Virus record (IMG/VR): IMGVR_UViG_3300020411_002411
Coordinates: 1-32,144 of that record
Reading direction: 5' to 3' (one strand)
Source: a virus
Length of the DNA stretch: 32,144 bases
In this document: positions 1 to 32,144 of the stretch, in pieces
How the letters are laid out: every line of letters begins with the position of its first letter
Position numbering within the stretch: the stretch's first letter is position 1
Notes under the pieces: model-generated
The model's database searches: none
Seen by the model: the letters and a program-made list of their open reading frames with translations, nothing else
What the model was told of the DNA's origin: nothing
Position numbers and translations under genes: made by a program

Positions 1-1497
1 CAAATCGCCGCCAAGATCGCCACCTAAGCCGCCACCTTCGCCGGCTGCTGCAGCTTCTGCGACTGCTTGAAGTGCCGCATCATGCTTACGGTCGTAAAAC
101 ATTTCTCTTTGATTGCGCATAAATTCTTCATGCGACATTCCGAAGATGTTATCAGCAACCCAACGACGCGAGAAATAGCCTTCTGTTGCGGCGCCGGCAA
201 TATCGAACTTAGCCTTCCAATGTTCCAACTCTTGAAGCTCTGCGATTTTCGAGGGATTGTTTAACGATAGCTCGAAACCCAGCAGATCATCGCCTCTAAA
301 TCCAAGAGTATAAAGATGGATGATTCCAATCTTTGTAAGCTCTGCGATAATGACTCGCTGTAATCTTTGTATTGTTCTCGCGAATCGAATGTCTTTCTGT
401 GCGAGGGTTGTCTTATCTTCTTCACCGCCTTCACCCATCGTCAAATAAGACTGAGGAATTTTTAGTGCGGAGAATAGTTTATCTCGTAGATACTTGATAT
501 CGTCAATAGCAGTAATGTTTTGAGCGCCGGCCAGGCTTTGGATTTCAGTTGTCGAACCAGGGCGCACAGGAATAAAGTAATCTTCTTCAATGCTCATAGG
601 GTTGTAACGTAAATCTACACGGCCAGTATCTGGATCCATCACTTGATGTCTTTTGAGATTCGTTACGATTTTCTCCATGTATTGCTCGACATCTTGTGGA
701 GGAATACCGCCGACGTCAATCTTGAATACACGGCGTTCTGAGGAACGAATTACTCGGTAAGCCATCATAGCGTCTTCCATTAAAACTAACTGGCGCCAGA
801 TGCGACGAGCGGGCTCTAAAATTGATGTTCCATATGGAGCATACTTATCGTTTCCTAAGATTCGAAAATGACAAATCTGCCAGTTCTCAAAAGTCATTCC
901 AGCTGAGTTCCACTGGTATTGTAGGTAATTTGGATTTGTTGAGTCTTTACCTTCAAGTCTCTCAATCTCTTGAGCGGGAAGCGCTAGCACAGATGTCACG
1001 CCATACTTATCGTCGATGTCTAAGTAAAGAAAGAAATCTCCGTACTTGCACATAGTGCGAGCCCAACCGAATAGATTGTATTCGAGGTTGAGAATATTAC
1101 TAAACAATACTGCCAATACTGCTTTGATTTCTTCGTTTGGACAATTGATGTTTAACATTGGACGAAGAGCGGAATATGTTGTCATTTCGTCAGAGTAAAT
1201 ATCAAGAGCCGATGCAATTTCTGGCATATACTCCATCTGGTCGAAGTCAACGTATCGCTCAGAACGTCTTTGGTTTGCGATTGCATTTGTCGCTATAATA
1301 TCTAAAGGACTGTAAAGCGTCTTTTTAAACTGTTGTCCGGAGGCAGACTTAAATCTTGAGCTAAACTTATCTAGGTGTTGTCTGCGGATCTTTCGACCGG
1401 ATTGTGACCGGTAATTAATAATTGGTCCGGAGAACAATCTCGTAAGAGCTTTGAAAAGTTCTGATTGTCTATTTGCGGGGTTCTTATCAACTGGCAT
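1..1497 (-). CDS. gp20: Portal (head-tail connector) protein, T4 gp20-like, C-terminus off the left edge
   Basis: The frame stays open from the ATG at 1497 to the window edge, giving 499 visible residues; T4 gp20 has about 524, so little is probably missing. The N-terminus reads MPVDKNPANRQSELFKAL. Portal-like features are a segment with YMPEIASALDIYSDEMT, then GWARTMCKYGDFFLYLDI, then YAPYGTSILEPARRIWRQL, and a late segment with LKIPQSYLTMGEGGEEDKT. These fit the clip, wing and stem of myovirus portals of the T4 superfamily. Portals form a dodecameric ring at one capsid vertex and are the DNA channel and the docking site for terminase. The visible end becomes Ala- and Gly-rich (VAEAAAAGEGGGLGGDLGG). 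The gene lies 8 bp after the large terminase stop. The upstream GAG is only a weak ribosome binding site. In T4, sheath and tube genes separate 17 from 20; here nothing does. Confidence 0.93.
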   Translation of the reverse strand, partial: MPVDKNPANRQSELFKALTRLFSGPIINYRSQSGRKIRRQHLDKFSSRFKSASGQQFKKTLYSPLDIIATNAIANQRRSERYVDFDQMEYMPEIASALDIYSDEMTTYSALRPMLNINCPNEEIKAVLAVLFSNILNLEYNLFGWARTMCKYGDFFLYLDIDDKYGVTSVLALPAQEIERLEGKDSTNPNYLQYQWNSAGMTFENWQICHFRILGNDKYAPYGTSILEPARRIWRQLVLMEDAMMAYRVIRSSERRVFKIDVGGIPPQDVEQYMEKIVTNLKRHQVMDPDTGRVDLRYNPMSIEEDYFIPVRPGSTTEIQSLAGAQNITAIDDIKYLRDKLFSALKIPQSYLTMGEGGEEDKTTLAQKDIRFARTIQRLQRVIIAELTKIGIIHLYTLGFRGDDLLGFELSLNNPSKIAELQELEHWKAKFDIAGAATEGYFSRRWVADNIFGMSHEEFMRNQREMFYDRKHDAALQAVAEAAAAGEGGGLGGDLGGDL

Positions 1498-1505
1498 TTA
1501 TATTC

Positions 1506-3089
1506 TCACTTAATGATCCATTTATACTGATCGTACATCTTTTTTGCTTGTGTTATTTTATCAAGAGTATTGTCATTTTTGTAGCCTTTTTGACCTTTAA
1601 TTCTTGTATTCATGGTAGTTCTTGTAGTAATAATTGCGCTAGCGAAGGCTTTTTGATAATCTAAATTGCGCGCGTTTGCTTGAAGTGCTGTGTCTCTTAC
1701 CCAGCATGCAATCGCAAGTGCCATAATTAAATCATCATGATACCCTTTCATCGCTTGTGCTTTACCGTTCCTCCATATAAAAGTCTTCATTTCGTTAATA
1801 GTACGAGAAGAATATATGGTAATTAGTTTGTTTCTGATAAACTCCTCCAATTTGGCCACGATGAGGGGCCGCGTTTTCATAGAGGTGGTGAATCCGGGTA
1901 CCGCTGATGTTCTGACTTCCGCTTGATGTTGTTCGATATACTCGTGTGTGGATTTGATAGAGTGATAGACGTTTGGGTAGCCTTGTTCGATAAGTTTGCC
2001 TAAAACAGAATAGCCTATGTTGTTGTTTTCCACTACCAACATACAGCTACCATACTCTCTACCAGTTTGATCTAACATAGTAGCATACATGTCTAACGTT
2101 GGTTTTCCTTGGTATTCAGCTACAACTTCAAGTGTCTCAAGTTTTATAATGTGAAAAGTAGAATAATCAGCACCATCGCCACGTGCCACATCAGCCACCA
2201 TTAGATAATTGCATGTAGGATCATATTCTTCCCAAATCCAAAAGTTACGATCAAAGCCTGTTTTATATTTTGGCTCTGCAACATTACTGAGCAGCCACTC
2301 CATACACTCTGGATCAACGACTGTTTCTCCTGATGTGTTGAAGTTGCATTCAAGCTCTTGAGCAATTTGACGCTTTGACATGTTTTTGGTTTCTTTTTTA
2401 AACCACTCTTTGTCTCGGTCGGGGTGCACGTCCCACGGCAACGTTGTTAAATTAAAGTTGTTAGTGCCGGCGTCAGCATCTGTGCATATTTTATGAAACC
2501 AATTTCCGACGCCGTTTGGTGTGGAAAGTGCAATGCACCGACCACCTGTTGACAGCGTAGGATATAGACCGGTCCACAACTCTTCAAGTCCTTCAATATG
2601 TGCTGCCTCGTCCAGCACCAAAAGTGACAGCGCCTCAGAACGACCAGCATCGCCAGAAGTAGATGCAGCTTTAATTGAAGAACCGTTAGACAACTCAAAT
2701 GATGTACGGTTGTCCACTGTGATTGTTGCTATCTTCAGCCAATCGGGAAGATTACGCATAATGTTCTTGACTTTCTTGACCAAGTTTCCTGCGGTTGCAA
2801 ACTTAGTTGCCATAACAAGAATGGCCTTATCGCGATGAAACAACATCATCCATACAATATAGCCAGCAGTAATCGTTGATATTCCAAGCTGACGCGCTTT
2901 TAGAATAATATTAAAACGATAATCATTAAAGTCAGTGAGTAATTCATCTTGAAAGTCATAAGTGTTGAATAAAATTAACCCATGCATTGGGTGAGAGATT
3001 CTAGCATAATTGTTAAGAAAGTATACTGGATCCTTACCACACTTTAATATTTCTTGTACTCGTTGCGTTTTGTCTAGTTGAAAGCTCAT
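1506..3089 (-). CDS. terL: Terminase large subunit, T4 gp17-like (ATPase plus nuclease)
   Basis: This 527-residue DNA-packaging motor is close to the usual length for short T4-type large terminases (T4 gp17 is about 610). The ATPase domain shows a T4-style Walker A, KARQLGIST, at residues 64-72, a Walker B, SLLVLDEAAH, at about 155-164, and a coupling motif, ALSTPNG, at 187-193. The RNase H-like nuclease domain follows, with DVARGDGADYS (D300), VVENNNIG (E354) and GYHDDLIMALA (D452/D453) supplying the three acidic metal ligands. The enzyme cuts concatemeric DNA and pumps it through the portal encoded just downstream. The ATG at 3089 lies 8 bp after the previous stop and has little Shine-Dalgarno sequence, so translation may be coupled. 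No small terminase is recognisable by sequence; the 181-aa protein upstream is only a positional candidate. Confidence 0.97.
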   Translation of the reverse strand: MSFQLDKTQRVQEILKCGKDPVYFLNNYARISHPMHGLILFNTYDFQDELLTDFNDYRFNIILKARQLGISTITAGYIVWMMLFHRDKAILVMATKFATAGNLVKKVKNIMRNLPDWLKIATITVDNRTSFELSNGSSIKAASTSGDAGRSEALSLLVLDEAAHIEGLEELWTGLYPTLSTGGRCIALSTPNGVGNWFHKICTDADAGTNNFNLTTLPWDVHPDRDKEWFKKETKNMSKRQIAQELECNFNTSGETVVDPECMEWLLSNVAEPKYKTGFDRNFWIWEEYDPTCNYLMVADVARGDGADYSTFHIIKLETLEVVAEYQGKPTLDMYATMLDQTGREYGSCMLVVENNNIGYSVLGKLIEQGYPNVYHSIKSTHEYIEQHQAEVRTSAVPGFTTSMKTRPLIVAKLEEFIRNKLITIYSSRTINEMKTFIWRNGKAQAMKGYHDDLIMALAIACWVRDTALQANARNLDYQKAFASAIITTRTTMNTRIKGQKGYKNDNTLDKITQAKKMYDQYKWIIK

Positions 3090-3097
3090 TAATCATT

Positions 3098-3643
3098 TTA
3101 TTTTTTTCTTGTGTCGTTATTTGGTCGCTTTCCGCCATCGCCATTCCAACCGCCTTGTTCAAGAAAAGAACGCCAATCTCCATCGAGTGTTCGACTCTCA
3201 CGAGACTCAATGTTCATCTCTTCATCAAGTCCACCAACTTTGTAGTGTTTTTTTGCTTGAACCCAAGTTCTAACGCGGGATGTGTTTTGAACAAGCAAAT
3301 CTATCTCGCCTTCCTCAGTTAATGTTACAGAATCACCAGTAATCTTTTTGTACTCTTTCTTAAGCCATCCAGCAATATCAGTAAGGCGCTGATCCATCTC
3401 TTCTTCAAAGCCGCCGTCATACACTTCTTTTAACTGAATTTCAGATTGATAACTGAGGCACATAATATTGCCATAAAATTTGACGTTAAACCCGTCCATT
3501 ACTCTTTGGTCAATAAGTGCGTTTCCTTCTTCTCGGCGAAGAATACCGGGCTTATCAGGCTCATAATCTTCACCCAAAGCTCCGTCGTAAGCATTTGCTG
3601 CTGCTTGGGCTAGCCCTTGCACGATTTCATAAACTGTTGCCAT
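3098..3643 (-). CDS. Conserved-type phage protein of unknown function upstream of terminase
   Basis: This is a 181-residue soluble protein beginning MATVYEIVQGLAQAAANAYD. It has a central acidic helical part (QRLTDIAGWLKKEYKKIT), a segment VQNTSRVRTWVQAKKHYKVGG, and a basic, Asn/Gly/Lys-rich tail ending RPNNDTRKK. No catalytic motif, signal peptide or membrane helix is visible. Its ATG overlaps the preceding stop as TAATG, so it is translationally coupled to the 219-aa gene. Its position directly before the large terminase and its size are compatible with a small terminase subunit (T4 gp16 is about 164 aa), but it shows no clear helix-turn-helix and I do not claim that. I have an impression that this family recurs in uncultured marine phages, but I cannot name it. 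Confidence 0.8.
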   Translation of the reverse strand: MATVYEIVQGLAQAAANAYDGALGEDYEPDKPGILRREEGNALIDQRVMDGFNVKFYGNIMCLSYQSEIQLKEVYDGGFEEEMDQRLTDIAGWLKKEYKKITGDSVTLTEEGEIDLLVQNTSRVRTWVQAKKHYKVGGLDEEMNIESRESRTLDGDWRSFLEQGGWNGDGGKRPNNDTRKK

Positions 3644-4302
3644 TACTGGTCTCCTCGCATTTTCTTATACTCTAAATAGTGTTTAACTGAAGAAAGGTAA
3701 TCGGAAGCTTTGGTAATCTTTGCTTGAACCCACCCATCTAATTGTTCATCATCCATGATCATTTCTTCTAATTCTGCTGCATATTTGGCTGTTCGGTAAA
3801 GTTGTCCCTTGGCCATTCTTCCCTCAGAGTCGCTATCAGAATGCATATCTACTGCAACTGCTGGTTGTTGAACTACAGGTTCTCCACAGCCTTCAGATAC
3901 CGGGGATGCTGCTGCTTTTTCGTCTTCAGTTGGGTGGCGCGGTCCATCGCCGGGACCACCTAAGCCGCCGCCGGCTGGGCGTTCTTGCTTGGGAACAATT
4001 CGTTTTTGAATAACCCCTAAAATTGTTTGTAGTGTAGTGCGATGTTTCTGAAGTTCAACGCCGGGGAGTGCAGCCAAGTTTAAAAGAAACTGGTCGATTT
4101 TGTGGATAAGATCGCGTTCGTTATTATCAACTTCTCCGCTTACATCAGCGCGCTGTTCTTTTCCGCCAGTTGTAAACTGACCGCCTGTCATCATGCCCGT
4201 GCTAAGTTTGGTCGCGTCTTTTGAAGTAGGGTTTACAGACTTATCCTGTTCTGTTAAAATTTCTTTGATAGCTTCTTTGAGTTTTGCTTTGCTAATTTTC
4301 AT
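3643..4302 (-). CDS. Tagged protein (MKISKAKL tag), unknown function
   Basis: The 219-residue protein starts MKISKAKLKEAIKEILTEQD, one of four type-1 N-terminal tags in this window. A longer reading from 4377 exists, but 4302 is preferred: it is preceded by GGAGA at 4307-4311, overlaps the upstream stop by 11 bp, and places the tag at the N-terminus as in its relatives. After the tag comes a polar linker and then a helical block (IHKIDQFLLNLAALPGVELQ). A Pro/Gly-rich low-complexity stretch (AGGGLGGPGDGPRHP) and an acidic linker follow. The C-terminal part contains LDGWVQAKITKASDYLSSVK and looks like a small helical module. The phrase LPGVELQ-x-H also occurs in the tagged protein at 12496-13347, which suggests a shared domain. 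The function is unknown; the tag suggests capsid cargo (see findings). Confidence 0.82.
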   Translation of the reverse strand: MKISKAKLKEAIKEILTEQDKSVNPTSKDATKLSTGMMTGGQFTTGGKEQRADVSGEVDNNERDLIHKIDQFLLNLAALPGVELQKHRTTLQTILGVIQKRIVPKQERPAGGGLGGPGDGPRHPTEDEKAAASPVSEGCGEPVVQQPAVAVDMHSDSDSEGRMAKGQLYRTAKYAAELEEMIMDDEQLDGWVQAKITKASDYLSSVKHYLEYKKMRGDQ

Positions 4303-4675
4303 TTGGTCTCCATCCTTTTTCCCAGCGCTCTTCCCGATCTTCAACAAAGTTAACGTAGCATTTACTGCAACAATCAAACTTTACAAAACAAACATCGTCT
4401 AGAGCTTTCTGTGCACTTGCGCCACAAACGGAGCAATATCTTACAGACTCTCTACTAAGTAGTTTTTTTGATACTTTAATCCCATTAATGTCTACTTTCT
4501 CTTGCCACTCATCATTTTTGGTGTGCTTTTTGTAATGCTCTCGCATTTGTTTAAGATACTCTTTCTCTTTTTCAGGATCCCAATTTGCTCGGGGATTTTG
4601 GATGGCCTCAGTGCCATACTTTTCTGAAATTGCTTTCTCGATGCTGGCGATTCTATCTGGATTTTTACTGCTCAT
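4292..4675 (-). CDS. Zinc-ribbon protein of unknown function
   Basis: The protein has 127 residues when started at MSSKNPDRIASIEKAI. That ATG overlaps the previous stop by 11 bp; a longer in-frame start at 4708 would add 11 residues of unlikely sequence. The N-terminal half is charged and helical (GTEAIQNPRANWDPEKEKEY), followed by a Lys-rich linker. The C-terminal half has two Cys pairs, YCSVCG and CCSKCY, about 20 residues apart, which fit a four-cysteine zinc ribbon. It ends EERWEKGWRPNEN. A ribbon of this type could bind nucleic acid or a protein partner; nothing here indicates catalysis. The gene sits between the membrane/lysis-like cluster and the terminase, and the start of the next gene is nested in its last codons. 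Confidence 0.82.
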   Translation of the reverse strand: MSSKNPDRIASIEKAISEKYGTEAIQNPRANWDPEKEKEYLKQMREHYKKHTKNDEWQEKVDINGIKVSKKLLSRESVRYCSVCGASAQKALDDVCFVKFDCCSKCYVNFVEDREERWEKGWRPNEN

Positions 4676-5081
4676 TGAATAACCTATAGGCTGCGTATGT
4701 GGATACAATGCCGATTGCTATGCCGCCTGCAACCCACAACGCTCGATTTTGAGGGGATTGATTAAGCAGCGATTCTCTTAGTTGTGCAATTTCCAAATCT
4801 TTCTCCGTAATGCGCAAATCGTATTCTTCCTGTAGCGATTCTAATCGAATGTTTAGATTCGATAGTTCTAAGTCAAATTCGGCGCTTTGTCGCTGTAATT
4901 CATAGTTTAACGTAGCTTCACAATTTAGTTTAACACGTTCTTCTAATATTAGCAACTCTGCTGTTGCTTCTTTGTTAAATAACACACCTTCAAACGGTGC
5001 GCACTCATTTTCACCAAGAATGGTAAATTGTGGCTCGTCTGCATGGGCGATTCCCAATAAGAGCAGTAAACTAAGGAACAT
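4665..5081 (-). CDS. Secreted coiled-coil protein with C-terminal membrane helix, spanin-like partner candidate
   Basis: The 138-residue product begins MFLSLLLLLGIAHADEPQF, a good signal peptide with a likely signal peptidase I site after AHA. A long acidic coiled coil follows (about residues 40-100, LEERVKLNCEATLNYELQRQ onward). A single C-terminal transmembrane helix (ALWVAGGIAIGIVSTYAAY) ends in a short RLFNEQ tail. The start is the ATG at 5081, with AGGA at 5089-5092 seven bases upstream; the TTG two codons earlier lies too close to the AGGA. It overlaps the Rz-like gene by 11 bp. There is no lipobox, so it is not a classical Rz1 lipoprotein. A periplasmic coiled coil anchored at its C-terminus could pair with the Rz-like product. 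The position supports a lysis role, but this is inference. Confidence 0.8.
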   Translation of the reverse strand: MFLSLLLLLGIAHADEPQFTILGENECAPFEGVLFNKEATAELLILEERVKLNCEATLNYELQRQSAEFDLELSNLNIRLESLQEEYDLRITEKDLEIAQLRESLLNQSPQNRALWVAGGIAIGIVSTYAAYRLFNEQ

Positions 5082-5481
5082 ATTCAAATCCTAATATGTC
5101 TTCTATTTTGTCAGCTAATTCGTCTTTGTTTTCAGAGAACTGTTGGCGTTCGTCAATTTCTTCAATAATTCTTACGCGCTCTTCTTCAACTTCAGTTTCT
5201 ACCCGCTCTTGTTCTTCACGGTATTCTCGTTCTAAAACTTCTAATGCATCCTTGTAAGTTTGTAGCGCTTGTTCTTTTCGCCTTAATTCTTCTGCATGTA
5301 TATCTTGCAGACCTTGAATTTGGTTCTGTAAAGATTCTTCCGTGGCCTGGTATGCGTTTTCAAGCTGCTTATAATCATATCGCATCTTTGCCCATAAGCC
5401 AGTGCTTAAAACAAGAATGGCTACAAGTTTCCAATTAGCTCGTAGCCATCCAAGAAGTTTTAACCAATCAACTGAAATCAT
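5071..5481 (-). CDS. Rz-like inner-membrane spanin candidate
   Basis: This 136-residue protein has the architecture of an inner-membrane spanin: a short N-terminus (MISVDWLKLLGWLRANW), one N-terminal transmembrane helix (KLVAILVLSTGLWAKM, about residues 18-33), then an uninterrupted, highly charged coiled coil from about 35 to 125 (QNQIQGLQDIHAEELRRKEQ onward). Spanins fuse or disrupt the outer membrane at the last step of lysis of Gram-negative hosts. The identification rests on topology and neighbours: a two-helix membrane protein upstream and an exported coiled-coil protein overlapping its 3' end. Its ATG overlaps the upstream stop as ATGA. No endolysin is visible in the window, which weakens the argument that this is a complete lysis cassette. 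Confidence 0.75.
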   Translation of the reverse strand: MISVDWLKLLGWLRANWKLVAILVLSTGLWAKMRYDYKQLENAYQATEESLQNQIQGLQDIHAEELRRKEQALQTYKDALEVLEREYREEQERVETEVEEERVRIIEEIDERQQFSENKDELADKIEDILGFEYVP

Positions 5482-5675
5482 GCAACACCTTTTAATTTAG
5501 CAATTCCATCAATTACAGTTTGACCTCCGATATAAATGCCGGAGATAATAACCCAGTCTGAGGACTCTAGTCCAGCAAACACCATTAGTCCAGTAGCTGT
5601 TAACCATACCATAAACTTGCGCGAAATTATCTTTTCGACCAGTCTATCTAACTTAGCTTTTGTATAGCTCATCAT
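5478..5675 (-). CDS. Small two-helix membrane protein, holin-like
   Basis: The 65-residue product starts MMSYTKAKLDRLVEKIISRK, a basic amphipathic N-terminus, followed by two hydrophobic segments (FMVWLTATGLMVFAGL at about 21-36 and WVIISGIYIGGQTVIDGI at about 41-58). Size, topology and position next to the Rz-like gene fit a small holin, which would permeabilise the inner membrane at lysis. Many small phage membrane proteins look alike, so holin is a positional guess. GAGAGG precedes tandem ATG codons at 5675 and 5672, and either may be used. Its stop overlaps the next start as ATGA. Confidence 0.72.
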   Translation of the reverse strand: MMSYTKAKLDRLVEKIISRKFMVWLTATGLMVFAGLESSDWVIISGIYIGGQTVIDGIAKLKGVA

Positions 5676-5684
5676 AAGCGCCTC

Positions 5685-5843
5685 TCAAAGACACTGTAGC
5701 CATTGACCAAGCAGTACTGCTCCGCCGGTAACAATCCACCATGGCAAGCGCTGAACACCAGCGGCTACCTCATCTTTCACAGCAGCTGCTGTGTCTAATG
5801 CTAAATTCTTGGCACCAAGTGCCACTTTTGTTAAAAGTTCCAT
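5685..5843 (-). CDS. 52-aa small membrane protein
   Basis: This short gene reads MELLTKVALGAKNLALDTAA, then an amphipathic helix (AVKDEVAAGVQRLP), then a hydrophobic C-terminus (WWIVTGGAVLLGQWLQCL). It begins at the ATG at 5841-5843, which overlaps the stop of the 212-aa tagged gene as TAATG. It ends with TGA at 5685-5687, nine bases before the holin-like gene. The exact TAATG coupling, the coherent amphipathic/hydrophobic design and the otherwise empty 160-bp gap support a real gene. It may be a second membrane component of the lysis-like cluster; the function is unknown. Confidence 0.68.
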   Translation of the reverse strand: MELLTKVALGAKNLALDTAAAVKDEVAAGVQRLPWWIVTGGAVLLGQWLQCL

Positions 5844-6481
5844 TACTTTTCTCCTTTGGGCTCTTTCATTGGCCCTTTACACATTTCTTCTGCTTCTGCT
5901 TTTGATAAACCTTCTGGTCTTTCATCTGCAGTTGCATCTTTCATTGCGCACATATATCTTCTTTGTTTGTCTGAATAAACTTCTCTCAGTTCCTCACCTA
6001 AATCTTCAGCTACTTCTATTGCTATCTCTTTGGCTAATTTTCCATCTAAATACTCATCATAATAATTATGGGTGTCGGGTAGTTCGTCTTCGCGAACATA
6101 TACACCAAGCGCATTGAGATGTCCGATTAGTTGCCCAGTCCAATCATAAAATTTTGGATCAACTCCAGACAATCCCTCTAGTTCTTCTTGGATCATTTTC
6201 TCTAGGGTTTCTCTAACGTCTTGTTGATTTACACGCTGCTTAGGTCGATAACCTTTTCCAAGCATGGCTTGTCCGAGTCCGATAGAAGTTGGAGATTCAC
6301 CAGTAAAGGCTGCGGAAAGATAATCAATACTTACATCAAGCTCACTAATACCACTGATAAGTTCGTTAATAGATTTGAGAAGCGCTTGGCCGATCTCGTC
6401 GCTAAATGTTTCTTCACTTAACAAGAACTGGTCAGCTTCTTGTTTGATAATCTCCATCAATTTTGTTTTGGTAATTTTCAT
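5843..6481 (-). CDS. Tagged protein (MKITKTKL tag), acidic, unknown function
   Basis: This 212-residue protein starts MKITKTKLMEIIKQEADQFL, a type-1 tag followed directly by LLSEETFSDE. The body is acidic and helical (QALLKSINELISGISELDVS). It contains RVNQQDVRETLEKMIQEELE and a segment DWTGQLIGHLNALGVYVRED. The C-terminal part has a Cys pair (YMCAMKDAT and EEMCKGPMK) and ends in a Lys/Glu-rich tail PMKEPKGEK. No enzyme motif is visible. Its start overlaps the stop of the 44-aa membrane gene as ATGA. The tag is shared with the proteins starting at 13347, 6830 and 4302, but the bodies do not resemble each other, so the tag seems to be a portable address rather than part of a domain. Confidence 0.82.
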   Translation of the reverse strand: MKITKTKLMEIIKQEADQFLLSEETFSDEIGQALLKSINELISGISELDVSIDYLSAAFTGESPTSIGLGQAMLGKGYRPKQRVNQQDVRETLEKMIQEELEGLSGVDPKFYDWTGQLIGHLNALGVYVREDELPDTHNYYDEYLDGKLAKEIAIEVAEDLGEELREVYSDKQRRYMCAMKDATADERPEGLSKAEAEEMCKGPMKEPKGEK

Positions 6482-6612
6482 TGTAAGATGATTCCTGTCA
6501 ATAAAGTAATTAGAGCGCCTAATGTTGCAAGAGCAAAAAGAGCGTAAGATATATCATTCCAAGTAACTCCTCGCCAAGAAAGCCAATCGTTTAATCGACG
6601 CCACCACTTCAT
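6478..6612 (-). CDS. 44-aa single-helix membrane protein
   Basis: The product reads MKWWRRLNDWLSWRGVTWND and then ISYALFALATLGALITLLTG with IILQ at the end. This is a Trp/Arg-rich cytoplasmic head followed by one strong transmembrane helix. The ATG at 6610-6612 overlaps the upstream TAA as TAATG, and its TGA overlaps the next start as ATGA. It therefore fills the whole gap and is coupled on both sides, which is strong support for a gene this short. The positive-inside rule puts the N-terminus in the cytoplasm. A membrane anchor, holin or antiholin function are all possible and the sequence does not decide. Confidence 0.72.
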   Translation of the reverse strand: MKWWRRLNDWLSWRGVTWNDISYALFALATLGALITLLTGIILQ

Positions 6613-6830
6613 TACACATAAATCCCTAACAGATGAAGCATATCATGAAATGCATCCTCAACAGATTCAGGCAAAGTTCCGGCGTCCACAGCTTGTCCTA
6701 CAAGAGTATAGGCGTCTTGAAACCTGTCTCTATCCTCGTAAGATATATCAATTTCTGGCTCATCAAAGAGTCCTTCTTTGGCGATTTCTTCTGCGATGAT
6801 TTGTTTAAGTTTTTGTGTTGTGGTTTTCAT
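6612..6830 (-). CDS. Small tagged protein (MKTTTQKL tag), unknown function
   Basis: This 72-residue acidic protein starts MKTTTQKLKQIIAEEIAKEG. The tag carries IIAEE, the closest match in the window to the FIAE end of the T4 capsid-targeting sequence. The body is short and helical (EDRDRFQDAYTLVGQAVDAG, then VEDAFHDMLHLLGIYV). The start codon is contributed by a 27-bp direct repeat (6826-6852) that also carries a six-codon mini-ORF, MNGLAT, whose TGA overlaps this ATG. Translation may therefore be coupled to that mini-ORF. The gene ends in TAATG with the 44-aa membrane gene. The function is unknown. Confidence 0.78.
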   Translation of the reverse strand: MKTTTQKLKQIIAEEIAKEGLFDEPEIDISYEDRDRFQDAYTLVGQAVDAGTLPESVEDAFHDMLHLLGIYV

Positions 6831-6852
6831 GTCGCTAATCCATTCATACTTA
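6826..6852. repeat. 27-bp direct repeat, copy 1
   Basis: Identical to 7205-7231 (plus strand begins ttcatgtcgctaatccattc). This copy supplies the TAA stop of the 119-aa gene, a mini-ORF MNGLAT and the ATG of the 72-aa gene. A 27-bp exact match is far beyond chance for this window. Confidence 0.95.
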
Positions 6853-7209
6853 TTCGTCTCCTAACGCTTCCAGTTCATAACCAAATTCCGTACTATAGTC
6901 GGCAAGATCGCCAGTGCGATCCATTTCGCGCTCGGCGGCAGCGATTGCCTGTTCCAAGCCACTTTGAAAACTTTCAGGAGTTGTAAATCTCGCGATAACT
7001 CTATCATCATGACGATGATCTATAATGTAGACGTATGGACTATCAACTCCTTGTCCTGTCTGTATGTCTGCATAAAAAGGAAGCTGTCCTCCTTCGGGAT
7101 CCGTCAAAGTATTAAACCCGCTAACAAGGTCTTCAAAGGGATTTGGTGGGTCTATAGGTAGCGCCTCTTCTTTTAGGTACCTGTTCCAATTTTCAAATAG
7201 TTTATTCAT
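6850..7209 (-). CDS. Tagged protein (LFENWNRYLKEE tag), 119 aa, probable inserted cassette
   Basis: The start is the ATG at 7207-7209 (ATGA overlap with the tubulin-like gene). A longer reading from 7293 runs through the tubulin coding region and is rejected. The product begins MNKLFENWNRYLKEEALPID, a type-2 tag also seen at the start of the ParB-like protein. A Pro-rich linker follows, then a compact region (PFYADIQTGQGVDSPYVYII then DHRHDDRVIARFTTPESFQS) and an acidic C-terminus ending ELEALGDE. No known fold is recognised. The gene is bracketed by the two copies of a 27-bp direct repeat, 379 bp apart, which suggests it was inserted between the tubulin-like gene and the 72-aa gene. Confidence 0.8.
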   Translation of the reverse strand: MNKLFENWNRYLKEEALPIDPPNPFEDLVSGFNTLTDPEGGQLPFYADIQTGQGVDSPYVYIIDHRHDDRVIARFTTPESFQSGLEQAIAAAEREMDRTGDLADYSTEFGYELEALGDE

Positions 7210-7231
7210 GTCGCTAATCCATTCATACTTA
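7205..7231. repeat. 27-bp direct repeat, copy 2
   Basis: Identical to 6826-6852. Here it encodes the last residues of the tubulin-like protein (SMNGLAT plus stop) and the ATG of the 119-aa gene. Since it is coding in this place, this is probably the parental copy. Confidence 0.95.
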
Positions 7232-8339
7232 GTATCGCAATCAGACCGGGCACATTCTTTCTGACATAAACGCCAGAGAAAAGTGTCTCGCATCGACCGC
7301 CGACATAAGCGATTGCCGACTCAATGTTTTTGCTAACACGAGGGTCAGCTACCATTTCTTCTGAGACTACTAAAACTAATGAACCGGCTGCAGCTTTGCC
7401 CTTGGGTGGAGGACATGCAGAACGATTCATGCAGTTGTGAAGGATCACCGATCCAAGCTTTCCAGTATTTGGATCTTTTATCATGGTTGAGCCAAGAAAG
7501 GCTCTCCCGTCATTACCCAAGCAGGTTTCCAGATCTTTACTATCAAAAGATTGGATCGGTGAGTCCTCTGTGGAGAGTTTTAACACCTGGGCAAAAGATT
7601 TTGCAAATTGTGTATTGGCGACAGGATACATGCCTAACATGCCGATTCTGCCGCGAAGTAAGCGGGTGGCTCTTTCATTATCTAAAATAATATGCGGATG
7701 CTGTGTAACATCGTTTGCTAGCGTCAACGCATTGCGAGCGATTGTGGGGTTAAGATTTTCTTGTGCTGTCGGCCAAGAAACTACATAGACAATTTTGCCC
7801 GAGGATTGGACAGAGCGCATATAACGCTCAAACACAGGATGAAGAGCAGTAACGGAACTGCCTGTACCGCCACCTCCCCCAGCAAAAACAAATAACCAAT
7901 CGACTTTTCCAAGTTTGATGCGGAGAGCATCTTCAACAATTGCTCCATTTTGACTTAAAACCTCTTTTCCGTAATCTACGTTTTTGCCAATTCCATCAGA
8001 ATCGGGAATAAGGACAACGTGGTCCTCTTCGACATTTTTTGGAATGTCTTTGCCTGTTGTGTTAACAAGCAACGTTTTGTTAAAACCAAGCTCAATAAAA
8101 GCATTGGCCATTTTATTGCCTCCACCGCCGACGCCAACAAAACCAACGTTAATCGAAGACGGAGCAGTGTTCTCGGGTAAAAGATCTTCGTCAGAATATT
8201 CCATCTGAAGCCCAAAGTCTTCAACCATCCCAAAATCGGCAGCTTCTACCTCTTCGTGATAGTGGTCTTTTTCTTGTGTGAAAGAAGGTGGCGGCTCTGC
8301 GGGTGGCAGAAAATCAAACTCATTATCTTTTCCGGACAT
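7206..8339 (-). CDS. Tubulin/FtsZ-superfamily GTPase
   Basis: The 377-residue protein has a unique acidic, Pro-containing N-terminal extension of about 62 residues (NEFDFLPPAEPPPSF onward), then a tubulin/FtsZ GTPase core. The first nucleotide loop is VGFVGVGGGGNKMANAF (about 65-81), and VNTTGKDI (92-99) matches the ANTDxQAL region of FtsZ. The signature loop is AGGGGGTGSS (153-162). YVVSWPTAQEN and IILDNERATRL follow. The catalytic T7 loop is SFDSKDLETCL (264-274), which keeps both acidic residues, followed by GRAFLGSTM. An active, polymerising GTPase is therefore likely. Phage tubulins (PhuZ, TubZ) position the replicating genome or segregate plasmid prophages. There is no long charged C-terminal tail of the PhuZ type. 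AGGA precedes the ATG. It sits just downstream of a ParB-like gene. Confidence 0.9.
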   Translation of the reverse strand: MSGKDNEFDFLPPAEPPPSFTQEKDHYHEEVEAADFGMVEDFGLQMEYSDEDLLPENTAPSSINVGFVGVGGGGNKMANAFIELGFNKTLLVNTTGKDIPKNVEEDHVVLIPDSDGIGKNVDYGKEVLSQNGAIVEDALRIKLGKVDWLFVFAGGGGGTGSSVTALHPVFERYMRSVQSSGKIVYVVSWPTAQENLNPTIARNALTLANDVTQHPHIILDNERATRLLRGRIGMLGMYPVANTQFAKSFAQVLKLSTEDSPIQSFDSKDLETCLGNDGRAFLGSTMIKDPNTGKLGSVILHNCMNRSACPPPKGKAAAGSLVLVVSEEMVADPRVSKNIESAIAYVGGRCETLFSGVYVRKNVPGLIAILSMNGLAT

Positions 8340-8350
8340 ATATTATTCCT

Positions 8351-9310
8351 TTATTCTGCTGCTTTTCTATCTGTTGCGAATGGCGATCTAAAATCTATTT
8401 TACCCTTTTCAAGAGGCTTAAGTGCTGCAGGCGTATCTCCACCAGCAGTTACTTTGGAGCCGGCCGGTGCATCAGTCTGTGGCATTGGTTCTCTACTAGT
8501 TGCACCGCTTACGGGCCTGTTGTTCTGCCTCATTTGTGCAACGTTACGAGTGTAAATATAAGAAAGTGCTCTTTCTACCGCCTGCTCTTTTCCGGCTTCG
8601 CCAACACCTCGTTGATCACGCTTTTGTTGTCGACCGGTTTCAACATCTTCATTCATGCCGTCTTTTAAAAGTCCAAGCTGAATATATTGTTGTGCAAGTT
8701 CGGGTGTGACAATTTCCATAATCTTCTGATTCAAAGTTTTTTCATCAATGGTAAACAAGTTAATTCCGCCTCCCTCGTTAGAGGGAACCGAACCAGCATA
8801 TGCCTTGATTGACGCTTGAAGGAGCTTTAGGGCATTAGTTGGGCTAACTGGCAACTTAATGTTAAATGCGTACATTTGCGCATTTGGATTAACACAGAAC
8901 AAAGAAGACCATCGATGGTGTCCGTCCAAGACGTACTTACCGTTCAAAACGACAATTGCATCATTTCCAGCAGGCCCAACTTTAAATGGTCCATCTGATT
9001 TATAATATTCCATAAAAACTTTTGGCCTCGTTAGAGCAAAGGGAATTGATTTTTTAAACACAACTTCAGCCTGTGTTGGTCTTAAATCGGAACACCTTAC
9101 AGTCGTAGGCTCAATAGATACCATATCATCTTTTTGATTGCCGTCTTTTGAACCGGCTAAAATTGTTTGTATTAGTTCTTTTTTATTAGACTGCATGGCG
9201 GCTACAAACTGCGGTAGCGACATCTGCAAAAGATCAGATGATGATACACCTCCTGCGGCTTCTTCTTGCTCGTTTAAAAATTTGTTCCATCTTTCCATTA
9301 ATAGTTTCAT
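8351..9310 (-). CDS. ParB/sulfiredoxin-fold protein with N-terminal tag
   Basis: This 319-residue protein begins MKLLMERWNKFLNEQEEAAG, a type-2 tag. The core (about 80-170) has the ParB/sulfiredoxin-like arrangement: TVRCSDLRPTQAEV, FMEYYKSDGPF, then NGKYVLDGHHRWSSLFCVNP. The latter matches the family's D-G-x-H-R motif, which in relatives binds or hydrolyses nucleotide or acts in ParB-like nucleases. The C-terminal third is low-complexity (GVGEAGKEQAVERAL, then Pro/Gly/Thr-rich) and ends KIDFRSPFATDRKAAE. Its ATG overlaps the stop of the Mre11-Rad50 gene as TAATG, and the tubulin-like gene follows 11 bp later. It could be a DNA-binding partner of the tubulin homologue, a nuclease or a packaged effector; the sequence does not choose. 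Confidence 0.8.
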   Translation of the reverse strand: MKLLMERWNKFLNEQEEAAGGVSSSDLLQMSLPQFVAAMQSNKKELIQTILAGSKDGNQKDDMVSIEPTTVRCSDLRPTQAEVVFKKSIPFALTRPKVFMEYYKSDGPFKVGPAGNDAIVVLNGKYVLDGHHRWSSLFCVNPNAQMYAFNIKLPVSPTNALKLLQASIKAYAGSVPSNEGGGINLFTIDEKTLNQKIMEIVTPELAQQYIQLGLLKDGMNEDVETGRQQKRDQRGVGEAGKEQAVERALSYIYTRNVAQMRQNNRPVSGATSREPMPQTDAPAGSKVTAGGDTPAALKPLEKGKIDFRSPFATDRKAAE

Positions 9311-12300
9311 TATTGATTAACCCTTGCGTATCCGCGTTTTTTATCTATAACGATTTGCATGTCAACACAGTCCTTGAGCGAATCAAGATGAGAGATTAAC
9401 AAAACGTTCTTAAAATACACTTTAATTAGTTCCAAGATCCGAATAAAACCCTCCATATTTTCTTCGTCCAAGGCAGTGCCAGGCTCATCAAGAATAAAAA
9501 TGTCTGATTTTGGCAGTGATGAGACACTTAAAAGTGAAAGCCGAATTGCCATTGCAGCCATTGTTTTCTCTGCTCCTGACGCCATTTCAATTGGTCGCTC
9601 ATCGTACTGTGGATGTTTGATAAAGATATCAAACTTATTTCCAGAGCTTTCAAAGAAGACTTCGAAGTCAACAATATTGGCCAACACCTTTGCAATTTCT
9701 TGATTGATTACTGGAATCTTCTTTTTGATAACATCATAAGCAATGCCATTTGGATGCATACATTGCATAAACAAGTCGTAAGCTGCAAACGAACTGCGAA
9801 GGTTGTGGTGCTCTCGCTTGTTTTCTTGTAGTGTTTCTAGTCGCTGTTCGCAACTGCCAACTAGCTTGACCAACTCCAAAGTTTGTTCTTCGCAATTACT
9901 AATTTTTGTCTTCTTTTTTTGTGCTGCATTTTGTAGTTCTTTTTTCTCCGTTAAGAGCTTCTCAAGATTCTCGATTGCTTCTTTGTTTTCTTCATACTCT
10001 TCAATCTTTTCAGATATATCTCGCAACGCAAGTTCAATCTTAGACTTAACAGTCTTATTGCGTTCTCTTTCTAGTTCCAATTGAGTAGTTTCGCTTTCAA
10101 CTTTAGCAATGAGTTCAGTTGTGCGACTGTGCTCCATAAGCTGTGTAAGCACATCTGCAGGATTAAGCTCCGACAAGTCTGTTGCAATATTTTGCAACTC
10201 ATAAGCAGCTAGCTCTTTGCTTGCAACTGCTATATGTGCTTCTTTAACAAACTTGTTTTCGCAGCAGTAGTGGCAATCTGGATCATACTCATGCTCTTCT
10301 AATAGCTTTTCCTTCTTATTGATATCTGACAACTCTTCTTTAAGTGCCTTTTCTTTCTCATAAAGCTTGTCTATTTGTTTCTGCAGTTTCATAAGTTTTC
10401 CTATGTCAACTCCTTCTACTTTTTTCCTAGAACTTTTAACGACACTTTTCTTTCTGTTAAGCTCTTCAGACTGTTCCTTTATCGATTCCATAAGAGATTG
10501 AACTTTGTTGTTTTTAGACTTCTTTTCTTCGCGTAACTGTGCGATATCAATAAGCTCGTTCGGAATAGCATCAATCTGAGATTCTAATGCTGCAAGGTTG
10601 ACCTCTATCGTATCCAATTCACCCTTTAAAGTATTACAGAATGTTTTGTTATTCGATACGTCAATTCGACATTGAGCTAGTGTATCGTTTGTCTGTTCGA
10701 TTTCTTCATCGTAATTTTTGTTCTCGTGTTTCTTCAGCAAGACTTTTGCTTCGACAGAATCATCTTTGGCCATCTTAAACTTTCTTTCGAAAACTTCCAA
10801 GTCGAGAAACTTAGCGATGATTTCTTTGCGACGGGTCGAGCCTTCATCAATAAATGCAAGTGCGCCGTGCTGAGAAGCCAGGGAAGACACAGAAAAATCA
10901 TCCATAGACCCAAAGTGCTTTCTAATATTTGCATCTGTCTGATTGCGTGTCGTGCCATTAAGAGAAGTTACTTCGTCTGTGACTTGATCATACACTTCGA
11001 AGTTTAGATCTGTCTTAGCTTCTAGTGTTTCTTCGCCTTTCAGCCTCTTTACATACTTCTCGGATTTTCTCTCAATTGTATAAGTCTTGTTGTTTGACTC
11101 AATGGTAAGCTTTCCGCGACAGTCTTCTTTGTTTTGATTTATAACGTTTAGATTCTTTCGTTCGTTTTTAGATGTAGTGTTGAAAAGCGTATAAAGGACC
11201 GCATCAATAATAGAACTCTTTCCAGAAAAGTTCTTTCCGAAGATTCCAATGATTCCGCTTAACCGATCAAAATCAACAGTATTGCCTTCGCCATAATTAA
11301 ACAGATTGTCAAATTCAAAGGATTTAAGCTTCCAATTAATATTGCGCGCTATCTCCTCTTTCTCTTCAATAATTTTATTATAAGTACGATTTAACTCGTA
11401 AACTTTTTCCATCGTGTCAGCAGGCACCTGATAGTCCTTAAGGTACTCATCCATGAGTTCCTCTTGTATCTTTGGGTCTCGCAGGTTTTCTGTCTTCAAT
11501 CCGTCAGTAATGTTCTCGACATTTCCACGTTCACCGCTGGCGCGATTCAAGAACGAAATGCTTTCTGGTTGAAAACGATGCTTGGCAATGTCCATTGCTC
11601 TGCGCATTACATCGAGAGGCAGATTGTTATTGCTGACTAGTCGAAGCCTTGCGCCTGTTGGCACTTGAAGGTTTCGTGGCATTCGTCCTTTCATTGTCAA
11701 AGGAATAGTAAAGAACGGTTTAGGATTCTTAAATACAATCGGTTCAATATCCCATTCATCTTTTGACTTAATATCCCATATAAGAATACCTTTGTCGTTA
11801 GTCTCGCCATGATTCTGCTGTACAGTAGAGCCAGCATACCACACACGGCCAGCTTCATCAAGAAACTGGCGACGGTGAATATCGCCAAGCATTGCGAAAT
11901 CATGGTCGTCAAAAATTGTAATTGTATCTTCTCCGTTGACCATGGTCCAGCCAACATCAGTTTTACAGTTGCTAATAGAGCCGTGATAAAGTGCAATGTT
12001 GATCTTGTTTGGATCTGTAGGCTTTGTCCAGTTTTCTCGATCAAACACTGAAAGTACATTTAGACAGAACTTGTCGTCTAGACATGTCTCGCCAGAGTCC
12101 TTTAGCAGATGAAGATGCTGCAAGTCTAGCGCATCTACAATTGGTGTAAGTGCGTCTTGCCTGCTGCTATTCTTTAGATTGCCGTCGTGATTACCTAAAA
12201 TGATATACGTAGGCGCAATCGTCGCTAAGTTTCGGAAGAAGTCCGAACACATGTCAACAAACTCGGGTGAGATTTGTGTTTTCGTGTGTGCGATATCACC

Positions 12301-12426
12301 GCAGTGAACGATATAATCGACTTCTTTTTCTCGTAATGTTTCGTATAGTTGTTCAAAAACAACTTTGTATTCGTAATGATACTTCAAATTTTTGATATGA
12401 GTATCGCTTATATGGGCAAACTTCAA
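9310..12426 (-). CDS. Fused Mre11-Rad50 (SbcD-SbcC; T4 gp47-gp46) nuclease/ATPase
   Basis: One uninterrupted 1038-residue frame joins two proteins that are normally separate. Residues 1 to about 340 are a calcineurin-like phosphoesterase with ISDTH (6-10), CGDI (42-45), GNHDG (78-82), YHGS (147-150) and GDIH (181-184), the metal-binding set of Mre11/SbcD. A linker leads to the Rad50/SbcC ATPase. It has Walker A FGKNFSGKSS (396-405), a long coiled coil, a zinc-hook apex C718-H-Y-C721, a second coil, the ABC signature SGAEKTMAAMA (about 947) and Walker B DIFILDEP (D980, E981). The complex resects DNA ends for recombination-dependent replication and repair. The start is TTG, supported by GGAGGG at 12430-12435 and by the family's usual N-terminus. 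A consensus promoter lies just upstream. Confidence 0.96.
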   Translation of the reverse strand: MKFAHISDTHIKNLKYHYEYKVVFEQLYETLREKEVDYIVHCGDIAHTKTQISPEFVDMCSDFFRNLATIAPTYIILGNHDGNLKNSSRQDALTPIVDALDLQHLHLLKDSGETCLDDKFCLNVLSVFDRENWTKPTDPNKINIALYHGSISNCKTDVGWTMVNGEDTITIFDDHDFAMLGDIHRRQFLDEAGRVWYAGSTVQQNHGETNDKGILIWDIKSKDEWDIEPIVFKNPKPFFTIPLTMKGRMPRNLQVPTGARLRLVSNNNLPLDVMRRAMDIAKHRFQPESISFLNRASGERGNVENITDGLKTENLRDPKIQEELMDEYLKDYQVPADTMEKVYELNRTYNKIIEEKEEIARNINWKLKSFEFDNLFNYGEGNTVDFDRLSGIIGIFGKNFSGKSSIIDAVLYTLFNTTSKNERKNLNVINQNKEDCRGKLTIESNNKTYTIERKSEKYVKRLKGEETLEAKTDLNFEVYDQVTDEVTSLNGTTRNQTDANIRKHFGSMDDFSVSSLASQHGALAFIDEGSTRRKEIIAKFLDLEVFERKFKMAKDDSVEAKVLLKKHENKNYDEEIEQTNDTLAQCRIDVSNNKTFCNTLKGELDTIEVNLAALESQIDAIPNELIDIAQLREEKKSKNNKVQSLMESIKEQSEELNRKKSVVKSSRKKVEGVDIGKLMKLQKQIDKLYEKEKALKEELSDINKKEKLLEEHEYDPDCHYCCENKFVKEAHIAVASKELAAYELQNIATDLSELNPADVLTQLMEHSRTTELIAKVESETTQLELERERNKTVKSKIELALRDISEKIEEYEENKEAIENLEKLLTEKKELQNAAQKKKTKISNCEEQTLELVKLVGSCEQRLETLQENKREHHNLRSSFAAYDLFMQCMHPNGIAYDVIKKKIPVINQEIAKVLANIVDFEVFFESSGNKFDIFIKHPQYDERPIEMASGAEKTMAAMAIRLSLLSVSSLPKSDIFILDEPGTALDEENMEGFIRILELIKVYFKNVLLISHLDSLKDCVDMQIVIDKKRGYARVNQ

Positions 12427-12429
12427 ATT

Positions 12430-12435
12430 CCCTCC
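12430..12435 (-). promoter_or_regulatory. Strong Shine-Dalgarno deciding a TTG start
   Basis: GGAGGG on the minus strand, three bases before TTG at 12424-12426. No in-frame ATG competes near the conserved KFAHISDTH start. Confidence 0.85.
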
Positions 12436-12458
12436 AGGCGCAAGTATGCTACTACTAT

Positions 12459-12487
12459 ATCATAACCCATCGCAAGGGCACTGTCAA
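12459..12487 (-). promoter_or_regulatory. Consensus sigma70-type promoter
   Basis: On the minus strand, TTGACA (12482-12487) is followed by exactly 17 bp and TATGAT (12459-12464). The -35 is perfect and the -10 differs from TATAAT at one base. It lies in a 69-bp intergenic gap, and transcription would start near 12452, giving a leader of about 25 bases with the GGAGGG site. This implies host RNA polymerase transcribes the recombination/ParB/tubulin genes early, separately from the upstream structural genes. Confidence 0.88.
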
Positions 12488-12495
12488 GGGTTTTT

Positions 12496-13347
12496 TTACT
12501 CTAGACCGTAGCCCTTCTTGATGTTCTCGCCAGCGGCCGGCAATAACGATGCAGCCATATCAGCAAGTCTTTTCATGTCTTCGGGATCACCAGTATCTAA
12601 GCCCATAATCAAGTCAATAATTTCTTTGCGAACTGATTCAGGATGTTCTGCGATGCCTGCGCTAGCTAAAGTTTGAATTGCATCTTGTGATGGGCGTCTT
12701 CTTGCTGTTCTATAATCAGCCTCCATCATAGGAGCGTCAGCATCGGTAGCATTATGTTCTTCTAATGTTCTCAAGAACAACGCTAACAATTCTAATTGCG
12801 TACTTCCAATTCTACGAAAGTCTCCTGCGGCTGCAGCTTCGGCTGCTTCTGCTAGTTTTCTTGCAATTCGTCTTTTAATCTGTCCAACTTCTAATCCGCC
12901 ATATCCAGGCACCAATACTTCAGCGTCATCAGGCGTTGCTGAATCTTCTTGTGCGCCGGCATAAAGAGGACCTTCGTCGCCATATTCAACTTCCATCAAC
13001 TGTCGGATTTCTTCTTGGATAATGTAAACCAATTGCTCTCGGAATCCAATCTGCTGGCCAGCTGATGCAGCTTCTTCTTCCTCGCCGCGATCAAAGCCGA
13101 TCATTTGACGGCTAGTAACTTCTTCTTCCTCTTCTGGTGCGTCGTGCATTTGTAATTCTACGCCTGGAAGCTGGCGAAATACCTTTTCAAATACATCTGA
13201 TACGTCTTCAGGTGGCATGCCATCTACTAGACCAGCAATTCCTCCGACAAGATTCTCTAATGGAAGCCCACTAATTTCTTCTTCTAGAAGTTCTTTGAGT
13301 TGTTCTTCTTCTATAATTCTTCTAAGTTGTGATTTTGTAATTTTCAT
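12496..13347 (-). CDS. Tagged protein (MKITKSQL tag), very acidic, unknown function
   Basis: The protein has 283 residues when started at the ATG at 13345-13347, four bases after the upstream TAG. The longer reading from 13368 adds MAPGTSK, whose codons overlap the previous gene. It begins MKITKSQLRRIIEEEQLKEL, the clearest type-1 tag in the window, continuing as LLEEEIS. A helical segment with VFRQLPGVELQMHDAPEEEE resembles the LPGVELQ-x-H phrase of the 219-aa tagged protein. A Glu-rich linker, a second helical part (REQLVYIIQEEIRQLMEVEY) and an Ala-rich helical domain (KRRIARKLAEAAEAAAAGDF) follow. It ends AAGENIKKGYGLE. There is no enzyme motif. A packaged internal or core-like protein is a reasonable hypothesis. 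Confidence 0.82.
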   Translation of the reverse strand: MKITKSQLRRIIEEEQLKELLEEEISGLPLENLVGGIAGLVDGMPPEDVSDVFEKVFRQLPGVELQMHDAPEEEEEVTSRQMIGFDRGEEEEAASAGQQIGFREQLVYIIQEEIRQLMEVEYGDEGPLYAGAQEDSATPDDAEVLVPGYGGLEVGQIKRRIARKLAEAAEAAAAGDFRRIGSTQLELLALFLRTLEEHNATDADAPMMEADYRTARRRPSQDAIQTLASAGIAEHPESVRKEIIDLIMGLDTGDPEDMKRLADMAASLLPAAGENIKKGYGLE

Positions 13348-13351
13348 TTTG

Positions 13352-13822
13352 CTAGTTCCAGGCGCCATAGGCTCTTAAAACATTACGAGAAAAGCTTTCC
13401 TTTTTGACACCTTTGTTCATCAGAGCCCTTACGGCATTTTTTAAATCAGCTACAATTTGAATGCCCAACATGTCTACAATTCGATTAGTTTGAGAATCTT
13501 CTTTTGGACCCTTCCAATCAGCAGCTAACATTAATGCCAAAATTTGATCAGGTGGCAAGCCATGAAGATATTGAGCCGACGCCATCATAATCCCACCGGT
13601 GTAGCCAGCGCTGGAGTCGCCAGCTGAAACACGTTCAGCCGCATCGCGCATATTTTGATAAGCTGCCTCGTCGGTCGCAGTCATTCCGCCTGGGGTCAAC
13701 CCTCTGCCCACAAAAGCAGCTGCATCTCTAACCGCCCTAAAAGGACCTTCATCTAATCTCTCCATCTTCTCGTCCATAAAATAACGAGGGTCAACAAACT
13801 TTGTATTTTTTCTGCGGGCCAT
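13352..13822 (-). CDS. 156-aa protein with a third N-terminal tag type
   Basis: The protein starts MARRKNTKFVDPRYFMDEKM and continues ERLDEGPFRAVRDA. A basic head is followed by FVDPRYFMDE, which I treat as a third kind of portable N-terminal element. The rest is Ala/Gly/Met-rich and helical (GYTGGIMMASAQYLHGLPPD, then NRIVDMLGIQIVADLKNAVR) and ends LRAYGAWN. There is no catalytic motif, membrane helix or Cys cluster. It lies between the primase and the MKITKSQL gene, nine bases after the primase stop, with an AGGAGA ribosome binding site before its ATG. The function is unknown. Confidence 0.8.
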   Translation of the reverse strand: MARRKNTKFVDPRYFMDEKMERLDEGPFRAVRDAAAFVGRGLTPGGMTATDEAAYQNMRDAAERVSAGDSSAGYTGGIMMASAQYLHGLPPDQILALMLAADWKGPKEDSQTNRIVDMLGIQIVADLKNAVRALMNKGVKKESFSRNVLRAYGAWN

Positions 13823-13831
13823 TATGTTCTC

Positions 13832-14770
13832 CTATATAGCTGTGAGCAAATTCATCAATAAATAGTCTTCTCTATCGATAAATACTGCATTGTTTTTTCT
13901 TTCAAGAAAAACGTCTTTTGACATTGATCCCACATCTTCGTATCCGCTTACGTCAATTTTATACATCTCGATATCATATTTAAGAAGCGTTTGAATAATT
14001 TTGTTTTCTTTTTCTCGCGCGTCTGGGTCGAGGGCGATGAATACTGGGGTGTCATTTCTAACGATTTCTCGTATAAGTTTGGAGTCTTTCCTGAGTGTAG
14101 AGCCCAAAATAGGTACGCTGTTTCCTGCGACAAGTGCATCAAATACTCCTTCAACAATTGTCAAATCTTTATTCCAGTCGATATATAGTTCATTAAAAAC
14201 AATGTTCTTAGATACTCGTGGATTTTTATACTTATAAGAATCCCCGCTGTATGAGCGGGCGATAAAATAACTGACATCGCCATCATCATCAAATGATGGA
14301 ACTACAATACGATTTCTATATTCTCCGCTAAAACAAAACCCAATTTTCCATTTGAGTATGTCAGCTTTTGTGACTCCTCGTTGCTGGAGATATTTCATCG
14401 CATACGTGCCGGTTGCCGGCAATTGATCAGAACATAAACTTATGTATTCTGGTGGTAGGTCGACCTTTTGCGGAACTGGTCTCTCACTGCTGCTATCAAA
14501 CAAATCAGCAAAATTTTCAAGATCGGGGCGGCCTGTAATTTTGTCCCATGCCTGAAGTTGTACATACGTACCAAAGCGCCTAATAAGGCGCCTAATATTA
14601 CGACCCCGATAATCACAAATCCAACACTTAAAAGCGTTTTTATCCAGATTAACAGAGAGCTTATGTTTGTGATGATTGCATGACGGACATTTGAAAAGTA
14701 ACTCGCTACCTTTGTCATAATAATATCCTAATGCATCATTCAGTATTTTCGCTTTCTTGTTCTTGTTCAA
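13832..14770 (-). CDS. DnaG-type DNA primase (zinc finger plus TOPRIM)
   Basis: The 312-residue protein has an N-terminal CHC2-like zinc finger (LFKCPSCNHHKHKLSVNL then FKCWICDYRG; C28, C31, C49, C52). A primase core follows, and then a TOPRIM domain with LTIVEGVFDAL (E207) and FIALDPDARE (D248, D250), which bind the catalytic metals. It would lay RNA primers for lagging-strand synthesis. The length is near T4 gp61 (342 aa), and the C-terminal helicase-interaction domain of bacterial DnaG is absent. The start is a TTG at 14768-14770 with AGGA upstream, nested 35 bp inside the RuvC-like gene; no in-frame ATG precedes the zinc finger. No replicative helicase is in the window. Confidence 0.92.
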   Translation of the reverse strand: MNKNKKAKILNDALGYYYDKGSELLFKCPSCNHHKHKLSVNLDKNAFKCWICDYRGRNIRRLIRRFGTYVQLQAWDKITGRPDLENFADLFDSSSERPVPQKVDLPPEYISLCSDQLPATGTYAMKYLQQRGVTKADILKWKIGFCFSGEYRNRIVVPSFDDDGDVSYFIARSYSGDSYKYKNPRVSKNIVFNELYIDWNKDLTIVEGVFDALVAGNSVPILGSTLRKDSKLIREIVRNDTPVFIALDPDAREKENKIIQTLLKYDIEMYKIDVSGYEDVGSMSKDVFLERKNNAVFIDREDYLLMNLLTAI

Positions 14771-15317
14771 GTAAATATCCTGCTCTTGCGACTACAATTG
14801 CATCCGCCCGATCATATGATTCTGGCTTTGGATTGCCCTTACTTGTATATTCTATCTTGAAAGTAGGCTCGGTGTCAAGTAATTTTTCTAATACTACTTG
14901 TTTTGCCTTTTGTCCTCTCGGAACTTTAATACCTACTTGCTTTCGTGCAGAAGAAGCACCGATAAATTTTGGCTCTATCTCAAACAACTCAAACAACAGC
15001 CATGAAACAATACCATTGAAGCGGGTCAAAAGAGAAAGAGTTTTTGCTGATGATTTGCCTCCCATGAACATATGCAACGACTGCTCAATATAAATATGCT
15101 CAATTAAATCGTCGTTCATCGGTTTTGGCCAGGGTGGCACTTCGTTATCCAATTGATACATCTCAAATATGTCGAGGATCTTTTCTTTGATTGCTACAGT
15201 TTTTTGAAAAATGTTTTTATATTTGCGTAAGTCTATCGAGTCGTAGTAAACCAATACATTATCTGCCACTATAGCAAAACCGGTGATGCTCGTTGAGACA
15301 TCTACTCCTAATATCAT
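14736..15317 (-). CDS. ruvC: RuvC-like Holliday-junction resolvase
   Basis: The protein has 193 residues. An RNase H-fold RuvC pattern is visible: GVDVSTSITGFAIV near the N-terminus (D6), HIYIEQSLHMFMGG (E78), a helical region with AKTLSLLTRFNGIVSWLLFE, then VPRGQKAKQVVLEKLL, and ESYDRADAIVVARAGYLL (D169, D172). These give the four acidic metal ligands of RuvC nucleases. It would resolve branched DNA before packaging, the job done in T4 by the unrelated endonuclease VII (gp49). The ATG follows AGAGG after the upstream structural gene, and its 3' end overlaps the primase start. An acidic tail EQEQESENTE closes the protein. Confidence 0.9.
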   Translation of the reverse strand: MILGVDVSTSITGFAIVADNVLVYYDSIDLRKYKNIFQKTVAIKEKILDIFEMYQLDNEVPPWPKPMNDDLIEHIYIEQSLHMFMGGKSSAKTLSLLTRFNGIVSWLLFELFEIEPKFIGASSARKQVGIKVPRGQKAKQVVLEKLLDTEPTFKIEYTSKGNPKPESYDRADAIVVARAGYLLEQEQESENTE

Positions 15318-15325
15318 TTGTACCT

Positions 15326-16618
15326 CTAAAAGTCTACTTTAATCTTAAATGTAATGTCTGCTAATTCTTCTTTAAGGACCGGATTGGCCAGGCTAGCCAT
15401 TCCTATTAGTTTCTTATTCTCATCATACACGGCAATTTTAGAAATGTATACTGCTCTTTCAAAAGATGCGCTAAAATCACTAACGCTTGAGCTAATAATA
15501 TTGACTACGGTTCGGTCCGGGTTTTCTTCATATAAATACGAAGACGTATAATTCAGTACTTGCTGTCCATAAGTAGCATATGACGGATTTGTAGAAAAGT
15601 TAGTTTCTCCTCTTTTTGCATGGGCAAACATTGTCATAACTTGAGTTTCGGTGGTTCCTTTAAACGAAAGATCGAAAGAAGTTGAAAGATCTGGTGTAAC
15701 ACCATCATTTGCGCCGGCGCCATAATGTAACCAAGAAGGCTTTTGATCAGCACTATCTAAAGTCATGGAGTCTTCAGTGATGTCCCACGAACCAGTAAGC
15801 ACTATAAACCCTTCATCATATAAGGCTACGCCGGCTATAGAGCCACTTCCAGTGCTTCCAGCTGGACCTATTTGAAGAAGTTCTCCATTCTGTCTTGTAT
15901 CTCTCAATTCTGCTATCAAAGAACCGCTTATAAACCACTTTAAAGATAAGCTACCAGGCTTAATCTGTGAGCCGAAAAAAATACTTGGAATTGAAATTAA
16001 ATTAAGAGTTTGAGTATCTTTGTTGCCATACGAAGATGAAACTCGATAATGCTGACTGCGTACGCCGTAAAAATTTAACTTATTTTTTAGGCTGTAAAAA
16101 TGAGTATTGTTTGACGAGCTAGGATTTACAATGTATTCACGAACAATAGATGCCGAGAGGGGGTAGGTCCCCGTAATAACTTCACCAAACATATATTCTG
16201 TAGCATAGTCATCTGTAGTGATTGTTTTAAATGTAGAGCCGGCTGATTGTTTCGATATAAAAGGATAGATTCTTCCGTTATTTAATAAAATTCCTGTTGG
16301 GTCTCCGTCTGCGATCATTTCAGCTGCTTTGACGCTATAACTTCCAGTCCCAGTTGTATCCCCATAAAATCGATCAGTGTTGACTTCTGGTCTATCAATA
16401 TTGTATTCGTATAGACTAATATAGCCGGAAGGCACATTTCTCACATTTGTTTCTGCACCAACACGAACACCGGAAGCATTAGTGGCCGCCATTGTTCCAG
16501 ATTGAATTGGGCGTGCGTTATAATACACAGTGCTATCAAAAATGAAAAACTCACAACTAGGGTGAGATTTCATTGTGTTCAAAATAAGATCGGATTTATT
16601 GAACTTTTTGTAGGACAT
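15326..16618 (-). CDS. Putative virion structural protein, 430 aa, paralogue of the upstream gene
   Basis: The N-terminus is MSYKKFNKSDLILNTMKSHP followed by SCEFFIFDSTVYYNARPIQS, with GYISLYEYNIDR further on. The middle is rich in Ser, Gly, Thr and Tyr, as in virion fibre or tail proteins. The C-terminal half resembles the 360-aa protein encoded just upstream: GVALYDEGFIVLTGS here against GVLFYDQGIVVLSAS there, TNFSTNPSYATYG against FNYSSNPTYKSGS, and ends DITFKIKVDF against ELTLRVRLDY. I infer tandem duplication with divergence and a common beta-rich fold. Its ATG lies one base after the upstream stop with no clear ribosome binding site, so translation is probably coupled. The exact virion role is unknown. 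Confidence 0.82.
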   Translation of the reverse strand: MSYKKFNKSDLILNTMKSHPSCEFFIFDSTVYYNARPIQSGTMAATNASGVRVGAETNVRNVPSGYISLYEYNIDRPEVNTDRFYGDTTGTGSYSVKAAEMIADGDPTGILLNNGRIYPFISKQSAGSTFKTITTDDYATEYMFGEVITGTYPLSASIVREYIVNPSSSNNTHFYSLKNKLNFYGVRSQHYRVSSSYGNKDTQTLNLISIPSIFFGSQIKPGSLSLKWFISGSLIAELRDTRQNGELLQIGPAGSTGSGSIAGVALYDEGFIVLTGSWDITEDSMTLDSADQKPSWLHYGAGANDGVTPDLSTSFDLSFKGTTETQVMTMFAHAKRGETNFSTNPSYATYGQQVLNYTSSYLYEENPDRTVVNIISSSVSDFSASFERAVYISKIAVYDENKKLIGMASLANPVLKEELADITFKIKVDF

Positions 16619-16619
16619 G

Positions 16620-17702
16620 CTAGTAATCTAGGCGTACACGTAATGTCAACTCGTTGGTCGGATCCTTTCTAAGTGGCTCAGACAATTTTGCAACTGCTAA
16701 AAGTTCGTTTGCCGCATTATAAAGTCCGACAGTTGTAATATAGCTTACAGGCATGTCTGCTGAGGTGGTTTTTACAACGCATTGGCTCCCACTTTTATAT
16801 GTTGGATTAGAGCTGTAGTTGAAGTCGCTATGTGCAGCGCGGCAAAAGTAAATAGTAGAATTGATCTCAACGCTATTGTTGAAGGATAAATCTACTATTC
16901 TGTGCCTTAATGCATCGCAGGTTCCTGAAATTGCTGCTCCTGTAAGGGCAGATACAAGAGATTGATCTCCTGAATTGTAGGTGCCTGGTCCACTAAACCA
17001 ATCGGCAGCATTAGAGTCGAACACAGACGCTGAAAGCACGACAATTCCTTGATCATAAAACAGCACGCCATGAGCAGTTCCACCGCCAGGTGATGCATTG
17101 CTTTCATACAAGACGCCGTAATCTCCCCCAACAGTGGTGGCAAAGGCTCCGGATGCATCGGTCAGAACGACCACTGACTCTCCATAAGATGTAGATGAGG
17201 ATCCTCCGTGCGTACCGGACGTTACTAATTCCCAGGATCCAGTACCCAGGGCCATAGAGAAACTTTGCTTTTTAATACCGTCTTTAACTAATAACCTAGA
17301 GAGATCAATAAAGAAAACTTCATTCATCTGGTTATTGTCATCCCCAATGTCTAAATCAGATTCAAACGTCTCACAGACAGAACCTGAAAATCCTAATAAA
17401 CTTTGCGCATGTACATTGTACATATTAATTTTTTTAGAGTTTTGAACATTTCCTGAAGCAGATAACGCTGAGTTATTGCTATAGCCAAACGTTATGTCAA
17501 GAATGTGATTCGCCGAAGAGCTTAGATAAGGATAATCGTACACACTTTGAAACATTCCATGTGTAAAGTTTTTAATATTATCGCCTTCTAAAAGAGTTCC
17601 ATAGGTACCGCTCAAAATAGAGCCAGTGATCGGAATTGCCTCATGCAATACAGTTGTTGTAATGGTTGTATCACCGGGTCCAATAGTTTTATAAGTCGCC
17701 AT
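16620..17702 (-). CDS. Putative virion structural protein, 360 aa, paralogue of the downstream gene
   Basis: The protein begins MATYKTIGPGDTTITTTVLH and contains ILSGTYGTLLEGDNIKNFTH then GMFQSVYDYPYLSSSANHIL. FFIDLSRLLVKDGIKKQSFS precedes a Gly/Ser-rich beta-type region (WELVTSGTHGGSSSTSYGES). The C-terminal 150 residues match the next gene product in motif order (see that entry) and end in KLSEPLRKDPTNELTLRVRL. There is no catalytic motif, signal peptide or membrane helix. GGAG is placed well for the ATG at 17702. Composition and company indicate a virion or tail-associated protein; I cannot assign it to a named family. Confidence 0.82.
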   Translation of the reverse strand: MATYKTIGPGDTTITTTVLHEAIPITGSILSGTYGTLLEGDNIKNFTHGMFQSVYDYPYLSSSANHILDITFGYSNNSALSASGNVQNSKKINMYNVHAQSLLGFSGSVCETFESDLDIGDDNNQMNEVFFIDLSRLLVKDGIKKQSFSMALGTGSWELVTSGTHGGSSSTSYGESVVVLTDASGAFATTVGGDYGVLYESNASPGGGTAHGVLFYDQGIVVLSASVFDSNAADWFSGPGTYNSGDQSLVSALTGAAISGTCDALRHRIVDLSFNNSVEINSTIYFCRAAHSDFNYSSNPTYKSGSQCVVKTTSADMPVSYITTVGLYNAANELLAVAKLSEPLRKDPTNELTLRVRLDY

Positions 17703-17720
17703 TATTTATAATCTCCAAAT

Positions 17721-18710
17721 TTATCCACTTACATACCGAACTAATCTAAGGGGCACCTGTAAGCTGGCCCCAGAAGAGTGTCCTACAATATACACTATGG
17801 TGTCGAGACGATCAATAGTCAAGCCGGCTAGCGTGTCGTTTATTTTTCCATGTGTAGACCACAGAGGGCTTCGCGAAGCAGAAGAACGTGCACGTAATCC
17901 AGGAACGACTCCAAAATTAATTTTTGTAATTGTTCCGCGAGGTCCGGCTATGGCAGACAGTGTAGTATCGGCCTTGGTCGATGTTGCATAATAATATACA
18001 GTGTTTGCAACTGAGCCAACACTAAAAGATGCGTAATTTGCCATACCAGAAACATTGGAGCCGGCTTGTACATTCTGTAACGAACTAAAAGTTGTTGTAG
18101 AGCTATTGTACGTATTAGTGAATTTACCGCCTCGTGGTCCAAAAACATTTGAAATAAACCTTGTGTCCACTTCAACGCGATACCGATTATCCATCATATT
18201 TTGACTAGTAAGCAAGCTTCTGTTTGCAGCGTTTGCTATCAATGAAGTGGTATCAAGTCCAGACTCAATGCACAGCATCCGACCCGTAGTAGACATAGAC
18301 TCAACGCAAGAATCTTTGCCAATAGCAGTATTAAGCTTTTCTTTTGTTTGTTCATTCACTGCTACTAAAAGCACTCCATTATGTAGGAAAACAGTTTCAG
18401 TGCTAATTTTAGTATTCTGTTTAAGAACTGGCATGTATAGCAAATTATTGTTTGTGTTTGTAACTAATTTAAATCTCAATTCAGCTGTATCGGAAGTGCA
18501 GCCTTGCAGGATTGGTGTCTGTAATATTTCTAAGTCGTAATACGCAGAACCACTAACGTTGTTTTTGTCGTACAGTGCATAATTTATTTCATCATCACCC
18601 ATCGCATATTTAACAATTTTAAAATTTCCTTGTGATAGTTTTTTTCTACCAATCTTTGTTAGTACTGCGTCGAGTATGATATCGCCCGAGTTATCTAAAA
18701 AGGTGCTCAT
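17721..18710 (-). CDS. Putative virion structural protein, 329 aa, tandem paralogue A
   Basis: The N-terminus is MSTFLDNSGDIILDAVLTKI followed by GRKKLSQGNFKIVKYAMGDD and EINYALYD. This module is shared almost residue for residue with the 347-aa protein upstream (FLDNAGTIQLDAVLTELGRK). The middle repeats FGPRGGKF and AGPRGTITKINFG, and the end is DTIVYIVGHSSGASLQVPLR then LVRYVSG. The conserved ends and the two G-P-R-G blocks suggest a defined fold with variable inserts, as in oligomeric tail or neck components. GAGAGG lies eight bases before the ATG. The role is unknown. I have seen this N-terminal signature recur in uncultured phage sequences but cannot tie it to a named protein. Confidence 0.83.
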   Translation of the reverse strand: MSTFLDNSGDIILDAVLTKIGRKKLSQGNFKIVKYAMGDDEINYALYDKNNVSGSAYYDLEILQTPILQGCTSDTAELRFKLVTNTNNNLLYMPVLKQNTKISTETVFLHNGVLLVAVNEQTKEKLNTAIGKDSCVESMSTTGRMLCIESGLDTTSLIANAANRSLLTSQNMMDNRYRVEVDTRFISNVFGPRGGKFTNTYNSSTTTFSSLQNVQAGSNVSGMANYASFSVGSVANTVYYYATSTKADTTLSAIAGPRGTITKINFGVVPGLRARSSASRSPLWSTHGKINDTLAGLTIDRLDTIVYIVGHSSGASLQVPLRLVRYVSG

Positions 18711-18786
18711 TTATAATCCTCTCATAACATAAATAGTATAAATTTGATTTGTTGCTCAATATATAGTTGTTTTTTATATTCCATCT
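18711..18786 (-). other. Longest intergenic gap (76 bp), AT-rich
   Basis: Very AT-rich leader before the 329-aa gene, ending in GAGAGG plus ATG. A weak -35-like TTGAGC with a poor -10 is present and could be a promoter. A 20-codon open frame at 18722-18784 lacks a ribosome binding site. I see no convincing hairpin terminator. Confidence 0.3.
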
Positions 18787-19830
18787 TTACGTGCCAGCAT
18801 ATCGAATGATCCTTAGTGGAATTTGAATTCGCGATGAAGAAGATAACCCCTCAACATAAATCGTAGTATCAATATAATCATATTTGTTTGTGCTGTCAAA
18901 TAAAGTTTGATCAGTGTAGCCAAAAATGTTATATTTCTCGCTTCTAGGCGACGAAGAAAAGTGAGTCATTTCCGGTTTAAGGGAAAAGTTAAGCGCTAAT
19001 ACACTACCACGTGGTCCATTTAAAGAAGAAAGCTTATTATCGTCTATTGTTCCATCTCTATAGAGTATGTTATTTAATGCGCCCCGTACTGAATAACAGT
19101 TAAATTTGTCCACTATGTGTCGTAAGCTGTTTGGTGGTGTTTCAGCCATTGGTGAAAAATCTATTTCTACTTCTGAAACAGCGATTTTTGATTTAAATGT
19201 AGATCTGGGTCCGGGTCCGTAGACTTTAGTAAAAAACCTGCTATCGCAGAATACATTAAAATAGAGATCCAACAATCCAGGATCGATGATATAAGATTTT
19301 CTATACTCTGCAGTTCTTCCTATAGTAGAAAGAAGCGAACTGCTAGAGCCGCTAAGCCCGGATTCAATTATTATCTTTGTTTTCATTGTTTGTAAATTTT
19401 CAAGTATATAGTCTTCTCTTCCGAGCGCTGTTTTAAGTTTTTTAGTTGTTTCATCATTTACAGAAAAGTAATAACGATCTTCCCACGGTTTATGTGCAAC
19501 GTTAACTTTGTCATTAATACGCAAGATAGGTATAAAGAATATATCATCTCTATTGAATGTTGTTAAGCCGTATTTTATAGCAGTCGTTTCACCAGAAAAA
19601 GCTTCAAAGCAAGATTGGGACAAAATTGAATTTTGCAATTCGTCACCAGAGCCAATGCTGCCGCTAGAAGTAACTACTTCTTTTGCAGGATCAAACAACG
19701 TATAATCTATCTCATCATCACCTAACGCAAATTTAGCGACATGAAATTTTCCCTGAGCTAAACGCTTGCGGCCAAGTTCAGTTAAAACTGCGTCAAGTTG
19801 GATAGTTCCCGCATTATCTAAAAAGGACAT
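18787..19830 (-). CDS. Putative virion structural protein, 347 aa, tandem paralogue B
   Basis: The protein starts MSFLDNAGTIQLDAVLTELG and continues RKRLAQGKFHVAKFALGDDE and IDYTLFD, the same N-terminal module as the 329-aa protein downstream. Later it has VYGPGPRSTF and LNGPRGSVLALNFSLKPEM in the positions of the paralogue's G-P-R-G blocks. It ends DTTIYVEGLSSSSRIQIPLR then IIRYAGT. The two copies share motif order but are well diverged, so the duplication is old. GAGAG precedes the ATG at a normal distance. A virion role is inferred from neighbours and composition. Confidence 0.83.
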   Translation of the reverse strand: MSFLDNAGTIQLDAVLTELGRKRLAQGKFHVAKFALGDDEIDYTLFDPAKEVVTSSGSIGSGDELQNSILSQSCFEAFSGETTAIKYGLTTFNRDDIFFIPILRINDKVNVAHKPWEDRYYFSVNDETTKKLKTALGREDYILENLQTMKTKIIIESGLSGSSSSLLSTIGRTAEYRKSYIIDPGLLDLYFNVFCDSRFFTKVYGPGPRSTFKSKIAVSEVEIDFSPMAETPPNSLRHIVDKFNCYSVRGALNNILYRDGTIDDNKLSSLNGPRGSVLALNFSLKPEMTHFSSSPRSEKYNIFGYTDQTLFDSTNKYDYIDTTIYVEGLSSSSRIQIPLRIIRYAGT

Positions 19831-19855
19831 TTTGTTTCTCTCATATTAATTATCA

Positions 19856-22681
19856 TCAATATTTCTCTTCTTCTAATTCAAACGTAAGATTTACATCTAT
19901 CATACGACCAGTTTTCTTTGAGGTTAGTCTAATTTTAAACTCTTGTCCCCAAATTGTTTCATCTAATGTAGGATCTCCTACTTCTAATAAAGATAGGTTA
20001 TCGTTTCCAGTTAGCGAAGGATCTACATCAGTCTCGTTAAACATTATCTGCCTAACAGCTGGCATTACTTGAAATAGTTTTTTAAATTCTTGGCTTACAT
20101 TGTTTAATTCATTTGACTCATTGTCTAGATCGGTTTGTGTAATAGTTGCAAATGTAGAGTAAATGTACCCGCCGTCATCTATTAATTCAGCCTCAATCAT
20201 GTTTTCAATAGCGCCATTAATTGCATGTTGATTTCGAAAAGAAAATGCATAGTAATACTTTTGATTTGTTTCTACAGTATCATAAAAAATATAATTTGTA
20301 ATTTGTTCTATATCGGAATACAGCTCATTATCTCCTAAATTAATTGTTTTATACTTAGGAATCTCATAAAGATAATTAGGTTTTTTAGTGCTACGATAAA
20401 CACATAATTCAATAGGCTTTGAGGGGCTCTCAGACATATATCTATAGCCGCCCAACGAACTAGATAGCATGTCATATGAACTTATGTACTGTTCAAGATA
20501 TTTGTAATTATCTAGAATTTGTGGAAATTTTTCTCCCTGTTCGTTGTGAGATGAAAATTCTGCGTAATCTACAAAAAACCCAAGCTTTTTTGAATCATCT
20601 ATGACTTGAAACGGCATCACTGTAGATGGGTTAGCGGGATGATCGAGCATGGTGCACGTTTTTTCTCCTATTTTTGTTTTAACAACTTTAAGTCCCGGTT
20701 CGTAGTATAGATTAAAGTCAGCTAAATATGATTCCGTGGTGTAAATTTGTGCTTCAGTTGCAAAGGAGCTAGTGGTCTCTAAGGGGATTACCTCTGTATT
20801 TGTTGAATCTTCTCCATGATAAAGGGCCGGCATCGGTTGATATCCGTTTGGATTTACAAATTCCAAACAATTATAAGTCTTAGTTCCGCCTTCATGCGGT
20901 AATTCAGTTGTGCCAATAATCCTAGTGATACGCAAATCTTGCGTACTATACTTGAATCCCCCTACTAATTTATAGGCGTATATTTCATATCGATATGTGT
21001 GTCCATATTTTATTTGAGAATCTTGAAAATAAAGCTCTTCGGACAAACTAGTACTATTATAAAACCACCAACTTTGCACTACTGAGTTATCAATTGTTCT
21101 AAATTTTTTAATTTGATATGCTACAGTTTCTGAATAGTTTCCGAAATCGCCTGAAGAATTTCCTCTTGCAGTCTCGTACAAGGTGTATAGATCATTTGGT
21201 CCCGTGCACTGAAACGGACTACTTATTGCTGTATTGTTAATTGAGTCAATAAACTGGTTCATGGTTTTTAAAGTAACTTCGGTATTGATAAAACGCGCAC
21301 TACTAGTAACATCGTGCAGATAGCCGTGAGCATCCAACGTTAAATTTTGAGTTGTTGAGCCAGAAAAACCTTGGGGTCCAAATACATTAAAATTTAAATT
21401 TCCTACCTGTATTGTTGAGCCAATATCATTATTGTACGAATCAACAAACATATCCAGCACATCCGCCGAATAATTTAATCTTGCGACTGCGGTAATTGAC
21501 TCTTGAATTTGTGCATATATGTCTAAAGTGTCAAACTTGTCTTCAACAGTATAACCAGAGCCTTGTGCATATGAATTCTGAAAACCATCAAATGTTCTTT
21601 TTAGCATGTGTAGAAATTTTTCACTATATAAATTTTCTTCAATTATCTCTCGATAATGCGTTTTTGATTCAGTTGGCAAATCCATTTTTATCTCATTATA
21701 ATATGGATATTTAGCTCCTAATAAATCTCTTTCTGGAATCCCATCGCCACCGATGACTTCGTTCATTGCCCAGTTTCCAAAATACGTATTTTGCATGATA
21801 AAGTCTGCGCGCGCCTGCGCAGAGGACGATAGTGAATTATTTACAACAAAGTCACCTAAATAATATCTCATTTTAAAAGTAGTATCTAACCACGTTACAC
21901 AACTATCATCATCGACTCCCATAGCTGCTTGTTCAGGTGGAAAAACTGCCGTATAGGTATCTGAAAAAACTTCTATTGGTAAAGAGCCACTTTCTGGGAT
22001 ATGTCTGTTTAAAGTGGTTGCAATAACGTTGTTTAATCCATACGAGGACGTTAGTACGGCTTCTGGGTCAGTCTCCGTTTTAAAATTCCTGGCATACATT
22101 AAAGAATTTATATCTATTATAAACCTTTCGGATATTTTGTTTGCGTAAGCTTCATATGAAGATAAATGATAGTTATATTTAGGATTAACCCTCATTATTG
22201 AATATTCCGCTGTTTCGGATATTTGTTCTAATCTTTTAGCCTCTAAACTTGTATATGGCCGGCTTTCTTCAAAATTAAACACTTCAAAGCTACCAACGGA
22301 ATATATAGTTGTTATAAACTGCTGCCAATCACTATCGCTCTCAAACTCGCTGCCAACACCATACGCACGGATAGGAACCTTATATAATGGAAGAATTGCT
22401 GGAAGCGCGGCTGGGCGTATTGAAGCGGTTGTAACATTTTCATAATCGCTTAAAAAAATCTTTATTTTGCCAGAAGTTGAATAGTTGTCCCCACCATCAG
22501 TGTTCTCGTATAAAAGCGTATTTGATGTATCTTCATTAAAATTGTCTTCAATTAGATTGTTAAAAACATATCCAGCCTCTAAATTATCATTATCTACCCC
22601 CCACATCATTCCGCACTCATCTCTAAGTGGATTACTGCCAGATATTGTACTGTTGTTTATATATCGTATTCTTTTAAACAT
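19856..22681 (-). CDS. Large putative virion protein (941 aa) with fibronectin-III-like segments
   Basis: The product begins MFKRIRYINNSTISGSNPLR. Two segments end in the Y-x-Y-x-[VIF]-x-A pattern typical of fibronectin type III domains: KYGHTYRYEIYAYKLVGGFK at about 565-585 and QKYYYAFSFRNQHAINGAIE at about 830-850. A segment FNVFGPQGFSGSTTQNLTLD lies near the middle. The C-terminus (EFKIRLTSKKTGRMIDVNLT) is a beta-type domain ending in an acidic tail. It is probably a tail, baseplate or fibre component that binds sugars or proteins at the virion surface. Its ATG overlaps the upstream stop as TAATG, with the ribosome binding site inside the Gly-tail codons of the previous gene. The detailed role is unknown. 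Confidence 0.82.
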   Translation of the reverse strand: MFKRIRYINNSTISGSNPLRDECGMMWGVDNDNLEAGYVFNNLIEDNFNEDTSNTLLYENTDGGDNYSTSGKIKIFLSDYENVTTASIRPAALPAILPLYKVPIRAYGVGSEFESDSDWQQFITTIYSVGSFEVFNFEESRPYTSLEAKRLEQISETAEYSIMRVNPKYNYHLSSYEAYANKISERFIIDINSLMYARNFKTETDPEAVLTSSYGLNNVIATTLNRHIPESGSLPIEVFSDTYTAVFPPEQAAMGVDDDSCVTWLDTTFKMRYYLGDFVVNNSLSSSAQARADFIMQNTYFGNWAMNEVIGGDGIPERDLLGAKYPYYNEIKMDLPTESKTHYREIIEENLYSEKFLHMLKRTFDGFQNSYAQGSGYTVEDKFDTLDIYAQIQESITAVARLNYSADVLDMFVDSYNNDIGSTIQVGNLNFNVFGPQGFSGSTTQNLTLDAHGYLHDVTSSARFINTEVTLKTMNQFIDSINNTAISSPFQCTGPNDLYTLYETARGNSSGDFGNYSETVAYQIKKFRTIDNSVVQSWWFYNSTSLSEELYFQDSQIKYGHTYRYEIYAYKLVGGFKYSTQDLRITRIIGTTELPHEGGTKTYNCLEFVNPNGYQPMPALYHGEDSTNTEVIPLETTSSFATEAQIYTTESYLADFNLYYEPGLKVVKTKIGEKTCTMLDHPANPSTVMPFQVIDDSKKLGFFVDYAEFSSHNEQGEKFPQILDNYKYLEQYISSYDMLSSSLGGYRYMSESPSKPIELCVYRSTKKPNYLYEIPKYKTINLGDNELYSDIEQITNYIFYDTVETNQKYYYAFSFRNQHAINGAIENMIEAELIDDGGYIYSTFATITQTDLDNESNELNNVSQEFKKLFQVMPAVRQIMFNETDVDPSLTGNDNLSLLEVGDPTLDETIWGQEFKIRLTSKKTGRMIDVNLTFELEEEKY

Positions 22682-23544
22682 TAATATCCTCCGCCGCCGG
22701 CAGAACCTCCGCCGCCGCCGCTAGAGCCACCAGCGGAAACTGTACTTCCGCCCATACCTAACTGAGAGGAGAGGGGCTCAAAGGCGCCTGTTAATGCAGT
22801 AGCCACTCCCGCACCAGCGAGCGGTGTAACTAACAGATTATTTGATTTCATTCTTAAAGAGCGAGTACGAACCGTGTTAGGGGTATCCCAACTTGCAAAA
22901 TTAGTGTTTACAACATTCATGCTTATATTATTTATATATTCTTCTAAAATAGTAGACACTGAACCTGAATTGTTAATAGAGCCAAATTTAGAATCATAAG
23001 TAGCTATCTCGTCTCCATCAAAAGAACAGTTTAATATTGCGTCATAATCATACCCGTTTAAAGGCGAGTCGTCAGCAATGGAATCTACAATTGTAAATTC
23101 TGGGGCAGTAATTTGATAACTATAGGTATAATATATTGAAATCGATGGTCTACTGTCGGTGAAAGTACTTTGCGCTTCCTCACCAAAAAAACCATCATAA
23201 GGCGGGGCACTGCTTCTAACTAGATAATTATAATTTATTCCCTTGGCCGCTAAATCTTCTATCGTGCCTCCAACTCTTTTCTGAAACATTTCAAAAGTAT
23301 TATCTTCTAGAGTCTCTTCATCTAATTCTCGGGTTTTTAATTCCGCGCGTGTGGTTTGGTTAGGCACGTTTTCAAATGTACCGGCGGCTGTATTGTTATA
23401 TGCGATGTCATATAAAACAGCAAATTCAGTATAATCAAAAAGACCTCCAAGCCTTCCGTCTCCACCAAAAGTTTTCGAACCCAAGTCGAATTGAGAAACC
23501 GGCTTAATACCGTCTGCTGCTCGATCTGATTCAAATCCGGCCAT
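22681..23544 (-). CDS. Putative virion protein, 287 aa, with Gly-rich GGGGY tail
   Basis: The protein starts MAGFESDRAADGIKPVSQFD and contains GLFDYTEFAVLYDIAYNNTA, a charged helical stretch (TRAELKTRELDEETLEDNTF) and a beta-rich C-terminal half. It ends in a low-complexity tail, SAGGSSGGGGGSAGGGGY. The same ending, GGGGY plus stop, closes the large protein at 29031. The ATG overlaps the previous stop as TAATG, with AGGAG upstream. Gly-rich tails of this sort occur in phage tip and fibre proteins, but here the tail also contains the next gene's ribosome binding site. The exact function is unknown. Confidence 0.8.
   Translation of the reverse strand: MAGFESDRAADGIKPVSQFDLGSKTFGGDGRLGGLFDYTEFAVLYDIAYNNTAAGTFENVPNQTTRAELKTRELDEETLEDNTFEMFQKRVGGTIEDLAAKGINYNYLVRSSAPPYDGFFGEEAQSTFTDSRPSISIYYTYSYQITAPEFTIVDSIADDSPLNGYDYDAILNCSFDGDEIATYDSKFGSINNSGSVSTILEEYINNISMNVVNTNFASWDTPNTVRTRSLRMKSNNLLVTPLAGAGVATALTGAFEPLSSQLGMGGSTVSAGGSSGGGGGSAGGGGY
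22687..22692 (-). promoter_or_regulatory. Shine-Dalgarno embedded in Gly codons
   Basis: GGAGGA on the minus strand encodes two of the final glycines of the 287-aa protein and lies five bases before the ATG of the 941-aa gene. Confidence 0.8.
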
Positions 23545-24113
23545 TACAATTTTCTCCTATTTGTGTCTAAAAAAGGTGCTAACGTAGTGGTCAGGGATGA
23601 TTCATTATAGCTAACCAATTCGGCAGCTATTTGGGACGCGTCAAATTGTTTTTGCTGTTTTGGCTTTTTAACAGCTGCATCTAAGTTTTTAGTGGCTAAA
23701 AGAGGACCCATATCTAAATTCCAGAATGGATCGTTACTGTTATTACCCATGTTATTTATAGCAGATATAGCCATTGGCTTAAGCTCTGCTGCTTGAAAAA
23801 TCGGAACATCAATGTTCTGTAAAACTTCTTTATCGGTTTGATCTTGCATTAAAGAATATCGACTGGGCATATCTAGAATCGAACACCCAACAACACTTAA
23901 AATGCACTGGGCCTCTTCTACAATTTCGTTATTGTCTACAGATACAGAATAATGCTTGTCAGAAAAATGTTGATATGCTTGTTTTACTTTCGTGACTTTC
24001 ATCCTAAGAGTCGTGCTAGTCGGTCCACTTTTTAAAGCGGTTCCCCCTATAGGACTTACTGGGTTTACAAGGCGCCCGCCCGCAAGTGATTTCTTTTTAA
24101 GACTTCTCGCCAT
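23544..24113 (-). CDS. Small putative virion-module protein, 189 aa
   Basis: The protein begins MARSLKKKSLAGGRLVNPVS, a basic Ser/Gly-rich head, then LRMKVTKVKQAYQHFSDKHY. The middle contains EEAQCILSVVGCSILDMPSR and a run of hydrophobic and acidic residues (VLQNIDVPIFQAAELKPMAI). It ends in a basic tail, LAPFLDTNRRKL. AAGGAGATAAG is a strong ribosome binding site before the ATG at 24113. There is no catalytic motif or membrane segment. Being between two virion-type genes, it may be a small structural or chaperone protein; I do not recognise it. Confidence 0.77.
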   Translation of the reverse strand: MARSLKKKSLAGGRLVNPVSPIGGTALKSGPTSTTLRMKVTKVKQAYQHFSDKHYSVSVDNNEIVEEAQCILSVVGCSILDMPSRYSLMQDQTDKEVLQNIDVPIFQAAELKPMAISAINNMGNNSNDPFWNLDMGPLLATKNLDAAVKKPKQQKQFDASQIAAELVSYNESSLTTTLAPFLDTNRRKL

Positions 24114-24154
24114 TTTAACTTATCTCCTTATTATTCACTTTGATTCATCCATCC

Positions 24155-27100
24155 TTATATCTCCGTGGCATCTCTCTCAAATTCGGGAATCATCCATCCT
24201 AAGCCGGCCCAATCTAAAAACCACATACCAAACCACTGATCTTCGCCATCCCACCCATTAACAGAGTTCCAATCATCAGTAATATTTTCGTTATATTCTT
24301 CGTACATCTCTAAAATTTCATCTTTTCGATTTGAAAATCCGGATTCGCTACTTAGGGGATACCCTATGTTGTAAATTTCGTGAGCCCTTAAGAAAGTCCA
24401 CCCTATATTTAGCACAGCGTTCGAATTTGATCGATAACCAAGGTCATTGACAACATAATCATAAATCTCTGTGGACGCATGCGGTACGAATGGATTGTAA
24501 TACCCTCCCTCCTCGGTGACCGTTTCAGCTAATGTTTCCATATCTTTTGAGACGAGGCTGTATGTTGTGGCATACTCGTTCCATATTTCAAGAAATTCCT
24601 CTTGATAGTCAGTTAAAAGAACTTTATTAATAATTGACATGTTGACAAGAACATCTCGCGGCCAAGAATTGCCATTTGAATCAGTGGGCAAAAAGCAATT
24701 AAATTTTCTTAATGATTCTAACAATATCATTACTGCATCTAAATGATAACAAAGATCGCTATCATTGGGCACTCTTTCATCAGCAGATGGAATAACTGCC
24801 GCTTCTTCGGTTGTTCCACTGTCATGACCCGGTTTCTGGCGATATTCATAATTTAAACCAGATTCAAACCAGTCATAAACTTCTGTAGTACTACGAAGAA
24901 AGGGCCACCAGTAAAAATCCATTTCTCCAACGATCAGGTTAGCCTGACCTCCGGATTGGGTATCTGGAACGTATATTTTTCGTCGTTGTCTTGCTCCTAG
25001 TTCATAGTCGAGCGATGCTGCGGTGAGCGCAACCGATAAATCAACCAGCAGTTTTCGCCAACGAGTTTTCCACGTGGGATCAACTCCTTCAGCCATAACA
25101 TCAAAACTAATCGATGGGCGTGCAGATGGATACCAAGCACGGTCACTCTCATTATTAATAGGGTATAAACGAGAGGTGTCCTCTAAGCCTATCATTCTTT
25201 GTGGTATTTGTCCAGATTCAGAATAATATAAATTATAAAAGTCCTCCATCTTGGTGTAGAATTCTTGCACATTTTCTAAAAGTCCGTTATAAGGATTGAT
25301 TAAAGCGGCTGTTTCTTTTGCTTGAATCGTAATTGCTTCAACATCATGACCAAATTGAGAAGTTAAAAGGTCTAAATGTGCGTAATACAACGCTGGTCCC
25401 TTGTTCCATGGATATTGATAAGGCAAACTACCTGAATAAGCGGAGGATATTCCTGCTACAAAGAAGTCGTTAAACCTTCCTTCAATATTATTGTAGCTAC
25501 AGTGCTCTTCAGCATATTCTACATATTCTTGAAACTCTTGCATAGCAGTTTGAAAACTTGATGTAAGCGTGCTTACTACTTGTAAACTATTGTCTTGAAC
25601 TTCAACTTCAATTGAGTACATGAACCTATCATTAGGAAAAGTTTCCGTTGTAGAAGTTTTTTTAATATCTTGAATTTCAAAGCATTGAATTCTATAATCA
25701 GAGGGCGGTCCTGAAATATTATACAGGGTATTATCTGAATCATAAATTCTTGTAAGCGTGACGTCGTTGGATGCGCCGGTACTTTCGTCTTCTAAAGCTT
25801 CTTCAAGGTTCCTAATTGAACCAGTAAATACAGTATTTGCATATATATCCCATGCGCGCGGAACAACATATGAATATTGCACTAATTCTGGAAAATCTGG
25901 AGATAACTCTTCGCTAGATGCTAAATGTTCTGCTCCTGTTGAGCTGTTTTCTGAAGAATTATTAAACCAAATACTTCCTGTTCCAAACGCTGACAGTTGT
26001 TCAGCCGGTCCATCTGGCATTGTATTAAGGTAACCCATGGTAGCGACTTCGTGCACGAAATCTTCTGGCACTATATCTGAGTAATCTCCATCTGCGCGCG
26101 TTGAGATAAATTCCCATTTTCTTACCGTTGCAGAATTTACATAGAAACTAAGATTTGTGATTTCTTTTCCAAAAATAGACTCTATAATCTCGACATCTAA
26201 CACTTGAGACAGATTACTGTTATATTTTAAAGCGCGCTCTTGGTCAAATAAAACATATGCCGTTGTGACCGCTGGCAATGACTCTCCATCAGCGGACAAG
26301 GCCATTAAAACCTCACTGCTTACGCACGCATTTTCATTGTATATAACTTTAGTATCTTCGTCATAAACAGAATCCGCCAAAGGAGTCAAAGGAATTTCTC
26401 TTTTATCAACAATAATATTTTTCGTTACTAATTCTTTTGTAACTTTGGCGCCTGCTTTTAATGTTCTATTAAGTTGCAACACAATTGTTTTTATTTGTTC
26501 ATATATCGCAATTGATTTGTCTGGAAAACTTTTTCGATAAATATTCATTTCCATTAATAAACGAGGAGAGAAAATATATTTTGATAATATAGCTTGCATG
26601 GAGGTGACAGCCTCTGCAGTTTGTTGAGTAGGTGCAGTGGTGTTAGCATACCTTCGAGCTAACTCTTGAATCGCTGTAGAAATTGCCTGTATTGACAGCG
26701 CGCTAGTGTCATAATACTGCCCTGTAATAGATTGTATAACAGGTATAGAAACAGGCCGGTTTGTGCCTTCGTACACATACCTAACCATTGGAGATGTATC
26801 TATATTTCCGTCAATAAAAATACTTTGATATGCTAAATCAGAAGTTTGTATTGGAAGCAGTGCTGGATTTATATCGGGAAAAAATGTTTGAGGAAAATGA
26901 ATATAATCGGTCATACTGGAGGATTTTATAAAACCAATTCCAGACGGGGTTTGATCGGAATCGAGTCCCGTTGTAATCTCAAGATTGCTATAGTCAATAA
27001 AAGATGTGAAAGCAAAAAATGTCATACTTTTTTGAAAATACGAATTTAATCCTCTCTCAGTAGAATTAAAAATATTAACACTATCGTCAGCTAGTGAAAA

Positions 27101-27973
27101 AGAATCGACGTTATCACTGCCGAAATTTGGCGTTATCTGGATAGCAGCTCCGTATTTGAGTATGGCATTTCCATTAGTATCATACATTTTATCATCGCCA
27201 AGGATCCAGTTCGTAGAACTATCGCTAGGGTTAAACTTTTCTTGTGTATAGTTTGGGTTGTAGTTGCTGACAACATTATCTTTATTTGTCATGTAGTTAA
27301 GAGAACCTGTATTAACCTCTGCTTCAATCATCGCATCAAACACCCTGGTGACTACACTATCAAACCATTCTCTTCCGTCTGCGTGAATTGTACTTACAAA
27401 ATTATTTGACTCGTCGTACAATGCTGAAAATGGAATAGGATATCCGGAGTTAGCAGAAGTGTCTCCATCGTTTGCGGTTTCTACATAATTGCTCCAATCC
27501 GAACTAGTGACTTCGGATGCTTGGATCGCTAAGGCGAGATCGGCGGCGGGCTCATAAAGTCCATCGTTATTCATATCAAGTCCAGATTGAACTGCTATTC
27601 TATTTAATGTAGAGCCGCTTATGTCCCATTCTAGTGACGGACTATAAACTCCTGTTTCGGCGCCATATTTTAGATAAGAACCAGAGCCTCCGAATGCAGT
27701 TACTGCAAAATTCTCGAATATATCGCTTGTTTGATTTATTATATTTGCTGATTCATTGGCACCATAGACAGTAACTCCATAGACTTGTAAAGTAGAAAGA
27801 TCGCTTTCTATTTGTAGTCTCTGCGAATTGTCATTGTCAGTTCCATTAAGGACAAAATAAAGCCCCAACTCAGCTTCTAGGTATGAATCATATACAGATA
27901 TTTTTTCTATTATAGGAGTGGGCAGCTGTCGCCCAAAAGTACCAAACGCGCTTCCTGAAAAAATTAAAGACAT
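24155..27973 (-). CDS. Very large putative virion protein (1272 aa)
   Basis: The longest complete protein in the window starts MSLIFSGSAFGTFGRQLPTP. The N-terminal third is rich in Asn, Ser, Asp and Tyr and likely beta-type (ELGLYFVLNGTDNDNSQRLQ). A helical middle follows (LLMEMNIYRKSFPDKSIAIY then EQIKTIVLQLNRTLKAGAKV). Next is a segment with LFDQERALKYNSNLSQVLDV, and a C-terminal part with several Trp-rich stretches (GWDGEDQWFGMWFLDWAGLG) before an acidic end. There is no transmembrane helix, peptidase or glycosidase motif that I can support. The size fits a baseplate, tape-like or tail-tip protein. The ATG overlaps the previous stop by 10 bp, with GGAG eight bases upstream. The function is unknown. 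Confidence 0.82.
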   Translation of the reverse strand: MSLIFSGSAFGTFGRQLPTPIIEKISVYDSYLEAELGLYFVLNGTDNDNSQRLQIESDLSTLQVYGVTVYGANESANIINQTSDIFENFAVTAFGGSGSYLKYGAETGVYSPSLEWDISGSTLNRIAVQSGLDMNNDGLYEPAADLALAIQASEVTSSDWSNYVETANDGDTSANSGYPIPFSALYDESNNFVSTIHADGREWFDSVVTRVFDAMIEAEVNTGSLNYMTNKDNVVSNYNPNYTQEKFNPSDSSTNWILGDDKMYDTNGNAILKYGAAIQITPNFGSDNVDSFSLADDSVNIFNSTERGLNSYFQKSMTFFAFTSFIDYSNLEITTGLDSDQTPSGIGFIKSSSMTDYIHFPQTFFPDINPALLPIQTSDLAYQSIFIDGNIDTSPMVRYVYEGTNRPVSIPVIQSITGQYYDTSALSIQAISTAIQELARRYANTTAPTQQTAEAVTSMQAILSKYIFSPRLLMEMNIYRKSFPDKSIAIYEQIKTIVLQLNRTLKAGAKVTKELVTKNIIVDKREIPLTPLADSVYDEDTKVIYNENACVSSEVLMALSADGESLPAVTTAYVLFDQERALKYNSNLSQVLDVEIIESIFGKEITNLSFYVNSATVRKWEFISTRADGDYSDIVPEDFVHEVATMGYLNTMPDGPAEQLSAFGTGSIWFNNSSENSSTGAEHLASSEELSPDFPELVQYSYVVPRAWDIYANTVFTGSIRNLEEALEDESTGASNDVTLTRIYDSDNTLYNISGPPSDYRIQCFEIQDIKKTSTTETFPNDRFMYSIEVEVQDNSLQVVSTLTSSFQTAMQEFQEYVEYAEEHCSYNNIEGRFNDFFVAGISSAYSGSLPYQYPWNKGPALYYAHLDLLTSQFGHDVEAITIQAKETAALINPYNGLLENVQEFYTKMEDFYNLYYSESGQIPQRMIGLEDTSRLYPINNESDRAWYPSARPSISFDVMAEGVDPTWKTRWRKLLVDLSVALTAASLDYELGARQRRKIYVPDTQSGGQANLIVGEMDFYWWPFLRSTTEVYDWFESGLNYEYRQKPGHDSGTTEEAAVIPSADERVPNDSDLCYHLDAVMILLESLRKFNCFLPTDSNGNSWPRDVLVNMSIINKVLLTDYQEEFLEIWNEYATTYSLVSKDMETLAETVTEEGGYYNPFVPHASTEIYDYVVNDLGYRSNSNAVLNIGWTFLRAHEIYNIGYPLSSESGFSNRKDEILEMYEEYNENITDDWNSVNGWDGEDQWFGMWFLDWAGLGWMIPEFERDATEI

Positions 27974-29028
27974 AAGCCAGGCTCCGTGGTGATACCATAA
28001 ATATCAGCGAACACAATTATATCTTCATCCTCTTCATCTGTGCAGTCAAAGTCTAGATCAATATAATAAGAAGTTTTATCAAATACACTAATCCCTTTGC
28101 AAGCTAATTGAGGATTTACATTTTGATCAACAACAATATCAAAATAGTAAGAAACATCATCGATAGTGTTATTGAAATTAGCTGCAGCGGGGAACGGCGA
28201 ATCCATTGAAGTAGGGGCATATTTAGAAACTTTTTCTTTGACCATAAACCCATTTACCACTTGAGAGTCTTTATTTGGAAAATACTTTCTTTCAAAAGTA
28301 TCTTGCAATCCTCCAGAAACCGCATTGCTTGTTGGCTGATCTTTTTTAACACAAAAAATCTCTACTTCAAAATTATGATTTAATAGTTGAGTATTAACTT
28401 CTTCCATATAGACAATTGGATCATTCATTATTAACTCAATAACAGTATCATCTGAGAAAGGTCCAATTCTATTAAATAAATTTCGCACGTTCTTAGGATC
28501 TGGATCCCAGCCGGCCGGAACTACTTTCTTTGTATATGAGGCAGTTATGTATATTTGAGGTATTTCTATAGAATTTCTTTCATCAGCTTGTGTGCTTGCA
28601 CTAATTTCGCTTTGCAGCATGGCCACTTTCCATGCAGGATGAGAATTTTTATTTTGAGATTCTAAAAAAGCATCTCCAATTGCTTTTATGTTTTTTCTTA
28701 AGTTTTCTTGCGGCAATTTAGCCGAAGGGGTTCTTTGATGAGAATAAAAAGTGAATACCTCATCCTCATCCATTTCGAGTGTATGTGTTCTCTCAGAGGG
28801 ATCTCCATAATTAATCATTGTCTCAAGATACGAACTTTCCTCTTTAATTCTTTTTTTGATATTATTTTGTGGCTCTTGAATTCCTGCAGATTGCGCATCA
28901 TATAATATATTGTCATCTAAAAATGAGTAGTATACTGGTTGAAAACTTCCTACTGATAGTAAATGCTTGCCATATGGCGAAAGTTGAAAATCTATGACTT
29001 GCTCTTTTTTATCTAAAATTTTAGCCAT
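27964..29028 (-). CDS. Putative virion structural protein, 354 aa
   Basis: The N-terminus is MAKILDKKEQVIDFQLSPYG followed by KHLLSVGSFQPVYYSFLDDN and ILYDAQSAG. I have the impression that this signature recurs in large marine phages, without a functional name. The body has PQIYITASYTKKVVPAGWDP, then VIELIMNDPIVYMEEVNTQL and FEVEIFCVKK, alternating beta-type strands. It ends with DLDFDCTDEEDEDIIVFADI, an acidic stretch, then YGITTEPGLCL. The N-terminal phrase on a sample of residues and length recalls the 329/347-aa pair (short N-terminal L-x-x-G-[KR] module), but I cannot align them firmly. The ribosome binding site is GGAGG within the previous gene's Gly tail. Confidence 0.82.
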   Translation of the reverse strand: MAKILDKKEQVIDFQLSPYGKHLLSVGSFQPVYYSFLDDNILYDAQSAGIQEPQNNIKKRIKEESSYLETMINYGDPSERTHTLEMDEDEVFTFYSHQRTPSAKLPQENLRKNIKAIGDAFLESQNKNSHPAWKVAMLQSEISASTQADERNSIEIPQIYITASYTKKVVPAGWDPDPKNVRNLFNRIGPFSDDTVIELIMNDPIVYMEEVNTQLLNHNFEVEIFCVKKDQPTSNAVSGGLQDTFERKYFPNKDSQVVNGFMVKEKVSKYAPTSMDSPFPAAANFNNTIDDVSYYFDIVVDQNVNPQLACKGISVFDKTSYYIDLDFDCTDEEDEDIIVFADIYGITTEPGLCL

Positions 29029-29030
29029 TC

Positions 29031-32000
29031 TTAATACCCTCCTCCGCCCATAGAGCCGCCGCCAGAGTTATTTCCGCCATTATTATTGCGACTTGTAGTG
29101 CGCTGTACGCGGCTTGTTGTATTTTGAAGATTGTTAGTTCTGCTCGACCTAGTAGATTTTTTAGCCATCCTTCTTGAGCCTGTTTTGGTTTTAGTAGTTA
29201 CGGTGTGATTTGTAACCTCTTTATAAAGAGGGAAAGAATAATTTTTTATAGGACCTTTTCCAAGCTCAAGTGGCTTAATAACAGTCGAGCCAGAAATCAA
29301 ATTTGCATTTATTATATTATTGTTTTTAAATAAAATCTTAGTATCAACTTTAATTAGCTCTACAAAAGATAAATAATCATACGGCCAGTTGTATCCAATA
29401 TTGTATGAAGTTTCTTGATTATTAAATGCCTCAATAGGTGTTCCAGTAAATTTGCTATTTTTAAATGGCACATTTAAAAACTTGGGCGCGATTCCTTCTG
29501 TAGCTTGTGAAATCGTTAGATCTTCGTATATTGTTTTTGCACGTTGCTTCACTTTAAATACCATCCAGCGCAAGTTTTCATTATCAGCTAGTATATCAGC
29601 ATTTAGCAATTCTGTGTCTAATAATTCATGCGCTATAGATTGTTTTTCAAATTCCATTTTTGCATAATCTTCATGTGCGGTGTTCTGCCACCAATGTGCT
29701 AAATCATCTTTTGTTACTTTATATTCAAATTCAAAAATATACATTGCGATAGGATCTAGATTTGGATTAGAAACAAAATCTAATTGCGGGGGTAATACGT
29801 ATCTCTCCATTTTTTGAGCCAGCTTTCGAATTGATTCTCCAGCTGCATTTAAAGAATTGTCGTTTACAATTTCTTTATATCTTTCAATGCTAATAAATTT
29901 CTTTCTTTCTTTAAGATAAGTTTTACTCAATTTTCTTTCAATGCTTGGTTCTATTGATTCAACAATGTAAGGGACAGCCACAACTGCTTCTCTAATTGTT
30001 TTTTCTTCTTGAATTTGTCCAAGTCTAGCCTGCTGAGATGTTTTATTAAATCCAAACAAATCTGTTAAAGATTTTACATTTTGATACGCATATGCGCCCT
30101 CACCATCAGCGTTATATTTGTTGTAAGCGCTGTTGTTAATTAATACATCATAATGATATCTTAACCAGTTTTCTGGGACATCTCCAATTTCCATAAAGAT
30201 GCCTTTATTGGGGCTCTCTGGTAAGTTGCCAAACTGATGCCACATGCCATTTGGTGTACTTGTTGATGCAAATGTAGGTTGTGTTTTATTGTTATCATAA
30301 TTAATCGGATTAACGCCCTCATCGTTAAAGTTCATCATAGGTGTTTCAAACTTAGGTTGAATAATCCAACGAGAACCAGCCGTTGTTGACAACTGTTTAT
30401 CTAATATGCCGTCTTTGTTTAGTTCAAATCCTTGAACTTCTTCAACGCCAAGAAGATCTATACTCGCAGATATTTGCATAGCGTTGTGATTAATGTTGTG
30501 GCCACCATAAGGTGTGTAGACAGTTTCTACTGCGGGGTCATAAATTAATTTTGATTGATACCCAGGATCACAACGACGATAAATTAACTCTGCTTCAGTT
30601 AAAATGTCATTAACAGATTTTGCAGTGCCGTCAGAAGTCCAAACAACGTCTACCCAAGCTTCTCCGTTGGTGTAAGGAGGAGTATATATCCAATTGTAAC
30701 CACTAAGTGAATCAAGTGGGTGATAATCTTGTTGAATTTCACCGTTGCTAGTGCCAGATTCCCCCGTAATGTTCCGTGGACCTAGAAAAGCTGGTCCAAA
30801 AGCAGAAGGGCGACTATACAGAGTAAATGTTTCTTTAAGATTTGTTTGTTGACGCGGATCTTGAGGAAGTTCAAAACTGCCGCTTGTATCAAAAATAGAA
30901 TCGTTAGTATTCCAAAGAGCGCCACCGATATCAGAATAACCATAGTTATTACCGGCAGAACTAGATTCTTGAGAGTAAATTCTACCAGTGTTGAGTGATC
31001 TTTTAAGTTTAATTCTAGCAGCGTAAGTGCTTCCACTTGGTACAGTAATGTTGTCTGGCATTACTTGTGATTGTAACTTAGTAAATTGTTTTCCTTCAAG
31101 CCAAAAATCTGCCACCTGTCCAAAAAAGTTTTGCGCCATCATAGTATATAATTCATCAGAGGAGCCACCAATTAATCCTGCTCGTACTCCTGGAAGAGAT
31201 GCTGATGGGTGTGGTTCGATATCGGCAATTAAAACATTGTTCAAATACTTTTCAGGCTGTAATATTGTTTGGAAAGGTAGTCTTTGATCTGCTACTCCAC
31301 CGATAGGAGGATAGCCAGACGATGACAGAGAGCTAGAAAGTATTCGAGTGCCAGGATAAATTCCGTAATTCTGAGTTGCTAGGTTTGGAGTATCCATGAC
31401 TCCATCGACCTCGCCATAAATATTTTGGTATGAAATTTTATTGTGATCAGTGATAATTGCGTAATCTACCGCCATTCCAGATTTAATTGAATTATACATA
31501 ATTCCAGGAGAATAAAGCGCTTGGATAAGCGGCCTTATAATACCGCTCGATTGTTTGGCTGGAGGTATCAGGTTAAAAATTTCAGAGCCAGATTTTTCGA
31601 TAGTGGTGCCTGAATTGTTGACAAAGGTGGCGTATAGCCTATCAAGATAGCTAGATTTAAACTGAGCAGCTAAATCCATGGTTCGTTGCGCAGGGAAAAA
31701 GCCTTTATACGGGTTAAATCTTTTAATTGCCGATACTTCAATCATAATCTCTTTTGCGGCTAATCTTGATTGATCTTTAATATTAAGAAAATCTTTTAAG
31801 AATTCAGAGTTGGTATATGTCTTATAAAATTCTGAATTGCTACTGTTCTGAGAAGTGCCTGGAATTTCAAACCAATTGGTCTTATTGCTTGTATTGTTTA
31901 AAAGATCCGAAACGTGTTCACTGATTCTATACTCAGGAACCACTACGTAGTCTTTTGCAACTTTCATCAATTCATATTTAAAATCATCATAGTTGTTAAA

Positions 32001-32144
32001 CCATGGAGCAGTTGGTGTTCTTTCCCACTGAGTGGTCGTACCCGAAACAACTAATTTTCCTGCTAAAACATCACTTTGATAAGCTGCTTCTCCACCAAAT
32101 AATTGTAATTGTTTTGCTGTGTCGAAAATCTCTGAACTGCTTAA
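29031..32144 (-). CDS. Large putative virion protein, N-terminus off the right edge, GGGGY tail
   Basis: The frame is open to the window's right edge, so at least 1038 residues are visible; a TTG at 31970 is internal and not the start, since coding sequence continues upstream (WERTPTAPWFNNYDDFKYE). Notable segments are GFFPAQRTMDLAAQFKSSYL and LIQALYSPGIMYNSIKSGMA then VDYAIITD near the visible start. Further on are a Tyr/Asn-rich beta-type middle and a helical part (ERYKEIVNDNSLNAAGESIR). The C-terminus becomes a basic Ser/Thr/Arg/Asn-rich tail (RRMAKKSTRSSRTNNLQNTT) ending GGGSMGGGGY. It lacks recognisable catalytic motifs. It is probably a major tail, baseplate or vertex component; the specific role is unknown. 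Confidence 0.85.
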   Translation of the reverse strand, partial: LSSSEIFDTAKQLQLFGGEAAYQSDVLAGKLVVSGTTTQWERTPTAPWFNNYDDFKYELMKVAKDYVVVPEYRISEHVSDLLNNTSNKTNWFEIPGTSQNSSNSEFYKTYTNSEFLKDFLNIKDQSRLAAKEIMIEVSAIKRFNPYKGFFPAQRTMDLAAQFKSSYLDRLYATFVNNSGTTIEKSGSEIFNLIPPAKQSSGIIRPLIQALYSPGIMYNSIKSGMAVDYAIITDHNKISYQNIYGEVDGVMDTPNLATQNYGIYPGTRILSSSLSSSGYPPIGGVADQRLPFQTILQPEKYLNNVLIADIEPHPSASLPGVRAGLIGGSSDELYTMMAQNFFGQVADFWLEGKQFTKLQSQVMPDNITVPSGSTYAARIKLKRSLNTGRIYSQESSSAGNNYGYSDIGGALWNTNDSIFDTSGSFELPQDPRQQTNLKETFTLYSRPSAFGPAFLGPRNITGESGTSNGEIQQDYHPLDSLSGYNWIYTPPYTNGEAWVDVVWTSDGTAKSVNDILTEAELIYRRCDPGYQSKLIYDPAVETVYTPYGGHNINHNAMQISASIDLLGVEEVQGFELNKDGILDKQLSTTAGSRWIIQPKFETPMMNFNDEGVNPINYDNNKTQPTFASTSTPNGMWHQFGNLPESPNKGIFMEIGDVPENWLRYHYDVLINNSAYNKYNADGEGAYAYQNVKSLTDLFGFNKTSQQARLGQIQEEKTIREAVVAVPYIVESIEPSIERKLSKTYLKERKKFISIERYKEIVNDNSLNAAGESIRKLAQKMERYVLPPQLDFVSNPNLDPIAMYIFEFEYKVTKDDLAHWWQNTAHEDYAKMEFEKQSIAHELLDTELLNADILADNENLRWMVFKVKQRAKTIYEDLTISQATEGIAPKFLNVPFKNSKFTGTPIEAFNNQETSYNIGYNWPYDYLSFVELIKVDTKILFKNNNIINANLISGSTVIKPLELGKGPIKNYSFPLYKEVTNHTVTTKTKTGSRRMAKKSTRSSRTNNLQNTTSRVQRTTSRNNNGGNNSGGGSMGGGGY
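29040..29045 (-). promoter_or_regulatory. Shine-Dalgarno embedded in Gly codons
   Basis: GGAGGA on the minus strand encodes two glycines of the GGGGY tail of the upstream large protein and, with the following GGG, lies at suitable distance before the ATG at 29028. Confidence 0.75.

Follow-up and report, generated by a model that had tools for sequence, protein, structure and literature searches.

Portable N-terminal tags, probably capsid-targeting propeptides, on hundreds of protein families of uncultured T4-like phages

In phage T4, a short N-terminal capsid targeting sequence (MKTYQEFIAEA) is shared by IPI, IPII and IPIII, which are unrelated small proteins. The protease gp21 cuts after L/I-x-E; within the tag, targeting involves residues 4 and 7, and processing residues 8 and 10 (PMC9026906). 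T4 Alt, an ADP-ribosyltransferase, is also packaged in the head, loses a short propeptide by cleavage and is ejected into the host (PMC9026906). In phiKZ and SPN3US, many proteins of the inner head are trimmed by a gp21-like protease, whose cuts follow a short motif with a final E; several of these proteins, once mature, are candidates for ejection (PMC9026906, PMC5694885).

The tags described here are likewise N-terminal and short, are found on unrelated small proteins and close with [IL]-x-E, and the same protease family occurs in tag-bearing genomes. Unlike the T4 tag, which has three bodies, they precede hundreds of body families, and types 1 and 3 as well as two further classes differ from it in sequence and in length (about 18-25 residues). 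Alt is a single protein, whereas the phage studied here and its relatives have many enzyme types under a common tag. SPN3US propeptides often exceed 100 residues, unlike the present tags, and the phiKZ motif is S/A-x-E rather than [ILVM]-x-E.

The window, that is, the whole stretch of 32,144 nucleotides that was analysed, belongs to a marine T4-like phage. It has a T4-type large terminase gene (1506..3089, minus strand) and a T4-type portal gene (1..1497, minus strand) in T4-like order, and the same portal family is present in relatives G018 and G034. The closest cultured terminase, from Flavobacterium phage immuto, is 48% identical. The record stops inside the portal gene, so a gp21-type protease is not visible in the window; in relatives it lies a few genes downstream of the portal. 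The tagged genes form an island just upstream of the terminase. A tubulin/FtsZ homologue sits amid the tagged genes, both here and in several relatives.

A first-pass annotation, made from the letters alone, had proposed seven tagged proteins of three types. The ATG starts at 13347, 6481, 4302, 6830, 9310, 7209 and 13822, all on the minus strand, do carry the quoted N-termini, and the bodies are indeed unrelated: in a database of the seven proteins, no mutual match from residue 28 on is significant, the best having E=0.008 over 27 residues.

Four of these genes have type-1 tags. The highest scoring, MKITKSQLRRIIEEEQLKELLE (13282..13347, minus strand; 41.6 bits with the T1 PSSM), has [ILVM]xE sites at 14, 19, 22 and 23 among others, with a predicted cut after E22 (L-L-E). 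It begins a protein of 283 aa (12496..13347, minus strand) with no match in Pfam or PHROG. The tag MKITKTKLMEIIKQEADQFLLSE (6413..6481, minus strand; 35.4 bits) has a predicted cut after E23 (L-S-E/E, the slash marking the cut here and below). Its protein of 212 aa (5843..6481, minus strand) ends in a KQRRYMCAM module that is also found on other type-1 proteins, matching L026 and L097 with 79% identity across the module. The tag MKTTTQKLKQIIAE (6789..6830, minus strand; 33.2 bits) opens a protein of 72 aa (6612..6830, minus strand), and its sole consensus site is I-A-E14. The tag MKISKAKLKEAIKEILTE (4249..4302, minus strand; 25.7 bits) opens a protein of 219 aa (3643..4302, minus strand), with a predicted cut after E18 (L-T-E/Q). 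In homologues the tag finishes in VLRE/Q or VLVE/S; the positional counterpart in G025 has VLKE/A.

As for type 2, the tag MKLLMERWNKFLNE (9269..9310, minus strand; 31.8 bits with the T2 PSSM; predicted cut after E14, L-N-E/Q) precedes a ParB-like candidate cargo protein of 319 aa with an invariant DGHHRW (8351..9310, minus strand). The tag MNKLFENWNRYLKE (7168..7209, minus strand; 35.8 bits; predicted cut after E14, L-K-E/E) precedes a protein of 119 aa (6850..7209, minus strand), for which a longer frame, from 7293, is open too. The quoted type-2 motif is present, though not as the start of the protein, since MKLL or MNKL precedes it. Type 3 has one case in the window, MARRKNTKFVDPRYFMDEKMERLDE (13748..13822, minus strand), with a predicted cut after E25 (L-D-E/G). 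The protein of 156 aa that follows (13352..13822, minus strand) has an orthologue, L255, with 85% identity over 130 aa.

PSSMs for types 1 and 2 were built from family-representative tags. The maximum among shuffled N-termini (n=8,280) was 4.8 bits, and untagged genes of two whole relative genomes did not exceed about 6 bits, apart from one case that is apparently a frame artefact. No T1 matches were found in 34 unselected viral contigs (40-358 kb; drawn by random 14-mer, as a 16-mer yielded too few), and a control pattern read backward gave zero matches. Chance resemblance is thus ruled out. The position is equally constrained: T1 matches above 20 bits were N-terminal in 387 cases, internal in 18 and C-terminal in 4, and for type-2 cores an ATG lies exactly 4 codons upstream in 128 of 155. 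The type-2 pattern had 0 matches across cellular genomes of 84,980 species. A tblastn search of cultured phages gave no convincing match for types 1 and 2, although a comparable search finds the T4 tag in 303 records; the nearest isolate carries mostly other tags than these two. A search of open-access literature found no paper on these tag motifs.

The first-pass annotation had named, as a result that would refute it, profile searches that always assign the tags to one homologous domain. Clustering of the bodies rules this out, as hundreds of body families bear tags. In the IMG/VR stretches that were fetched, type 1 is carried by 377 proteins and type 2 by 271, with 377 body families between them, and type 3 accounts for 27 proteins of 21 body families in relatives. 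Two more tag classes (35 and 39 families), reached via the cultured phage immuto, occur in Flavobacterium-type T4-like phages. Immuto itself (vB_FspM_immuto, host Flavobacterium sp. LMO8) has the FDLKKFL tag four times and the RMQKLAG tag twice, with predicted cuts after ..ILKE/ and ..IITE/. The class motifs are MKITKSQLKQIIKEEL..VLNE/ for type 1, MKLLFENWRKYLNE/ for type 2 and MARRKNTKRFDPRYFMDEKTEIIKE/ for type 3. Tagged bodies include kinase, guanylate kinase, Nudix, HAD, HD, J-domain, GNAT, nucleotidyltransferase and ParB-like domains, and certain of the enzyme families are also found without tags. Many type-1 bodies are short and have no family match. In iterative profile searches with type-2 bodies the tag itself swamped the results, and BLAST for untagged relatives mostly fetched the same tagged genes again; these hits were left out of the counts.

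Conservation of the tags stops at [I/L/V/M]-x-E, the T4 gp21 cleavage rule; the site test used [ILVM]-x-E, slightly wider than the [I/L]-x-E of T4. Past E14 in type 2, the information per position drops from 4.32 bits to 1.08 and then 0.59, and past E22 in type 1 it drops from 1.28 to 0.33 bits. Type-1 families have [ILVM]xE with P1 at residue 21-22 in 53%, against 5% in shuffles, and in 56% of type-3 proteins, which are conserved up to residue 25, its P1 lies at 25 (2% in shuffles). In a fifth class the site stands at the tag end in about 91%. The type-1 tag is usually about 22 residues long, with conservation extending to residue 22, and not 14-15 as first described. Nor does its supposed T4 spacing, with residue 14 as the cleavage point, hold: the main conserved [ILVM]-x-E falls at 22/21/18. 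Type 1 is probably cut at residue 18-23. However, 29% of type-1 families have no [ILVM]xE in residues 17-25, and nearly all of these keep I-x-E14.

The likeness to the T4 tag itself differs among types. Type 2 has the T4 order aromatic-x-x-aromatic-L-x-E, which fits the targeting (4, 7) and processing (8, 10) residues (PMC9026906), with W and Y/F at the spacing of the T4 targeting residues Y and F; types 1 and 3 do not have them. Short intermediates such as MKAFKEYLEE exist. The PSSMs fail to recognise the tag of T4 IPII and IPIII, which score -19 to -37 bits with T1 and T2, so type 2 resembles the T4 tag in spacing. Types 1 and 3, which had also been likened to the T4 tag, are different sequences ending in the same cleavage rule. 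The residue following the predicted cut is often E, and A in T4 IPII and IPIII.

Homologous bodies exchange tags. Nine families are mixed; the clearest pairs are joined at LxE, as in ..SNALNE/GAVPHSAHHVV versus FENWRKHLNE/AAVPHSAQHVV, or ..GSIIE/GDGQVSNMGG versus ..HLNE/GDGQVSNMGG. A swap from type 3 to type 1 was also seen. Within tags, synonymous codons vary widely (six for R, six for L) and the residues are fixed.

A gp21-type prohead protease (Peptidase_S77) was detected in 38 of 50 tag-bearing contigs. The search for it that had been suggested, run on relatives, succeeded in all 36 tag-bearing contigs having a T4-type capsid gene, a co-occurrence that is partly expected because the tags are confined to T4-like phages. 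In G010, tag-bearing and with a T4-type portal, gp21 and gp23 were undetected within a 125 kb fragment. About 30 tag-bearing contigs encode capsid proteins with a conserved ELL[RK]E/ at the position of the gp23 cut in T4. The slot directly after the protease holds a gene with a type-1 or type-2 tag, and, also near the protease, the start of a conserved gene (MKKSELKKVIKPLVKECIHEVLIEEG..) is type-1-like by eye, with a T1 PSSM score below threshold. Among terminase relatives, tagged genes make up 13-50% of those lying within 12 kb upstream of the terminase; between the terminase and a point 4 kb past its start there are none.

Taking together the established features (tag sequences and boundaries, tag swaps, gene position and the protease in relatives), it is very probable that the tags represent a strongly diversified set of T4-type capsid-targeting propeptides. 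Weighing against this are the failure of the PSSMs on the T4 IP tag, the type-1 families that have no site in residues 17-25, the frequent E after the predicted cut, and G010. The core idea of a portable capsid-targeting tag served by a gp21-type protease survived each test run, on body families as on protease presence. Core binding, cutting, packaging and ejection are what we infer from sequence. An N-terminal helix or aromatic segment would bind the prohead core in head assembly and so pack whatever protein follows into the prohead. The gp21-type protease would then cut after the [I/L/V/M]-x-E closing the tag, freeing the mature body inside the head. Bodies pass freely among tag classes.

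Targeting and cutting would be the same if the tags were the parts by which scaffold or structural proteins of the prohead bind the core, with bodies that serve head construction instead of being delivered. We regard this as rather unlikely. The short type-1 bodies and the type-1-like gene near the protease, although below the T1 threshold, fit it, but core builders should be conserved, whereas the body repertoire is highly variable and includes enzymes (kinase, Nudix, J-domain, HD, guanylate kinase, GNAT), some of whose families also occur untagged. It is improbable that the tags are docking helices for another intracellular phage assembly or compartment, for example one linked to replication or tubulin, with the terminal LxE a coincidence of helix composition. 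Type 1 does resemble an amphipathic helix, and the tubulin/FtsZ homologue lies among tagged genes. Yet differing tags have only the terminal [ILVM]xE in common, far above shuffles, the clearest swap pairs join at that E, and tagged genes hold the slot after the protease.

The presence of several tags in one genome, often arrayed in tandem, could also arise if gene conversion at gene 5' ends had recently spread them as copies of DNA, serving as a translation leader or recombination handle under DNA-level selection. Against this stand the diverse synonymous codons with constant residues and the cleavage rule marking the end of conservation, which make it very improbable as a reading; codon diversity rules out a DNA copy effect.

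If the tags are capsid-targeting propeptides, the presence of enzymes among the bodies suggests, by analogy with T4 Alt and IPI, a cargo put to use as the next infection begins. The hundreds of differing tagged proteins in related uncultured phages suggest that a large cargo, hidden until now, is delivered into bacteria. We lean slightly towards a broader proposal, that marine uncultured T4-like phages have a general address-and-cut system in which a few interchangeable tags and one protease allow almost any protein to be packed in the head and carried to the next host. Virions would then bring along hundreds of enzymes and effectors, an arsenal subject to rapid exchange, which could be listed from sequence alone. 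If true, a tag profile and the L-x-E rule would read head-travelling phage proteins from metagenomes alone, and hundreds of unknown genes would become candidate injected effectors (anti-defence, host take-over). The T4 tag would be one instance within a diversified system, and the other tags new addresses for putting proteins into phage heads.

Lastly, the cargo had been thought to include a ParB-like protein (8351..9310). Pfam found nothing for it. In structure-based matches ParB/Noc/sulfiredoxin folds come out on top, with ParB/Noc chains ranking first, but the assignment is weak (best E 0.046). In other contigs, homologues of this protein adjoin the prohead protease, where the family occupies the slot directly after it, and carry type-1 or type-2 tags.

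The seven N-termini that the first-pass annotation described as T4-like capsid-targeting tags are all borne out in the window, and comparison of the seven bodies behind them found no mutual resemblance. With position-specific matrices built from one member per body family (a cluster of alike bodies), the four genes of type 1 reach 25.7-41.6 bits and the two of type 2 reach 31.8 and 35.8 bits; none of 8,280 shuffled N-termini exceeds 4.8 bits with the same matrices. In two whole relative genomes the scores are nearly bimodal, with tagged genes mostly at 17-56 bits and the rest at about 6 or less.

The record, a viral fragment of 32,144 bases in IMG/VR, holds every gene relevant to the tags on the minus strand. 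Structural genes occupy about 32 to 15 kb (-), and a primase-like gene follows. Between it and the T4-type terminase (1506-3089, -) lies the tagged island (13.8-3.6 kb, -), and the portal gene (-) is truncated at the left end. The prohead protease gene would be expected just beyond the window end. IMG/VR contains at least 599 relatives of the terminase, of which the best are 85-89% identical; identity to the nearest cultured phage is only 48%.

The degenerate type-1 and type-2 patterns each gave at least 120 matches in scans of IMG/VR, and the fetched stretches contain at least 377 unique type-1 and at least 271 unique type-2 proteins. Under single linkage these form at least 377 body families, 291 of them singletons, so the tags are not confined to one homologous domain. 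Type 3 is found in 27 proteins of 21 body families. Inside the tags synonymous codons vary freely, thus it is their protein sequence that is kept; the ATG lies exactly four codons 5' of the type-2 core in 128 of 155 cases. The type-1 pattern has no match in 34 unselected contigs (40-358 kb), its reverse has none in tag-bearing genomes, and the type-2 pattern has none among 84,980 bacterial and archaeal genomes. One relative's contig carries a run of five type-2-tagged genes (G034:6848-10784) whose bodies all differ, a kinase-like and a HAD protein among them; one untagged gene stands within the run.

Conservation breaks off at the predicted P1 glutamate. At E14 of type 2 the information is 4.32 bits, and it drops to 1.08 and 0.59 over the two residues that follow; type 1 has 1.28 bits at E22 and 0.33 one residue later. 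The P1 positions were picked and counted on the same data, so the contrast with shuffles rather than the exact percentage bears weight: [ILVM]-x-E with P1 at residue 21-22 occurs in 53% of type-1 families (5% of shuffles), anywhere at 17-25 in 71% (19%), and type 3 has P1 at residue 25 in 56% (2%). About 29% of type-1 families lack a second [ILVM]-x-E site at residues 17-25. This tag-terminal motif matches the rule by which T4 gp21 cuts after L/I-x-E (PMC9026906), and predicts a cut there. A type-1 cut at residue 14, as first proposed, is doubtful given the main site at residue 22, 21 or 18, yet one type-3/type-1 swap has its junction at E14.

Type 1 and type 2 occur together in nine body families. 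Where pairs are clearest, the body alignment begins at the predicted cut, as with MKITKRQLKQIIKEELSNALNE preceding GAVPHSAHHVVKK versus MKKLFENWRKHLNE preceding AAVPHSAQHVVKK, or MKITKSQLKQIIKEEIGSIIE versus MKKLFENWRKHLNE, both preceding GDGQVSNMGG. The remaining pairs are alike only within the body or over its C-terminal portion. A swap between type 3 and type 1 was also found. Once cut, the mature proteins of swapped pairs would be alike. Judged from these alignments, the tags appear to share one job and to come off at the predicted cut; the swaps are otherwise hard to explain.

The T4-like spacing aromatic-x-x-aromatic-[LIVM]-x-E is present at residues 1-25 in 279 proteins, at 26-50 in 20 and at 51-75 in 8. 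The FENW form served to fetch part of the loci, and 77 of the 279 differ from it. The proposed likeness of type 2 to the T4 tag holds for spacing, but not for sequence score. The kind is already known from the T4 capsid targeting sequence, suggested as a possible general protein-loading route of T4-like phages (PMC9026906). We found no description of diversified tag classes, cut-site swaps or cargo on this scale in the open-access literature, and as far as that search shows these are new here.

Peptidase_S77 (the gp21 family) is found in 38 of 50 large tag-bearing contigs, among them every one of the 36 with a Gp23-type capsid protein; it matches 4 of 34 unselected large contigs, three of them partially, to a 644-residue protein. 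Such co-occurrence is to be expected in T4-like phages, and taken alone it carries little weight. The slot directly after the protease says more: it is often occupied by a type-1 or type-2 tagged gene (e.g. MSKYSSFKKDKLIFENWRKYLSE, MKLTKAQLKKLIKEELQNTLQEG). Among terminase relatives, 13-50% of genes within 12 kb upstream of the terminase are tagged, and none between it and 4 kb past its start. The share is 9% at 4-6 kb downstream, the location of the protease slot. The T4 gp23 cut position, as described (PMC9026906), is matched in the capsid proteins of these contigs by a conserved ELL[RK]E ending at that point. In G010, a tag-bearing fragment of 125 kb, a T4-type portal was found, with protease and capsid gene undetected. 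Near the protease, a small conserved gene (G018:70992-71381 and equivalents) has the N-terminus MKKSELKKVIKPLVKECIHEVLIEEG, by eye like a type-1 tag and below the matrix threshold; it may encode a prohead core protein.

Flavobacterium phage immuto, a cultured isolate open to direct test, has head genes in the same order (terminase, T4-type portal, prohead core protein protease, gp23) and repeated N-termini of its own (MENFDLKKFLVENKLTTNSKILKE, MKKQILSEQFRRMQKLAGIITE, MKKSQLRQIIKEAL), several 5' of the terminase. Among the fetched stretches, 74 proteins from 35 body families carry the first kind, and 61 from 39 families the second. The tag system extends past the window's clade, because these kinds recur with conservation again falling at [ILVM]-x-E, a site that belongs to the search pattern of the second kind; in the first, P1 is at one of two neighbouring positions in about 91%.

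For most type-1 bodies Pfam gives no match. Domains seen in one or two each of 101 type-2 proteins include protein kinase, Nudix, DnaJ, guanylate kinase, HD, nucleotidyltransferase, cytidylyltransferase-like, AAA_33, alpha/beta hydrolase and ParB_N, and certain enzyme families, such as HAD nucleotidase, have tagged and untagged members. This favours cargo over scaffold, short of proving delivery.

The window's ParB-like protein belongs to a family whose members share an invariant DGHHRW and are tagged with type 2 or type 1. This family occupies the post-protease slot in four tag-bearing stretches (L132, L169, L083, L342), is second past the protease in L049, and elsewhere adjoins a tubulin gene. 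Members in L342, L010 and L549 have type-1-like helices toward the C-terminus too, reminiscent of T4 Alt, which is reported to be processed at both ends (PMC9026906).

Amid the tagged genes of the window lies an untagged tubulin/FtsZ homologue (7206-8339, -; Pfam Tubulin, E 8e-9; best PDB relatives FtsZ, E 2.5e-10), and similar proteins adjoin tagged genes in L251, L274, L288 and G018. The protein at 5843-6481 (-) ends in a short KQRRYMCAM..RPEGLS..EAEEMC module that recurs in L026 and L097, terminating tagged proteins that otherwise differ. The gene at 9310-12426 (-) encodes one protein of 1,038 residues in which SbcD- and SbcC-like (gp47/gp46) parts are fused.

Follow-up and report, generated by a model that had tools for sequence, protein, structure and literature searches.

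A 27-bp repeat marks one joint of a hypervariable gene array behind a tubulin-like gene in uncultured T4-like marine phages

Internal-protein (IP) loci of the T4 type are flanked by early-promoter/inverted-repeat sequences. The internal proteins of T4 are diverse, and the CTS alone is conserved among them (PMC3012670). Targeting of IPIII needs no more than its first 10 residues, and gp21 cuts after L/I-x-E (PMC9026906). Ip1, Ip2 and Ip3 act against type IV restriction, each of them blocking a different enzyme of this type (PMC12373910), and the IP loci are polymorphic (Repoila et al. 1994, as cited in PMC3012670 and PMC12373910). Modular shuffling mediated by PeSLs, elements made up of an early promoter and a stem-loop, is also on record for T4-type phages (Arbiol 2010; Comeau 2014, as described in PMC4503421). 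In this study, a 27-bp direct repeat in a 32-kb IMG/VR virus record (the whole stretch analysed, hereafter the window) was followed into related contigs. The repeat proved to be one of the joints in a hypervariable array that lies after a tubulin-like gene, and not a one-off footprint.

The 27-mer TAAGTATGAATGGATTAGCGACATGAA occurs on the minus strand of the window as two exact copies, at 6826-6852 and 7205-7231, with a spacing of 379 bp. No third copy was found in the window at up to 3 mismatches, and 100 dinucleotide shuffles of the sequence gave 0 matches to the repeat. The tubulin-like gene and the array, flanking and leader-bearing genes of the window described below are all on the minus strand. 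Copy 1 (7205-7231) spans the last codons of the tubulin-like gene with the TGA, and the overlapping ATGA start of a 119-aa gene (6850-7209). In copy 2 (6826-6852), the 119-aa gene ends with its TAA, and a mini-ORF ATGAATGGATTAGCGACATGA (MNGLAT*; minus strand, 6827-6847) and the overlapping ATGA start of a 72-aa gene (6612-6830) follow. When the repeat is collapsed, 379 bp, i.e. exactly the 119-aa gene, are lost, and the tubulin-like gene is left in ATGA overlap with the 72-aa gene. The earlier note on this DNA had described the identical copies, the reading frames at each of them and the outcome of the collapse in these terms, and the sequence bears out all three.

The tubulin/FtsZ-like gene (377 aa; 7206-8339) matched Pfam Tubulin (8e-9) and FtsZ in PDB (2.5e-10). 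At least 159 relatives of it were found in IMG/VR, on uncultured phage contigs, the best 80 of which were 88-96% identical to it, and another relative is in one contig binned as Flavobacteriaceae; none was found in 50,697 phage records. The terminase of the window was nearest to that of Flavobacterium phage immuto (48%). The genomes that host the array are a clade of uncultured T4-like marine phages. In a 195-kb relative, a bS21-like ribosomal protein gene was also observed within the head gene cluster (L129:13391-13633).

Past the tubulin stop, the sequence was different in each contig compared. The order kept in the relatives that reach far enough was the tubulin-like gene, variable DNA, four genes of 65, 136, 140 and 181 aa, and the terminase. 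The tubulin-like gene is the fixed upstream flank of the array and the source of its linker, and in the array comparison the conserved holin-like 65-aa gene (5478-5675) is the fixed downstream flank that delimits it; adjoining the latter is a conserved pair of 136-aa and 140-aa genes (4665-5481), termed spanin-like from sequence features alone. The array comparison set comprised 86 non-redundant intervals between the tubulin-like and 65-aa genes, which ranged from 15 bp to 6,331 bp; L060, with 16 bp, is an empty site, and L084 reaches 6.3 kb. They hold 294 genes in 184 families, 136 of which are singletons, and the first slot alone is occupied by 66 families across 82 arrays. Gene number, order and identity are polymorphic among close relatives, and one family occupies different slots with different neighbours among the arrays. 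In the window, the 119-aa and 72-aa genes are followed by a 44-aa gene with an overlapping start (MKWWRRLNDWLSW; 6478-6612), also present in L054, L056-L058, L064 and L068, a 212-aa gene with a B-like leader (MKITKTKLMEIIKQE; 5843-6481) and a 52-aa gene (5685-5843), which array comparison places last before the fixed flank. A 14-bp exact direct repeat, TGATATATCTTACG, is shared by the 44-aa gene (6543-6556) and the 72-aa gene (6737-6750), and may be due to chance.

The relatives also indicate that the 119-aa gene is a cassette, as the earlier note had proposed. In L110, a homologue of the 72-aa gene (50% identity) directly follows the tubulin-like gene and the 119-aa gene is missing, which is the arrangement that the note had suggested looking for. 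In L103, the tubulin-like gene is followed by a 119-aa homologue (48% identity) and then by an unrelated gene with leader C (leaders A to C are described below). In L111, a longer protein with leader A has the body of the 72-aa protein as its C-terminal portion.

Outside the window, 21 IMG/VR stretches contain the exact 27-mer, and related contigs have many near-identical copies of it between their genes. A search that allowed up to 3 mismatches in 22 nt identified 76 copies at tubulin ends and 58 distinct internal copies, the latter in at least 34 contigs. To the left of the internal copies, the homology with the tubulin-like gene continues for 0 to 28 bp, mostly 0-7 bp (16 bp in L097 and 28 bp in L012); since its length varies, the left edge of the linker is not fixed. 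The earlier note had read the repeat as the trace of a single, precise insertion. One recent event that brought in the 119-aa gene and duplicated 27 bp, unconnected with any wider system, would account for the exact identity of the two copies and the clean collapse. However, the 58 internal linkers stand beside many different genes, their junctions are ragged, leaders are shared among the genes, and the 27-mer recurs in 21 other stretches, so that this explanation is improbable.

The lack of drift between the two copies had been taken as a sign of a recent event, a view that the other copies do not uphold. Over 18 sites, the mean pairwise differences were 1.28 among internal copies and 1.47 among tubulin ends, and the internal copies are therefore about as uniform as the tubulin ends. 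A random internal copy was identical to the tubulin end of another genome in 16% of cases. Identity to the tubulin end of its own genome was observed in 15 of 54 cases against 8.7 expected (P = 0.028), and the within-genome match at single polymorphic sites gave P = 0.001 at one site and P = 0.30 at another; these P values are approximate, as some near-duplicate contigs are included in the counts. The within-genome excess would itself be somewhat in favour of a single insertion, but given that it is modest and that identity also occurs across genomes, copy identity says little about age. These results suggest that the internal linkers are a mix of copies of local origin and copies imported with cassettes.

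In the tubulin frame, the linker bases read C-TAA-GT, and in 32 of the 58 internal copies the longest upstream frame stops at this out-of-frame TAA. On the right side, an ATGA start comes next in 24 of the 58, and in 33 the linker is followed by a Shine-Dalgarno-like site with an ATG further on. The suggestion in the earlier note that the mini-ORF would preserve coupling fits the copies with an ATGA overlap, but coupling is not general, since the gene after each of the 33 has a Shine-Dalgarno-like site of its own. A related explanation is that selection keeps the linker as a translation-coupling or re-initiation element and that its spread does not come from recombination at the linker. The stops and ATGA overlaps that it supplies, together with the uniformity of internal copies relative to coding ones, speak for such a role, which is also compatible with the explanation that we favour (see below). 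As an account in its own right it is unlikely, because of the 33 copies just mentioned and because the ends of homology between arrays are enriched in linkers and leaders.

This enrichment was seen in the pairwise comparison of arrays. The ends of conserved DNA fell in linkers or leaders in 16 of 52 cases on the left and 18 of 57 on the right, as compared to 4.7 and 5.2 expected, and 0 of 500 shuffles reached the observed counts. Linkers and leaders make up 9% of the array, and thus the breakpoints lie in them ca. three times as often as by chance. About two thirds of the breakpoints are elsewhere; therefore, linkers and leaders are preferred but not exclusive sites of exchange. A RecA-family protein is encoded in six of six long relatives, and the window encodes an SbcD-SbcC fusion (9310-12426), a gp47/gp46-like protein of 1038 aa in which SbcD- and SbcC-like domains are joined.

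Two further explanations concern the junctions themselves. Mobility of each cassette by an integron- or transposon-like site-specific mechanism would fit a row of promoterless small genes that share a short joint. Against it, no inverted repeats were found at the borders of the repeat in the window, 12 linker regions folded weakly, the edges of junctions vary, and the product of the 119-aa gene matched no family in protein family searches; such a mechanism is highly improbable. The two linkers of the window had no promoter- or terminator-like site in a scan that covered sigma-70-type promoters only, and Rfam and tRNA scans of the window gave no matches. The other explanation is an assembly artefact, which the earlier note had itself raised and which is conceivable in so far as short repeats can misjoin. 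It is very unlikely, because the same architecture, with different cassettes, was found in many separate assemblies, in dozens of contigs from different metagenomes.

Three types of N-terminal leader were found on unrelated bodies: A (M-x-x-LFENWRKHLxE), B (MKITKxQLKQIIKEE) and C (MARRKNxKRIDPRYFLxE). The leaders were defined without the E, so that the count of [LIM]xE is independent of the leader definition. This motif directly follows the leader anchor in 29 of 34 independent bodies for A, 131 of 133 for B and 23 of 23 for C (183 of 190 in all), as compared to 0-26% in windows further into the bodies. The E is residue 14 in leaders A and B and residue 18 in leader C, in which M often replaces L/I ahead of x-E, and identity drops past it. 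In the window, the 119-aa gene carries leader A (MNKLFENWNRYLKE; residues 1-14, 7168-7209) with L-K-E at 12-14 ahead of an orphan body, and the 72-aa gene carries leader B (MKTTTQKLKQIIAE; residues 1-14, 6789-6830) with I-A-E at 12-14. Leader analysis also placed leader A on a 319-aa gene upstream of the tubulin-like gene (MKLLMERWNKFLNE; 8351-9310), leader B on a 283-aa gene (MKITKSQLRRIIEEE; 12496-13347) and leader C on a 156-aa gene (MARRKNTKFVDPRYFMDE; 13352-13822), and a gene at 3643-4302 would have a B-like leader (MKISKAKLKEAIKE) if its start is the internal ATG. Many array genes, e.g. the 23 members of family 0, carry no leader. A further leader-like start, MNLWNxI.., was not counted as a fourth leader, since the genes carrying it have a homologous body.

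Eight clusters, including a large chained one, contain related bodies that carry different leaders. Clear pairs are L040 (A) and L032 (B), with 83% identity over 259 aa, L030 (B) and L053 (C), with 88% over 73 aa, L035 (A) and L089 (C), with 61% over 189 aa, and L046 and L064. Conservation at third codon positions was about 0.5-1.0 in the leaders vs 0.3-0.45 in the bodies, as would be expected if leader DNA has spread by recombination or has a recent common origin. Leader A was found without the linker in 43 places with no tubulin gene in the fetched stretch, and it may be distributed more widely than the tubulin locus. A form of it (MKLLFENWRKYLxE) was seen in L191, L158, L198, L200 and others, again with neither linker nor tubulin gene in the fetched stretch, and a 195-kb relative has a second leader-A gene site far from the tubulin locus (L092 record 92110-95928, G002). 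In tblastn searches of the 50,697 phage records, which are weak for queries of 22-28 aa, leaders B and C had no match and leader A had only a chance-level hit (E = 10).

As to the bodies, 149 leader-bearing proteins had almost no match in Pfam, PHROGs and PADLOC, and the isolated single hits were not used to assign function. An AlphaFold2 model of the 119-aa protein from a two-sequence alignment (mean pLDDT 86) predicts an alpha-beta-beta-beta-alpha-alpha body, with the leader as a separate helix (residues 3-14) ahead of this well-predicted domain. Fold searches with the model against PDB and BFVD gave no significant match. The 319-aa leader-A protein contains a ParB-like DGHHRW motif (phrog_2859, E = 4e-6), and a nuclease- or CTPase-like cargo is possible. 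Elsewhere in the window, two 132-bp stretches (18572-18703 and 19695-19826) are 70% identical and lie at the starts of 329-aa and 347-aa genes, which look like genes for related tail proteins.

An S77 (gp21-like) prohead protease was encoded in eight of eight long relatives, above the Pfam cut-off, and in 0 of 14 control genomes. Genes adjoining the protease gene carry A- or B-like N-termini (MKTLIENWNKFVVNE, MSEMKVIIERWDRYINE, SFHDSWKNYLVE and METTKQRIKEILKEE), a conserved MKKSELKKVIKPLVKE gene also lies beside it, and in a capsid-protein-like product the conserved part is preceded by L-R-E. From these sequence features, the leaders are most likely capsid-targeting propeptides. It could be argued that the array does shuffle and that its leaders mark another destination, e.g. 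the tubulin filament or the membrane, or serve mainly as recombination handles, in line with the conserved third positions of leader DNA and with the position of the locus next to the tubulin-like gene. We regard this as rather unlikely. The three unrelated leaders all end at [LIM]xE, A- and B-like leaders are found on the genes next to the prohead protease, and leader A occurs in many contigs without a tubulin gene in the fetched stretch.

Taken together, the locus is probably T4 internal-protein-like, with cassettes that shuffle by short homology and products that are probably packaged and injected into bacteria. A typical cassette is a small gene in which one of the leaders A, B and C precedes an unrelated body. 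The linker corresponds to the final 22-27 bp of the tubulin-like gene, which would have been turned into a portable element; in a frame other than that of tubulin, it supplies a stop for the preceding cassette and a mini-ORF, and in many cases the next cassette also takes its ATGA start from it. The linkers and the near-identical leader DNA would serve as short homologies for the exchange, gain and loss of cassettes or bodies, with recombination probably carried out by the RecA-type and SbcCD/gp46-47-type functions of the phage itself. The leader would then take the protein into the prohead core, the S77 protease would cut after the E of [L/I/M]-x-E, and the mature bodies would be packaged and then injected to aid host takeover or to counter defence systems, the anti-defence role being suggested only by analogy with T4. 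We judge it an even question whether the tubulin coding 3' end has become a portable joint for stops and starts and, along with three or more interchangeable leaders for prohead targeting, forms a modular cargo system, whose packaged and injected bodies make up a very large and fast-changing delivered set.

The array suggests that an uncultured, abundant marine phage group keeps a far larger and actively shuffled set of proteins like the T4 internal proteins, with 184 gene families in 86 arrays and almost none belonging to a known family. The repeat would thus point to a pool of unknown proteins whose delivery into bacteria by this ocean phage group is probable, and the leaders offer a simple sequence rule for listing candidate injected proteins in metagenomes for screening against defence systems. 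The results also suggest that a conserved gene can give rise, from its coding 3' end, to a mobile stop/start joint; modularity gained in this way would differ from that based on the promoter/stem-loop elements described in T4-type phages.

Among known systems, integron gene cassettes likewise form a variable row of small promoterless genes with a common short joint, but the locus has no attC-type inverted-repeat site, and its junctions are not at a fixed base. A transposon with target-site duplication would have terminal inverted repeats and a transposase, whereas no inverted repeats were found at the borders here and the 119-aa product is without a family match. As in PeSL-mediated shuffling, a short repeated intergenic element flanks accessory genes and provides homology for their exchange; however, neither the early promoter nor the stem-loop described for PeSLs was found at the linkers of the window (sigma-70-type scan), and the element here is a translational stop/start derived from coding sequence. 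The S-PM2 'ORFanage' of T4-like cyanophages is also a marine T4-like locus of orphan genes whose order is rarely conserved, but it is not known to have a shared leader or linker, and the authors of PMC4503421 left the mechanism open.

The closest parallel is with the T4 IP loci, which also hold small unrelated genes that vary among close relatives and share one short N-terminal leader ending at the L/I-x-E prohead-protease motif, with an S77 protease encoded. In contrast to these loci, three exchangeable leader types are present here, a conserved tubulin-like gene provides the joint through its 3' end, read in another frame, and the bodies are mostly acidic and unrelated to known IPs. In place of early-promoter/inverted-repeat flanks, the linker regions (12 folded) fold weakly, with no promoter-like site at those of the window in a sigma-70-type scan. 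As far as its genes indicate, the locus works like a T4 internal-protein locus in its variability, leader, protease motif and encoded protease, and is set apart by its three leaders and its tubulin-derived joint.
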